Positions 1-64,000 of a stretch of DNA of 64,000 nucleotides are shown one piece after another; the first letter of the stretch is position 1; every line of letters begins with the position of its first letter. The translations under genes were made by a program, and so were the position numbers. The stretch is taken from contig NC_090288.1 in assembly GCF_037392515.1 (NCBI RefSeq), positions 7,805,501-7,869,500 on the forward strand. The letters run 5' to 3'. The stretch is from Haliotis asinina. Its lineage: Eukaryota > Mollusca > Gastropoda > Lepetellida > Haliotidae. Below the pieces are notes generated by a model. It saw nothing but the letters and a program-made list of their open reading frames with translations. It did not search any database and was not told where the DNA came from.

Positions 1-427
1 TTGACGGGTCCGGTTGTATTTGTCGATTCAGCGAGTACAGTTCAGCATCCTTCAAGTGTGGTGATGGCTTAATGACAAGCGATGGTACTTGCTGTGTAGT
101 CTCTGGTCACAGGGGACATTTTACCCGTGTGCGTGGGCGGGTTAGTAGTTACTGACGTAAATGCTAAAAGATCGACTAAAAATATTAATTTAAATGTCAC
201 ATGCACTTAAGTAGAGTATTTGTCAAAATAGAAAAAGAATTAAAAGTGAATGTTGAGTAATATTGAATGTGAATGTTCTTATGTTTGTTTTTGAACGTCG
301 TGCATAAGGATAGCCCAGTTTTCTAACCATTCTGGTCCAGGTAATGAGAGAATATGGACATTACGAACATCATCTGTGACACTCAACACTGTCTACAGTC
401 GTGATTACATGGACCCAAATACCAGGT

Positions 428-592
428 GTACATTTGTCCCGGGGGTATATTTACCCTAATGAGGTATTTAATGTCGTGTAAATCCATATACCCCGTGGGT
501 ACATTTACCCCAGAGGGTATATTTGCCCTTGCTTCAGAGGTATATGGCAAATTTACTAAAGGTAGTATATTTGCGCCAGGGGGTATTTGATG
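428..592. repeat. Short imperfect tandem repeat around GGGGTATATTTACCC
   Basis: Four or five degenerate copies of a motif like GGGGGTATATTTACCC lie 25-40 bases apart. The motif is itself partly palindromic. No coding signal is convincing here; the open frames simply read through the repeat. Confidence 0.5.
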
Positions 593-1138
593 CATATAAA
601 TGCGATTTTAACGCTATACAGCATTGATCTAGCTGTTTTGTTGGGCTGCGTTTGATCAGGCATTTGTCTGTTCATCTCAATCCCAAGATTTCTGACAGAA
701 CTCCTTGGTGTATTCTGTGATGCTCCCATCAAAAGTGTTGGTGTTACCACTTTCGCAGGTTGGTGAGGGAAACCAAGGATCTTGAACTTAGTCTTGTCAT
801 TGTTCAGTTTAAGAGAGTTGGATGACATCCATTATGGATCCCGGGATGCTAGTGATGTACAGTTCAAATTGAGAGATCGCATTCTGAATGTTGAGGGGTT
901 CAATGTTGATGTACAGCTGTTGTTCAGCTACATAACTGTTGAAGAGAAGAGAATGTTTTCGTATCAGGATTCCGGGCGGTTGTTGTGTGCAAATGGAGAA
1001 AAGGACAGAGCCAAGGACCGATCCTTGGGGAACACCCCACGTCAGGTCAGTAGAGTGAGAATGAACATTGTCAACACGATCCGCTAAATAAGTGTAGACA
1101 TAGGTAAACCTGTATCTGTCATCACACTCTGTCTGCAT
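556..1138 (-). pseudogene. Decayed non-LTR retrotransposon (LINE) reverse transcriptase fragment
   Basis: Two overlapping minus-strand reading frames (1138-809 and 828-556) together carry the middle of a LINE reverse transcriptase. The first contains GVPQGSVLGSVLF, the conserved PQGSVLGP block that precedes the catalytic motif. About 20 residues further on, the site where Y-A-D-D-T-Q is expected reads Y-V-A-E-Q-Q, so the catalytic aspartates are gone. The second frame begins with MSSNSLKLNNDKTKF, the conserved stretch after the catalytic motif in Jockey/CR1-like elements. The change of frame between them and the lost aspartates show a dead copy. No endonuclease, 5' end or poly(A) tail is visible, so it is 5'-truncated. 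The LINE reading is secure; the clade is not. Confidence 0.8.
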
Positions 1139-1756
1139 GGTAATGGAGTACCACCCTTTCCTGTTGACGAAGTAGGCATGATACAGAGATGGAGCAATGA
1201 TCGAAATATGTATGGCATCTATAGCTACTGCACAGTTTGGGAATCCTCACTTTTAATGTATCCTCTTGTAAGATCTTTCCACTTATATACCTGACCATCT
1301 GAACAAACATCACGTCACATCGTCCACGTCACAGTCGTCATGGACGCACAGTGTCCATGTACAACTACACAGTGTCCAGTGAAAAGCCTGTCTGACCTGT
1401 GAAGAATGTTGACGGCGTTGGCAAATAGTCTTAAACACATCCCAAGTCATGCTGAAGTTTTGAAGCCTTTTGCTGATCATCGTAGGTTTCTTGAACTTCT
1501 TACCTCCATCATCAGCTTCGAGGCCTCACCCAGATGGGTTGCCCTCTAACAGATGATGATCCAACAGCAAGAATAATGATCTGGATGAGCTTAGCTCTCT
1601 CGCGATGTCGTCTTAATCTGCTTTGACTGCTATGATTGCAGCGATAGGGTATGTAAATAGTTACTGAAATATTCCAAATCAGTCGGTGCATGAAAACGCA
1701 ACCACAATTTGCCCTTTGCCAAATATACTCCCAGTTATATACTCCAAGGGATATTT

Positions 1757-2040
1757 CATGCATGTAAAGACCCATGAAGGTCTCGGGGTAGAATAGGCCT
1801 TCAGTAACCCATGCTTGCCATAAAAGGCGACTATGCTTGTCGCAAGAGGCGAATAACGGGATCGGGTGGTCAGGCTCGCTGACTTGATTGACACATGTCA
1901 TCGGTTCCCAGTTGCGCAGATCGATGTTGTTGATCACTGGATTGTCTGGTCCAGACTCGATTTTTTACAGACCGCCGCCATACAGCTGTAATATTGCTGA
2001 GTGTGGCGTAAAACTAAACTCACTCACCCATGCATGTAAA
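1757..2040 (+). mobile_element. SINE family A copy with target-site duplication
   Basis: This is a full-length copy of the short repeat called family A here. It starts near GACCCATGAAGGTC, contains the GGGATCGGGTGGTCAGGC and GATCACTGGATTGTCTG blocks, and ends in AAACTAAACTCACTCACC. It is flanked by a perfect 12-bp direct repeat CATGCATGTAAA (1757-1768 and 2029-2040), as expected for LINE-mediated insertion. Orientation is set by the ACTCACTCAC tail. Confidence 0.9.
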
Positions 2041-2273
2041 CACCGCTTACCAGGATGACACTCAATACAATAAACCGCTAAGAATGTCCATCCGATCCCT
2101 TCTCTCATCTCTTAGGGGAAAAAGAGATTTTTAAAAAGATACTGAAATCCCGCAGATGACGTGTCTCTCGAATCGTGCCACAACGGAACAGTGTGTGATG
2201 ATAATATGGTAGTATTTTGAGAAACCCTTGATATTTTATTCGGAATTTCGAGTCAGAGGAAGCCATTGCCTAA

Positions 2274-2612
2274 TTTCTCTCCGTCAAAATGCTTGAACAG
2301 TGTAAAGCTAAAGACGTGTTGTATTCTGCAGCAAATCATATACGCCCTGACCTGCAACTGAAACGAGGGATGCTTGGTAGTCAGCTGATAAAACCGTTCA
2401 ACTGTGAAGAGGAAGACCCGGGTTCCTTTCCCATTTTGCACCAACGTGTGAAGCTATATTTACACTGTCCCGGACCAGTATATTATGCTGGTGGAGAATT
2501 GCTTGACACGGCTTTACCCATACTTAATCGCTCGAAGCGAGACGACTCCGACTCTGGCCTGGTGGACAAGGCCCTAGAATGTCATCTGTCTCGCATGTTG
2601 GGCAATTACTAG
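2274..2612 (+). other. Unrecognised 107-residue open frame
   Basis: An open frame with a first ATG at 2289 ends at TAG 2610-2612. It includes a run of charged residues and one SKRDDSDS dibasic site. There is no signal peptide, no recognisable domain and no clear splice sites, and a comparable frame is open on the opposite strand. It may be an isolated exon or chance. No function is assigned. Confidence 0.2.
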
Positions 2613-3735
2613 ACAAGGGCATGTCCGTGTGGCATCGAGTACATGGTAACTGCGAAGTTATTTATAGGTCATGAATCATTGTTGAACAGTCGACCAAACC
2701 GCCGTGTCATGAATACAGAGAATCTGTGATCGTAATGGATAAAATCGTATGTATTTATCTGTGACATTTCATGAGGAAGTTGGTTTGTACATACGCCTAT
2801 CGTGAGAACAAAGGGTAGTCTCACTACTGGCCCCTTTGCTGTGATATTTTGAGGAAACTGAGTGTTGGGAGTGTAAAACTCAACTGACGAATGAAAGTAA
2901 AATATTACATAGTAAATGCAAATATAAACGCAAAACCAGAAAATAGGCAGTCTCGGTCGCAGGGCGTTAAAGACAAAACAGCTTTGAAAGCGATTTGAAT
3001 ATACTATCCAAAACAAAGAAACACATAGATGAGAAACATGTTGAGAAAATGTATTTTCGAATGTTCCGTGTCGCAGAGTCAAGGCGTGACGTAGTGATTT
3101 GACCTTGAAACTCCTTCAAAACGAATGCAAATTTTCTGAAAGTAATCTGGATTTTTATTGCCAGACAGTGAATGCACTTTTTCAACTGGAAGGTTATATT
3201 TGTTGCGTTTTGGCGATGCCATTCTAATCCTTGTAAGAAATCTCATCAAAATAAACATTTTCAGGTAAAATCAGTTTTTTACTTGAGATTGTGCATTTGT
3301 GTAAAATGTAAAATCACACCTTTGTTACATATTTTGACGATTGTTTGAACACAATATAGGTAATTAAAATTACAAATCGCCTATGCGTTTCTTTTTGGGA
3401 TAGTATAGATCTTGAAAGCCAATGACACCAGGTGTTCGCAAAAAGAACACCACATAACAATGCCGAACACCACACAGTACTACTGGCATGCGATTTTCAC
3501 TAGCGTAGGTACCATAGTTAAAAGGCCAGGGTTTACATATGATTGTTGCTAAACAGACTAAGCAAGCCCTCAATACTATCTAAATATGAAGCTTTGTAAC
3601 CTATTGGCCTTGCATGTTATCAAACCATAAAATCTAGTGATAGACTCGGCGTCCAGTCATACATGTTTAATGAATATCTCAGTTACAGACACAAAATGGC
3701 TGAAATATTGCCGGCATAACTTCCAACTACCACTC
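2613..3735. other. Non-coding stretch, A+T-rich
   Basis: No gene or repeat is supported, apart from a short GGCTGAAATATTGCCGGCATAAC remnant near 3700 that resembles the 3' tail of the local retroposons. Open frames here lack codon structure or domains. Confidence 0.6.
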
Positions 3736-4158
3736 AGTGAGTAAGTAAGTGCGTGAGTGAGTGAGTGCGTGCGTGCGTGCGTGCGTGCGTGAGTGAGTGA
3801 GTGAGTGAGTGCGCGAGTGCGTGCGTGAGTGAGTGAGTGAGTGAGCGAGCGCGTGAGTGATTGAGTAAGTGAGCGAGCGCGTGAGTGAGTGTGTGAACGA
3901 GTGCTTGAGTGAGTGCTTGAGTGAGTGCGTGCGTGCGTGAGTGAGCGAGTGAGTGAGTGCGCGAGTGCGTGCGTGAGTGAGTGAGTGAGCGAGCGATTGA
4001 GTGAGTGAGTGAGTGAGTGAGTGCGTGCGTGAGTGAGTGAGCGAGCGCGTGAGTGAGTGCGTGCGTGAGTGCGCGAGCGCGTGAGTGAGTGAGTGCGTGA
4101 GTGAGTGAGTGCATGCGTGCGTGCGTGAGTGAGTGAGTGAGTGAGTGAGTGAGTGTAG
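3736..4158. repeat. GTGA/GCGT tetranucleotide microsatellite array
   Basis: About 420 bp of (GTGA)n mixed with GCGT, GCGA and GTGC variants. It abuts the tail end of the SINE family B copy at 4149-4305, whose tail has the same sequence, so it looks like an expanded SINE tail. Long His/Thr/Ser-rich open frames across it are artefacts of the repeat. Confidence 0.95.
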
Positions 4159-4305
4159 TTTTACGCAATGTTCCAGCAATATCAATAGTTCCAGCGGGGA
4201 ACACAAGAAACGGGCTTCACATATAGTACCCATGTGGGGAATCGAACCTCGATCTTCGGCGTAACGAGTGAAAGCTTCAACCACTAGGCTATCCTAGTCT
4301 CCAGG
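4149..4305 (-). mobile_element. SINE family B copy (tRNA-like head), minus strand
   Basis: Read on the minus strand, a tRNA-like head (gate GGTTGAAGC, B-box-like GGTTCGATTCCCC) is followed by the family body ACTATATGTGAAGCCCG and GATATTGCTGGAAC. It then runs into the GTGAGTGA array at its tail. The B-box-like sequence points to a tRNA-derived RNA polymerase III promoter. Confidence 0.8.
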
Positions 4306-4507
4306 TGGATGAAAAGGTATAATATTGACTAACTCAGTCAGTAAAACAACGTCTTAAAGATTATCTGAATGTATTCATATGAATATTGCAGGCTCTCATT
4401 TTCTTCTTCCTTTGATGTGCCAGTCAGTAGAGGTAAACCAGCTATGTTTTCAGTGTAGACCCTAATTACCTGTATAATTACTAGTAGTCGTGCTAAATCT
4501 GAAATGG

Positions 4508-4672
4508 AGTAAGTGCATATGGTTTTACGGTGCGTTAAACAATATTCCAGCAATATCATGGCTGGGAAGACTTCACATATGGGCTTCACATATTGCTCCC
4601 ATGTGAGGAATCAAACCCGGGCCTTCGATGCGACGAAAGCTTTAACCTCTATGCTATTCCGTCGTCCCCTGG
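4508..4672 (-). mobile_element. SINE family B copy, minus strand
   Basis: Same order of blocks as the copy 350 bp to the left: TTCCAGCAATATCATGGCTGGG, then TTCACATATTGCTCCCATG, then the B-box complement AATCAAACCCGGGCC. No clear target-site duplication. Confidence 0.75.
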
Positions 4673-5004
4673 AACTGGAACCGAACCGGATCTGTACATA
4701 TTATTTTGTTTTGAAATGCCATTTGACATTAAGTGAGAAAGCTACTTTACCACTGACAGTATATTCCATGGTGACACTGTCGGTATTCGGTGGAGTCCGA
4801 GATGTGTTACGCGATTTGATCATGCGTGGGCTGTCATGTTGTAAGACACTTACATTGTCAAAACGGACAGTTTGGGATCTCGCGGGACAGGTCATGTGAT
4901 CACAGTTGCTAGAAGTTTGACAGGCACTTATACACTGAATGCTTTACGTTCCCCCTGGAGCAGGTTTGAGTCAATACAAACCTAAACTCATCTGATACGT
5001 CTCT

Positions 5005-5260
5005 TCAAAGTTAACTGGACCCGTGCTTGCCATAAAAGGCGACTTTGCTTGTCGTAAGAGGCGACTAGCGGGATCGGGTGGTCAGGCTGGCTGGCTTGGT
5101 TGACACATGTCATCTGTTCCCAGTTGTGCAGATCGATGTTCATGTTGTTGATCACTGGATTGTCTGTTCCAGACTCGTTTATTTACAGACCGCCGCGATA
5201 ATAGCTGGACTATTGCTGAGTGCGGCGTAAAACTAAACTCACTCGCTCACTCAAAGTTAA
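5005..5260 (+). mobile_element. SINE family A copy with target-site duplication
   Basis: Plus-oriented copy (CCATAAAAGGCGAC through AAACTAAACTCACTCGC). A perfect 10-bp direct repeat TCAAAGTTAA flanks it at 5005-5014 and 5251-5260. Little sequence decay suggests a fairly recent insertion. Confidence 0.9.
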
Positions 5261-5554
5261 TTGAAGGGGGAGACCCCAGAGAATAAACACTCCCGAATAT
5301 TTGTCTGTAAGATGCTGTGTACGAGGGGAAAAATAGAACTAATATTACAAACATTTCCTACCATCTATGGCACTTAATGTTGAATGTTTGTGAACAATTT
5401 GTAAAATGGCTTACCCTCACATAATAATACGTTCCTCCCAAATAGAAACTGAAAATAAATACAACATTCCTTGAAAATATAAGGCTATAAATTGTCAAAT
5501 GTGAAGTGTTATGTTTGAGATTACTCTTTCTTTATTGTGAAGTACAGATTTTTT

Positions 5555-5640
5555 GTAATTTTGATGGGTTTAGTTCCATGCAAGATTCGAACACACACCC
5601 TCAGAGTCAGGTTCCTAATCGCCAGTCTACTAACCCGCTG
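5555..5640 (-). mobile_element. tRNA-like SINE head fragment, minus strand
   Basis: The complement of a B box (GATTCGAACACACACCC) and a clover-like segment ending in TACTAACCCGCTGG are visible. It resembles the 5822-5912 fragment in opposite orientation. Too irregular and too short of pairing to be a functional tRNA. Confidence 0.45.
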
Positions 5641-5659
5641 GTGATACTGACAACAATGA

Positions 5660-5815
5660 GTTGATTTAGTAAGCATCTGAAACAGAAGTGCAAGTCGATG
5701 AGATGCTAATATGCGCTTAAGACATCCTTGTATATGGCCAAACAATGTTGGTCTCTTAGCCTTGTTCATATTTTCCTTTAATTTTCTGCTTTGTCGAACC
5801 TGTGGTAACTTGGTA
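5660..5815. repeat. Dispersed direct repeat, copy 1
   Basis: About 155 bp, including GTGCAAGTCGATGAGATGC and CCTTGTATATGGCCAAAC, recurs in the same orientation at 7427-7585 with a few substitutions and a small indel. No coding potential and no classification from sequence. Confidence 0.75.
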
Positions 5816-5821
5816 AGAGGT

Positions 5822-5912
5822 GCCAGAGCTGGTTAGGCAGCTGACTTATAGGGCTGGCGATTAGGTGCTTGACTCGGAGGATGTGGGTTCAAATCCTGGA
5901 TGGGACGAAACC
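5822..5912 (+). mobile_element. tRNA-like SINE head fragment
   Basis: An A-box-like GCTGGTTAGGCAGC and a B-box GGGTTCAAATCC at the usual spacing mark a tRNA-derived SINE head directly after dispersed repeat copy 1. An extra duplicated GGCTGGCGATTAGG argues against an intact tRNA gene. Confidence 0.5.
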
Positions 5913-6778
5913 TATAAAAAATACAAAAATTTCTACTCTACGTAGAAAGGGTAATCTCAAATATAGCATACATTACAAAATCTCTCGAGTTTTCACCAAA
6001 TGTATTGGCTTTATGGGATATCTTTCATAACGTATTCTAAAGGGACACAAACGCACGCCGCATTATGGAATATAACCGTATTAACGTATTACCCATGGGC
6101 TTAATATTAAACCGTTAGACACGGACGTGGTGTGACTACAAACTAAGTGTGAAACATCATTACGATACCAGACTATTCGATAACAGCAAATTACGCGTGA
6201 TCAAATGATATCCAGCTTATGAGCTTATATGTTGCACACACACGTCGGAGTATTCCGACTATAACTCAGGGAGATACAACTCATATACCCCCGCCATGTT
6301 ATGGAGGCCATAGAAATCAAATCAGCAAAATTATTTATTAAATGTTCATAATTTTGCAATGTTCTGCCAGATTCACCTTTGCTATTAAGGCTGTTGCAGA
6401 TTTATTCAAACTTACCAATACAACGTAGTCTCACTCGTGGCATTTCGTACAAGATATTGATACCCAAAACAAAAAGGTGGCTGCAAAGCCTAATATGATC
6501 CCAAGCATTGCTCAGTGTGGTGAATTATTAAATCACTTTTCCATGATTCGGTATTGTTTAAACAATGCACCGGACTTCTTGTCACAGTGACGTGGTTTTG
6601 GTGAACACAGTTGTTAAAAACCATTATAACACACAAATTGGCAGGGGAATATATCAGCTCCCATATAATGTATTTGATGTTCCTCATGCATGACTGTCTG
6701 TTTTAATCCCACAATTAAGTAGTGATTGAGTGAGTACATATTGCTTATCTCGGTATCAGAAATTTCTCGAACAACTGG

Positions 6779-6965
6779 GGTCGGATGGGTAGCCTGGTGG
6801 TTAAAGTGCTCGCTCGTCACGTCGAAGACCGGGATTCGATTCTCATCGTGGGTTCAAAATGGGAAGCCCATTTCTGGTGTCCCCTGCTGCGATGTTGCTG
6901 GAATTGTTGCTGGAATATTGCTAAAAGCCTCTTATAACCATACTCGCCCACTCACCAACTCACTT
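6779..6965 (+). mobile_element. SINE family B copy, near full length
   Basis: A tRNA-like head (GGTAGCCTGGTGGTTAAAG, then GGGATTCGATTCTC) is followed by GGAAGCCCATTTCTGGTGTC, GATGTTGCTGGAATTG and CATACTCGCCCACTCACC. This is the best reference copy in the window for the head-body-tail order of family B. Confidence 0.85.
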
Positions 6966-7067
6966 TCTAACAATTAAGGGCTCACCTTCAAATGAAACAC
7001 TTAAAGTCTGTATGCCTGTCGTTTAAATGTGCCTCTCTTTTCTCATCACCTATATGGTCCTGGGGAT

Positions 7068-7245
7068 TGCGTAACACCGCACTCAATAATATTGCAAATA
7101 ATCGGTCTGGACCAGGCAATAGAGTGATCAACAACATGAGCAACTATATACTCAACTGAGATACAATGACACCTGTCAACCAAGCCAGAGTCTACCCACC
7201 CGATTCCGTTGGTTGCCTCTGACGACAGTCATTAGTTACTGATCG
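7068..7245 (-). mobile_element. SINE family A fragment, minus strand
   Basis: A diverged minus-oriented copy: AACACCGCACTCAATAATAT, CGGTCTGGACCAGGCAAT, then CACCTGTCAACCAAGCCAG. The end distal to the tail is degraded and no duplication is evident. Confidence 0.75.
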
Positions 7246-7426
7246 TCCGTTGTCGGTGAAAAGTGGAATTGGTATTATCATGAATGGTGCTGGCAAGAAA
7301 AAATGAGTTGCGTTTGATCGGTGTGTTTGATTTTTACCTCCGCGGCATAGTACTCAGTCTGTAAATCGGTGCTGTGTGAACTAGAACACGTAGCCTCACA
7401 CACATTTTTAGGTTGCGATTTTGCAA

Positions 7427-7585
7427 ACATCCGAAACACTAATGTGTAGAAGTGCAAGTCGATGAGATGCTAATATATTAAGGCATCCTTGTATATGGCC
7501 AAACAATGTTGGTCTCTTAGCATTGTTCATATTTTCCTTTAATTTTCTGCTTTGTCGAACCTGCAATAACTTGGTCAGTGGTAAG
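7427..7585. repeat. Dispersed direct repeat, copy 2
   Basis: Second copy of the ~155-bp repeat at 5660-5815, same orientation. Shares AGTGCAAGTCGATGAGATGC and TTCATATTTTCCTTTAATTT. Confidence 0.75.
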
Positions 7586-7589
7586 TTGT

Positions 7590-9327
7590 GCGTGGGTCCC
7601 TTCTCCTTCGATACAATGGTCAGAAAACGACTGCGAGGCTTTGTTTGAAAAAGTGAGACCTTGGTCCTGGGAAATCGGGCCGGGTCGGGCCGATACAAAA
7701 CCGAAGAGAAAGTTTTGGACCAACTTAAGAACTAACAGAAGATATAAATTTTATATTTAGTATTTACTATTGAAATCAACTAGGATGCGACTCCCAGCCG
7801 ACACTTTGTCTTGCAAGCGCACTGACAGTCTTGTGAGGAACATAGTTCATACTGACTAATGGTCTTTCTTAGCCTATTGGATTAAACCGCTATACTTGTA
7901 AACGAAGGGTTGGACGTTCGAAACCTGATGTCAGCACTATATATTGGAAATCTTCAATAATGTGATATTTTTTACGATCGTATTCAGTGATAGCAAGACA
8001 AAGTTCTATCAATCTTCAAAACAGGTAATCATTTAAAGTCGAGGCCTGTTAATCAGACGATATCTGGGACGCAGGCAATTCTGTAGACAATCCGCGGGAT
8101 TTCTTTGGAGAATGTCTGCGAAACTACTTGTAGAGGTTTACTCGGTGAAAGAAGATCCTGGCGGGACAATAGATGACGTCACTGGAGGTTAATAAATCTC
8201 CACGATGGAAACAGCACTGAACAATATCTGGATTTCGTTAGTTGTACATATTATATTGTTTCAATATATTTGATGACCTTTATCACTGGCTCGTACAAAG
8301 ATGTTGGATAACCAACAAGCTGTTGCTCATGGCAACGCATGTCATCCGGGCAAGTGGACTGGTAATGAATTGCCTGATTTTCATCTGGCGTCATCAATAA
8401 ACCAGGAGACTGTGCATACGGTGATTGCTGAGCTGATATAAAAACTTTGATCATTTGCCAGGCGTACCTAATGATTCAGACTGATTATTTATATTGCCTG
8501 TATGTCCAATCTCCTGTGAATAGCACCTGTCGTTTTATGAGGCGCGTCATTACGCTGTCCTCATTTGATCATCATATTGCAAATGAACCATGATGGAAAA
8601 ATAATGATTCTACATGATAACTCACACAACATCATTTATCAATTAAGTATGGGTTGAAACCCAGTCGTCCACGCCACAGTTTACTGTGAAGAGGTAGCAA
8701 CGCGAGTTCGAATCTCGAGTCGTCACGATTATGTTTCTAAGTTTGTCAACACCCGTACTATCCTTTGTCACATAGATGTGACCTGGAGGACGGGTAGTAC
8801 AGTCGTTAATGACGAGTTGCTTCCCCTTGGCGCGAAAGGAACATATGAATGTGGGTTCGAATCCCTGTTCGCCCCTATGATATTGCTACATTTGTCAGCT
8901 GGGTATGATTTGAGCAATGGTAGTACAACATTTCTTAGCAACGTGGTGAACGTATGAGACCAACATTTTGTCTTAGGTTCATCTTAGATACATTTGACAC
9001 GTCAACCTACAACCGGTGTCCCGTTCAAAGCACCGTTAACCCAACTTACACAATCACTGATTTGGGTTAAAAAGGCGTTATACTGACAGGGTAACCCAGA
9101 CATATATTTCTCTGAGAGGCATTTAAGATGTTGAAAAGATGAAGTAAAACCAAGTTCTATGAATGCAGTTGACTGTCCATAGAATCTGGTTTTCCTTCAC
9201 AGAAGAATATTGTTGTAGAAAGCCAGTTATTGTATTGTAGTGGGTCAAAATTCACTGCCACGGTGGAAGTAGGCCGGCCATACAGCAACAGGAAAGGTGT
9301 TGTGGCAAATCGTTTGTTCGACACGTC
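7590..9327. other. Non-coding stretch with SINE-head remnants
   Basis: No gene is supported. Two B-box-like remnants occur, near 8700-8745 (GAGTTCGAATCTCG) and at 8781-8880 (GGGTTCGAATCCC with an upstream GACGGGTAGTACAG). The second resembles another tRNA-derived SINE head. Confidence 0.5.
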
Positions 9328-9590
9328 TTAGTTTTACGCTGTATTCGGCAATATCCCAGCTATATGATGGCGGTTTGTAAATAATCAGGTCTGGATCAGA
9401 CAATCCAGTGATCAACAGCATAAGCATTGATCTGCGCAATAGGGAACCGATGATGTGTCAGCTACGTCAGCAAGCCTGACCACCCGATCCCGTGAGTCGC
9501 CTCTTACGGCAAGCAGAGTTCCATTCTAAGGCAATCATGGATTGCTGAAGGTCTATTCTACCCCAGGACCCTCTTTAGTCTACTCTAGTG
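9328..9590 (-). mobile_element. SINE family A copy, minus strand
   Basis: Nearly full-length: AGTTTTACGCTGTATTCGGC, then GATGGCGGTTTGTAAATAAT, CCACCCGATCCCGTGAGTCG and CTACCCCAGGACCC. A matching target duplication is not obvious. Confidence 0.85.
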
Positions 9591-9994
9591 TAGTTTCGCG
9601 TTATTACCTGTTCGCTTTCTCACGGCCGTATCTGCAGACGAAACAGTGATTTTCCCTCTGGGTAACCATACCTCTCAGGTTCATTGATTATTTCAGCGAA
9701 ATGAATTGCAACGGAAGCAACCCAGACCTTTGAATATAAAAGACATCAGATCTATAAAAAACACTAATGTTTAAAGGACATTCGATAGTACATAAGCATC
9801 GGCATTAAATTTTCGAAATTAGTATCTTATTGAGATTTCGGGATAGAATAGACATTGGAGCAAGCCATTCTTGTCACATCAGAGGAAGGTGGTTCCGCCA
9901 GCTAACTTGGTGGTGTGTGTCATTGAACACCCAATCGCATATGTAGATGTTCATGATGTCAATCACTTCTTCTGGACCAATCTCAAATGTATAA

Positions 9995-10135
9995 AGTGAG
10001 TGAGCGAGTATAGTTTTTAATATTCCATCAATATCACAGCAGGGTAAACCAGAAAAGGACTTCACACATTGTAGCCAATATGGGGAATCAAAACCGGGCC
10101 GTCTGTGTGAAGAGTGAATGCTTGAACCACTGTCA
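9995..10135 (-). mobile_element. SINE family B copy, minus strand
   Basis: GTGAGTGAGCGAGTATAG tail, then TTCCATCAATATCAC, GGACTTCACACATTG, and a degraded B-box complement AATCAAAACCGGGCC. The tRNA-like head ends at TTGAACCACTG. Confidence 0.75.
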
Positions 10136-13077
10136 AATAGCTGTAATAGTGTTGTGTGCGGCGTTAACCAAAAATCAAATTGTGTGGTTATGATTTTATG
10201 TTCTTGCAACAAACGCAATATATATATTTTAGAGTATTTCCTGATCACATCGTAAACAGTATTGTTTACGAGATTACCATCTACGAAAACTGGAAATAAC
10301 AGACACCCTGCTGGTGGCCGTTGTTAGGCAGGTGACCGTACATCCGGGTTGTAATCAGTCAGCACTCACGCGTCAGATGGCCAATCAAAGTGTATTGATT
10401 TTCAGCCACTGCGACGCCTCGTAGCCAGGAGAATATCACCAAACAAATGCGTCCTTGTATGGTCTTACAATATTACAATATAGTCACCACTAAGCGGAGA
10501 AAAAGATTTATTATAATGGACAGACTGTTACTGTGTTAATATAGAGTATTGTGTATGGACTGCTGTAAGGGACATCCTCGCGATCTCCAGAATTCTCTCA
10601 CTTTTGGCATTTTCACCTTGTTTCCAAACGTCGAGATCGCGAAACGACAAGACGGTTCCTCACAGTATTCCATACTATCAGACACAGTTAATGATGCATT
10701 GAAATAATGCACAATGTTAATATTCCTGGGGCGTGCTGTCATTACATGACCTGGTCCAGGTCAGAGATAGAACAATAATGCTGTGCTATGTTATTATCGG
10801 CATTGTCTTTCATGAATACCTACATTGTCTGTCAGCATTTCTTATCAACATTCGAAACACTAGAGAAGGGGGTAGTAGAAATACTTATGTAGGATTTTCG
10901 AATATGATTATGAACTATCACATGCAGTAATGTCTGACTGGTTAAAAGGTTAAAAGATTTCTTTTGAATAGAAAAATAGATTGAAACATACAGCTTTATG
11001 GTTTACAACTTTTTTCGAAGTAGATTCTTATATCGTTTACAAGCTAAATGTGACTACAATCAAATAGTGAGAAGCTTATATATATATATGGTATGTTGTG
11101 ACAAACAGCGGATTGACTAAAACAACAATGAGCACTAGTGATGAAGCCAATGAGTGGGATGAGCAGTAACAACGGTTACTACAACGGATTGGTCGAAACG
11201 AGATACAGTATGACACAGTATGAAGTCGCCTTGAACTCTCCCTAGGTAACGATGACGTCATAACCTGTTGGGTGAAATGAGATAATCAATGAACTCGCCT
11301 CCTAGGCAGAATGTGGGAAAAACAGTTAATCTTTCTGATAAATATCTGTTTAGAATTCATATTTTTTTTAAAGTGACATTGTTTTCATCAAACAGAGTGT
11401 TAGGTGTTTTTAATCATTCTGAAACATTGAAATGAAAGGTTTCTGGACCTTTAACACTTGTTATCAAAGCACATCGCAGCACATATAGCTTTCTATTTCA
11501 TTACATCCTGACGTGCTGTCTAATAACGTCATTGTCGGAATGGCAGACAACCGACTATTCCACGAAACATCGATATCTGTGTGCGTACAACTAAGAGTGT
11601 CTAAACGTGGATGTAAGTCATAACATATTCATATAATAACATTAAAAATAGGTATCGGTGACACTCAATTCACATGTGAACTCATCGTTGTTTGTGCACA
11701 CTTTTCAGCCCATGGCTTGTGGATAGTTTACCTAACGCAGTAGTCTAACATGCAATTTGATCAGTCGAAACCGCGCGCTCGACTGACAATGAATATCTGC
11801 ATTAATAACATTACTGTACACTAACACCAACTTCTGTATTCCCACTGCCCTGCAACAGACAATTGTATACCCATTGCCAAACTCTGAGGAAAGCGTTCGT
11901 TAAATCGTTAGCATAAGAAAAGTGGGAAATAAATGCATCCTTGTCTCAGTCCATGTCGACTTTACAAAGTGTGGCAAATAGACGTGTGTCAATAGTTCTT
12001 TCCTATTTGATATTAAAGGCAGTTTATACTTGTAATTGATTTACAAAAAGAGATCTGTTGTGACATAGCACAGACATTCATGAATGTTTTAGGGGCACCG
12101 ACAGCTCATCTGTCCAAGGCGCCTCAATTCACAATGCAGCGTTTGAGCATAAACACAAGTTGAGGCCTGGAAACGGGAGTCGATGTTGTCATCAACATCC
12201 ACAACCGTGGTAAATGTCTTACATTTCCACTTTTATTCCACATCAAGCTGACATGCTAGGACATTACTGCAAAACCCTCCCAATCCGCGTTAAATCCGAT
12301 ATATTCATGAATAAGCAGCTCTCTGTCCTCTGCTGATTGTGAAGCTTGAATCTCTGCTGAAGATGTCAGATATAAACACCCTTCAAGACGTGGATATCAA
12401 TTTACAAACAAAAACAACACACCAACAACTTTGACCCATTCTGTTTGTACTGTGTATAATCATTTGCTGAAATGAATATGATATCATTCCTAATGAACGG
12501 TTCTAAATGATGTGATCATCCTAGATATGTTAGTTTGGGCAGGAAATATCTTTAGACTGCAAGCTGAAATGAAGTTCAACAATGAAAAATAACCCCCAAA
12601 CATCAAACATTTATATGGCAATATTTTGATAAAACGTCACCATGGCACCAGACTAGCTTTAAGTGCATGACACGGCATCGATATTTTTCCCATCACTCAC
12701 AATGGACGTCCTCGTGTATTTTTATCGAACCCGGAGAATCCTGTTGGTGCTTCAGACTCACTGATTGACCTCTTGATACAGACGTGATTGCTGCATTGTG
12801 TTTTTTGCTCTTCGAGAGGGCTGCAGAGTTTTTTTGCCGAGATCTTTAAGTCCTCTTATATCAAATCATGCTGAAGAGAAGGTAAAACATTCACACCAGC
12901 CATGCAGCCCTGAGACACCTCTTTCCGAGATTCAAGTTTAAGCAACTGATTAATGCATTTAGAATTAACATGTTTTTTTAATTAGTTTTTTTAGAAAGAA
13001 TTGTAAAACGGTTTGTGTTCATTTCCAATCCCAAATTTGTCATGAAATGATGCACACTGACAATTGAATGGTGCAGT
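10136..13077. other. ~2.9 kb with no supported gene
   Basis: No open frame has a recognisable domain, signal peptide, splice pattern or codon bias. Composition is A+T-rich with a short (TA)n near 11,080. The only repeat-like sequence is at the right edge (13,078-13,140), which resembles the retroposon 3' tail in minus orientation. Confidence 0.6.
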
Positions 13078-13404
13078 GAGTGAGTGAGTAATTTATTGTC
13101 ATATCGGCAGTATGTCAGCCATATCGTGAGTAAAACTAATTGTATATAAAACCCTGTCAACGAAGGACGGATTATCACAAAATAAGTTAAAATAAGATGG
13201 CATATATCTTTAAGCTTAGAACTGGTTTTGGACAATGCATTGTTATAATGGGCTATTGGTCACAAACAACTGAAGGCAGATAACTAGACTAAGTACCGTG
13301 GCTATCTGCATGGACTCCAGCTTCATTTATATCTTCCTGTAAACCGCTAGCGATTGTTGTCGAATTTAACCATAACTTAAAATCACAAAATACTTCGTTT
13401 TACT

Positions 13405-13545
13405 ACTGCCCTGTCAGGTAATACTGTTTTCTCAGGTAATACTGCTTTCTCAGGTAATACTGACCTCTCAGGTAATACTGACCTCTCAGGTAATACTGAC
13501 CTCTCAGGGAATACTGACCTCTCAGGTAATATTGCTTTCTCAGGG
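13405..13545. repeat. 18-bp minisatellite
   Basis: Seven to eight copies of CTCAGGTAATACTGACCT and variants (TTTT or CTTT in place of ACCT). The minus-strand PERSVL hexapeptide frame is a by-product of the 18-bp period. Confidence 0.9.
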
Positions 13546-13553
13546 ACACACAC

Positions 13554-14133
13554 ATGCATACAGATTATCCTACCAAATGCATGCACATACAGAGTATCCT
13601 ACCAAATGCATGCGCATACAGAGTATCCTACCAAATGCATGCGCATACAGATTATCATACCAAATGCATGCACAGACTGATTATCCTACCAAATGCATGC
13701 GCATACAGATTACCCTTCGAATTACATGCGCACACAGAGTATCCTACCAAATGCATGCACATACAGATTATCCTACCAAATGCATGCACATACAGAGTAT
13801 CCTACCAAATGCATGCGCATACAGATTACCCTTCAAATTACATGCGCATACAGAGTATCCTACCAAATGCATGCGCATACAGATTATCATACCAAATGCA
13901 TGCACAGACTGATTATCCTACCAAATGCATGCGCATACAGATTACCCTTCAAATTACATGCGCACACAGATTATCCTACCAAATGCATGCACATACAGAT
14001 TATCCTACCAAATGCATGCACATACAGAGTATCCTACCAAATGCATGCGCATACAGATTACCCTTCAAATTACATGCGCATACAGATTATCCTACCAAAT
14101 GTATGCACATACAGATTATCATACCGACGTCTG
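13554..14133. repeat. 29-bp minisatellite with 116-bp higher-order period
   Basis: Twenty copies of a unit containing ATGCATGC(A/G)CATACAGA, TATCCTACCAA and variants. The variant CCTTC(A/G)AATTAC recurs at 13,714, 13,830, 13,946 and 14,062, exactly 116 bp (4 x 29) apart. Three open frames exist because 29 is not a multiple of three; none is a gene. Confidence 0.95.
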
Positions 14134-14689
14134 ATACTCCTTACTAAATGTCGTTCCCTGTCAACTGAAACAAGGCAATCTCAAATGTAGGTCACATCTC
14201 GAACTGTTAACAGCTTTGTCGGGATGACAGTCCACGCCACTCATGGTGTTCATCTGATCCTCTGTGGAAAATGTCAAAGTGTTTCGCATTGGATGTAGGT
14301 CGAGGATAAAGTCCCATGTATCAGCAATAGAATACAGTCAAACCTCGTCAAAGGGCCATTCAAAGTTGGTCAGGTGTAGAGTTACAGACACATGGTCATG
14401 TTAATCCAGATAATAATAATCTGATGATTATCCGAAGATCTCCTACCATCCAGACCAACCATTTTTCGTTGTGTGTCGTGTATTGTGTTTTTTGACATTC
14501 TATGAGGTATTCGATATTGTTCATTAACGCATGAATAAAGCCTCAGCACTGATTTATATCAAAACATAAGGCATGGTAATGTTTTTTGTTGGTGTGCATG
14601 AAATACCTTATTCATTCATGTCAATATGTACGTGTTATACATTGTTAAATACATATGCAGATAAACTCACGCACACTCTCACACATATG

Positions 14690-14893
14690 CACACGCCTGC
14701 GTGTGCACGCACGCACACGCAAATACATCCAAGCATGCGTCCATGCATGCATGCATGCATGCATGCATGCATACATACATACATACATACATACATACAT
14801 ACATACATACATACATACATACATACATACATACATACATACATACATACATACATACATACATACATACATACATACATACATACATACATC
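14690..14893. repeat. CATA/CATG tetranucleotide microsatellite
   Basis: Short GCAC-rich lead-in, then (CATG)n passing into more than thirty uninterrupted CATA units. Tyr-Val-Cys-Met and Ile-His-Thr-Tyr frames on both strands are artefacts. Confidence 0.98.
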
Positions 14894-15233
14894 ATTTCCT
14901 AATCATATTGTTAACCACATCTAAACCATGACATAAAACTATAACAGCTAACTGTCAGGTAAACACCTGCACAGTTTTCGTCAGCGTTCACACCAGAAAC
15001 AGCAAATCATCCTTCCCAAAATTGTCTCGCACCTGTTGACACATGCACGGCACACGGTAGTAGATGACATTTCAACGTGAATGTTAACAGATGGTGTCTA
15101 CTCGAGAATGTAACATGAGTGTATCGATTTTGTGATCAATAAGCTCTGACGCTGGTTTGATTACCATAATAAAACTACTGGTAAATTGCAAAAATAATAG
15201 TATTACACGCTGTTTGTCAGTTCATCATTTTCA

Positions 15234-15540
15234 TATTTGTTCTGTGAGTGAGTGAGTTTAGCTTTGCGCCGCCCGCAATAAGCAATATTCCAGCTACATG
15301 TATTTGGCAGCGGTCTGTAAATAATCGAATCTGGACCAGACAAACCAGTGATCAACAGCACGAGCATCGATCTGCGCAATTAGGAACTGATGACACGTGT
15401 CAACCAAGTCAGCGAGCCTGACCACCAGATCCCGTTAGTCGCCTCTTACGACAAGCATAGTAACATTTTATGGCAGGCATGGGTTGCTGAAGACCTACTC
15501 GACCCCGGACCTTCACGGGTCTACTAAGTATTTGTTCTGT
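15234..15540 (-). mobile_element. SINE family A copy with target-site duplication, minus strand
   Basis: Full-length minus-oriented copy, from GTGAGTGAGTTTAG to GGACCTTCACGGGTC, flanked by the perfect 12-bp direct repeat TATTTGTTCTGT (15,234-15,245 and 15,529-15,540). Confidence 0.92.
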
Positions 15541-15964
15541 AGTTTCAAGATGTTCGGTACCTGATACCGACATGTTTATATAAAAAAAACTAGTTTTGTG
15601 CTTAGACAAAGGTAGCCTAAGTGTGTCAAATATTGATTTTTAAGACTGTAAGGTACAAAATGTGTGATGCTGACGCCATCGAAGGGATGGTGTACCGTAA
15701 AATTATAAAGAATGTGTAACCCCGAGGTTACCTGACAGTCTTGATACTGAGCAGACATTCTAATGGTATAAGCTTTACATGATTCTCGACATATTCTGGA
15801 ATAGGCGTTCGAGAGAAAGAACATATCTGCGTAACAATATAAGAAAAGGCAAGCTTTTTTCTGTATTAAGAGATATATTTTGGACGCCACTTTTTTACAC
15901 AACCTACGTATTTGGATATTTGAAAATATATATTTGTCAACTGAAGTGGGCGAGAGAGAGTTTA

Positions 15965-16030
15965 GTTTAACACTCCGGGTCTCCGGCGTAATGAGCGAAC
16001 GCCTGCACCACTAGGCCACCCCACCACCCC
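15965..16030 (-). mobile_element. SINE family B head fragment, minus strand
   Basis: Only the tRNA-like head is present: CCGGCGTAATGAGCGAACGC, then ACCACTAGGCCACCCCACC. Body and tail are missing. Confidence 0.6.
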
Positions 16031-16565
16031 ATGACAACTGGAAGTAACAAATCATACTGACTAACAAATATGTATTGAGTTGGCGAGGTGTCGTGGTTTC
16101 TTGAGGCTCGTTTGTTAGCATAGCATATATGTTGATGTTAGGCCATGATTTCGACAGTACCAGTGCATATCCCCTTATTCGAACACTTGGTGTCATCATT
16201 GATTCTCAGGACTCTGTACTGTCATTGCCATTGCGACAGTTAAGCCCACTGTTTATTCTCTGGATTTGATGTTATACGGTACACTGGGATTACAACGAAC
16301 GAAAATAACAAAATTACGGACACAATGAACTGTTTACTTGGTCATTGCCACCTGCTGTCTATTTTACTCGAAATGCGTTCAATGAACTACAGTTATAAAG
16401 AAATGAAATCAGTGGGCCCTTTGCGTTCGATTTAACCGTAAATGATATCACCTGAAAACAGTCATTGACCAGAGACTGTTTTCCCAAAACATAATCGATG
16501 TACTTTTAATCATTGAGTAAATTCTGTTTACATTGATTTCTCATTTGAACATATTTTATTTTCAG

Positions 16566-17432
16566 GGTTCGTCCATTGGAAAGAGGTCAACAGAACGAGC
16601 AATAGACTTGGATCTCGAATCTCAATTGAGCAGAGTGAAGCGACTAGATCCTGGAGTTCCCGAGCTTTCTCGTACTAAGAGACGAGATGTCGAGAATGAC
16701 GGATTGTCACGCATGAAGAGATATAACACCGATGAAATGCCGTCCCTATCGAGAGAGAAACGGGGCGAGATAGAAAATGCCGCACTTTCTCGAATGAAAA
16801 GAGGTGATGTTGACGACAACCCTGTCTTATCTCGTGAAAAAAGGCAGGATTTGTCTGAAAATATCGGTCTCTCTCGCATGAAGAGAGGCGATGAATCGCA
16901 TGCTGAACTATCACGCGAAAAGAGACATGATGCGGACAGTTTAGCACTTTCGAGAACAAAGAGAGAGGGGAAGAATCTCTTGAGGGTGAAGAGAGTGGAT
17001 CCCGATTCAGTGGAACTGGACAGAGCTAAACGAGGCGAGGTAATTCTGATTCGCAAAAGGCGAAACACTGATGATGCAGGAAAGGACATTTCTGGTAACA
17101 TCATTCCAAAGGAGAAGACACAGAAGAGGAAAACCGAAAACCAAAACCTTGACAAGGCTGATCAGAAACCATTGGTGAAGAAGTCATCTCACATGAAACG
17201 AAAACGAGGCTACTGGGAGAAGCGAAAAAGGGGAGACTATTTGGTCCGTGAAGTCAACAGGAGAGAAATGTACCACAAGAGAAGAAACATGAACAAGAGA
17301 GGAAGATCAAAGCTGATGAAGAAGAAAGCCATCCAGGGCAAGCAGAAACTTCAGAAGGAGGCGAAGATGAAGCGAAACTGGAAGAAGACCGCCAAGAAGT
17401 CACTCGGCAACAGTTCCATTAAACACTTATAA
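16566..17432 (+). CDS. Terminal exon of a multi-peptide propeptide (neuropeptide/hormone-precursor-like)
   Basis: The exon opens after a strong acceptor (TATTTTATTTTCAG, ending 16,565) in phase 0 and ends at TAA 17,430-17,432; about 288 residues are encoded. The first two-thirds hold about eleven acidic segments of mostly 13-14 residues, each closed by a dibasic site. Nine of these end in Leu-Ser-Arg-X-Lys-Arg with X = Met, Glu, Thr or Val. The last third is very basic (KRKRG, KRRNMNKRG). KR sites are typical prohormone-convertase targets, so secretion and processing in endocrine or neural cells is inferred. A signal peptide must lie in an upstream exon that I did not find. An amidation-type GKR occurs once, at the exon start; other peptides would have free C termini. 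I do not match it to a named molluscan precursor. A polyadenylation signal lies at 17,971. Repeat units differ at most synonymous positions, which strongly supports real coding. Confidence 0.75.
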   Translation, partial: GSSIGKRSTERAIDLDLESQLSRVKRLDPGVPELSRTKRRDVENDGLSRMKRYNTDEMPSLSREKRGEIENAALSRMKRGDVDDNPVLSREKRQDLSENIGLSRMKRGDESHAELSREKRHDADSLALSRTKREGKNLLRVKRVDPDSVELDRAKRGEVILIRKRRNTDDAGKDISGNIIPKEKTQKRKTENQNLDKADQKPLVKKSSHMKRKRGYWEKRKRGDYLVREVNRREMYHKRRNMNKRGRSKLMKKKAIQGKQKLQKEAKMKRNWKKTAKKSLGNSSIKHL

Positions 17433-17970
17433 TTAGGGTCACTACTGTGTGTCAAGATCGTCAGCAAAATTGGTTGTGTTTATTTTGAATGTATATAGTA
17501 CTGTGAAGTAAAGAACATCAATGTGCATCAAATTGTGATTCATATTTTTTTAGCAGCAAACTGTCCCTGCCGTAAGCTACAAGTCAGTATCTGATGCCAA
17601 GTACTGTTGACTATGGACATTATTATTTTATTTTGTCTACACACTATGCGTTTGTGTAGTTTCCTATTAATTGTTTTCCCGGGGGTTTACAATAGGAGAA
17701 CAAATGTGTATTTTCCAAAGAATATAAACTACCATGGTTTTAACAAAGATATACAAGTGTGTGTATTTTCCTGGATTTCAAGAGACAGCCATTATTTTCA
17801 TGACTGTCAGCTGTAAGTCTGAATATATTTCTGTTGTGGTTGTACATTGTAAGTGACAGGGCCATTCAGCATATCTATCATGATAATTTCTCAAAATATA
17901 ACCGGTAAGGTTAATTGTTGAAATCAGTATAAACGAACGTATTCTCATAGGGTGCCCTGTGCCTTTATTG

Positions 17971-17976
17971 AATAAA
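17971..17976 (+). promoter_or_regulatory. Polyadenylation signal AATAAA
   Basis: First canonical AATAAA downstream of the propeptide stop codon, giving a 3' UTR of about 550 bp. No better hexamer lies between the stop and this site. Confidence 0.5.
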
Positions 17977-17989
17977 TGCTGTTAGTTAA

Positions 17990-20594
17990 ATGTAGCCATG
18001 TTGATTTATGATTCATATTTTCAGATATAACCTCATAGGAATTGTGGAATATGCTTGTTGGTTAAGAAGTTTGGTAGCCCATGTTCCTATTTTAAACATG
18101 ATTACAGAGTGCGAAGCCCATTCCTAGTATTCCTCACATTAATGTGGCACGAATATGCAAAAAGGTGTAGAACCAAACTCACTGACAAACAGAATATGGC
18201 TGGATTTCACTGGGGTTAGAATGTGTTTTACCGACGTAGTGCAATGTATGGGGAATATGTTTAGTCGCCTCGCGGTGGTCTTGTATTAAATAAGAACTCA
18301 AGTCAACACTTCCAGCATCTAAAGAAATACTGTTATACATGGTACCAGAACACACACACGCACGCACACGCACGCACACACACACGCACACGCACACGCA
18401 CACAAACATCCCACACCTTGACGTCAACTTGAACCAAACAGTCAATGTGACTTCATAAGCGTTGATCTCAGCGTGTTAAAAAACACTTTTGAAACCGACA
18501 ACGGTATACATGTCATCCTAGATAGTGTTGTTGTACCACATTTCGTTAACCATCCTCAGAATTGAAGGGTAGTCTTCTTAGACAACAATGCTAGATCATA
18601 CCCATACCTTGGGTAATTTCGGTCGGTGTGTGTGTGTGTCAAGGGGTTTGTGGGGGTGGGTGGGGTGGGAGAGGGGGTGGTGGTGAGGGCTTAAGGCAGA
18701 TATTGGAACTGTGGGCGGTTTATTGATATTTTTTGCGATTCTGATAGAGTTGAAAAAATACCAGAATCATCATTACGTCATGCAGCAATTACCATTACCA
18801 CTACACAGTGAGGCATTTTGCAATAATTTCACTGTCAGCTTCTTAATTCATTACTTTTCGCTCTTTTTGCGTTTAAATTCACTGCGGTTCAATTTATCCA
18901 GGTGTTAAGTGGATTGGAACGGCCACTTTGCTAAAATTGATACTATGAAAAATATGGGGAGTTGCAATACATTTTTTCACATGTATATATGACCAAGGCA
19001 AAACACCAAGAAAACCAGCAAACCAGCAGCAACTATACTTTAGGCTATTTTTCTTCCATCATGAGATTTTTTTTGTTTTGCCAAATTTCACTGTGACTCA
19101 CTACAGAACGTTTCAACACATACAGCATGTCACAAATTCCTATTTCACACACCTCGCATTCCGGCTGAGAATGCCTGAACATTACAAAGAGAGGTATGAT
19201 CCGTTAATCCATTTGAGTTAACGGGGACGCTATTGTCTGGATTAACCGAGTTGATCCACAAAGGTAAGGGGTATTGTTCTAACCAATTCACATAATGTTC
19301 AAGTAGTTCGTGGTCATATTTATAATTCACACTTCCAAAGAATTAATTGATTGTAATTCCAGCTTACTCATGTATCCTCCACCCACTTACTCTCCTGTGA
19401 AGATCCTGGTCAGAATTGATCAAAATACGTAGATGATGCTTATGCTGTTAACCACTGGATTGTCTGTCTCAAACAAAAGAAATGGCGTAAAACAATCAAT
19501 CAGTCGACTTAATGGGTCTTAAGAGAAAACTTTCACTGACTGTTTGTTTACATAAATGGCGTAGGTAGTTCCGTAGGGTAAAGAGTTAATAGAGAGGATA
19601 CCTCCAAACATTCTCGAGACACTACTGGCTTGCAATGTGAGATGTGTGAGTCTGGAAAAGCACTGTTAACATGAATCCAAGCAGAATCAATATCTTGCAC
19701 AAGTACCAAGGGAGCTGTTGAACGATGCTGGATCCGGTCTGGATACGGCATCAGTCGTTGACTTCCCCTAGTCAGCTACTGATGTTCAAGTGTGCTCTAT
19801 GAGTGACATGCATGAAGCCGTGTACAACTTTTATCCTAGGAAACAGCGAGCGAGTGAGTGAATGAGTGTTTGCGTCTGGTTAAGCTGTACCCTTACTGTC
19901 TCAGAACCCTTACTGTCTCAAGAGCTATTTAATCTTTATCAGTATCGGTTTCAAATATCCAGTGTGAGCATCTGCAGTGTGAGTGTGTACATGTAAGGTA
20001 CGGTCATCTAAATAACAATAGGTGAGGGTTTTAACATCGTATATTTTGCTCACATGATAACTTGTGTTCCTTGTACTTGTACTAGTCCAGAGATCTTATA
20101 CTTTTGTTACGACGCAGCCGGGGATAGAACCTGCGACACTCTGACCACTACCCCACGGAGGCGGTCAGACAACCATAGGGCATCCTGACGGTCATACACA
20201 GTGTGGTAAAGTATGAGAGTGATGCATGAGAGATAAACTATGAGAGAGATCGTACAGCTACCTCGTGGGTATTGTGTTAAAGCATGCAAGAGCTGAACGC
20301 ATTGAAAGTTCATCCACATGACGAACTGCACTTTCGTTAAATGAGAAAGGGTTAAGTCCAGTAATCTTTCAATAACTCGACTGGGATCTGCATAATGGTA
20401 CAGTCTGATTGAACTGAATCCAGAGATTGCAAGAATACCTGTCCTGTGCTTTATACCTGACACTGATCTGTATTCTGACAAAGCACGAGAGTGACCCCAA
20501 CAGTGATCTGCATTGTGATAAATCCCTATGAGCTCAATCTTGCACAGCTACAGGTAGGGGATATGCATTGTGGCGATGCACGACAGCATAACGG
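17990..20594. other. Non-coding stretch with simple repeats
   Basis: No supported gene. Contains a (CA)n/(CGCA)n tract at 18,349-18,405 and a G-rich run at 18,643-18,689. A tRNA-like SINE-head complement is seen near 20,100-20,165 (GGGGATAGAACCTGCGAC). Confidence 0.6.
18643..18689 (+). other. G-rich run with quadruplex potential
   Basis: At least five runs of three or more G are separated by one to four bases (GGGGGTGGGTGGGGTGGG and flanks), fitting the standard intramolecular G-quadruplex pattern. No adjacent gene start is visible, so no role can be assigned. Confidence 0.6.
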
Positions 20595-20905
20595 TGATCT
20601 GCACTGTAGTAAAGTAGGTGAGACCTCAAAACAATTACTAAACAGCCACCTAACTGATCTGCACTGAGGTAAAGTAGAACAGACCTCAACACAATTATCA
20701 AAACGTCAACTAACGGTGATCTGCATTATAACAAATTAGGAGAGACCTCGACACAATTATTGAAAAGTCACCTTTGCATTGTGGTAAAGTACAAGAGACC
20801 TCGACAAAATAATTATTACCAAAAGCCACATAAAATGGTGATCTGCATTGTGGTAAAGTAGGAAAGACCTCAACACAATTATCAAACAGCCACCTAAGGT
20901 ATAGC
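20595..20905. repeat. ~60-bp diverged tandem repeat
   Basis: Five imperfect copies of a unit with TGATCTGCATTGTGGTAAAG, AGACCTCAACACAATTAT and AACAGCCACCTAA. Spacing varies around 60-70 bp. Earlier isolated fragments of the unit occur back to about 20,380. No coding signal. Confidence 0.8.
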
Positions 20906-22114
20906 TGCATCCTTCACGGCAGTTTGTGTTATGATAATCTCCACTACTCAGATCAATAGTCCGACCAATAAATTCACCTTCAACAAGACTTGAGACACTT
21001 CTTAGGATGGTCTGACTTGGTCATTTCGGCGTCCAACAGTCTCAACTAACAGTGAATATTGACGACGAAGCGTCATCGTGGGATATTCACAGCAACGTAC
21101 AGGAGTGTACACCGGATTAAACACATTGTTGTATTTCTACACATCAAACACGAGGCTCTGGGCCACAAGACGACCTGCAAGCAGAATTGCGTGACGACAT
21201 TGCATAAGAGATGAATGGAATCTCTACTTCAAAGGACCCAAGCATAAATGGTAGTTTATTGAATAATTGGGGAGGCAATGCCACGAAACCCCATCATGAA
21301 TTGTCCAAAAGGTTTGATTTGTCAAGCGAGGCTCGGTAATTTTTAGTTTCATCTGGATTCATATCACTAATCAGCTTTTACTGGAACTGACATTTGCTAT
21401 CCTGTAGAGAGTGTTCGGTGTCTTTATGATCAGCATAACGCTTAAATCCACTGCATTAAGCTCTTGATGACAGGAACTGACTTCTTTAGACGCAAAACTT
21501 TCACTGATTTCACTTTTTGCCGTATGAGACATGTAAATCGAGGTCATCGTTGAGAGTTTTACCACGTGAAAGGAAGTCTTGCATTAACCCAGCGCGAGAT
21601 TGTTCTGCCATCGATGTTGATGAAGCGATAGTTGCACTAGGGATCACAGTGGTAAAACATTACCCATCAGGGTGTCACCCTTAAGCCTGGGCATCAGGTG
21701 CTTGGAGCTGTTGCCGAGGCAAATCCACCACTGCAGGAATAAACCGTCACTGCCAGACATCCGTCATCTGGGGATTAAAGTAACTCCATGACATAAGACA
21801 GGAGAGGACGTGGGTTTTTTGGCGGAACCGATGGCAGTGAGGAACCACTGCGATGGAACCCATTTGCTCTGGGTCTTCAACCATTGGAAGACTTATGTGA
21901 AATCAATATACAGTTCTTTATTGGATTTCATATTGGTAACCGGCAAGGTGAAAATAAATAACTGACAATCTTGTATAAAAGACATATGCGTTAATAAAAG
22001 GGAATTAGAAATCGACATGATGAGACGAGGATGCTAAGAATGAATGGGATTTTTTTTTGAAGAGGCCCACTCTGTGGTAATCATGTGTTGCTCTTAAAAG
22101 AAGGTTTGTTCATT

Positions 22115-22335
22115 TGTTGTTTAACGACGCAATCAGCATCAGTCAATCAGTCTGTAAATGATCGCGACAGAACCAGACAATCCAGTGATCAACATCACGA
22201 GCGTCTATCTACGCAAAGGGAATATTTAGCCATGTTCACGTGACAACCGGGTCAGCGAGCCTGACCATTCCATCCCGTTAATTGCCTATTAATATAAACA
22301 CGGGTTGTTGAAGGCCGATTCTAACCCGGCTGTTG
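22115..22335 (-). mobile_element. SINE family A copy, diverged, minus strand
   Basis: TTGTTTAACGACGCAATCAG, then CCAGACAATCCAGTGATCAA, GGGTCAGCGAGCCTGACC and GAAGGCCGATTCTAACCC. Several deletions; no duplication found. Confidence 0.75.
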
Positions 22336-22436
22336 TGCAAGATGCTCTGGCTAAATTTATAAAAGGATCAATATTTTCATTCAATATTATACATATAGGT
22401 GTATTTCCTAGTATTATGGATATCAGGTAACACACA

Positions 22437-22478
22437 GACACACACACACAGACACACACACACACACGCACACACATC
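22437..22478. repeat. (CA)n microsatellite
   Basis: About 40 bp of ACAC with G interruptions. The Val-Cys-Val frame on the minus strand is an artefact. Confidence 0.95.
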
Positions 22479-22964
22479 TAAACCTTCTTCTGTTTGACCC
22501 TACACATTACAAATATACGCTCACGCTCGACACGTTTGACAGCACCGTTTGAACGCTTGTTCGAAAATTACATTATTCAGCCGGCATCAAATAGGTAAAT
22601 GGAATTACACTATTGAAGCACATGACAAGCAGCCTGAGAGTATTCCTCATGGAGTTGAAAATTCAATCGAGGCGTTGGTAAGAATAATGCCACGCGCTTT
22701 GAGTGTTTGTAGTTTAGGGTCAGCCCAGTACTCTCTAACATACCTAAATTACTTTTACTGTTCTGAATTATGTATTAGAAGCTCCTGTCAAGCACTTGAT
22801 ACGATTTCAACCAATCTGCGTTCCTTAAAAAGTGCCGGTGGTTCAGCCAACAGGTTCCAGTGTTCGTAGGTATGCACCTGAGGCGTTCAGGTTCGATTTA
22901 CAACATCGTCCATTTGTTCCAGCCCATTGTGACATGACATTTCTATAATAACCCGAGAACATCC

Positions 22965-23180
22965 GGGTTACAATTGGTCTTCCTATGCTTGTCGCATGAA
23001 GAGGTTAACGATATTGGGTTTGTCAGGCTCGCTGACTTGGTTGACAAATACCATCGCATCCCAATTGCGTAAATCGATGCTCGTGCTGTTGATCACTGGT
23101 CTGTCTAGTCCACACTCGATTTTTTACAGACCACCGCCATAAAGCTGAATGTTCCTGAGTGCGGCGTTACGAAATCAAAC
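22965..23180 (+). mobile_element. SINE family A copy, diverged
   Basis: GGTCTTCCTATGCTTGTCGC, then GTCAGGCTCGCTGACTTGG, GATCACTGGTCTGTCTAGTC and GAGTGCGGCGTTACGAAATC. The ACTCAC tail is lost. Confidence 0.75.
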
Positions 23181-23861
23181 TATTTCTAGAATACCACAGC
23201 ATGCGGTGCAAAACTATATTCGCCCAGTTGTTATTACTGACTATTTATTAATGTCTCATCTATTGTAATTTCACACCCACGATCATTCTAAAATACCCGA
23301 AACAGTAAATGCGTTTCTTGTTTCAAGTTGACAGGCTGAAAGTTATTTCGGAAATAACATTTTTCCATTAACTAATGTATAAATACTAATGTATACTGCT
23401 ATACCATTTCCGAAATAATACGTGAAACCATTATCACGTCAGTTTTGAAATAGCGTCTTCTTCCTATATTGGCAAATACACCACGCAGAATAATATTACG
23501 AAACTGGCAGTAATATTGTGAATCCCGCCAGCGAAGATGCCAAAACGTAACAAAGATCTGCCAAAGGGAAGAATCGATATCTGCATCACTTCAAAATATG
23601 AAGACGGTGATGTCCGACCGTGGTATGTCTGCTTGAACCTGTATCTACTCTTGTGTACTCTTGTTGTAATCAAACTTACCTCTGATCGAGCCATGTTTCA
23701 TTTTCTGACTACAATTCTGACTAGTTTCTACATAGCTGTATTTATCTGTAACTGGCAACAACAACTTAGGTTTTTGTTCTAACATACTTGGAATATTGAT
23801 GAATGTGGCGTAAAACAATGTCACTCAGAGACGCTTATTCCTACGTTAACAAGTGCGAGCA

Positions 23862-23975
23862 ATGCTTTAAGATTAAGGTGCTCGCTCGTGACGCCGAAAC
23901 CGGGATTCTGCAGGGTTCGATTCCCCACATGTGTACAGTGAAGTTGGAATATTGCTAAATATCACTCACTCATTC
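23862..23975 (+). mobile_element. SINE family B copy, truncated body
   Basis: A tRNA-like head (TTAAGGTGCTCGCTCGTGAC, then GGGTTCGATTCCCC) joins directly to GTTGGAATATTGCTAAATAT and a CACTCACTCATTC tail. The central body segment is missing. Confidence 0.75.
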
Positions 23976-24004
23976 TAAGATTGAGCAAAACATATCACAG
24001 ACAA

Positions 24005-24205
24005 GTGTAAAATATTCAAACGATATATTGAGCAAACAATGAGCAAGTTACAATTTCTGCATTTTACAGATTTCTAGTACAATGCAGTTGAGTGTCAAGT
24101 CTAAGGTAATGGGTCACAATATCAAGTATGAACTCATAAGAATCTTGGTATTACAGGGAGACCTGATATACTAAACGAAGCTTGTTTCCAATTAGACAGC
24201 AGTCA
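24005..24205. repeat. Dispersed repeat C, segment 1
   Basis: Shares AAACAATGAG, CAAGTCTAAGGTAATGGGTCA and flanking sequence, in the same orientation, with 32,840-33,010. Unclassified and non-coding. Confidence 0.6.
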
Positions 24206-24499
24206 GACACGAAGTGTCAGGCTTGAATGTAGGTGATGCTGTTGACAGACAGACGTTGATAGGCAGAGGGGCACAAGTCCAGTATATAATTCCGAGTGTA
24301 AGTCACGGTGCGTGTCAGCAGAACTAGTCTTTATATATACTGACACGGTGTCAGGAACTTCGAGCAACGCGTGGCTGTATCGTCATTTACTTAGAAGTTT
24401 CTCGATAGCTGGAGGTCACCAAGATAAAGGAAAGCATCTCTGGAGTGTTATCAAAAAGGCGTGCCGCTAAAATACTGTTGCCAATGAACATTTATGATG

Positions 24500-24562
24500 C
24501 GAGATATGACACATAAAAACTATCACATAATCAATGATTATACAAATTAGAAAAATATGAAA
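24500..24562. repeat. Dispersed repeat C, segment 2
   Basis: ACTATCACATAATCAATGAT and its flanks recur at 42,700-42,765 (ACTATCACCTAATCAATGAT), same orientation. Segments 1 and 2 therefore match the left and right flanks of the 33,134-42,395 transposon respectively. Confidence 0.55.
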
Positions 24563-24581
24563 TGAAAAGGGTTGACGTCAA

Positions 24582-24867
24582 AATTAGTTGAGTGAGTGAA
24601 TGAGTGAGTTTAGTTTTACGACGCACTCAGCAATATCCCAGTTATATGGCGGCGGTCTGTAAATAATCGAGCCTGGACCAGACACTCCAGAGATCAACAG
24701 CATGAGCATCGATCGGGAACCGATGACATGTATCAACCAAGTCAGCGAGCCTGACCACTCGATCCCGTTAGTCGCCTCTTACGACAAGCAGAGTTGCCTT
24801 TCATATCAAGCATAGGTTGCTGAAGGTCTATTCTACCCTGGACCTTCACGGGTCCACAATTAGTTGA
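24582..24867 (-). mobile_element. SINE family A copy with target-site duplication, minus strand
   Basis: Near-complete minus-oriented copy, GTGAGTGAATGAGTGAG to CCTTCACGGGTCC, flanked by the perfect 10-bp direct repeat AATTAGTTGA (24,582-24,591 and 24,858-24,867). Confidence 0.92.
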
Positions 24868-25169
24868 AACCACCTCGAGTTCTGAGGAGTTCGAGACAAT
24901 GAGAGAAGTGAAATGTTTGAAGGAAATGCAAAACAATATTATTATAACGACCGCAACATGGATTGGTTAATAAGCACATACTAACAAAACAATAACTAAA
25001 GCCGCAAGTGACTGGGACCCAACACTGTTTGTTATATGCGTGTCTTAAAAGTGTCCGATACAAACGTTGTTTACTGTTTGCGCACTGTACGTAAGCTTCA
25101 AGTATAATTTTTTAAAATAGGTTCGACCAGTTACAGTTCGACACAGTTATACATAAAAGGATGTGATTT

Positions 25170-25579
25170 TATTGCATATATATTGACACAGAAATGTTTA
25201 ATCAATTTGAACAGAGAGATCAGTTGTCCTGTAAACATATCTAAAGACAACATTGGGTGTGTACCTGTGTATGTCCCGGGTGTAGTGATGACAGATTGGA
25301 AGTATGTTTTTACATTATATTCACACAGAAACAACATATAAGGAAAACGAGACGATCAGTTGTGTTGTTAAAATATCTAAATACGACATTAGTTGTGCAG
25401 TTTTCCATGTTGATGTAAACGTGACCCGGATGTACGTGATAAAAATAGAAAGATTGTCATCACCAGGTGTGACGAGCTCTTTTAAGTACCACGCTTCTCC
25501 CGTTAGCAACATAAACAGCTGGTTACAGCATGTTCATTTCACACTGCGTGACAGACACTTCATGTTTGTTCAACTATAA
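25170..25579 (+). other. Two diverged copies of a cysteine-containing coding-like module
   Basis: Two adjacent plus-strand segments translate to related peptides. The first (about 25,195-25,330) reads REISCPVNISKDNIGCV and the second (25,329-25,450) reads ETISCVVKISKYDISCA, with the same ISC-x-V-x-ISK spacing and hydrophobic pattern beyond. They are in different frames and no signal peptide or certain splice sites are seen. They could be remnants of a duplicated extracellular exon (Ig-like spacing is possible) or a decayed repeat. Function not assigned. Confidence 0.3.
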
Positions 25580-27678
25580 ACAACGAGTTCGACCCGCAGG
25601 TTTGTGTTTATGTACATGACGGGATATTGATGGCACTGTCCAAACATTGCTATTGTACAAACCTGATGGAAATACATCAATGATTATGACGTGACAAAAT
25701 ATCTGTAGAAAACAAAAATATCGAATTATGGCAGACTGTCAGAAGTAATAATACGAAAACTGAGATTATCCATTTAGAACGTGTTTATATTTTAAAACTA
25801 GGAAACATGCCATACCGTCATGTGAGAGTGTGAGTTCAGATGCCAGCCGCATCGTGACTAAAACAATTCATTCATTAATATTGAATACAGTGACAATATA
25901 CATGTTGTCAACAAAGGACAGTAAAAGAGATATACACATATACACAGATACATAATTTCAACCTGGCATCTAAAGCCACATAAACAGATATAAATTTAGT
26001 TATGTAGCCTACCTGTAAATTTCTATTTCTCTATAAAGCGATTTACTATTAAAACACGGGCTGTAGATCGCAACCAGTAAAAGTAAATCACCACTCAAGA
26101 GACCAAGGGGTTTACAGTGCTGTAGCCGCCTCTATGGAACCTAGCTAGATTATCACGAATGTAGCCATGAATTACATATAAGTGAAGACTTTTTTCCGAA
26201 TTAAAATCATTCTAACAATAAGCATACTTTGAGCGGTGTGGCCTTAAATACCTTCTCACGGGGAGAACATTTTAATAATACGTTCACCCCCTCAGAGGAT
26301 ACAACCACAGACAACCTCAGTCGCTAACGGAATCTACCATGTATAAAATACCACATATCTCTTTACAAAACACCCTAATCAAAATTGTTCGGCAATTCTA
26401 TTTCTATTTTACAAATCAACAAATAAGAGGAAATTACTATTTTATTGATTCTACTTTTTTAAACCTTGGGGCATTCCAGGCTGGAAAAAGATACCACGCT
26501 AAAACGACCACAACATAAACAAACATGAACATCTACGTTAAGATGGAAATGTAAACAGTTAAGCAGTCCATACGTCTCAGTGATTCTTTCATCTAAAGGG
26601 ATGCAAAAGGAGCATGTTCACCTTTCAATAAATATTCATTGCAGAACCAATAAAACATCGTTGCGTGATATCCTGTTCCAATCTAGACTGTTGTTAGAAC
26701 CTGAAGCTGGTATAATTTCCTGTAACTCACTGACACCTACACGGATCACAGACGCTCGTGTCATTGCGATGATTAAAGATTTTTTTAAATATGAAAATTT
26801 TGAGATGACCCCCGACATGAAACGCTTCACAGTACAATATATCTAGATATTTGACACGGACCCGCTTCTGTTGCATTAGACCTCTGATGTAATATCTACA
26901 AACAGGCTTGTAATCAGCGTATGCTATGGTGTCACAGATTTGTTGAGACCGAGGTTTGCAGCAGCATGAGTCAGAACGATGCCAGTAATTCCAACATGAC
27001 TGGGTAACCAACAAATGACGATGTCGCACGGGCCAGTAGCAGCGTTATCATGTAATTCGAGGATTTCAATTAAAGGCAGATGTTTATTTGACACATGTTT
27101 TTGGCCTGAGGGAAGAAAGAAAATCTGAAAAATGTATAAAATTATTTATTTATATTTAGACTGTTCATTGACATATTCGAGAGCAGATGAAGAGTTATGT
27201 TCGGCTGTAAAATGGAGCTGGTGTCTGATAATCTTGACAAAATTGTTCTGAATCCAATGACATTGGCACCAGCAACTGAACCACCATCCTTGGATCAATC
27301 TGTAAAGATTTTTACATGTTCTTTAAGTGATTTTACATTTCTTACGTTGTGTTAATGTAATATCCTCCTGGGGTCTCACCGAAAGGAAACGAAAGGACTC
27401 GGACAAGTCCATATTAGGAGAAATAGACGCTGAATTCTTATTCCTAGACTAAGAGAATACTTTTCATTGCTCATATCCCAACGAAGCTGATTAAGAAGGC
27501 AATACTGGATTCATTGGGATGATGTTCTGTGTTTAATAGATGTCTTGTCCTCCTCCCAATACAAACCGTCAATAGCCGATAATTCGGAATGATCCAAGTC
27601 AAAGTTAAAAGCCTTTTCATTTGTTTAGATACACTTGTGACTTTACCAGTTGAGATGAAAGCAGGTGGAAATGGTTTA
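25580..27678. other. ~2.1 kb with no supported gene
   Basis: A+T-rich. Open frames near 26,580-26,850 and 26,730-27,030 overlap on opposite strands and have no domain or codon evidence. A short retroposon-tail remnant lies near 25,835-25,870. Confidence 0.55.
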
Positions 27679-27785
27679 GTTTGTATGTTGTTTCACGCTG
27701 CGCTCACGCAATACGGCGGCGGTATGTAAACAATCGAGTAGGACCAGATCCAGTGATGAACAACATGAGCATCATTTACGGAATT
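27679..27785 (-). mobile_element. SINE family A fragment, minus strand
   Basis: Tail-proximal part only: CACGCTGCGCTCACGCAATA, GGCGGCGGTATGTAAACAAT, CAGTGATGAACAACATGAGC. Confidence 0.7.
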
Positions 27786-28384
27786 TCAACAAGCATAGGT
27801 GGAAAGGGACCATTTGAGCCACCGCCTTCGGACACAGGACTCTGGACAAACTGGAAAAATGTAATAACTTGTGCTTTTCCAAACTAGCCAATACATTTCT
27901 GAAAAGTCAAAAGTGTGCAAACATATTCACCGTGCACAGGGTTTGACGTGAACAACCGATTAAGAAATCCGGGTCCATTCTACCTCCTGTGGAGACGTAA
28001 AGGGTGGAAATGGTCTACTGGGCAAAGGACTGCCCCCAACCACTAGAAGCCATTCTATCAACACAGCTGCGCAAACCACAAAAACAGTTTGCCCTCTTTA
28101 GTCGCCTTTTCGAGCAGCAATGGGCTGCTATGGAGTAAAAGCTTATAGCATTCCCACACAGACATCAGGAGGTTGCTCTTCATTACTGCCCCCTCATGTT
28201 GAACGCTGATAAGTGTAAATAGCTGGTAGGGCAGGTCCACGACTGTTGTATCGGAACCCGGTTTTCAGTTTGGTTGGTGTGGCTAAAATGACGTAACATT
28301 TTGCATCATTTTATACATTTGAGATAACAGTTTTCGTACATTTACACCTTCCTTAGTCTTTGACCAAAGCTGATTTTCCTCACA

Positions 28385-28548
28385 GGGCGGAGGTCAGCCT
28401 CGTGGTAAAGCGTTTGCTCTACACGCTGAAGACCTGGGTTCGATTCACAAATGGGTGCAGTGTATACAGCTTATTTCTGATTTACCTTCCCGTTACATTG
28501 TTGGAATACTGCTTAAAGGTTTGTAAGGACAAACTCACGCAAGTCCTG
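28385..28548 (+). mobile_element. SINE family B copy
   Basis: GTCAGCCTCGTGGTAAAGCG and the B-box CCTGGGTTCGATTCAC form the tRNA-like head. ATTGTTGGAATACTGC and GACAAACTCACGC give a diverged body and tail. Confidence 0.75.
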
Positions 28549-29328
28549 CTCAGACGATGCATGCAGGTAGGGAACAACTTTCTTCAAAACCACAATATTG
28601 GGTCAAGGAGTTTTCTTTCGTCTGAGTTCAGGCAATTAGTCCTTTGACTGATTTAGACAAAACTAATGTTTCATGATGATAGTCCTAAACGCATAGACGT
28701 CTGAACCGACAGTAATTTTTATGCAATAGTGAGTATTTTTCAGTAAAGTAATATTTTACATGCGCTTCTGTGCTGAACACTCCACTTTGCCTCATCGTCA
28801 GTCAAAGTGAATGGTGTAGGTTGGAGAACAGGCAATGACAGATAAACACACTACAAGTTGTTGCATGGTTCATATTGATAAGCCTGATCAAGGATCTGCC
28901 AGTGATCGGATACTGAAGGCGCAGAATACGTTCAAGTAGAAGAACAATTTTGAAGGAATAATTGATATAATCTTTCACAACACCCGTAAAATCCTTCCCT
29001 TTTGCGGTGCAATTGCAGTTTGCCTTGGGTATTGAAGGTTGGCCAAGTGGGTAAGTGTTTGCTCTGTTATTCGCGCGTGGCGGAGTTTCATCGTCGTACA
29101 CTATACGTGCACTAACCTGAATCTGTTCTCCCTCATCGCACTTCTCAGGAACGTGTTCTCTGTGCCTGCCCAACTTATCCTTGTTTGCCAGTAAGTCTGC
29201 CTTTGACTACACCCACTCACTAGCGCACTCACAAACTCGCCCGATGACTCACTAACTCACTCATTCTTGTGTGACTGCTCTGTACTAGTCTAGACTTGGG
29301 GCGGTTGTATGGTGCTAGGTTACTGAGA

Positions 29329-29388
29329 CGTGTGTGCGTGTGCGTGTGCGTGTGCGTGTGCGTGTGCGTGTGCGTGTGCGTGCGTATG
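29329..29388. repeat. (TGTGCG)n microsatellite
   Basis: About nine tandem TGTGCG units. Reads as Val-Cys repeats in one frame, an artefact. Confidence 0.95.
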
Positions 29389-29454
29389 TGTGATCTGTTA
29401 TATCTACAATATTTATATTTTAATAGTGAGATTGCTAACTCTACGAATAATCAA

Positions 29455-29545
29455 GGGCGGTGGAATACCCTCGTGGTTAAGGCATAATGTGTGAATCCCA
29501 TTCAATAGCTATTCACCTACCGGATGTTCACTCACTGATCCTTCC
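29455..29545 (+). mobile_element. SINE family B head fragment
   Basis: GGAATACCCTCGTGGTTAAGGC A-box region, with a deleted B box, then TTCACTCACTG tail-like sequence. Confidence 0.45.
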
Positions 29546-29624
29546 CTGAATTATGTCCTCGTGTTCATTAATTGATGCTACTTTGTGGCATGTGGGCGTA
29601 TGTTCCCAGCAACAATTCATGGCC

Positions 29625-29815
29625 CATAGTCAGTTAAAATAATGTCTAATGGTCATATCACGGCAGTCGGTACATAACAGAGTCCGGACTAGAAATTCAT
29701 TGATCAACAACATGGGCATCGATCTGCGATTCTTTGACGTGTGTGAACCAAGTTAGCGAGTATGACCACCCGATCCCGTTAGTCGCAGGTTACATACTAG
29801 GGCTGCTGAAGACCA
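29625..29815 (-). mobile_element. SINE family A fragment, minus strand
   Basis: TCACGGCAGTCGGTACATAA, AATTCATTGATCAACAACAT and CACCCGATCCCGTTAGTCGC show an older copy with both ends eroded. Confidence 0.7.
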
Positions 29816-29927
29816 GTGTGTGTAACTGATATTGTTATTTTCATCTTCTTAATGCATGTTCGAAGATCAAGTAGACGCCAAACATTTGTACATGTTTCTG
29901 TTTCAGTAGATGACTGAAGGGGCAAAC

Positions 29928-30201
29928 TAAGTGTGACGAGTGAGCAAGTGAGTTTAGTTTTACGCCACACACAGCAATTTTCCAGTTATATGGCAGCGGT
30001 CTGTAAATAATCGAGTCTGGACCACACAATCCAGTGATCAACACAATGAGCATCGATCTGCCCAACTGGGAACCGATGACATGTGTCAACCAAGTCAGCA
30101 AGCCCTAACACCCGACCCCGTTAGAGTCGCCTTTTATGGCAAGCATGGTTTGCTGAAGGCCTATTCTACTGCGGACCTTCACGGGTCTTAAGTGTGACGA
30201 G
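29928..30201 (-). mobile_element. SINE family A copy with target-site duplication, minus strand
   Basis: Full-length minus-oriented copy bounded by a perfect 13-bp direct repeat TAAGTGTGACGAG (29,928-29,940 and 30,189-30,201). The longest and cleanest duplication in the window. Confidence 0.93.
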
Positions 30202-31257
30202 CGTGTTCATGTGACTCCAGCAACGTTCGAAATACCTGCTTGTCCGACCGCCCGGAGCAGGTTATTTTCAACACGGACTGTCAGATTCTCAAATTCACCT
30301 GCCGGGTTAAAATTTGTACATGTGCATGAAGATATTCATCATATTTCGGGGTATAAGATTAATTCACTCGTAAACGTATATGACGAATTCCAACTGGATG
30401 ATAAACTTCACCGCTTGTAAAACCTAAATTATTTGCGGGCAGGTAACTTTTGATCAGAACTGGCAAGTTTTACATCTAACCAGCCCTGTGTTCCGGATGG
30501 AGTTTTTGGGAGTTTCATACCCTGGATTAAGGTGATCTGAAGAGTAACTTCCCTTACCTACACCAGAACCTATGAAGGACTGTTCCACTTCCGGGTTTCC
30601 TTCCTCATTATTCTGACAGGACGTGAAATATTGTTCAAATCCAACTCGCTCACTGACACTCAAGACCACCACTTGACAGGAAACGCAGGTGTTGTAACTA
30701 CATAACGGTTGAGATGGCTTTTTGTTTGTTACTTCAGCGTGATAAATCATATGTGAAAATATTTGATCCAATACTTGAGTTCCTTTGTCTAATTTCTTGT
30801 TTTACACCGCAATATTTTCCAACTCCGTGACGGCAATCTGGGAATTTACAGCAATAGCAAGGATGAAATACATCCACCAAGTCTTCGTTCTAGTTTCACA
30901 ACTCGATCCCGATGGCCACCTTCCACACTAACAGACAAATCTTCGCAAGGCCGTTACAAGAGAAAGATTGTGAAATAGCAACAAACCATGTTTGAATGAT
31001 CAACATTGTATATTTAACACGCTCAATCTTCAATATACCTGTTGACACATTATTGATTTACAAGGTACACTGAACCGCAAAGAAACAAAACGTCACACCC
31101 TTCATACGCATGTAAATAACATAGTTTAAATTAATAATTGTCTGAAAGATTTAAAACTTGACACGGTTGATTATCAATACTTAAGCGCGAATTTTAGACA
31201 ATTACAAGTCAAAATGACCACAGATGGTGCGACTATGCGGTCCGATAGTCAACGTGT
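30202..31257. other. ~1 kb with no supported gene
   Basis: Open frames on both strands without domains. Nothing else recognised. Confidence 0.6.
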
Positions 31258-32041
31258 ATGGGCTCCTTCAGCGTTGACAACAACGTTGCATCGTCTGTTC
31301 ATGGAGTGGATGAGACGGTCGATGAAGGCCATAGGAACTTGCGCCCAGACTCGGTGATACGAGTGAGACTAGAGAGAGAGTTCAGTTGCAGTTGTCCTCC
31401 TTGGTCACACATCACTGAGCTTCCTCTGAATCTCCTCCCACAAGCGTTCTGTCAGGTGTAACTCTGGACCGAGGGAAGGCCATTGCAGAGTTTGTATGCC
31501 TTGTTGACGGAGAAAGTCTCTGGTTGTTCTGGCAGTACGGACACGCGCGTTGTCCTTCTGGAAGACGTGGTTTCCATGACGACCAAAATGTAGGGCCCCA
31601 CGCCATTATGATGGAACCTCCACACGAGTCTCTTCTCTTCTTTGCCACACCCTCACTCAGCCATGAGCCGTCGAGGGGCAGTTCGCCACTCCCAGTGCCG
31701 CCAGTTCCGATGATGTGTACCCAATAGAGACGAGCACGAGGATGTCGAACAGTGAGGATCGGACCCCAGTAAGGCCTGCGACATCTGATGTTTCTCTGCC
31801 TCAAACGCCTCAGCACTGTGTCGGCGCTGATTGGTCTCAGGTGATTGCCAGTTGTTGTCCGAGCAGTTTCAGAAGCCCTAGTGAAACGATATTGCAGGTG
31901 ATGACGGACAATCTGCCGATTTTGCCTAAACGTTGTGACAGTCAGTGTTCCTCTGCGAGGGCGGTCGGCTGTGCTCCAGTGGCTTGGACTGGTTGCTGTG
32001 GGCGGTAAAATGATTTGCAAAATGTCTTGCAGTCTGACCAA
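31258..32041 (-). pseudogene. Decayed Tc1/mariner-family transposase
   Basis: The minus strand encodes a Tc1-like transposase scattered over all three frames. The first part (about 31,965-31,720) has RPRRGTLTVTTFRQNRQIVR and SADTVLRRLRQRNIRCRRPY, which match the second DNA-binding subdomain and linker of Tc1 transposases. In other frames GGSIIMAWG, QKDNARVRTAR (second catalytic Asp) and LRQQGIQTLQWPSLGPELHL follow in the correct order, then a C-terminal frame near 31,260-31,330. The DESRF block with the first aspartate is lost or altered. At least two frame changes make it non-functional. I see no inverted repeats. The T-rich stretch at 32,200-32,310 lies just outside. Confidence 0.85.
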
Positions 32042-32199
32042 TATTCAGTCATCCTAAAGCTTGGTCCCTCTGTTCCCTTGGTGAATGGTTCGGTGCGTGT
32101 TCGGTGGCTCCTCGAGATGTACGTACATTGTCATTTTTATGAAATTCAAATATGCACAAAAACCTCGTCCCATCATTACTTTAGTAACTGTGCGCTTTG

Positions 32200-32312
32200 A
32201 CATGTTTTTTTTGGTTTTTTTATGGTTTATTTTTATTTATTTATTTTTTCTATTTTACTTATTTATTTTTTATTTATTTATTTTTTTATTTATTTATTTA
32301 TTTGGGGGGGAT
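32200..32312. repeat. T-rich low-complexity tract (TTTA)n
   Basis: About 110 bp of TTTA/TTTTTA simple sequence ending in seven G. Read from the minus strand it is an A-rich tract directly upstream of the Tc1 relic. Confidence 0.9.
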
Positions 32313-32839
32313 TTTACCAAAATTTTTGGTATGGTAATGTTTAATTACTTTTGCGGTTAAGTCACTCCTTATCATTCATGAACTGGCATTTTCATAAAGA
32401 TATGTTTTCTGATAAGGTAGTGAACTGAAATTTTAAGTCACATCGGCAGTATTTAAGCCGTATGGTGCCTGAAACAGGTTTTCAATTTTACAATAAATCA
32501 ATCATAATTATAAATACCCGTCTGTAAGTCCCCAGGAATCCCAGTAACGTGGCCTAGCTTTAGTTGGGGTTGGTCTATAGCCCTCCTTGAAATGTTAATA
32601 TATATATCATATCGAGTCCTAGTTTCATAATAGGAAATGATCAGATATGAAACGTCAGGTCTATGATCCGCTGCTGAAGTCATTCTGTCCTTCCTGACAA
32701 ATATTTATCTTATATGTTTTCGCCACTATATGGCTGAAATATTGCCGTGGTGACGTTAAAGTTTAACATTCACCGTATATACCTAACTTCGTGTCTTTAC
32801 TGTTACGGTTATTAAATTGCCGTGACAAAAGGTATAAGT

Positions 32840-33010
32840 CTAAGATATTCAATATTGGGCAAACAATGAGTTACACTGAATCACAATACAGATATCTTGT
32901 AGAATGCAAGTAAGTCACAAGTCTAAGGTAATGGGTCACAAGCACCAGTCTTGGCATTTACAATGAGAGCATATATACTAACTGAAGGTAGTTTTCAAAC
33001 TCAGCAGCCA
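32840..33010. repeat. Dispersed repeat C, left part flanking the transposon
   Basis: Matches 24,005-24,205 in the same orientation. The transposon starts about 120 bp further right, so this is probably the left half of an older repeat split by the insertion. Confidence 0.55.
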
Positions 33011-33133
33011 AAACATTGACAAAACATTGCTTTTGAAGGGGTCAAGTGTATAGGTGGAAAAAAATTAGGTAATTAGGTAGTTTCACGTTGCCACTCTTCG
33101 TTATTGGGAAATCTGCGAACGCCAGGTGTTTTA

Positions 33134-33249
33134 TACGGAACCGTAGAGGGGACATGGGATACGAAAATAAAAATCAATACTAAGCCACGAGATAATTAAA
33201 TCAAGGCCACGAGATAGTAAGTCGTGGCCACCATAATTTGGCCAATGGA
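33134..33249 (+). repeat. Left terminal inverted repeat
   Basis: Begins TACGGAACCGTAGAGG. The inner part has two direct sub-repeats built on CCACGAGATA (near 33,185 and 33,208) and ends with AAGTCGTGGCC. Inner conservation between the two ends suggests transposase-binding sites. Preceded by target duplication GTTTTA. Confidence 0.92.
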
Positions 33250-33288
33250 CATTCAGGTTACGTATTTTGGATTTTTAGATGGAGGACC

Positions 33289-33353
33289 TCGAGCGTTTTC
33301 TCAGAGACAGGGGTGTTCCCAAAGAAAACGTTCAGCTACTTGCTGCTGACAAG
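33289..33353 (+). pseudogene. Putative first coding exon of the HECT cargo gene
   Basis: ATG at 33,289, just inside the left terminal repeat, opens 22 codons (MEDLERFLRDRGVPKENVQL in part) before a possible donor AAG|GTAGAA at 33,353. The peptide looks like the short SAM-like helical start (F-L-x-x-R-G-V-P-x-x-N-V) that I associate with long transposon-carried HECT proteins. Without a spliced transcript the link to the HECT exons 4 kb downstream is an inference. Its placement at the element edge and its plus strand fit. Confidence 0.5.
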
Positions 33354-33830
33354 GTAGAAAGAAGATAGGGTTTTCGCGTAAACTGTATTCTTTAGGTTTG
33401 CATGTAAAAATCACATTCATTACTCAATCTGCATATTCCCGCTAAACGATTGTCTCGGCACAAGTGTATATAACATTAAGCGATGAAGAAGTAAGCTTTG
33501 CTTTTAGATAGGCGATTTTGTACCATATTTAAGATTCTTGACTATTTTCCACAAAGACCTAATTACAAAGTTCAGCGTTTTGAAGGGGCAGATCTTGAAT
33601 AGTACTATTATATATTGCAGTAATCATGGTAATGTTATCCTACATACAAAATCGTTTGACATCATCAGGCAACCAAATGAGTTCCTGTTCTCTTTGGGTT
33701 TTGTTTTAAACCAAGTGTAAAATATATCGAAACAAACAAACTTCTTAAACAAATGGGATATGCCATGACTTGTATGTAATAATGTGCACATTTATCTTTA
33801 GTTAAAGTTCGAAGTAATAAGACCTATCAC

Positions 33831-33886
33831 CCACCCACCCACACACCCACCCACACCCACACCCACACCCACACCCACACCCACCC
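33831..33886. repeat. C-rich (CCCA)n/(CCCACA)n tract inside the transposon
   Basis: About 55 bp of CCCACC and CCCACA units followed by (TA)n. The minus strand has many GGG runs and quadruplex potential. It lies in what should be an intron of the cargo gene. Confidence 0.85.
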
Positions 33887-34292
33887 ATATATATATATGC
33901 ATGAATATTGAAATAATCATTTCTGCTGACGAATGGCATCGACTTTCGTCGCGCGTTTTCGATTTTGAACAGCCTTAATTTTCTGGCATACAGGAGATGG
34001 ATATTTCTTACATATACATGCAGACGTATATACGCACATCTTTTACAGTGTAAATATTGCAGATGTGACGTTACGTCTTAACATGCTTTTACTGTGTAAA
34101 GGAAGGACTCAGTATTATTTGATGCAAAATATGAGAGTAGGAGCTTCTTACTTAAACGTACGCAAATTAGAAAATTAGAAATTTGATTTATCTTAATGTA
34201 TGCAGTTGTATGAAATGCCTTGGATTTGTTCTTTTGGAGATTCTAGACATTATTCTTGTTTTTTCTGAATAACCTGGACAACGAAGATTGAT

Positions 34293-35040
34293 GAAGGCAC
34301 TCCAATCGTTTCTACCGGGACGCCTACTTCTTCTACCGGGACGCCGACTGCTTCTACCGGAACGCCCTCTGCTTCTACCGGGATGCCCACTTCTTCTACC
34401 GGGATGCCCACTGCTTCTACTGGGATGCCCACTTCTTCTACCGGAATGCCCACTTCTTCTACCGGGACGGCCACTGCTTCTACCGGGATGCCCACTGCTT
34501 CTACCGGAATGCCCACTTCTTCTACCGGTATGCCCACTGCTTCTACTGGGATGCCCACTGCTTCTACTAGGATGCCCACTGCTTCTACCGGGACGCCCAC
34601 TGCTTCTACCGGGATGCCCAATGCTTCTACCGGGACTAATACTGCTTCTACTGGAATGGCTACTGCTTCTACCGGGACGACTACTTCTACCGGGATGCCC
34701 ACTGCTTCTACCGGGATGCCCACTGCTTCTACTGGGATGCCCACTGCTTCTACCGGGACGACTACTGCTTCTACTGGGATGGCTACTGCTTCTACCGGGC
34801 GACTACTTGTTCTACCGGGACGCCCACTGCTTCTACTGGGATGCCCACTTCTTCTACCGGGATGCCCACTGCTTCTACTGGCATGCCCACTGCTTCTACT
34901 GGGATGCCCACTTCTTCTACCGGGATGCCCACTGCCTCTACTGGCATGCCCACTGCTTCTACTGGGATGCCCACTTCTTCTATCGGGATGCCCACTTCTT
35001 CTACCGGGACGCCCTCAGCTTTAACGAGGACGCCTTCTAG
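34293..35040. repeat. 21-bp minisatellite inside the transposon (Ser/Thr-rich frame on plus)
   Basis: About 35 copies of a 21-bp unit such as CCCACTGCTTCTACTGGGAT. On the plus strand it reads (M/T)PT(A/S)STG, a mucin-like Thr/Ser/Pro-rich heptad; on the minus strand VEAVGIP. Both frames stay open because the unit is a multiple of three, so openness proves nothing. On the plus strand the array is split between two frames by indels near 34,680 and 34,795. The last plus frame leaves the repeat and stops at 35,141-35,143. It could be a linker of the cargo protein, but no flanking splice sites are convincing. Confidence 0.9.
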
Positions 35041-35370
35041 TTCTTTGGGGACGACTACTGCTTCTGTTAGCACGCCGACTGTTGTTTTCAACTCGTGCAG
35101 TGTACGTATAACTTTGATGGATGGAACCATATATATACCGTAGAACTTTGATTTAAATCAACTCCCGAAGAATAAAAGTGATGTGATCCAACAAAAGCTA
35201 AGATACAGTTAATATATTGCTAAGTCTTTGCAAACATCTAGTATCCACTGTTATTATATTACTTATTACTTTTACTATATTTATTACTTTAGTCAACCTG
35301 TCTGGACAAACTTTACATTGCACACGGTTATGGTACTTGATATTTCATACTTTGTTGTTCCGCACCCTTG

Positions 35371-36428
35371 CTGATGATTCACTACCAGATCTAGACTTTG
35401 TTGTTTCTCACCCTTGCTGATGATTCACTACCAGATCTAGACTTTGTTGTTTCTCACCCTTGCTGATGATTCACTACCAGATCTAGACTATGTTGTTTCT
35501 CACCCTTGCTGATGATTCACTACCAGATCTAGACTTTGTTGTTTCTCACCCTTGCTGATGATTCACTACCAGATCTAGACTTTGTTGTTTCTCACCCTTG
35601 CTGATGATTCACTACCAGATCTAGACTTTGTTGTTTCTCACCCTTGCTGATGATTCACTACCAGATCTAGACTTTGTTGTTTCTCACCCTTGCTGATGAT
35701 TCACTACCAGATCTAGACTTTGTTGTTTCTCACCCTTGCTGATGATTCACTACCAGATCTAGACTATGTTGTTTCTCACCCTTGCTGATGATTCACTACC
35801 AGATCTAGACTTTGTTGTTTCTCACCCTTGCTGATGATTCACTACCAGATCTAGACTTTGTTGTTTCTCACCCTTGCTGATGATTCACTACCAGATCTAG
35901 ACTTTGTTGTTCCGCACCCTTGCTGATGATTCACTACCAGATCTAGACTTTGTTGTTCCGCACCCTTGCTGATGATTCACTACCAGATCTAGACTTTGTT
36001 GTTCCGCACCCTTGCTGATGATTCACTACCAGATCTAGACTTTGTTGTTCCGCACCCTTGCTGATGATTCACTACCAGATCTAGACTTTGTTGTTCCGCA
36101 CCCTTGCTGATGATTCACTACCAGATCTAGACTTTGTTGTTCCGCACCCTTGCTGATGATTCACTACCAGATCTAGACTTTGTTGTTCCGCACCCTTGCT
36201 GATGATTCACTACCAGATCTAGACTTTGTTGTTTCTCACCCTTGCTGATGATTCACTACCAGATCTAGACTTTGTTGTTTCTCACCCTTGCTGATGATTC
36301 ACTACCAGATCTAGACTTTGTTGTTTCTCACCCTTGCTGATGATTCACTACCAGATCTAGACTTTGTTGTTTCTCACCCTTGCTGATGATTCACTACCAG
36401 ATCTAGACTATGTTGTTTCTCACCCTTG
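35371..36428. repeat. 46-bp satellite, 23 exact-length units
   Basis: CTGATGATTCACTACCAGAT begins at 35,371 and recurs every 46 bp up to 36,429 (23 intervals). Units differ only by TTTCTC/TTCCGC and CTTTG/CTATG. The unit equals the start of the cargo-gene exon at 37,177 plus CACCCTTG. Confidence 0.97.
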
Positions 36429-37176
36429 CTGATGATTCACTACCAGATCTAGACTTTGTTGTTTCTCACCATTGCGGGCAATGCAGTCAATTTCAGCTGA
36501 TGATTCACTACCAGATCCAGACTTTGTTGTTTCTCACCCTTGCGGGCAATGCAGTCAATTTCAGCTGATGGTTCACTACCAGATCTAGACTATGTTGTTT
36601 CTCACCCTTGCGGGCAATGCAGTCAATTTCAGCTGATGATTCACTACCAGATCTAGACTATGTTGTTTCTCACCCTTGCGGGCAATGCAGTCAATTTCAG
36701 CTGATGATTCACTACCAGATCTAGACTTTGTTGTTTCTCACCCTTGCGGGCAATGCAGTCAATTTCAGCTGATGATTCACTACCAGATCTAGACTTTGTT
36801 GTTTCTCACCCTTGCGGGCAATGCAGTCAATTTCAGCTGATGGTTCACTACCAGATCTAGACTTTGTTGTTTCTCACCCTTGCGGGCAATGCAGTCAATT
36901 TCAGCTGATGATTCACTACCAGATCTAGACTATGTTGTTTCTCACCCTTGCGGGCAATGCAGTCAATTTCAGCTGATGATTCACTACCAGATCCAGACTT
37001 TGTTGTTTCTCACCCTTGCGGGCAATGCAGTCAATTTCAGCTGATGATTCACTACCAGATCTAGACTATGTTGTTTCTCACCCTTGCGGGCAATGCAGTC
37101 AATTTCAGCTGATGATTCACTACCAGATCTAGACTATGTTGTTTCTCACCCTTGCGGGCAATGCAGTCAATTTCAG
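36429..37176. repeat. 68-bp satellite, 11 exact-length units
   Basis: After 36,429 the same unit gains 22 bp (CGGGCAATGCAGTCAATTTCAG). The CTGATGATTCACT start then recurs every 68 bp to 37,177 (11 intervals). Each unit therefore holds a TTTCAG 3' splice-site-like sequence followed by the first ~36 bp of the exon. Confidence 0.97.
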
Positions 37177-37411
37177 CTGATGATTCACTACCAGATCTAG
37201 ACTATGTTGTTTCATCAGGAGGTGAGGAATCCGAAATAGATGTTGAGGACCAAAGTGGTGAAACTGTATTCAACACGTCACATACAGTGGCGTGGATTCA
37301 AATGAAGAAAGTGACTTGTCAGTATTTGACATACAAAGGCAGTTCCATCGTGACCTTTTGCATACTCGGAATGACCAGCCACTCTCCCAGCCTTCACATA
37401 TTAGACTTGAG
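37177..37411 (+). pseudogene. Acidic linker exon of the HECT cargo gene, frameshifted
   Basis: After the acceptor AATTTCAG (ending 37,176) the frame reads ADDSLPDLDYVVSSGGEESE and on through an acidic stretch. Near 37,285 the sensible frame changes by one base; the second frame reads SNEESDLSVFDIQRQFHRDL and reaches a possible donor GAG|GTAGTG at 37,411 (or GTGAGA at 37,420). Acidic D/E/S-rich content between an N-terminal helical part and a HECT domain is ordinary for such ligases. The single-base shift suggests decay. This exon is the source of the upstream satellite. Confidence 0.55.
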
Positions 37412-37789
37412 GTAGTGCGGTGAGAGAATTATTTATGTGATTCAAGCATAAGTGCAAATCAGTTTCATCAGTAAACTGAGGTTTACTATACCTAAATCAG
37501 TCACGCTAATAAAGTAAAACGTTTGCCATTTTCCCGATTGAGCTGACTTGCAGCTTAATAAAAACCCATGTAGATATCGCCAGTCAGTATTTCCGCCGTC
37601 ACTGACATATGCTTATGCAAACATTGATCTTAGATATAAAGTAAAAGGTCGGTTATTTACCATAGGTATTATCAAGTGTATACTTTCATATCCATAAAAG
37701 GGAAAATGTAACACTAAAGGTCTCCCACAAACTGTTAAAATAATTTGGCCTGAGTTCAGAATTGTTTTTCTTGTTTAACAGCCATTGAG

Positions 37790-38074
37790 AACATCTTCAC
37801 GATATTTTGACCAGACTCGCGTCAGTGATCATTGAAGAACGACGGAACATTGTAAATGTCACAAGACATAATGTAATGTCTGGTTGCATCAGAACTTTCA
37901 ACAGGCCATCTTTCAACCCTGAAAATGGATTGTCTGTTAAGTTTGCTGGAGAATATGCAATAGATGATGGCGGTCCATGCAGGAAGCTTTTAAGATTGCT
38001 TATGAAAGAAATATCTTCTCTCACAACATTCACGGGTGGCGACACAAAAAAGATGCTGGAATTATATTACACTG
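37790..38074 (+). pseudogene. HECT-domain exon 1 (N lobe) of the transposon cargo gene
   Basis: This encodes the first part of a HECT E3 ubiquitin-ligase domain. RRNIVNVTRHNV is followed by RPSFNPENGLSVKFAGEYAI and DDGGPCRKLLRLLMKEIS, matching the signature V-x-F-x-G-E-x-x-x-D-x-G-G-P-x-R-E-F-F. The relation is closest to the G2E3-like HECT proteins common in fish and invertebrate genomes. HECT enzymes take ubiquitin from an E2 on a cysteine and pass it to a substrate. The donor is ACTG|GTAAGA at 38,074, phase 1. The left boundary is less sure: the HECT frame is open only from 37,789, while the better acceptor (TTTAACAG, 37,781) would need a small frameshift. Confidence 0.8.
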
Positions 38075-38386
38075 GTAAGAACTGACACGTTCAGTGAGGT
38101 GTATTGATTTTTGCATAACCGTTTGTTTACTTTGAACACAAGTTTATGGATAGGATATAGGTTATTCGACTTGAATTGAACAGGATTTTATTGCTATTCT
38201 ATATTTTGTAAAATTATATCTTTTAGCTCTTAGATCTATTTATACCAGTATCGTGGCTGGATATGTTGATTTACATATGCCAAGATGTATCCCAAATGGT
38301 AAAAGGTAGAATACATCTATAGTAGTCTCGAAACAAATTATATTTAAAGGTTTATAGTTTCACTGATATACGTTTTCTTATTTTAG

Positions 38387-38565
38387 CTCTACAAAGCAGT
38401 CTCTGCTTGACAGTGGGGAAGATGATAGCATAATCTATAGTTCACAGTGGGCCTCTTCCACGGTTTTTCATTCCTCTGCTGTTCAGTACACTTGTTGGCG
38501 ACAGCCAAATTCAGCCAAAGATTGATGACATCCAAGATGGCGCACAGAGAGAAAGTCTGCTGAAG
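38387..38565 (+). pseudogene. HECT exon 2 with an in-frame stop
   Basis: The acceptor TTTTATTTTAG ends at 38,386. The exon joins in phase 1 to exon 1 (ACTG plus CTCTA gives Thr-Ala-Leu) and reads ALQSSLCLTVGKMIA, stop, SIVHSGPLPRFFIPLLFSTL and on to QRESLLK. The G-K-M-I-A-x-S-x-V-H-x-G-P-x-P-x-F-F pattern is the HECT continuation. TAA at 38,431-38,433 replaces a conserved codon and would truncate the protein in the N lobe. The donor AAG|GTCGAT at 38,565 is poor. Splice phase is preserved even though the frame is broken, so decay is recent. Confidence 0.78.
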
Positions 38566-39028
38566 GTCGATTCAAACCCAGTACCCTAATTAGGTTTACA
38601 TGATGCGTTTAAAGATGTGTAATTGCCTTAACTGCATTTGCGTGGCCGTTTAGTGTCGTATATGTTTCATTTATTAAACAAAATGTATCAACTAGAATTA
38701 CACTTGAGAAATACATGTATGTACAGTTTCATACTGTTTCAACACTGCTATATTTGGAATAACACTATATGTAATAGTAACGATTCAAGTACTTTGTGCT
38801 TAAGTGCCATTCGGCACACCATAAGAACCCACACTATAAGAATAGACACCAATTTGCCAGCATTACAACTTCCACCGTGTACCACTTCAACCACAGAATC
38901 ACCGGGCATGGAATCCATATGTTATCCCCCAAATAACATTTTTGCATTTATTCATCAATTAAATGTCATTAATTACCTCTTTCATGATTTCTTTGTTTCT
39001 GAATACTTAAAACTATAGTGTTTTCCAG

Positions 39029-39201
39029 ATACGAAATGCAGAGGACATGTCTTCGTACCTGGATGCCGTAGGTGGTGCTGATCAACTTATCCAGCTTGCT
39101 GCTTGCTATTCTCTTACTCTCTCCTTTGCAAAGAAGGATGAACTTTGTGATGCCCTGATCCATCTTATTGTGCTTGGCAGAATCAAAGAGTGCCTTGATC
39201 A
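39029..39201 (+). pseudogene. HECT exon 3
   Basis: Acceptor GTTTTCCAG ends at 39,028. In phase 0 it reads IRNAEDMSSYLDAVGGADQL, then AKKDELCDALIHLIVLGRIK and ECLDQ, ending at the donor CA|GTATGT (39,201). It is the helical segment following the ubiquitin-E2-facing part of G2E3-like HECT domains, ending in the typical Leu-Asp-Gln before a Phe-x-x-Gly-Leu. Uninterrupted in this copy. Confidence 0.72.
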
Positions 39202-40136
39202 GTATGTATTGCTGCTAAGCTTTTCAATGAAGATTTGGTCTAGCGTGAAGACAATTTTTATGGATAGACGACTTCTTTATTTTGTATATATGTCGACATA
39301 CGACATAGATCACTTGTCACTTACAGCGACATCAAAATCCATGTTGCAACGTCACCTATACAGAATAAAGAAGTCGTATATCCATAAAAATAATTCATCA
39401 TTTTTCACCTACCCAGCTTCTACAATAAAAAAAGGGCAACATTTGGTCGTTCACGGTCTTGTTAATTTCTTCCAAACGTTTTTTGCTAGACAGAATAATA
39501 TTTCTACCAAATAGGCTACCAACAGTATATGTCCATTGTGGGTGTTACGGCTAGATCAGTACACGTTCCCCTTCTCGCGAACACCTCGCATGTATTGTGA
39601 ATTTTATTAGGCAGACACAATAAATGACAGTCCCAAGGTGTTGACGTTTACTGTTACGGTTGTTAGATGCAAACAGGTTCGTCAGTGTTGGTGTTGCTGA
39701 ATAGTGTCATAATGCAATAGAGGATTAAGTAGTAGTATTTGCCACAATATAATACGCAAACGTACGCGTTCGTTAAACCCGAAACATATTTGAAATGTTT
39801 GCACAGTAAAACCAGATATTATTCATGACAGCAATGCACAATTATACACATGAATATTGATATTTTAGTATTGATCGTTCATGTGATAATGTATGAAACT
39901 GTCTTTAGCAGAGCGTTCCAGTGACACAAACACATGAAATGGGAAAATGATCAAGAACAATTTATTTCATAAAGTGGATAATCCGTGGATTTAACGTGAG
40001 AGTTAAAGTGCGTAGTGTATTTGTTTCCTTACACAAACTACTTCAAGCTAACTGAAGTTCATGTCTTCGATTTCTGGGTCTTTATGAGATTCATGTCTAC
40101 TACATAATAGCACAGTCAAATTATATTCATTTCTAG

Positions 40137-40403
40137 ATTCCAAAAGGGACTAGCCACTTTGGGAGTGCATGCAGAAATGATTCATCACAGCACAGAAGTG
40201 AGAGAACCTTTCTGTTTTGATGAAGTTGAACGCTTCTCTGCTTGAAATGGTGTTCAGCGTGTCATCATCCTCCGAACCTGGGAGCAGCAGAATGGAAGAA
40301 GAGACAGTCACCTATTGGATGGACAATCTTCTGGACGTAGCGAGTAATGGGATAAGAAAGACAGTCAGGCGTTGGTATGCTAACGTCATAATAAACCGAC
40401 AGT
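40137..40403 (+). pseudogene. HECT exon 4, frameshifted; catalytic-cysteine exon not found
   Basis: Acceptor CATTTCTAG ends at 40,136. Joined in phase to exon 3 it reads Q-FQKGLATLGVHAEMIHHSTE, then VREPFCFDEVERFSA and a stop. The continuation lies one frame over, from 40,217: NASLLEMVFSVSSSSEPGSS, then EEETVTYWMDNLLDV, the G2E3-like (Phe-Ser-x-x-Gly-Ser, then Trp-x-x-x-Leu) region. A donor-like GTAATG follows at 40,344; otherwise the frame stops at 40,403. No downstream exon with the conserved catalytic Cys of the C lobe is recognisable before the convergent integrase gene, so this gene is truncated as well as frameshifted. Confidence 0.65.
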
Positions 40404-40654
40404 AACGTCACTCTGTTGCTCGTAAGTGACACTTTTCCTTATAATATTCCTCAAATCTGCTACAATCTCGCTTCCTCGGGTATTACTTATCTAAATAATG
40501 TCCCTCTGTCACGGGCAGTTATCTTAATAACGTCCCTCTGCCCGGGGATTTTCTGAGGAATAGCCCTGGACTTTGAATTGTTACTTATTTTTGGAGATTG
40601 ACACGACTTCGTCTTGCCACCGCTGACTGCGATCTTTCCAACATGTAGGGCCGA

Positions 40655-40718
40655 CACCCGGTTTCGAACCCGCGACCCTTCTCTTATTAGGTTATATCCA
40701 CTAGACTACGAAGGATCA
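40655..40718 (-). mobile_element. tRNA-like SINE head fragment within the transposon
   Basis: Minus-strand tRNA-like segment: complement of a B box (GGTTTCGAACCCGCGACCC) followed by GGTTATATCCACTAGACTAC. It lies between the two convergent genes. Head only. Confidence 0.5.
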
Positions 40719-41002
40719 CTGTGAAGAATGAGGTTGTTCGTCGGCATGAACCGTGTGTTCCTGATGCAGCGCACGTGCATTGTGAGGCATTGGCTGGAAA
40801 TGGCATCCCAGTAGATTTCAGCAGTAAAGACCAAATATTCAAATTATATCCAAAGTATATATTTGGTCGGTATATATGAATATATATAACATAACCCGCG
40901 GGCATAAATGAAAAGTAAGGGGGCAACGACGTACATCTGGTAGGAGCATGCGGTTTAATTATACATAACATTTTAGGACAGGAACTCATAGATTTCTTGT
41001 CG

Positions 41003-42202
41003 GACTTATCTGTACAGATCAGCTGCTTCTTGAGCATTCGTTGGTGGTTGTAGGTTGTCTCTCCCCATGATCTTAGTACATATTTCATAAACGTCTTCGT
41101 CACAAGGAATTGTTGAGCGAAGCACAGATTCCTCAAGGCAGGTAGAGACGTCTTCGTCTTCGTCTTCAATTTGCCATAGAGCAGGGGCACTGTACATTTG
41201 CTCTGGATGACCACTGGCAACATTGTTTCTAGGGGACCTAATACAATGCTTGGCCCAGACGGCAGCCACGGAATCCAGATCATCCTAAAAATGTTACACA
41301 GTTGTTTCAGACCGATTTATCTGGTGCATATTAAAACAGCAAACATGCGACATTATATTACATTGACCATTGCAGGTAACAGCAACATGATTTTCTTAAT
41401 AAAGGAAATTTAGATGTATAAAGTCGTTACTCTACATAGGAACAATTCAATTCTACTTGATACAATAAAGTGTACCTGAACAATAGCCATGAAACAAAAC
41501 TGAATCAAGTTTTGTCCAAGAAATCTCCCCTGAAGTCACTATTTTGCTCCAGACCATTGAACGTGTCAATCCAAAACTGTGTACATTCCTTTCTTAGGAA
41601 TGACCACCAGACTTCTATTCTTTGATTTGACGTGCTTGGACCGTCAATGAAGCATCGTCTGGTTTGTGGATCTGTATTGTCACGTCTAAGATATTGTTGA
41701 TACTGTCGGACGTGCACATTTTCCGTACCAAGATCAGCCCTTACAATGCGTGGACAATCTCTGTGGGTCTTATCGGCCTCTAAAAAATATCCACCAATTA
41801 CCTCTGGATTGTTGTTGGTATTGTAGGCCTTGATCCATATTACTTTTCTGGAAAATCCAGAGATTCGTCGAAGTCTCCTTGACGCAACTCCCACGGGATC
41901 TAGACAACGCATAATACGTCTTCCATCCTAGCTTTCAGACCGCTTTGTTGACATTTAGCGTACATGATACGGTATCCACACAGCTGTCCTGAGGCTGATA
42001 GTTGATCCTGTATAAAACTCACATCATCCACGAGAGGGCCGAATTTTCGACGACTCAGATTCATACTCCTCAGAATTCTCTTAAGGTGTCGCACACTTAG
42101 TTTGAAACCATTGATGTAAAACAGAATGTACACAATATCCTTGAGATTGATTCCAAGATAGAAATAATGTGATATAACTTCACTGCGAAGGTCAAGATTC
42201 AT
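41003..42202 (-). pseudogene. IS3-like/retroviral-type integrase (transposase) of the 9.26-kb transposon
   Basis: From ATG 42,202 the N-terminal part reads DIVYILFYINGF, then LSVRHLKRILRSMNLSRRKF and SGQLCGYRIMYAKC. This is a helix-turn-helix plus the G-x-x-x-G-Y-R segment seen in IS3 OrfB-type transposases. A frame change near 41,910 leads to LDPVGVASRR. The core follows: ISGFSRKVIWIKAYNTNNNP, RADLGTENVH (second Asp) and STSNQRIEVWWSFLRKECTQ (Glu). The segment carrying the first catalytic Asp (W-H-x-D-G-Y-D-K-L in relatives) is deleted between RRLRR and ISGFSRK. A one-base loss near 41,510 precedes QFCFMAIVQ, donor CAG|GTACAC at 41,476. The last exon (41,284-41,003) reads DDLDSVAAVWAKHCIRS and ends NAQEAADLYR. 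The C-terminal pattern matches the integrase-core family widespread in fish, cnidarian and mollusc genomes. Non-functional in this copy. Confidence 0.85.
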
Positions 42203-42275
42203 AATATCACCAAAGCTTGAGAAGTAATGGAATGATGAAAAGTCTACAAAATGGCTGACCAAAACTGCAATTCTG

Positions 42276-42395
42276 TTGGCTAACTTATCTCGTGACCACG
42301 ACTTATTATCTCGTGACCTCGACTTAATTATCTCGTGGCCACGACATATTATTGATAATCATTTTCTCATTCCATGTCCCCTCTACGGTTCCGTA
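42276..42395 (-). repeat. Right terminal inverted repeat
   Basis: Read inward from 42,395 it begins TACGGAACCGTAGAGG and continues with CCACGAGATAATTAAGTC, GTCACGAGATAATAAGTCG and GGTCACGAGATAAGTTAGCC. It thus has three CACGAGATAA sub-repeats, against two at the left end. Target duplication GTTTTA follows at 42,396-42,401. Confidence 0.92.
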
Positions 42396-42401
42396 GTTTT
42401 A

Positions 42402-43058
42402 AACAGGTAGGTGTACATGTATCAAAGTTTAAATACAGCTTTTATTTACATATACAATGTAAGTTAAGCTTTTAATTATGTATCTTGTGTATGGTGATTA
42501 CGATTATTATTGTGAAACGAATGAAAAGGATGAAACTAGACATTTTATATTTACAGTGACGTATACAGGTGCATTGTGTTTATGTAGTACTATGTACACA
42601 GTGTGTATATACACAATGTATTTCGATCACGTATCCCACGATATCTCGAACCTATCATCATGGTCCCTTTGGATTCGAGATCCAGGGAGTTGACTGTACA
42701 TGATTGGAAATGTAACACATAATAACTATCACCTAATCAATGATTACACAAATGAGAGAAAAAAACGCGCTGTCGTAACAATACTGAAATTCATACTATG
42801 GATCACTGAGGAAAAATCAAACCAACTTGCCACGTAGTCTCTGTTAATAGTCATATCCTTCAGAATAATAAAACTTTCAGCCTTATATAGATGAATATTT
42901 ATTGAAGCAATTACTTTTAAAAAGTAATTGTCTGTACAAGAATCCATACTATGGATCACTGTTGACTGGGGAAAAACCAAACACACCAATTCACTGTGAT
43001 ATGTTTGACCTACATCATAACGAAACTGTATCTTGTAGGATTGTATTCTTGTCTGTGA
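42402..43058. other. Transposon flank with dispersed repeat C and a local duplication
   Basis: Matches dispersed repeat C at 42,700-42,765. CATACTATGGATCACTG occurs twice (near 42,791 and 42,946), bounding about 155 bp. No gene supported. Confidence 0.55.
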
Positions 43059-43778
43059 TCATGTTTCGTCTATGATCATATTCTCTCCTATGACTATATT
43101 CTCATCTATGATCATGCTTTCATCTGTGACTATATTCTCATCTATGATCATGCTTTCATCTGTGACTATATTCTCATCTACGATCATGCTTTCATCTGTC
43201 ACTATATTCTCATCTACGATCATGCTTTCATCTGTGACTATATTCTCATCTATGATCGTGCTTTCTCCTATGACTATATTCTCGTCTACGTTCATATCAC
43301 TTTCTGTGATTCGTCTCTTGCCTAAGACTGCTCCTGAGTGACGACTTACCCCGTACGGCGCAGCGTTAGCGTTTGTTCGCGGTGTCTTTTCGCGAATTGC
43401 AGGTGTCGTTCCGTATGTTGAATGGAAATGGCGATGCCCATACTGCCCACGGTATGTTCTCTGAAGACTCCTTTCCCAAAAGGGCGTAGCGTTTGTTCGC
43501 GGTTTCTTTTCGCGATTTGCAAGTGCCGTTCCGTATCTTAAATGGAAATGACGAGGTCCATACCGTCCACCGTAGGTTCTCTGAAGACTCCTTACCCCAA
43601 AGTGCGCAGCGCTTCTTCCTCGTGTCATTTCTCGATTTGCAGGTGCCATTTCGTATCTTGAATGGAAATGACAAGGCTCATACCGTCCACGGTATGCTCT
43701 CTGAAGATACTCTCTGATTTCTTTCTCTCCTCTTTTTCGTCGACGTCCAGGTACTCGAAGCTGTTTTTTCCTTCCCAT
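43059..43778 (-). CDS. Hypothetical 239-residue repeat protein
   Basis: One uninterrupted minus-strand frame from ATG 43,778 to a stop at 43,059. It begins with a basic segment (MGRKKQLRVPGRRRKRGEKE) that could act as a nuclear localisation signal. Three ~41-residue repeats follow, built on (Q)R-x-Y-x-G-x-Y-x-x-x-H-F-H and A-x-R-E, and then about seven copies of a 12-residue acidic unit DENIVTDESMI(V/I) to the C terminus. The strong charge switch from basic to acidic is notable. I recognise no family. The 123-bp and 36-bp DNA units are still close in sequence and the opposite strand is partly open, so it may be a young repeat-derived frame, not an old gene. No signal peptide or membrane segment. 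Confidence 0.45.
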   Translation of the reverse strand: MGRKKQLRVPGRRRKRGEKEIREYLQRAYRGRYEPCHFHSRYEMAPANREMTRGRSAAHFGVRSLQRTYGGRYGPRHFHLRYGTALANREKKPRTNATPFWERSLQRTYRGQYGHRHFHSTYGTTPAIREKTPRTNANAAPYGVSRHSGAVLGKRRITESDMNVDENIVIGESTIIDENIVTDESMIVDENIVTDESMIVDENIVTDESMIIDENIVTDESMIIDENIVIGENMIIDET

Positions 43779-44300
43779 CAGGATTATCTATGTTGCTGCG
43801 GCCTTGTTGTATTCACCGCTTGTGTGCGTCTCGGTAATCCTCAACAAGATGTTCCTGTCTGAATGGTTTGTCTACCTTAAACAACATATCATGTAGGGTG
43901 TATGCAATGCACGTTTGCCTGTTTACGTAATGTTGTGCAATGTGTATTCCAGGAACGCCTTTGACAGTGATACAAAGATACGTTTGTAGCGCTTCCATGA
44001 AAATGCAGTCGATACGAAAGTAGGTGGACTATATTTCTCAGGACACCATAGCTGGTTACTTATACGGAAAGTAAGGTTGACCAATGAATCAGTAGTATGC
44101 TTGAGTGAGTACCACTGTATCCTGAGACGAGCTGAAATCCTGCTCGTGCTCACCACGTGCAAGCTGGACTGAGTACAAGTCATTTTATCATAGTTTTCAC
44201 TGTTGCAAATGCTATATGACGTTACCATGGAGAGTGATCTTCCATATACATGACAAAGGACAGCTTTGTTTCATAATGCGACTATATAATCCTTCCTTTG
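43779..44300. other. No supported gene
   Basis: Two overlapping minus-strand frames of 61 and 101 residues show no domains. Nothing else recognised. Confidence 0.5.
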
Positions 44301-44309
44301 TTTTGAATT

Positions 44310-44405
44310 TCTGTATCCTCAAAGGGGGTTGAAGTATCGTAACATGTTTGTCCTTCTGAGAGGATACGTAAGTCCCCCAAAACATACAGTGAATTTAATC
44401 GTGCC
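44310..44405 (+). repeat. LINE 3' UTR fragment
   Basis: CCTCAAAGGGGGTTGAAG and GATACGTAAGTCCC with ~90 bp of context recur at 45,331-45,420, directly after the RNase H fragment. Both are therefore pieces of the 3' UTR of the same retrotransposon family. Confidence 0.65.
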
Positions 44406-44754
44406 AGTTTTTTTTTAAAACTTAGAAGTCGAGAAATGTTACTTATTTATTAGCCAATCATTCAGGCTGCATACTGACTTCACCCCACCCGAAGTATCCT
44501 ACAAGCACATAGCCATTTTGTTTGTTCATTGAAATGTTGCCTCGCAAAGATGAGTGCGTGTCTGTTATAATATCATCAAGATTATCACGTAAGTTTTACA
44601 GCCGAAGTGCATGTCTCTGTAACACCATTAAGCTTTATAAGTAAAGAATCACTACACAAGCAATTTATTATCTCTCTCTTGTCGTCAGCCTTCAGGCGAT
44701 AAAACACCTATCGTGTAAACATCCACTTTTAGTAGAAATTATTGAATTGTACAA

Positions 44755-45285
44755 TAATCTTGCTACTGGTCATTTGACATCGTCTTTTCTTGGTTACCCA
44801 GCCACGTAGGCATTTCTGGGAATACAGTGGCGGATCCTGCTGGCAAAGCAGCACTGAACAAATCTATGACACCACTTCTTATTCCAAACTTAGATATAAA
44901 GCTACAATTATATGTTATGTCCGTGATATGATGCAAAAGAAGTGACATACCCAAGAAGGTATAAATAAATTACAAGCAATAAAACCCTGTATTGATAATA
45001 CCCACTTGGGTTGTCAGTCCAGATTTGAAGAGGTCATCATGCGACGATGTCTTATCGGCCGCATAAGATATAATCGTAACCATTTATGGAAATCATCCGT
45101 TCTGCATCCATTGTGATGAGAGAATCACGGTTAAGCATGTCTTGCTTGACTGTGTTGAATACTCCATCACAAGGCATAAGTATTTCAAATCACGAACTAT
45201 GAAGGATCCTTTTAGTAACATTAGTTTAATTATTGCATTTTGGAAATAATTAGATGTGTTAAATGACTTGTAAATACTCATTTAT
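44755..45285 (+). pseudogene. LINE RNase H and C-terminal fragment
   Basis: FDIVFSWLPSHVGISGNTVA followed by DPAGKAALNKS is the end of the RNase H domain of an RNase H-bearing LINE (I/Nimb/Jockey-like), where W-x-P-S-H-x-G-x-x-G-N-x-x-A-D is invariant. TGA at about 44,936 interrupts it. In another frame HLGCQSRFEEVIMRRCLIGR and IRYNRNHLW correspond to the usual C-terminal segment. In a third, CDERITVKHVLLDCVEYS is the terminal zinc-knuckle-like C-x-x-C...H-x-L-x-x-C. The order is right but three frames are used, so it is a relic. The endonuclease and reverse-transcriptase parts are absent. Confidence 0.82.
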
Positions 45286-45330
45286 TATTGGTAGTTTAGA
45301 TCAGCAACTAAGATTGTTAGTGGCTGTACC

Positions 45331-45810
45331 CTCAAAGGGGGTTGAAGAACTGTAAAATTATTGTCCTCCGCAGCGGGTACGTAAGTCCCAACACATTTAG
45401 AGTAAATTAAAACTTGCTACATTTTAGTCGTATATTATGTGCGCTTTTACTTTCTGGCTCGATTTGTCTTCTATCACCAATGGCTGAAGGGATGGTGTAA
45501 ATCCAGCTAGGGTCCATGCAGATAGCTAAGGTACTGTAAGTCCTTATGGTCCCTAATATGGTGATGTAGCCCGTGTTTTATTTTGAACTGTATTCTTTAA
45601 TTACAATCTTTTAGTTTTATAAGTTATTGTTAGGTTCAAATCTGTGATAGTCTAGTGTCTTTACTGTCCTGCGATGACAGGTTTTTACGTTCTCGATTTA
45701 TTGATTTTAATATTTATGTCAATTAAATACTTCTCGTCACGATATTGCTACAATATTGGCTGCAATATTGTCGATGTGAAGTAAATATTAACTCACTCAC
45801 TCACTTTTGT
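45331..45810 (+). repeat. LINE 3' UTR and ACTCACTCAC tail
   Basis: After the RNase H fragment come CCTCAAAGGGGGTTGAAG, a GGATGGTGTAAATCCAGC stretch, and finally ATATTGCTACAATATTGGC, GATGTGAAGTAAATATTAAC and (TCAC)n. This tail is the same type that ends both SINE families. Confidence 0.65.
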
Positions 45811-46429
45811 CGTCAGCACAATCGCCAGCAGCTGTCTGGATGGTGTAAATCTATCTACGATACATGCAGGTAGCAGAAAGTATTGTGTCCTTAAAACTAT
45901 GTTACGAGGGAGGGATACAGAAGGGGACAGCCACGTCACGACAGGGTACATAAAAACTCATTAACTAGTCTATATAATTATCTCAAGCATTTTTGTGTTT
46001 TTCCTTCAGCGACACCTAACAACCCGAAAGGTGGATTAAAAACTCATCAATCATCTGTTTGATTCAAAACGTCATACCTGCCAAAATACGCAACTCTTCG
46101 ATTATTGATAGTATATATCTTCCCTGGGTTTGGCACGAGTCCAGATAGAGTTCAGACACTTAACGAGTTAGACCCACAAACCGACACTCGAAGGCAGTGT
46201 TTGGCATCAGTCCAGGTACACCCTGTGTACATCAGAGCAAAATTACGCGAAATGTGTATCCATCACTATTACTACACGGAATGTTGAAAAACAAAATAAC
46301 TATTTACATTGATCTTTTTGTGCGTTGTCAATATATACTTTCAGTCGTTGTCAATCTGCAGCCCGTGTTTTCAGTTGTTGTCTTCTTAAGTTAGACTGTT
46401 TTAGTTTAACATGTTAATTTTATATTCAT

Positions 46430-46515
46430 ATCTGTGACACTCTAGTATTACCCCTGCTTTCACCTCTGTTGTAAACATTGTTTTTGTCAACGTGACGTTA
46501 AATATTAACTCACTC
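46430..46515 (+). repeat. LINE 3' tail fragment
   Basis: GTCAACGTGACGTTAAATATTAACTCACTCACTCAG: a second copy of the LINE terminus found at 45,735-45,810. Confidence 0.6.
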
Positions 46516-46565
46516 ACTCAGTCCATACATAGATGTTGTTGTTCTGTAGTTGGTTGATTTGTTGT

Positions 46566-46787
46566 TTAACGCCAGTTATATTCCAGCTATATAGCGGCGG
46601 TCTGTAAGCAATCAAATCTGGACCAGACAACCATGTGATCAACAGCATGAACATCTATTTACGCAAGTGGGATGCGATGACATGTGTCATCCAAGTCAGC
46701 GAGCCTGACCACGCGATCCCGTTAGTCGTCTCTTACGACAAGGATGGGTTACTGAAGACCAGTTCATACCCGGAACTTCACGGGGAC
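46566..46787 (-). mobile_element. SINE family A copy, minus strand
   Basis: TTGTTTAACGCCAGTTATAT, CGGCGGTCTGTAAGCAATC, CACGCGATCCCGTTAGTCGT and CGGAACTTCACGGGG. It lacks the terminal GTGAGTGAG. Confidence 0.85.
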
Positions 46788-46959
46788 ATGTTGTTGTGAC
46801 AAGTACCGCCGTGGTCCTCTATTCGCCACTGCATTTTATTGCACACAATATCTTCCCTCATGTGATTCCACTCAGTGGGTATATCGAGCTAGTCGTGGTG
46901 ACTTGGTCCAGGAGTGAGCGAGTTCGTATAGCTTTTCGCCGCTTTTAGCAATAACCGGT

Positions 46960-47270
46960 CCATGCAGGAAGCAAATGTAATATCAGCCCCCATGGTCCCT
47001 AGTATGGTATTCTACCTCAGTTGTTGGCGATCTCTCTTAGTATGGTGATCTACCTCCAGTTGTTGGCGATCTATAGCCTATTTGCATATTACTTGCTATT
47101 TATAGTTAATGTATTTCAGATTTGATTACTAGTTTTAAAGGCATTTATGGGATAGTCTGGTTGTTTTATTGTCCTTTGCACACAGGTAAGCATTTGCAAA
47201 AATGTGCAACTTTCTTAGACACGATATGGTTGATGTAATGCCGATGTGACTATAACCCCGCACTCACTCA
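46960..47270 (+). repeat. LINE 3' UTR copy with internal duplication and tail
   Basis: CCATGGTCCCTAGTATGGT and two copies of AGTTGTTGGCGATCT, then CACGATATGGTTGATGTAAT and GCACTCACTCA. It corresponds to the 45,480-45,810 tail region. Confidence 0.55.
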
Positions 47271-47279
47271 TTTCAACAC

Positions 47280-47362
47280 TATCCAGAAACGGACTAGACA
47301 CATCGTGGCTCCGCGGCGTGACGTGCGAACGCTTTAACCACTGGGCCACCCCACGACCCCTT
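47280..47362 (-). mobile_element. SINE family B head fragment, minus strand
   Basis: CTCCGCGGCGTGACGTGCGA, then TTTAACCACTGGGCCACCCC: tRNA-like head only, B box eroded. Confidence 0.55.
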
Positions 47363-47912
47363 TGTGTAACGAGGAAAAAGGAAGGTGAATTCAACGCAAC
47401 GGAACTCAGTTTATATATTTAACTGAAAGTCATTATCATTCATCTTTCCTTTTTCTGAACAATATCATAACATCATATATAAAAGATGTCCCTGAAATAT
47501 GCTCTCATGCGGTTGCGTTTTCGCGATTCGCTCACCTTTATGATACTTTATTCTACGAACACTATTCTCTATTTCCGACTCTTGCGTTTGTGTTTTACAG
47601 AATATGCTACCGAACATTTTCGTGCACATAATATACAGAGAATATCACCCAAGCGTCTACTGATATCAATTATATCAACACAATCTGATAAAGTTACAAA
47701 TATCCGAGGCTTGCCGAGGTTATTTTTAGTTTTATCAAAGAGTGTTGATATTGATATCAGTCTGAGATTTTATTTATCATCAAATCTTATTCTTCATTAG
47801 TTTCCAATCAAAACGTAAATCTCTCAGCACTGTATTACCATTAGACTTGCAGTGCAGCAATGTCATAGCATTGTGATGCGATCAAGTTTATAGCTTCATA
47901 GCATTATCAGGG

Positions 47913-47973
47913 CCATAAAACTGGAGAAAGAAAAAAAAGCGGAAAAGTCTTTCTCCAGTTCTATGGTTGAGCC
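47913..47973. repeat. Hairpin repeat CTGGAGAAAG ... CTTTCTCCAG; left arm of a long inverted pair
   Basis: CCATAAAACTGGAGAAAG (47,913-47,930) is the inverted complement of CTTTCTCCAGTTCTATGG (47,949-47,965). The segment 47,947-47,973 is also an inverted match (25 of 27) to 52,921-52,947. Confidence 0.75.
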
Positions 47974-48106
47974 AAATGATCACCGCATTGAACAAAATCT
48001 ACTGTCAAGACGATATCGCCTAAGAGATATCGTAGGATTTCACACAAGCCTCCACAGGTTTGTTGGGGTTGCGATGTGTTATAGTGACTGCCTCTCAGTT
48101 GCATGC

Positions 48107-48230
48107 GGGGCAGTGAAAGCGTTCTCTCGTCAAGCCGAAGACCCGGGTTCGATTCCCCCATGGGTGTATTGTTTGAAGACCATTTCTGTTCTCCCCCGCT
48201 GTGACATTGCTGGAATATTGCATTCGTTGT
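48107..48230 (+). mobile_element. SINE family B copy
   Basis: A tRNA-like head (GGGGCAGTGAAAGCGTTCTC, CCGGGTTCGATTCCCC), then CTGTTCTCCCCCGCTGTGAC and ATTGCTGGAATATTGC. Tail absent. Confidence 0.8.
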
Positions 48231-49541
48231 CTATTGCTGTTTTGTTTGTTGTGGTGCTGCAGTGAGAATTTATTATAATTCTTGTTGATGTCTTTAACAA
48301 ATGACTTTAAGATATGATTCATTTGACTGAAAAATTGGAAATCCACATTTTGTACTTCACATGTCAGTGGATAACAATCTCACCGATTTACTCGGATCCA
48401 GTGAATAAATTAAATGACCTAGGGATTGGTAAACAAAAACAAACCAAATATTCCGTGTTTCCATACCCTTTATTCTGATGTATTTCACTCCGCCACATCA
48501 TATTCAAGTTAGGTTCCTGGAATTCCTCTTTTTAAACTTTTTTTACTTTGTTTCTTCAAGAAGCAGGCGTTAAGTAGTGAGTCCTTGTCTCACTGTTACC
48601 TTTCGGTGTAGATTTTACCTTCCTACTGGCATCTGCGGGCTCTCAGAACCAAAGCTGACGGGAACATTTAACGCCATTAGCCACATCCGTTAACAGTAAA
48701 AGTCAGAGAACTGTCAGCACCACCATCATTGATGGTGGCATTTACAAGTTGTTATAGATGGCCAGGATATTTTATGGATTAAACTTCTTTAATCCTGTCC
48801 ATACAACATTCAGGGGTTATTCCAGATCCCTTCATCGGGTGAAATGACAAATGATACTACGACGTCGACCCTGTGACGTAATAACTGCGCTATGACGTCA
48901 CACTGCAGGTGGCATTACAATCACAAGAGAGAGTTCATTATAAGTGTAGCTGCAAACTTGACCTGTTACAGAATACACTTAGTTTTTACACAACGATTGC
49001 AAAATTACTTCTCGGAATGAGCGGATAAGAGATTTCACATTTATCAAGAGTTCATCAAATAAAAAGTTCATCAAGAGTTATCCAAGAGGTCCTATGCGCT
49101 TGGCAAGTGGACACTTAGGTCACAGCTTAATGGAAGACATTTTGTACTCAGTAATTGGTTACTGAAGCAACTATTTTATAACGTTACATCATATGTATGA
49201 ATAATATTTGTATGTCTGTGTTAATAGCATGTGTATATTGCTACATCTATTGTATTGTACACCAGATTGTTTCAGGGTTATTGTTTTCACCTGTGCTCAT
49301 CACAAATAAACCGTCGGCCGTTGAATAACAACAAAAACAGTTTCTGTTGCCTGTGCGTGACTGACGCAGCCCTGCTAAACCGGTATATGTCATGATTACT
49401 ACAGCTCCCTGTAGTTTTGGCCTACGCTTGTCATTGTAATTGTTCGAAAGTACCTTGGTGAACATACTGATCACAACAGCTGCATGGTGTTTGTACAATA
49501 CCGCTGTGGTGATCAATATATTGGTGAGACTCTCAGGCTCA
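48231..49541. other. No supported gene
   Basis: Downstream side of the ZAP-like gene. I looked here on the minus strand for a PARP catalytic domain (H-x-T, Y, E motifs) and saw none. Confidence 0.5.
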
Positions 49542-49888
49542 TCAACATCCGTGTTTGCTGACAAGGGACATCAGTTTGTAAACTTCAATTTGTAAATCTG
49601 CTATATCGGAGCAAATAACAGCACCCGCATCAGAAGCAGCAACATCGGTGACATGGCTGTCGTCCGTTATGCCTGACGGTGAGCACTGTGTTTCACACTC
49701 TAGCTTCACGACGCTCTTGGAATCGAGTGCAACGTCTCAATCAATCACGTCTGTCTTTGTGGCCACATCCACATCAGAACCAGCAAGATCAGTGACATGG
49801 CTGTTGTCATTTGTGTCTGACATACAACTGTTTGTGTCACAATATGGCTTCTTGACTCTTTTGAAGTTGAGTGCTACTTCCTTATCCA
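49542..49888 (-). repeat. Tandemly duplicated WWE-tail fragments downstream of the ZAP-like stop
   Basis: After the WWE-ending stop codon, about 1.7 further copies of a ~150-bp unit follow in another frame. They translate as VTRTGVMDKEVALNFKRVKK and, after an in-frame TGA, DVALDSKSVVKLECE. Between them lies NSHVTDLAGSDVDVATKTDV, then SHVTDVAASDAGAV in the second copy. The MDKEVAL-x-FKRV(R/K)K core equals the end of the WWE exon. The frame ends in TGA at 49,542. Confidence 0.6.
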
Positions 49889-52532
49889 TTACTCCTGTCC
49901 TTGTGACTTCCTGACTCTCTTGAAGCAGAGTGCTACTTCCTTATCCATTATTCCTGTCCCTGTAGCAAAGTCCACCTCACACCTGCAACATGATAAACTG
50001 ATAACACCAACAGCCTAATCCCTGAGACATGGTTTAATTGATGAGACCCTTGAAGGTCCGGGTTAGAATATTGATCTTCAGTAACCAATACTTGGAAGAG
50101 CCAATTAACGGGTGGTCAGGCTCACTGACGTAGCTGACACACGTCATCGGTTAACTTTTGCGCAGATCGATGCTAATGTGGCTGATCACTGGATTATCTT
50201 CCCCAGACTCGATTATTTACAGAACTGGAATACCTGGAATATAGTGCGGCTTTAAAATAAACTCACTCACTCGCTGACCATTTGTGTGAGATTTGAAACC
50301 AATATCGTTGGTGTTTTAAATGTTAAAGCTATTCAATGGCTACAGTGAGGAAAAATACATACAACAGAAACGACCAAAACATTTCCTTAAGAAATCTCTT
50401 CTAAAAGCAGAGTCGATTGTATAAGTCTGTCTGTATCATGAGTGTGTGTTTGTTTTAGCAGTACTACAGCTGTATGATGTTGGTAAACAACCGAATCAGG
50501 ACAGACGATCCAGTGATAGTGATGTTCACTAATATAGAACATGCATTCTTCAAAATATATATGCAGAAAACATAGATAGTTTGTTCAATGTACCTGTATA
50601 TATTAACCGAGTTTACATCTGAATTATTTCAATCTCATTCAAAGTATATGCTGAGAAAAGCCAAGTTCACACCCAGATTTTTACATGCGAGAACTGTGGA
50701 ACGTATGTTAATAATACTTACATTTTACCATTGATAACAAAGCTCCTCGTCCTAGCTTGCATATATTCTTTGTATCTGTCCTCAAATATTTGACTGTCAC
50801 TGACATCACTCCATGTTCCCCCTGGGCTCTTCCAAGACCATGTCCAAACTCCTGTCGATGAGTTCTTCAGACTGACTTCTTCCTTCTCCCCATGTCTCTC
50901 TTCCGCTTCCACCGGAATCTGTCCAGTTTGGTTTCTAGCTGTAGTGAGCTTCTCTGGTACTTTCATCTTTTCACTTTTACTAAATCCGGATAGTGCAAAA
51001 TATCTAGTTACTTGGTACCGTTTATTTGGTGTTGGTGTGGTTTTGTTGTATCCGTCAGCAAGTCTGCCCTGAGTTCCAGCTGAGCATTGAACCTGTCTTC
51101 CATGATTCACTGGGTGATTGTCTTTGGTTGCTATGGATTTAAGGGTTTTGACAACAACTTCTTTCTCATGACCATTCGACGGACTTATTCCGTAACGTCG
51201 GAGACACCGTAGTGGTTGGTTTGCCATATCATGAGACAAATTGCACATGTATGGAGCACTGCAGGTTCCATGGAGGAATTTTGAACATAAATGCAGAAAT
51301 CCGCATTCATCCTTGTTGCAGCCATTTGGCTTGTTGTAGTAATTGCATGTCGTTGGAACAGTTGTGGAATTTCTATATCTCAGTGAACAAAGGACGTCAA
51401 ATTCAATTTTAGTTTCGAACTTGTGCAACAACGATTTCCTCAAAACCTCTTTATTGTGTTCTGTGTTCATGTCATGACCAAAGATACACGTCTTCCCCTG
51501 TTCTTGCATGGTACATTCGCTCAAAACAAGATATTTGCAGACATGAAGGCCTCTGCAATCTTGTGTGCATGATCCCGCTTTCTTTGAATGTTGCTGACAC
51601 AGGAGTAGATTTGGATGACCAGTCACAAGAAACGTATCCTCAGCTGCTGTTTCCTCCACTTCACCATCTTCAATCGCTCTTTCATCCCTGTCAGTGTCTC
51701 CTTCTATTTCAAAAACGTTGTCATAAGCTTTCAAGAAGTCATATAAAGTTTTCGTGTTGGAAAAAATGATAATCTTCTTCTGATGAAGAGTTTTTCTCAA
51801 GTTTGCTAAATGAACCTCGCCAGGGTAATCTACACATACTGTTCGGAGAATCAAACTGGCCAGGTCTTCTTTCTCTGCTGTACTTGATGACTTTATTCTC
51901 TCTTCTGTATCAACTGGTTCAGGCGACGTTGCGGTTACACGGTTGAATCCCTCAGTTCCAGATGGCATCCTGCCATGGACGTTTTTGTTGCCTTTGGTGT
52001 ATTTTCGCGCATTTGCTCCGATGTCTGCTAGTGACAGGTTCATCCTACCCGGGGCCGTTTGATTAACATACCCTAGATTAAATGAATTATCTTCTCCTTT
52101 GTCATTGTTCCATTTGTGTTTCTTTCTTCTGATCCTACCCGGTGACCTGCTTCTGTCATTTCGGAAGAGGCCTGGTTCAGATGACTTATTATCAGGGTGG
52201 GACCTTTTTCTACATCTGCTTATCCTTCCTGAATGCATTCCATCCTTTTCCTGTGAACCACATCTTCTGCTAGTCCCTTGTCTTACACCTACGTCATTTC
52301 CTTTACCCACGTCCTTCCTGCTGGTCCGACCTATGTCCTCTTCTGTACGCTGGTGCCGTGGATGTCCACCAAGATTCCATCTTGTCTCTCTCGTCGGACT
52401 CCAGTTCGGAATGATTACCTCATCTTGCATGCCTTCCTTGTGCACCACCCCCACGTTCCGGGCATCGTTGATCTGATGCATGTACCCCCGATCTGTACCA
52501 ATGGCACATGTGCTATAATGATGAGTGTGCAT
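49889..52532 (-). CDS. ZAP/PARP12-like CCCH zinc-finger protein with a C-terminal WWE domain
   Basis: The main exon (52,532-50,722) encodes 603 complete codons. Residues 220-276 form a winged-helix-like segment. Four CCCH fingers follow: C312-H330, C332-H353, C396-H414 and C416-H434. A WWE domain starts at W563 (W-x-W, then FEDRYKEY). A consensus donor AT|GTAAGT ends the exon. The acceptor GTTGCAG (49,983) joins in phase to give CEVDFATGTGIM and FKRVRK, completing the WWE, and a stop follows at 49,889, so about 634 residues. In vertebrate ZC3HAV1/PARP12 this architecture binds CpG-rich or viral RNA and the WWE binds ADP-ribose; many relatives then add a PARP domain, absent here as in short ZAP isoforms. 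Function in RNA sensing is inferred. The first ~210 residues match nothing I know, and an in-frame stop sits directly before the ATG. Confidence 0.82.
50040..50277 (+). mobile_element. SINE family A copy in the intron of the ZAP-like gene
   Basis: TTGAAGGTCCGGGTTAGAAT, GATCACTGGATTATCTTCCC, GATTATTTACAGAACTGGAA and AATAAACTCACTCACTCGC. It lies inside the single intron (50,721-49,983), opposite in sense to the gene. Confidence 0.82.
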
Positions 52533-52920
52533 TTAAGATCGATAAAGTAATGTTTCACTACGGTATAAATGATGTACAAGGGTCGATTTCGTTATATTAA
52601 AACAAAATTTCAAATATACATTTCATTTCCGGGTGACATCACTGATATCAATGGTGTAAGTTCTCAATTATTTTGTCCATCACATCAAATGAAATCTGTT
52701 TCTATGGATGGGCAGGCATTTTATTCTTTTGCACGGAAGTTTCAAATTATTACATGACCGATGTTTGCCTACATTGATATTTTTATAGCTGATATTGACG
52801 TTAAGCCGAGCCAATTTTGTGCTTTGATATACAACGAAGTTTATCATACTTAAAAATTCATATAATAATTATTTCCCAAAGAAATATAATAATTATTTCC
52901 CAAAGAAATGTCACGCATTT

Positions 52921-52947
52921 GGCTTAACCTTAGAACTGGAGAAAGAC
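52921..52947. repeat. Right arm of the inverted pair around the ZAP-like gene
   Basis: GGCTTAACCTTAGAACTGGA followed by GAAAGAC is the reverse complement of 47,947-47,973 with two mismatches. A related self-complementary copy lies at 53,734-53,768. Confidence 0.7.
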
Positions 52948-52969
52948 AGGATTGCCAACTTCAAATTTC

Positions 52970-53075
52970 GCGGGTAAAGTTGCGCCGCGCATGCGCGTCC
53001 TTGAGTTTGTGGTGTTTACTTCCGTTTGCCTTTTGACAGCCGGTGGACACCACTCTTGCATCATTGAAACGGTAA
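52970..53075. promoter_or_regulatory. CpG-rich promoter-like segment with NRF-1-type palindrome
   Basis: The palindrome CGCGCATGCGCG (52,986-52,997) is the core of the NRF-1 binding site, common in bidirectional animal promoters. It stands in a local CpG cluster 450 bp behind the ZAP-like gene on the minus side. On the plus side the sequence ends in a consensus donor AACG|GTAAGT at 53,071, as for a short first exon. Direction and targets are inferred. Confidence 0.5.
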
Positions 53076-53341
53076 GTCATTAACTTATTACTCGTTGTAT
53101 TTAATGCACACGAATAGAATATCGGGCATTGATGTCGTAATACAGCCGAGTGAGGCATCGTTGTTTGTTACTGTGATGCTCATGAACTTTATATTGTTGA
53201 ATATGTAAGAGGCCTGTCGTGATTCAAGAATCGGGTCTTAGAACTTCGTCAAATTAAAATCTAAATAGAATTTTAGAAAGTTATCGTTTGTTTGGATACT
53301 TCACTAGAATTGTGACTACTTCATTATTAAAGGTTTGGCAC

Positions 53342-53419
53342 TATGTGGCAGTTTCTGCAGTTGGCTGTGCCGCTTCCTCCACCAAGTGTAGGGAGCTGTC
53401 CTTTCATGCTTTACCCTAC
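53342..53419 (+). pseudogene. N-terminal half of a THAP zinc finger (P-element/THAP9-like)
   Basis: The plus frame YVAVSAVGCAASSTKCRELS, then FHALP, fits the THAP start C-A-V-x-x-C...F-H-x-F-P. The first zinc-ligand cysteine reads Ser (TCT for TGT). A family A SINE begins immediately after, so the exon is either truncated or ends at the insertion. I assign it to the THAP gene because the second half of a THAP domain lies 700 bp downstream in the same orientation. Confidence 0.45.
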
Positions 53420-53625
53420 CCATGCTTGCCATAAAATTCGACTATGCTTGTCGTAAGAGGCGACAAACGGGATCGGGTGGTCAGGCTCGCTGACTTGCGC
53501 CGATCGGTGCTCATGTTGTTGATCACTGGATTGTCTGGTCCAGACTCGATTATTTACAGATCGCCGCCAAATAGCTGGAATATTGCTGAGATGCGGGGTA
53601 AACTCAATCAATCGTGCATAACCCA
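53415..53625 (+). mobile_element. SINE family A copy abutting the THAP exon
   Basis: CCCATGCTTGCCATAAAATT, GGGATCGGGTGGTCAGGC, GATCACTGGATTGTCTGGTC and GAGATGCGGGGTAAACTC. About 20 bp of the body is deleted relative to the 5,015 copy, and the tail is TCAATCAATC. Confidence 0.82.
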
Positions 53626-54135
53626 AGAAAGGTATGTATATACTACTATGTAAATTACAGTAGGGTGTATAATCTGTATTCCTATAGACCAATGGGTAAA
53701 ACCTCCACCTGTAAACCCTCGTCGTAACTAAAACATAGAAGTGGAGAAAGTGTTTCTCGATTTCTATGACTTAAACAATTAGGAAGTATTTCTTTGAGTG
53801 GCACTTTTAGAAGATGGATATGCTTTTCAGGATGTTCAGATGCAATGAAAGGAACATATTAAAACTAATGCTTATCAGATGAGAAATATTTATATATTCA
53901 GGTGATATATGATTTTGCAGGAATGAAATTTAGGGGGATATACGGGTAGGATGGTGTTTCCGACCAAAGTTCAGATGTGAAATGTTTAAAAACAACCTCT
54001 GCATTTAATTTTATTAAAATGTTTTCATTCAAATTCCATTGTTAGAAGTTAGAAGATTGAATTATGTTGGCCTACTGTGTATTATTTTCATTGTTTACCA
54101 TGTTCACTGATACAAGTGTTCTCACTTGTCTCCAG

Positions 54136-54271
54136 GAATTAAAGATGAAGTTAATGCATGGAGGACTGCCCTGATTTTGTCAATCAACCAGTCTGACAAG
54201 TCTTTTAATGCAGATACTGCCAAAATTTGTTCCCGGCGTTTTAAGGAAGACTGCTTTATAGTGCATCATAA
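54136..54271 (+). pseudogene. C-terminal half of a THAP zinc finger
   Basis: Acceptor TTGTCTCCAG ends at 54,135. The exon reads IKDEVNAWRTALILSINQSD and KICSRRFKEDCF, matching the THAP block W-x-x-x-(I/L), then I-C-S-x-H-F...D-(C/D)-F. The histidine zinc ligand of the C-S-x-H-F motif is Arg here. THAP domains at the N terminus of P-element transposases bind the element's own DNA. With two of four zinc ligands changed, binding is unlikely. Donor AA|GTATGA at 54,271 or AAAG|GTCATC at 54,282. Confidence 0.68.
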
Positions 54272-54965
54272 GTATGACAAAGGTCATCGTCCATAACTTA
54301 ATAAATATTACACATGTATCAAAAGGATGTGAGATATATGTTTATGATAATATGAATGCATTGCAGTATCATGAATGTTTCATAAATTGGAATTACTGTA
54401 TACTTGATGCATCTTTCATATTACGGCACCAATTTGTTTATCATCTAGCCTTGTGCATTTTATTAATCCGTAGAACCCAGTGGACGCCGGACCTTGAAAG
54501 TTGGCAGTTTCCCTACTTGTTTCATACCAGTTAGATCAATAGAAATTCTTTCCCAAAACCCAGAAAACCACCAGTGAGAAGTTGTTCAGTCATGTTGTGT
54601 TAATATTTTGTAAGTTTGCAAAGTTATGTTTTTTGGGTTATTTTTACATTCCATCAGATAGTGGGCCTGGTGACCTGTAGAAGTTCCTCTCTCGTCTTGG
54701 AAATTGCCTGTCTGCACTTTTAGCCATTACTTCAGAAATATTTATAGAATCCAAGAATCACTATTTCAAATGTGCATTTAACTGGCTATAGAGCCTGACA
54801 TTCAAATAGTTAGGTCACCTACGTTTTGACATGTTTTAATAGAAGACAAATCGTAATATTGCAATATTATCAGCATCAGGGTGGTGTACATATACAAGAT
54901 ATGCCTGTCTATGGAATGCAGGCAGGCGGTTAATTTGTTCTTTGTTCATTGTCAATTTTTAATTA

Positions 54966-56303
54966 TACTACCGACAAGAAATAAGGGAACTAATGAAATA
55001 ATAGCGAATTTGAAACTGCTTTAAATATCCACTAAATCAATTTTAGGCGTCAAGTTCAATATCTGGTGTGTCCACCATGTTGGGCAACACATTCACGGCA
55101 CCTTGATGGCATGCTGTTAATCAATTTCCGGATGGTTGCCCGTGGTATTGCCCACCATTCCTCTTGGAGAGCTGCACCAAGCTGGGCCAGGTTGGCGGGT
55201 CCTGGGTCCCTGGCGTACACCCTTCGACCATGAACGTCCCAGAGATGTTCAATTGGGGACAGGTATGGGGACTTAGCGGGCCAGTCCAATGTCTGGATAC
55301 CTTCTTGTCGAAGATAAGCGGAGACAATTCGGGCCTGATGTGGTCTGGTATTATAATGTTGGAATACAAAATTTCGGCCGATAACTCTAGCCAATGGAGC
55401 CACAACAGGACGCAATATTTGGTCAACGTATCGCTGACCAGTCATGGCTTCGTTAATGATGACCAAATCTGATCGTCTGTCATGTGTAATCCCACCCCAC
55501 ACCATGACAATACCACCTCCATATCGATCATGGTCAAGAATTGCTGCTCTGGCATATCGCTCCCCGCTCCGATGCCAACAACGTTTTCTGCCATCTGTGA
55601 ATCGTAGGCAAAACCTTGACTCATCAGAGAACATGGTGTAACGCCAGTGGCGCATAGCCCGTCCCTGATGCTGCCTAGCCCATGCCAATCTTAGGCGCTT
55701 ATGGTGAGCTGAAAAGGTGACACCCTTAAAAGACCGTCTTGCTTTCAGACGAGCTTGATAGAGTCGGTTTTTAACGGTTGAGGTTGAAATGCGTCTTCCA
55801 GTGAGTGTGCGGAATTCTCTATTGATGGCAGGGGCCGATTTAAACCTATCGCGTAGAGCAATTAACGTAATGAGACGATCCAGTCATGGTGTCGTTGATT
55901 TTGGTCTACCACGCCCAGGTCTTGTTGCAACCCCACAGGTTTGACGGTACTTATCCTAGAGGCGTGAAATGACACTTTTTGATTTACCCATCTGCCGGGC
56001 AACTTCACATAATGATGTCCCCCCCCCCCTCTATCATCCCCACAATTCTCCATTTTGTTGCTTCACCGAGATACTGCCTCGGAGGCATTTCTGTCAGTAA
56101 GTGTCAATCTCTGTTGCATTAGTGATTGCAACTTCTCCAGTACATTTACAGGAGTTAACTTCTGTATGCACGTGTTAATTATTATGCGAAATTCCATTGT
56201 CATTGGATGTTGCGTTTGGGAGATACGCCACGATAACGGACCCTGTCACAGTCAAAGCCATCTACATTCAATTTCTTGGTTCCCGTATTTTCTGTCGGTA
56301 GTA
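54966..56303 (-). mobile_element. Complete Tc1-type transposon with TIRs and TA duplication
   Basis: The ends CTACCGACAAGAAATAAGGG (from 54,968) and, inverted from 56,301, CTACCGACAGAAAATACGGG are terminal inverted repeats of about 30 bp. TA flanks both sides (54,966-54,967 and 56,302-56,303). The total of 1,334 bp is typical for Tc1. One transposase gene on the minus strand fills it. Inserted between the THAP and catalytic halves of the P-element-like gene. Confidence 0.9.
55056..56055 (-). pseudogene. Tc1-like transposase, inactivated
   Basis: From about 56,050 the N-terminal helix-turn-helix part is broken by a frameshift in an 11-base C run (56,019-56,029), then a TAG about 60 bp on and a TGA about 90 bp further. 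The rest is open to the stop at 55,056. FSDESRF holds the first catalytic Asp. HYNTRPHQAR is where the second Asp should be (usually Q-D-N-A-R-P-H), and it is Tyr. SPYLSPIEHLWD carries the Glu. Relative length is full (~340 residues). Four independent lesions, including loss of a catalytic residue, exclude activity. The family is unambiguous. Confidence 0.9.
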
Positions 56304-56688
56304 TATTTTGGCATGTTCATGTAATGCTTTCACACTATTCATGTAAATATTCAACCGGTTTATTCTATGTGCATTTGAGTCTTTTGACAAGTTTTGTTTC
56401 AGCTTTTTCGTTGATTTTACCTTATGTATAATGAGATCATGCATTGCTGCCATTATTCAAAGTGTAATAATTTACCTACTGAAAGTATTCCTAAAATTAC
56501 CCTTAATAATATATTGACTGAAGAAATAGTACATTGTTCACCTGCATATACAAATGAAATTCACATCTTTCTATCAGCATGGTCAACACTGGTATAAGAT
56601 TTATAAATGAAAGACATGGTCATGTGAGATTAATATTCATATTACATAACTTACAGTGTCACACAACTATATGTTGTACTTTTCAGAA

Positions 56689-57236
56689 AGACAGGCAGCA
56701 GACTGGAGGACATAACTGTGATGCAGACCCTTATCATAATGCACAAGCAATTCCATGCGCAGGGATAAACAATGAGAAACTGCAGTGCTATGCAAATCTT
56801 CCACCAACTTACAACCCTTCCCCTCCCTCTGATGCTGGAGTATTGCCGTAGCAGTAAAACATATGTTATAGGACCATATATTGTGCTTTGTCAGTTTAAC
56901 AGTTAATGACAGTTTATTTGGAAAGGAAAGACAATTGTAGAATCAACACCTTGTTATTACTGTCCCATTCTCTCTTGTTGAAGTTTTTATACATTGCAAA
57001 AGTTAAATGCACATTTTCATTTGCAGATTGCCATCTGAAGTGTCTTCTTCAGGATACTATCTGCATGCTGTTTATCAGACTAGTGATGGCATCACCACAT
57101 ATACCACTACCATTCAAGCACAAGCATTTACAGAAGAAGGTGTGTTGGGGCAATGCAGTGAATGTCTTGCAGCAAGGCAGTCAGTTTTGCGGAAACATAT
57201 CCGTTGTACCAGTGTTTACGAATGGTGATTCAAAGT
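56689..57236 (+). other. Possible further exons of the P-element-like gene
   Basis: Two plus-strand segments follow acceptor-like sequences: GTACTTTTCAG at 56,688 (frame KDRQQTGGHNCD to PPTYNPSPPSDAG) and CATTTGCAG at 57,027 (frame LPSEVSSSGYYLH to ECLAARQSVLRKHIR). Their place, strand and Pro-rich or C-x-x-C plus basic helix character would suit the linker after a THAP domain. Neither is recognisable by family signature. Confidence 0.3.
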
Positions 57237-58039
57237 AACAGGACTTTGGGTCCTGTAAGTTTCGGATGTCTGTCTGATCCATTGAATATTAACAAGTCCC
57301 CCAGAAAAAAATTAAGCACACATTTCAGATTTAACATTTCTCATAATTGGCATTGAAATTATTACCATTATACAATGACAAACATTATAAACATAAATTT
57401 ATAAACAGTGACCAAGTGTCACATGCCACAAATAACAACTTCAGACAAAGTCATTGTAATAGGTTCGGTCAGGCACTTGGGCGAGCAGGATGGGGACTTC
57501 TGTCAGATTTGTCAGAGGGTCAGACACTATTTGTGAACACTGTACAATATCTGAAAAGAAACAACTGAGGAAGTTTTCACCTCTGTCGAAAATCAGTAAG
57601 GCTAGAATGGCAAATGCTTTGAAAATAATAAGATATTTCCTTATTCTGACTTGTGCTTAATTGCTTAACACCTCTTCCTGGCGAAGTTAGTGGAACACCT
57701 GAAATCCCATGAAATTCCCTTCTAAAAGAAGCGGGCGTAAAAATACAGTCACCCACGAGTAGCCTCCCTTTACCCTTTGCACATGGTCAGCTGATCAGCC
57801 ATGATTGTCACTCTCTTTCTATCGCCCCGACAAGGGCGGCTTGAGGCACCGGGTGTACCCATTACAGCGATAAGTTTTTCAACTATTTCGGTGCTTTAAC
57901 TAATTTATGTTGTATGCGGTATTTGGTTTATAAATATGTATCATTATTGGTTAAATTTGTGATTATTGTGTGTTTATATATCACGTAATTCATCAACTCA
58001 GACTTAGTCTCAGTTCCCTCTACAGGAACGACATGTCTA

Positions 58040-61000
58040 CGATGAGCTGCCGTTGATTCTACACAACAAGCAGAATGTCAACCGGCATAGACAACTTTGC
58101 CCCGACTGCATTGTCACTGCTCTGGAACCCTTATGAGGGTCGTCAGACAACACAGACTTCTTCAGCATTATTGGTCATTGCAGCAGACAACTTTACGAAT
58201 CAGCCATCACTACACTCAACGCAGCCTTCCACACAGATGCCCTCATGCTACATGAGCTTCGTTTTGAAGAAGAACGAAGACTAGCTCCGTGTGAGCAGTC
58301 ATCTGGATCTGCACTCACTCCAGCGGATGCACACACCTGTTCAACACGATCATCTCGGCTGCTGCGACTGCTGCTCTGTGTGAGCACTCAACTAGATCTA
58401 CACTCACTCCACGGGAGGAACAAGAAGGTCGTCATCTCATGCTACATGAGCTTGGGAAGCGTCGTTTTGAAGAGGAATGAAGACTAGCTCCGTGTGAGCA
58501 CTCATCTGGATCTGTGCTCACTCCAGGGGAGGAACAAGAAGATCGTCATCTCGTCGCAGTTTGGAGAGAGATCCACCTACATAGAGTGAGTGAATCCGTA
58601 CAGGTGAGTGCGCTCTGGTGAGTGCTCTGACATCCCGTCGCAGTTCAGAGAGAGATCCACCTATGTCGGGTGAGTGCGTGCACGCACGTGAGTGACTACA
58701 CACGTTGTGAATGAGGATACTCGCTTAGGTGAATGTTCTCACAGCCCGTCACATTTCGGAGAGAGAGCCACCTACGTTGAGTGAGTGCACCCGTATGGGT
58801 GAGTGCACTCACATGAGTGACTACGCTTACGTGAGTGAAGACGCTTACTCGGGTGAATACTCTCACAGTCTCCTCAGCTCGTCGAAGGCGCGTCAACACT
58901 CATCATCCCCTTCAAACCTGGACTCACATATGAAGGATCATCGGCATCCATCGAAAGCATTGCATTCACAGGTGGATGAAGGCAGATACAACCGATCTTC
59001 ACCACCAGAGGAAGCCCTCTTCTCGGACTCTGAAGTTACATTTTGATCACGAATGGTCTGGACTTGGTCTCACCATCCAAGAACTCCAACGAAACAAACA
59101 TTTATAGGTTGAAGAATGAAAACATTGACAAGTTGATGTTTCTGCTGATAGCTATGAATAGCTATGATTCCCGACATGTTATCTACGGTATTCAAGTCAG
59201 CAACAACATATGCCACTTTTCAACACTCGTCGCTTCCTTCTTCACCATATGGAGCCCTTCATCAGAGCACCAGATGTAGACAAGGCATACAAAGCACTCG
59301 TCACACAAAAGAATTATCAGCAGTTATGTTCTAACACCTCGCTTCTACTACTGTGGACTGAATCTACTTCGTCAACAAGGTCTCTTGTCTGCCTCATCAT
59401 GGAAAGAAATTTTCACAAGGCCCTTATATCAAGCCCCGTGGTCAGCACCCATAATATTGTATGGGAAGATTGAAGAGAGAGCTCAGATGGTCACCCAGGA
59501 CTCCAGAGGAGTCATGATGGTCAAGTCCATTGATACAGACAACAGTGCTTAAGCAGACAAGTCAGTGTTACAGTAACAAGTCCAAGTTCTCCAGAGTCCA
59601 GAGATTGAGAGATGAGAAGTTTAATACTAGAGCAGAAGAGGAGGTAAACATTGAAGTTCAGGTTCAGAACGACTGGAGTCTTCTAACCCTAGCCGTTCCC
59701 ATACAAGTGGGTGGTCATCTTCAACTCTACTGGAAGATTTGTGGAATTCTTTCAGACAAATTCGTCACAAAGATTCTTTGAGACGACTACAAGATATCAT
59801 CGCAGGCTACACCTCAGATCACATCTTCCATCTTCGGTGGAGAAATTTGGTGGGAAAACTTCCCACACATCTGCCTAGAGGACTGTCAGTCTGCATCATC
59901 CTTAAACGGTGGGAGTTTTTTCGCGCTCTTTTACTCATCTAAACACATGCCTGAATGCTAGCAAGGGTATCACCGTCTGAGCAAGATTTCACGATGATCA
60001 GTGGACTGCTACACCGGTGACGTCATGTCTACAATCTGATTGGTCTTTGATAGACAACAACCTGCGCAGAATGTGGTGTTATTGTTCCAGTATCAGGAAG
60101 TCATTGATGACTTTCAAGGCTGGAAAGATGTCGATTACACACTAGATTAACACTTTACAGCGTCATTTGATTCTTCAGGCAGCGTCGAGGTCTTCTAACA
60201 GCAGACTCAGCATGGCCTATCTTGAGGCTTGCAGCAATGAATGACAGCTCCTGATCGGAGAGGCAGCCAACTATAAACAGACTTCCTGCAAATGTCAACA
60301 TGCTCATAATGAACAGTATCTGAAAATGAAGACTGACGTATCTTCACGGCATAGAATTTCTTCATGAGAGAAGTCAACTCAGTCTACAGTTGGACTTCAC
60401 TATCAGGCAACTAACTTGATTCATGACTACATGGAAATACACGGTTGTCGCAGAGAATCGGTGGGTCAAAGTTCAAGTTGATGTTAGAACAAGTTCTACT
60501 CTCTCTGCTACCATTATGACAGTGTCAGTGTCTACTCGGTCTGCTCACATCATCTCAGGATATGTCATTCCTGAGTCACGGTTTACAATGCTGGACATCC
60601 TGAGACGACACCTGCTATGGGGAACTTGCCAGTCAAATGTCTGCGCAGGAACGTATATGTTACAGTTGGCATTCAACAACCATCTATGTAGACACATCTC
60701 TCCAAGGATGGGGTGCCCATCTAACCAATGACGTTGCAGCAGGAATCTGGAAGAAGGAAGACCGAACTCTTCCCATTAACCAGTTGGAGATGAAAGTGGT
60801 GATTCATGCTATCCATCACTGGTCGTCAACACTGAGAGACAAGCTACTGATCATCCACACAGACAACTCAACAATGGCTCTCTACATAAACAAGCAAGGG
60901 TTAGTGAGATTGCCATCTCTACTACACTTCTTGTTTCAACTCTTCAACATGGTCGAAAGTCTAAATCTCCGAATAAAAGCATGTCACATTCCAGGAGTCT

Positions 61001-61820
61001 GCAACATCACGTCCTCTTCATCCATCACCAACAGATCGGATGCTGCCTCGAGAGGTGTTTTAACTAATCAGCCAGATATTTGGATCGCTGCAAATAGACT
61101 TATTTGCAACAAGGTTCAACAAACAGACAGCAACCTTTGTGTCATCCGTACCCGATCCCTTAGTCTGGGCTACAGACGCTCTCAGCATCCTGTGTCAAGG
61201 ACTAAACGCGTTTGCGTTTCCCCCTCCAGTGCTGCTACCAAAAGTCATCAAGGAAATCAAACAAGAAGAAGGAGCTACAACTGATCTTGGTCACACCTTA
61301 CTGGCCAACATGACATTGGTTTCCAACACTTTTAAAAGAGTTAGGACAACCAGTGCTACAATTACCAGATTGAAAGAATTTTCTCGTTCATCTTCACACA
61401 AAACAGGCACACAGCAAGCCATCCGCGTTTCAACTACACATATGGACTGTATTAAAACCTGTTTGGAACACAGAGGATATTCAGCGAGAGCAGCCACCTT
61501 AGCCTTACAGGAATCCACTTGCACACTATATGATGACAAGTGGAAATGATTTTCGGCAAACGCCAGGAAGAAGGGATTCATGGCGATGAAGGCGACACAT
61601 CCTCAGATAGCCAATTATCTGCCATCTACGTCATTCCAGAGGTCTTGAAGGCTCTACATTATCTACATACTTTGCAGCTAAATGTTGTATTTCAACATCA
61701 CACCAGTGATGCGTATGAGCCGCTCGATCGGACCTCAATTGAAATGCTGACTCAAAAGACGCTATTTTTTTACTTGCCTTGGCTACAGTTGCAAAAATGT
61801 CAGAAGTTCATGCTCTAGAC
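58040..61820 (+). mobile_element. Decayed DIRS-type retrotransposon (RT/RNase H, tyrosine-recombinase class)
   Basis: The best part is 60,670-61,060: IYVDTSLQGWGAHLTNDVAA, LPINQLEMKVVIHAI, IIHTDNSTMALYINKQG and KACHIPGVCN. This is the DIRS/Ngaro-type RNase H with its Asp, Glu and Asp. Upstream, 59,700-59,770 (VGGHLQLYW) resembles the start of a DIRS RT region, and 58,200-58,900 contains gag-like repeats. Downstream, SSVPDPLVWATDALSI and AFPPPVLLPKVIKEI, then LYDDKWK, match the segment leading into the tyrosine recombinase, which is too eroded to show its Arg-His-Arg-Tyr residues. Frames shift many times. Terminal repeats were not identified, so the borders are approximate. Confidence 0.75.
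58236..58900 (+). repeat. Internal tandem duplications in the DIRS 5' region
   Basis: GCTACATGAGCTT, TTTTGAAGA, AGACTAGCTCCGTGTGAGCA and TCATCTGGATCTG occur at 58,246-58,330 and 58,440-58,520. A second unit (GAGAGAGATCCACCTA, GTGAGTGCG) repeats about every 90 bp at 58,563, 58,649 and 58,759. Confidence 0.7.
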
Positions 61821-61824
61821 TTTA

Positions 61825-62236
61825 ATCGAATGAAGTTTGCGATCTGTGTTTTATTAATCATGTATAACAAAGTGGCTGTAATCTTTCTAAACTTCCTGGC
61901 AGGTGTACCGCTAACCTGTAAGATCGTCCTGACAGGGCACTGATGACCAGAAAAACACTTTCGTGAAATTGTGCCTCATAGATAAGCCGACCCCCTTCCA
62001 CAGACAACATTTTTTGGTCCTCAAAATTCAACTTATACACGGTAATATACGGTAATATACGGTACTCCCAGGTTTTCCAGTATTTCTGCATTGAAACAAA
62101 AAGAAGTATGTGTTGAAAAATTATCTGGAGCCATGTAGAAGGTTAGTAGAGTGTTTACATACAATCATTGCAGTAAAGTTTGCATGAATCAGGAAGGAAG
62201 TGGATGTTACATGTTATGTCTTTTTTGTATTTTTAG
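61825..62236. other. Junction between the DIRS relic and the P-element exons
   Basis: No coding signal. GGTAATATAC occurs twice in tandem at 62,040-62,060. This should be intron of the P-element-like gene. Confidence 0.5.
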
Positions 62237-62431
62237 GTCATTGCATCTACCAGTGACAAGGCCAGTCCAAACCAGAGGTTGATTCAACTTCATGACAGCA
62301 TATATAAGGCACAGAACTTGTTTGCTCCTGAGGGATATTTGTATTTCTTCAGCGATGCTCCTCATTTGGTGAAGACTGTCAGGAATAATCTTGCATCGTC
62401 TGGCTGGGGTAAAACTTCCATACGTCTATTG
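62237..62431 (+). pseudogene. P-element/THAP9-like transposase catalytic exon 1
   Basis: Acceptor GTATTTTTAG ends at 62,236. Sixty-five codons read VIASTSDKASPNQRLIQLHD, then YLYFFSDAPHLVKTVRNNLA and SSGWGKTSIRLL. T-S-D-x-A-S-x-N-x-R and F-x-D-x-P-H-L-x-K-T-x-R-N are diagnostic of the RNase H-like core of P-element and THAP9 transposases; the D in D-x-P-H is catalytic. The donor is TTG|GTATAT at 62,431, phase 0; the preceding codon is usually Trp. This exon itself is intact. Confidence 0.85.
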
Positions 62432-62780
62432 GTATATCATGTTATTATTAAAACATATTTAAGTTGGACTCCATATTAAATACTAGAATATGTTTGACTT
62501 TAATTGTCAAATAACAAGACAAGTAGGTTTATATTTTCTCATGGCGTGCAGCCACAAGTGCTTTTGTAATTTCTGCTTTACAAGATGAGCTGTACAAAGT
62601 ACATCACAAAGACATGTAAAGGTTCTATTTATTTTATGAAATAGTCACCAAATTTCATCATGTTATTTCACTTGTTTTGACTTGATAAGGACACGTTTTA
62701 CCTTGAAAAGTGTTAAATACCTTAAATATTATACATGCAACTGGAAATTACTGAATATTAAAATTTGTTATCTCAATCAG

Positions 62781-62924
62781 AATGAAGGATCTGAGCTCCT
62801 ATGAGAGCACATATCCCGATTGTATGATGAGGACTATAGGAGGCAACTGAGGCGCACCCGTCTGACGGCAGAGCATGTCCATCTCACACCACAGTCAGTA
62901 ATGCGAGTCTACCTTGGATCCCAG
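62781..62924 (+). pseudogene. P-element-like catalytic exon 2, with stop
   Basis: Acceptor TCTCAATCAG ends at 62,780. In phase 0 it reads NEGSELL, stop, EHISRLYDEDYRRQLRRTRL and EHVHLTPQSVMRVYLGSQ. Relatives have Trp before the E-H-I, so TGA at 62,802-62,804 probably arose from TGG. K/R-L-T-x-x-H-V-x-L-x-x-x-S-V-M is the conserved continuation. Donor CCAG|GTAAGA at 62,924. Confidence 0.82.
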
Positions 62925-63025
62925 GTAAGAACTTACTCATTGTGTGAGGAACCAACTTATTGTTTTTAGATAAATTTCTGTACAAAATATACATTATTCT
63001 AAGAAATAATGTTATGTTTACTTAG

Positions 63026-63138
63026 GTATTCAATAATTCTGTTGGAAGAGCCTTGCAAGTGTTTGGGGGACCTGAATGTCAGGAAACAGCAAAATTTGTC
63101 CTTTTGATGGAAAAATGTTTTGATTGAATGAATGTAAG
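63026..63138 (+). pseudogene. P-element-like catalytic exon 3, with stop
   Basis: Acceptor GTTTACTTAG ends at 63,025. It reads VFNNSVGRALQVFGGPECQE and TAKFVLLMEKCFD, stop, MNVR, matching V-x-x-x-V-x-x-A-L...T-A-x-F-x-x-x-M-x-x-x-F-D-x-x-N-V-R. TGA at 63,125-63,127 stands where relatives usually have Cys or another hydrophobic residue. Donor AAG|GTATGT at 63,138. Confidence 0.78.
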
Positions 63139-63841
63139 GTATGTCAAAGAGTGATTCTGAAAAACAGTGTTGGGAATCGGTTGAAATGTGACAATAGATG
63201 ATTGCTTCATTGCCAACAAACTATCAGTGAACAAATAAAAGTTTCTCAGTGTTCCAATCCAGGTTGCTGTTATTTTGCTGCAGATATTTATAACATGATG
63301 CACTTGCTATTTAAAAGTGATGACTAATCAGTCATTAATATAAACTACCTGGACTCCTCAAGAAATATTCATTCATGACGTTTCACTTTGTGAAGTGAAA
63401 TTCTAAGAAATAAACATGTTTTCAGGCTCTGACAACTTCAAAGATATGCTCCATCATCAGGTGTTTTAAACTATGAAACAGTGGTTCGAAAATCGTTTGT
63501 GACAAAATGTGATCGATTACATGGTCGTTTGGTCGCGGCAACCAATCTTTGATTATTTCAATTTATATGAACACCACTACTGAAAATCACATCGACTTAA
63601 CTCATTTGATATTTTGCTCAACTGGACAGAGGCACCAGTGGGTCTGTATTATGTACTGCTAGTCTGTCATCAGCATCTGTAAACATCTTTCTCATCAGAA
63701 ACTATAACAGTTACAAAACTGTTCATATATCAAAACAACAAGTTAAAATTTTAAACAAAAGTCATTTCTTCCTAATAAAACTTAATAAATGAAATGATTA
63801 TAAAATTCAAAATTAATTTATAACACAAATTATTGTTTCAG

Positions 63842-64000
63842 TCAACTCCATGATCAATGCAACCCGATTCCTCCTGCAGTGTTGTCTCCCTATGGTTCTT
63901 ACAAACAAGTTCTGTCAGAATCCACTGGAGTCTCACTTTGGAAGATATAGGTGCTTGGGAATACAGGCTGAGAATTCAACCCCTTGGACATTTGGGTGCG
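63842..64000 (+). pseudogene. P-element-like catalytic exon, truncated by window edge
   Basis: Acceptor TATTGTTTCAG ends at 63,841. It reads NSMINATRFLLQCCLPMVLT, NKFCQNPLESHFGRYRCLG and on to the edge. L-T-x-x-F-x-Q-(D/N)-P-L-E-x-x-F-G-x-x-R is the signature around the last acidic catalytic residue (Glu) of P-element transposases. The exon between 63,138 and 63,842 that should encode about 100 residues was not recognised. The gene continues to the right. Confidence 0.8.

Follow-up and report, generated by a model that had tools for sequence, protein, structure and literature searches.

Transposons of Haliotis asinina that pair an IS3-type transposase with a HECT ubiquitin-ligase gene, and their probable place in IS3EU

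The closest described systems

The DNA transposons that come nearest to the elements considered here are those of IS3EU (with GingerRoot), which, according to the accessible part of PMC10045372, usually have target-site duplications (TSDs) of 6 bp, TA..TA termini and a transposase related to those of IS3/IS481. In rust fungi, the available sections of PMC12730594 give IS3EU the ends TAYGG..CCRTA and terminal inverted repeats (TIRs) of more than 30 bp, together with an alpha-kinase gene in the orientation opposite to that of the transposase and a TET/JBP dioxygenase gene between them; the same sections indicate that TET/JBP genes move in fungi between IS3EU and other transposons. Finally, the recombinase RAG1, which derives from a transposon, contains a RING that is active as an E3 (accessible part of PMC4411706).

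The elements of H. asinina are like IS3EU/GingerRoot in their 6-bp TSD, their TA..TA termini and their IS3/IS481-type DDE core, and unlike IS3EU, as the accessible parts of PMC10045372 and PMC12730594 describe it, in that they carry a HECT gene. The words "HECT" and "ubiquitin" have 0 occurrences in the main texts of these two papers, the pairing of transposase and HECT is absent from the available sections of PMC8195603 and PMC12062965, and no HECT gene in IS3EU or other DNA transposons was found in the accessible portions of the literature searched (Repbase lay outside this search). The rust-fungus elements, so far as the available text describes them, share with ours ends of the form TAYGG..CCRTA, TIRs longer than 30 bp and a second gene that encodes a protein-modifying enzyme and is oriented opposite to the transposase; in fungi this enzyme is an alpha-kinase, whereas the second gene of our elements, which come from an animal genome assembly, encodes a HECT ligase. 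With the RAG1/RAG2 type (Transib/ProtoRAG) they share, on the portions of the literature available, the production of two proteins from one animal transposon; the RAG type, however, belongs to another transposase superfamily and has its RING E3 fused to the recombinase, whereas the HECT protein is separate. Compared with the HECT E3 ligases E6AP, AREL1 and HUWE1, the likeness lies in a PF00632 match with the Thr-Cys motif, and the difference in a divergent N-lobe and a location within a transposon.

The element of the window

The window, i.e. the whole stretch of 64,000 nucleotides that was analysed (H. asinina GCF_037392515.1, NC_090288.1, 7,805,501-7,869,500 of the forward strand), contains an element of 9,262 bp (33134-42395) with the matching ends TACGG..CCGTA (Table 1). 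The first-pass annotation had called it a complete 9.26-kb TIR transposon, which holds for the ends and the intact TSD GTTTTA but not for the two genes, both of which are decayed. The inverted ends and perfect 6-bp duplication that it reported are indeed present: the TSD is exact, and the TIRs (33134-33245 against the reverse complement of 42276-42395) are 80% identical over 120 aligned columns, the outer 49 bp being 86% and an inner 48 bp 90% complementary. The empty site that it proposed to look for did not turn up in the host genome, where the joined flanks matched nowhere else across the junction; the right flank, taken alone, falls in a repeat.

Table 1. Features of the window element (positions in the window)
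Feature	Position	Strand	Basis or remark
Left target-site duplication GTTTTA	33128..33133	.	exact repeat of 42396-42401
Left terminal inverted repeat, begins TACGGAACCGTAGAGGGGAC	33134..33245	+	same end in other genomic copies
Left subterminal 21-bp repeats, palindromic core like CTCGTGGCCACGAG	33184..33231	+	TRF period 21, 2.2 copies
HECT exon 1, MEDLERFLRDRGVPKENVQLLAADK, donor GACAAG|GTAGAA	33279..33353	+	25-codon frame
21-bp minisatellite, 34 copies	34310..35021	.	TRF
46-bp and 68-bp minisatellites	35349..37213	.	TRF
HECT N-lobe exon, ..SVKFAGEYAIDDGGPCRKLL.., donor ACACTG|GTAAGA	about 37789..38074, 5' border uncertain	+	reading frame, E6AP alignment
HECT exon, ..LTVGKMIA*SIVHSGPLPRFF..	38387..38565	+	in-frame TAA 38431-38433
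HECT exon, IRNAEDMSSYLDAVGG..	39029..39201	+	
HECT exon, FQKGLATLGVHAEM..	40137..40343	+	frame break near 40238-40240 in window copy
tRNA-like B-box sequence	40640..40715	-	read directly
Deletion junction in window copy	40919..40922	.	pairwise alignments with C1, C15
Transposase exon 2, DDLDSVAAVWAKH..AADLYR	41009..41284	-	similar exon in family D copy D2
Transposase exon 1, N-terminal part and integrase core	41476..42202	-	PF24764 matches; compared with C15, C3a
Right terminal inverted repeat, ends ..GTCCCCTCTACGGTTCCGTA	42276..42395	-	
Right subterminal 21-bp repeats, 3.2 copies	42285..42352	-	TRF
Right target-site duplication GTTTTA	42396..42401	.	exact repeat of 33128-33133

The integrase gene is of IS3 type and lies on the minus strand, with the motifs RADLGTEN (41718-41741) and NQRIEVWW (41604-41627) in its first exon. 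PF24764 (rva_4) matches 41505-41927 of this strand with E=3e-13, and the joined exons with 66.3 bits (E=4e-18), so that the integrase proposed from the window stands; in its "D...E core", this copy lacks the segment with the first catalytic Asp (about 33-36 codons are absent compared with copies C3a and C1). Two frame breaks, near 41927 and 41511, add to this. At the protein level, the element of the window must be regarded as dead.

The HECT gene of the window has one stop, one frame break and no C-lobe exon. At the position of the TAA the stop is absent in copy C1 and present in copy C15; at the deletion junction these two copies are longer by about 2.1 and 3.8 kb, respectively, the HECT C-lobe exon included, and a coding stretch of C15 (reg 875-1126) has no counterpart in the window element. 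Against PF00632 the window copy reaches 14.2 and 13.7 bits, below the cut-off of 23.9, its single exons give zero Pfam matches, and its sole PDB match is E6AP (E=0.73). The window copy alone therefore gives no more than a weak HECT call, and it takes further copies from the genome to make it firm: a hand-spliced composite of C1 and C9 matches PF00632 with 49.1 bits (E=8e-13), and the C1 C-lobe alone with 31.9 bits in the genome scan. With these copies, the multi-exon HECT gene reading rightwards from the left end is confirmed. The label "G2E3-like" is not borne out. G2E3-like ligases have PHD/RING fingers ahead of HECT, and Pfam finds neither a PHD nor a RING finger in the longest relatives (the 649-codon family-D and 610-codon family-B frames).

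The B-box sequence, for which ARAGORN called no tRNA, is perhaps, we presume, a SINE inside the element. On the explanation that we favour as a whole, and hold to be rather probable, we have in the window element a degenerate copy, no longer autonomous, of a DNA transposon with two genes and with features that agree with the IS3EU superfamily.

Two genes within one set of ends

Ten two-ended copies, from four families, were read in the host genome (1.14 Gb searched; the pairing data are those of this one genome), and all ten have a perfect 6-bp TSD: GTTTTA, GTAAGG, GTGTTC, CATTTC and CACAAC (the last read by eye) in family A, CATCAT in B, GCTTAC in B2, GTAACT in C, TCACAG in D and CAAAGG in D2. 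All start with TACGG; nine end in CGTA and the tenth in ATA. The first-pass annotation had suggested that such copies be collected, and that HECT and integrase genes never sharing the same ends would speak against its idea; both genes are found within the same ends in 9/10, and the idea survived. At C3:21579122 the same ends bound an interval without a transposase match, as in a deletion derivative. In the family-D element with TSD TCACAG (6,225 bp), the main exon of each of the two genes is an open frame (649 and 343 codons), and near-identical copies with open frames exist in this family.

The pairing goes beyond what had been claimed from the window. With a family-D query, 35 of the 37 transposase-core loci have a HECT match within 15 kb, and conversely 40 of the 43 HECT loci have a transposase match, convergent in 40/40; with a family-A query, HECT lies within 15 kb at 34/42 loci, again always convergent (34/34). 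With 42 and 39 loci, some 0.04 pairs would be expected by chance. All pairs in the host genome are tail to tail, which we take to be the arrangement of the ProtoRAG genes as well. This layout is common to the six families read, and hit positions alone suggest further families. The HECT loci left unpaired were 8 with the first transposase query and 3 after the second (C2:12469369, C6:65089528 and C8:33861364); two transposase-core loci are unpaired (C12:36245748 and C6:33294642, one of them with E=4e-38). Loci that match only the N-terminal part of the transposase have no HECT nearby in 33 of 38 cases, and the one that was read runs into LINE-like sequence.

Matches to PF00632 above the cut-off of 23.9 bits were obtained in families A (C1 copy), B, C, D, E and G, although B and D match only weakly outside the C-lobe. 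Of the C-lobes read, 12/12 retain the catalytic Thr-Cys; one of these (the A copy in C1) was itself found by a motif search, and the window copy and C3a have no C-lobe. Pfam and PDB give weak scores for the divergent N-lobe, and of the six PDB matches of the B/C/D HECT profile the three best are HECT ligases, at weak E-values of 0.35-0.52. The N-terminal part of the HECT protein has no Pfam match, and it is our own reading that it contains SAM-like and ubiquitin-like folds. On the transposase side, PF24764 scores 94-100 bits in families B, C and D, in whose alignment D170, D229 and E267 are invariant; the Pfam scan, which is not HHCC-specific, gave no zinc domain ahead of the core (Clr5 reached 19.8 bits, below its cut-off).

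Across five families, HECT identity is correlated with transposase identity (Mantel r 0.85, a value that only the observed order of 120 reaches). Families A, B and D have in common the splice position at which HECT exon 1 ends, and this suggests that a single gene was inherited and not captured repeatedly. Within families, dN/dS of HECT is 0.39-1.27 in A (10 pairs, one with p <0.05 uncorrected) and 0.62-1.94 in D (none significant), and does not prove selection on HECT.

Outside the host genome, viral contigs contained no relatives; three viral loci from two pattern scans were rejected for want of convincing similarity. Prokaryote genome contigs yielded a single relative, L068, from the assembly of a sponge symbiont, with 58% identity in its best segment; HECT was not seen on its 3.8 kb, a record too short to show a second gene.

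Possible roles of the HECT partner

We think that these elements are best read as a two-gene branch of IS3EU, in which transposase and HECT ligase have long been inherited together as partners; mobile DNA in H. asinina seems to keep its own protein-tagging enzyme. An IS3-type DDE transposase lies at one end and a HECT ligase gene reads towards it from the other, both enclosed by the same ends, of the TAYGG..CCRTA type, with 6-bp duplications. The transposase would bind the 21-bp palindromic repeats that each family has close to its ends and move the element by cut and paste. The HECT protein would be an active E3 that helps the element to persist, its most likely targets for ubiquitination being host factors by which the element is silenced or restrained. 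Taken whole, this explanation, whose functional part is inferred, is in our opinion reasonably probable.

It might be argued that HECT came from the host by a chance capture, or that it belongs to another mobile element nested in this one, as transposons do acquire passengers (for example the fungal TET/JBP genes in IS3EU, in the available sections of PMC12730594) and as three of the HECT loci and two of the transposase-core loci lack a partner. We reject this for the H. asinina genome because both genes lie inside one TSD in families A to D and one orientation is kept throughout the 40 paired HECT loci; the exon 1 end common to A, B and D also speaks against it, and we consider it very improbable. 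That the HECT protein serves as a structural cofactor, or as an adaptor for host targeting, and has given up the use of its ligase activity would account for the divergent N-lobe and the weak Pfam and PDB scores, but it fits poorly with a Thr-Cys kept in every C-lobe read and with HECT matches that pass the Pfam cut-off in six families, and is to our mind improbable.

More deserving of attention, if still on the unlikely side, is the idea that HECT acts on the element's own transposase, either by tagging it for turnover or by removing it from the stable strand-transfer complex and thereby opening the gaps to host repair, and so limits or completes transposition. In other DDE systems, stable transposase complexes need removal, which counts in its favour. 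Regular pairing and correlated divergence are what one expects of a protein partnership, although simple co-inheritance also gives correlated divergence; the E3 activity of the RAG1 RING offers a parallel (accessible part of PMC4411706).

We would tentatively go one step further than the favoured paired-gene explanation and propose a selfish ubiquitin ligase: an old animal branch of IS3EU defined by transposase plus HECT E3, in which the E3 would co-evolve with the transposase and either remove host restraint factors or dismantle the strand-transfer complex. If this is true, part of the lineage-specific HECT expansions in animal genomes would be transposon genes and not host genes. To our knowledge, most accessory genes described from DNA transposons of eukaryotes have DNA or chromatin as their target; a ubiquitin ligase kept with the transposase across six or more divergent families would bring the host protein-degradation system into transposon biology. 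For genome annotation it is also relevant that, in a genome of this kind, transposons contain many of the HECT matches. A HECT ligase is an enzyme with a known assay, and the near-identical family-D copies with open frames open the question to experiment.

Transposase and HECT genes within one pair of ends

The first-pass annotation described a complete DNA transposon, and its ends are indeed those of one: exact GTTTTA duplications flank inverted repeats of ~115 bp (80% identity over 120 columns) that hold 21-bp subterminal repeats. The two genes are also where it had placed them, an integrase (here called transposase; PF24764 E=4e-18 for the joined exons) reading leftward from the right end and a multi-exon HECT gene reading rightward from the left end. 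Exon borders in the table are predicted, being set by reading frames and splice signals.

Positions and sizes of the window element, its genes and two-ended copies of other families
Feature	Position	Size	Strand and origin	Remark
Window element	33134-42395	9,262 bp		between exact GTTTTA duplications
Transposase gene, two exons	41476-42202 + 41009-41284		minus, from right end	IS3-type core
HECT gene, multi-exon	33279-40343		plus, from left end	
Family B copy		5,693 bp		target-site duplication (TSD) CATCAT
B2 copy (family B)		5,149 bp		TSD GCTTAC
Family C copy		6,127 bp		TSD GTAACT
Family D copy	C15:46061767-46067991	6,225 bp		TSD TCACAG
D2 copy (family D)		6,597 bp		TSD CAAAGG

"Complete", however, applies to the ends and not to the genes. 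This copy encodes neither protein in full. In the transposase the reading frame is broken near 41927 and 41511, and the segment of the first catalytic Asp (still present in family-A copies C15 and C3a) is lost; the HECT gene is interrupted by an in-frame stop (38431-38433) and a frame break near 40240, and a deletion (junction near 40919-40922) took out the exon of the C-lobe, the part with the catalytic Cys, which copy C1 retains. By itself the window HECT falls below the Pfam cut-off (14.2 versus 23.9 bits). Inside the element are three minisatellite arrays, a SINE-like stretch and MITE-like hairpin arms, 88% complementary, at 39254-39391.

A search of the host genome (1.14 Gb) with the left end gave 23 matches. 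All five two-ended copies of this family (A), the window copy among them, have perfect 6-bp duplications (the CACAAC of C3:21579122 was identified by eye, not by regular expression); at family-A-like places on contigs C7, C5 and C13 a second end with matching duplication was not found. Both genes are carried by C15 (10,841 bp) and C1 (11,172 bp); in C3:21579122 (~6.2 kb), HECT exon 1 and part of a C-lobe are found and a transposase match is absent. C3:43135447 (3,633 bp) has the transposase and part of HECT. Every family-A copy read contains stops or frame breaks.

Related families and genome-wide pairing

An open transposase frame of C3a gave 56 matches in the host genome. Loci were assigned to families B to E by near ends, each beginning TACGGAA; this type of end was not seen at two loci called F, nor at several others. 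The interiors read come from single copies of C, E and G, from two copies of B and two of D and, in part, from a third D copy; in every B, C, D, E and G copy read the HECT frame is convergent (tail to tail) with the transposase; a pair of ends was not found for the E, G and third D copies. The Pfam HECT cut-off is exceeded in A (C1), B, C, D, E and G. The 6,225-bp D copy has open HECT (649-codon) and transposase (343-codon) frames, the main exon of each gene, and since the HECT frame is also open in the third D copy, with 8 substitutions between the two, family D has probably moved recently. At C13:7894683-7902390 a pair of HECT matches is enclosed by two family-C transposases that point towards one another, and these may be two adjoining elements.

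Subterminal repeats of 21-bp period occur in all nine tested elements of families A to D (in C1 at the right end alone). Their palindromic core varies by family (A CGTGGCCACG, B TTGAAATTTCAA, C CGTAATTACG, D CGTGCGCACG), and we infer putative transposase-binding sites that would have diverged along with each transposase.

Among the matches listed, HECT lies within 15 kb of 34 of the 42 loci of the family-A transposase query, always convergent (34/34) and in 32 cases within 5.1 kb; in the C3a-frame search, E-values of the eight unpaired loci ranged from 2e-10 to 1e-4. About 0.04 pairs would be expected by chance for 42 and 39 loci. The family-D HECT query gave at least 75 matches in at least 39 loci, to which four family-A HECT stretches were added by hand (43 in all), and the family-D transposase query at least 110 matches in at least 75 loci; these counts are lower bounds, the best 68 of 111 and 118 of 153 candidates, respectively, having been scored. 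Among the matches so listed, 35 of 37 "core" transposase loci (matches reaching residue 225 or beyond) are paired with HECT, against 5 of 38 that match the N-part alone, all 40 pairs are convergent, and 40 of the 43 HECT loci have a transposase match. One of the two core loci without HECT, C6:33294642, is far from weak (E=4e-38). The pairing concerns one genome.

Four HECT loci of 26-27% identity, seemingly orphans, have a weak transposase match nearby (30-35% identity, E 4e-8 to 1e-6) in the same layout as other pairs, which suggests, from hit positions alone, a further, deeply divergent family. At three transposon-type HECT loci (C2:12469369, C6:65089528, C8:33861364) there was no transposase match within 15 kb; they may be decayed copies or host-captured genes. 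The 38 N-part loci, with nothing beyond query residue 225 and 33 of them without HECT nearby, are perhaps an amplified truncated derivative; one (C9:43517900-43520100) ends just past WHMDGY and is followed by sequence that looks LINE-like by eye.

Inheritance and possible role of the HECT gene

The end of HECT exon 1 has a common position in A, B and D, and HECT and transposase pairwise identities correlate over five families (r 0.85, reached by the observed order alone of 120, although the D-E pair weighs heavily and alignments are anchored on D). This suggests one inherited gene across families. The active-site Thr-Cys is retained in all 12 C-lobes read (two from A, two from B, three from D, one each from C, E, G and loci L046 and L052), a minority of HECT loci and including a first A C-lobe that came from a motif search and was thus bound to show it. 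Within families, dN/dS is not decisive and does not prove selection on HECT (A: 0.39-1.27, 10 pairs, one p below 0.05; D: 0.62-1.94, none significant), so that the case for selection is the conservation across families. Transposase values are 0.52-0.91 in A (6 pairs, one below 0.05), 0.43 in B (p 0.011), 0.49-0.88 in C (10 pairs, one below 0.05) and 0.40 in D (not significant); all p values, those for HECT included, are uncorrected.

The comparison with IS3EU made at first pass agrees with the TSD length, termini and integrase type described in excerpts of PMC10045372 and PMC12730594. The latter also describes TET-bearing IS3EU elements of rust fungi in which an alpha-kinase gene is oriented against the transposase, with a TET/JBP gene in between, and so offers a precedent for a second gene that is opposed and protein-modifying. 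Neither main text contains the words HECT or ubiquitin, and in the literature searched, titles and abstract openings yielded no HECT genes in a DNA transposon; Repbase may already note them.

Most likely, the transposase would move the element by cut and paste, and the HECT protein would be an active E3. As to its targets, we offer a judgement and not a result: host silencing or repair factors come first, a reading for which we find the chances about even; action on the transposase or its DNA complex is possible, if rather doubtful, and a HECT protein without ligase role appears unlikely to us.

Pieces of an IS3EU-type transposase, with 58% identity in the best segment, also occur at 2141-2598 of L068, a 3.8-kb contig filed under a sponge-symbiont (Cycloclasticus) genome, which is perhaps sponge DNA. 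Elsewhere in the window, a 303-codon frame at 16521-17432 (+), for which a Pfam match was not found, has repeated LSRMKR/LSREKR units like those of a prohormone or neuropeptide precursor, and a 604-codon frame at 50718-52532 (-) has PARP12-like CCCH zinc fingers (PF25261, E=4e-15). Tc1/mariner-type transposase frames are present at 55056-55883 (-), with HTH_Tnp_Tc3_2 and DDE_3 matches, and, judged by eye, at 31412-32044 (-). Finally, an RNase H-like frame (PF17917, 23.1 bits against a cut-off of 24.8) followed by another frame, at 60604-61549 (+), is perhaps a DIRS-like retroelement.
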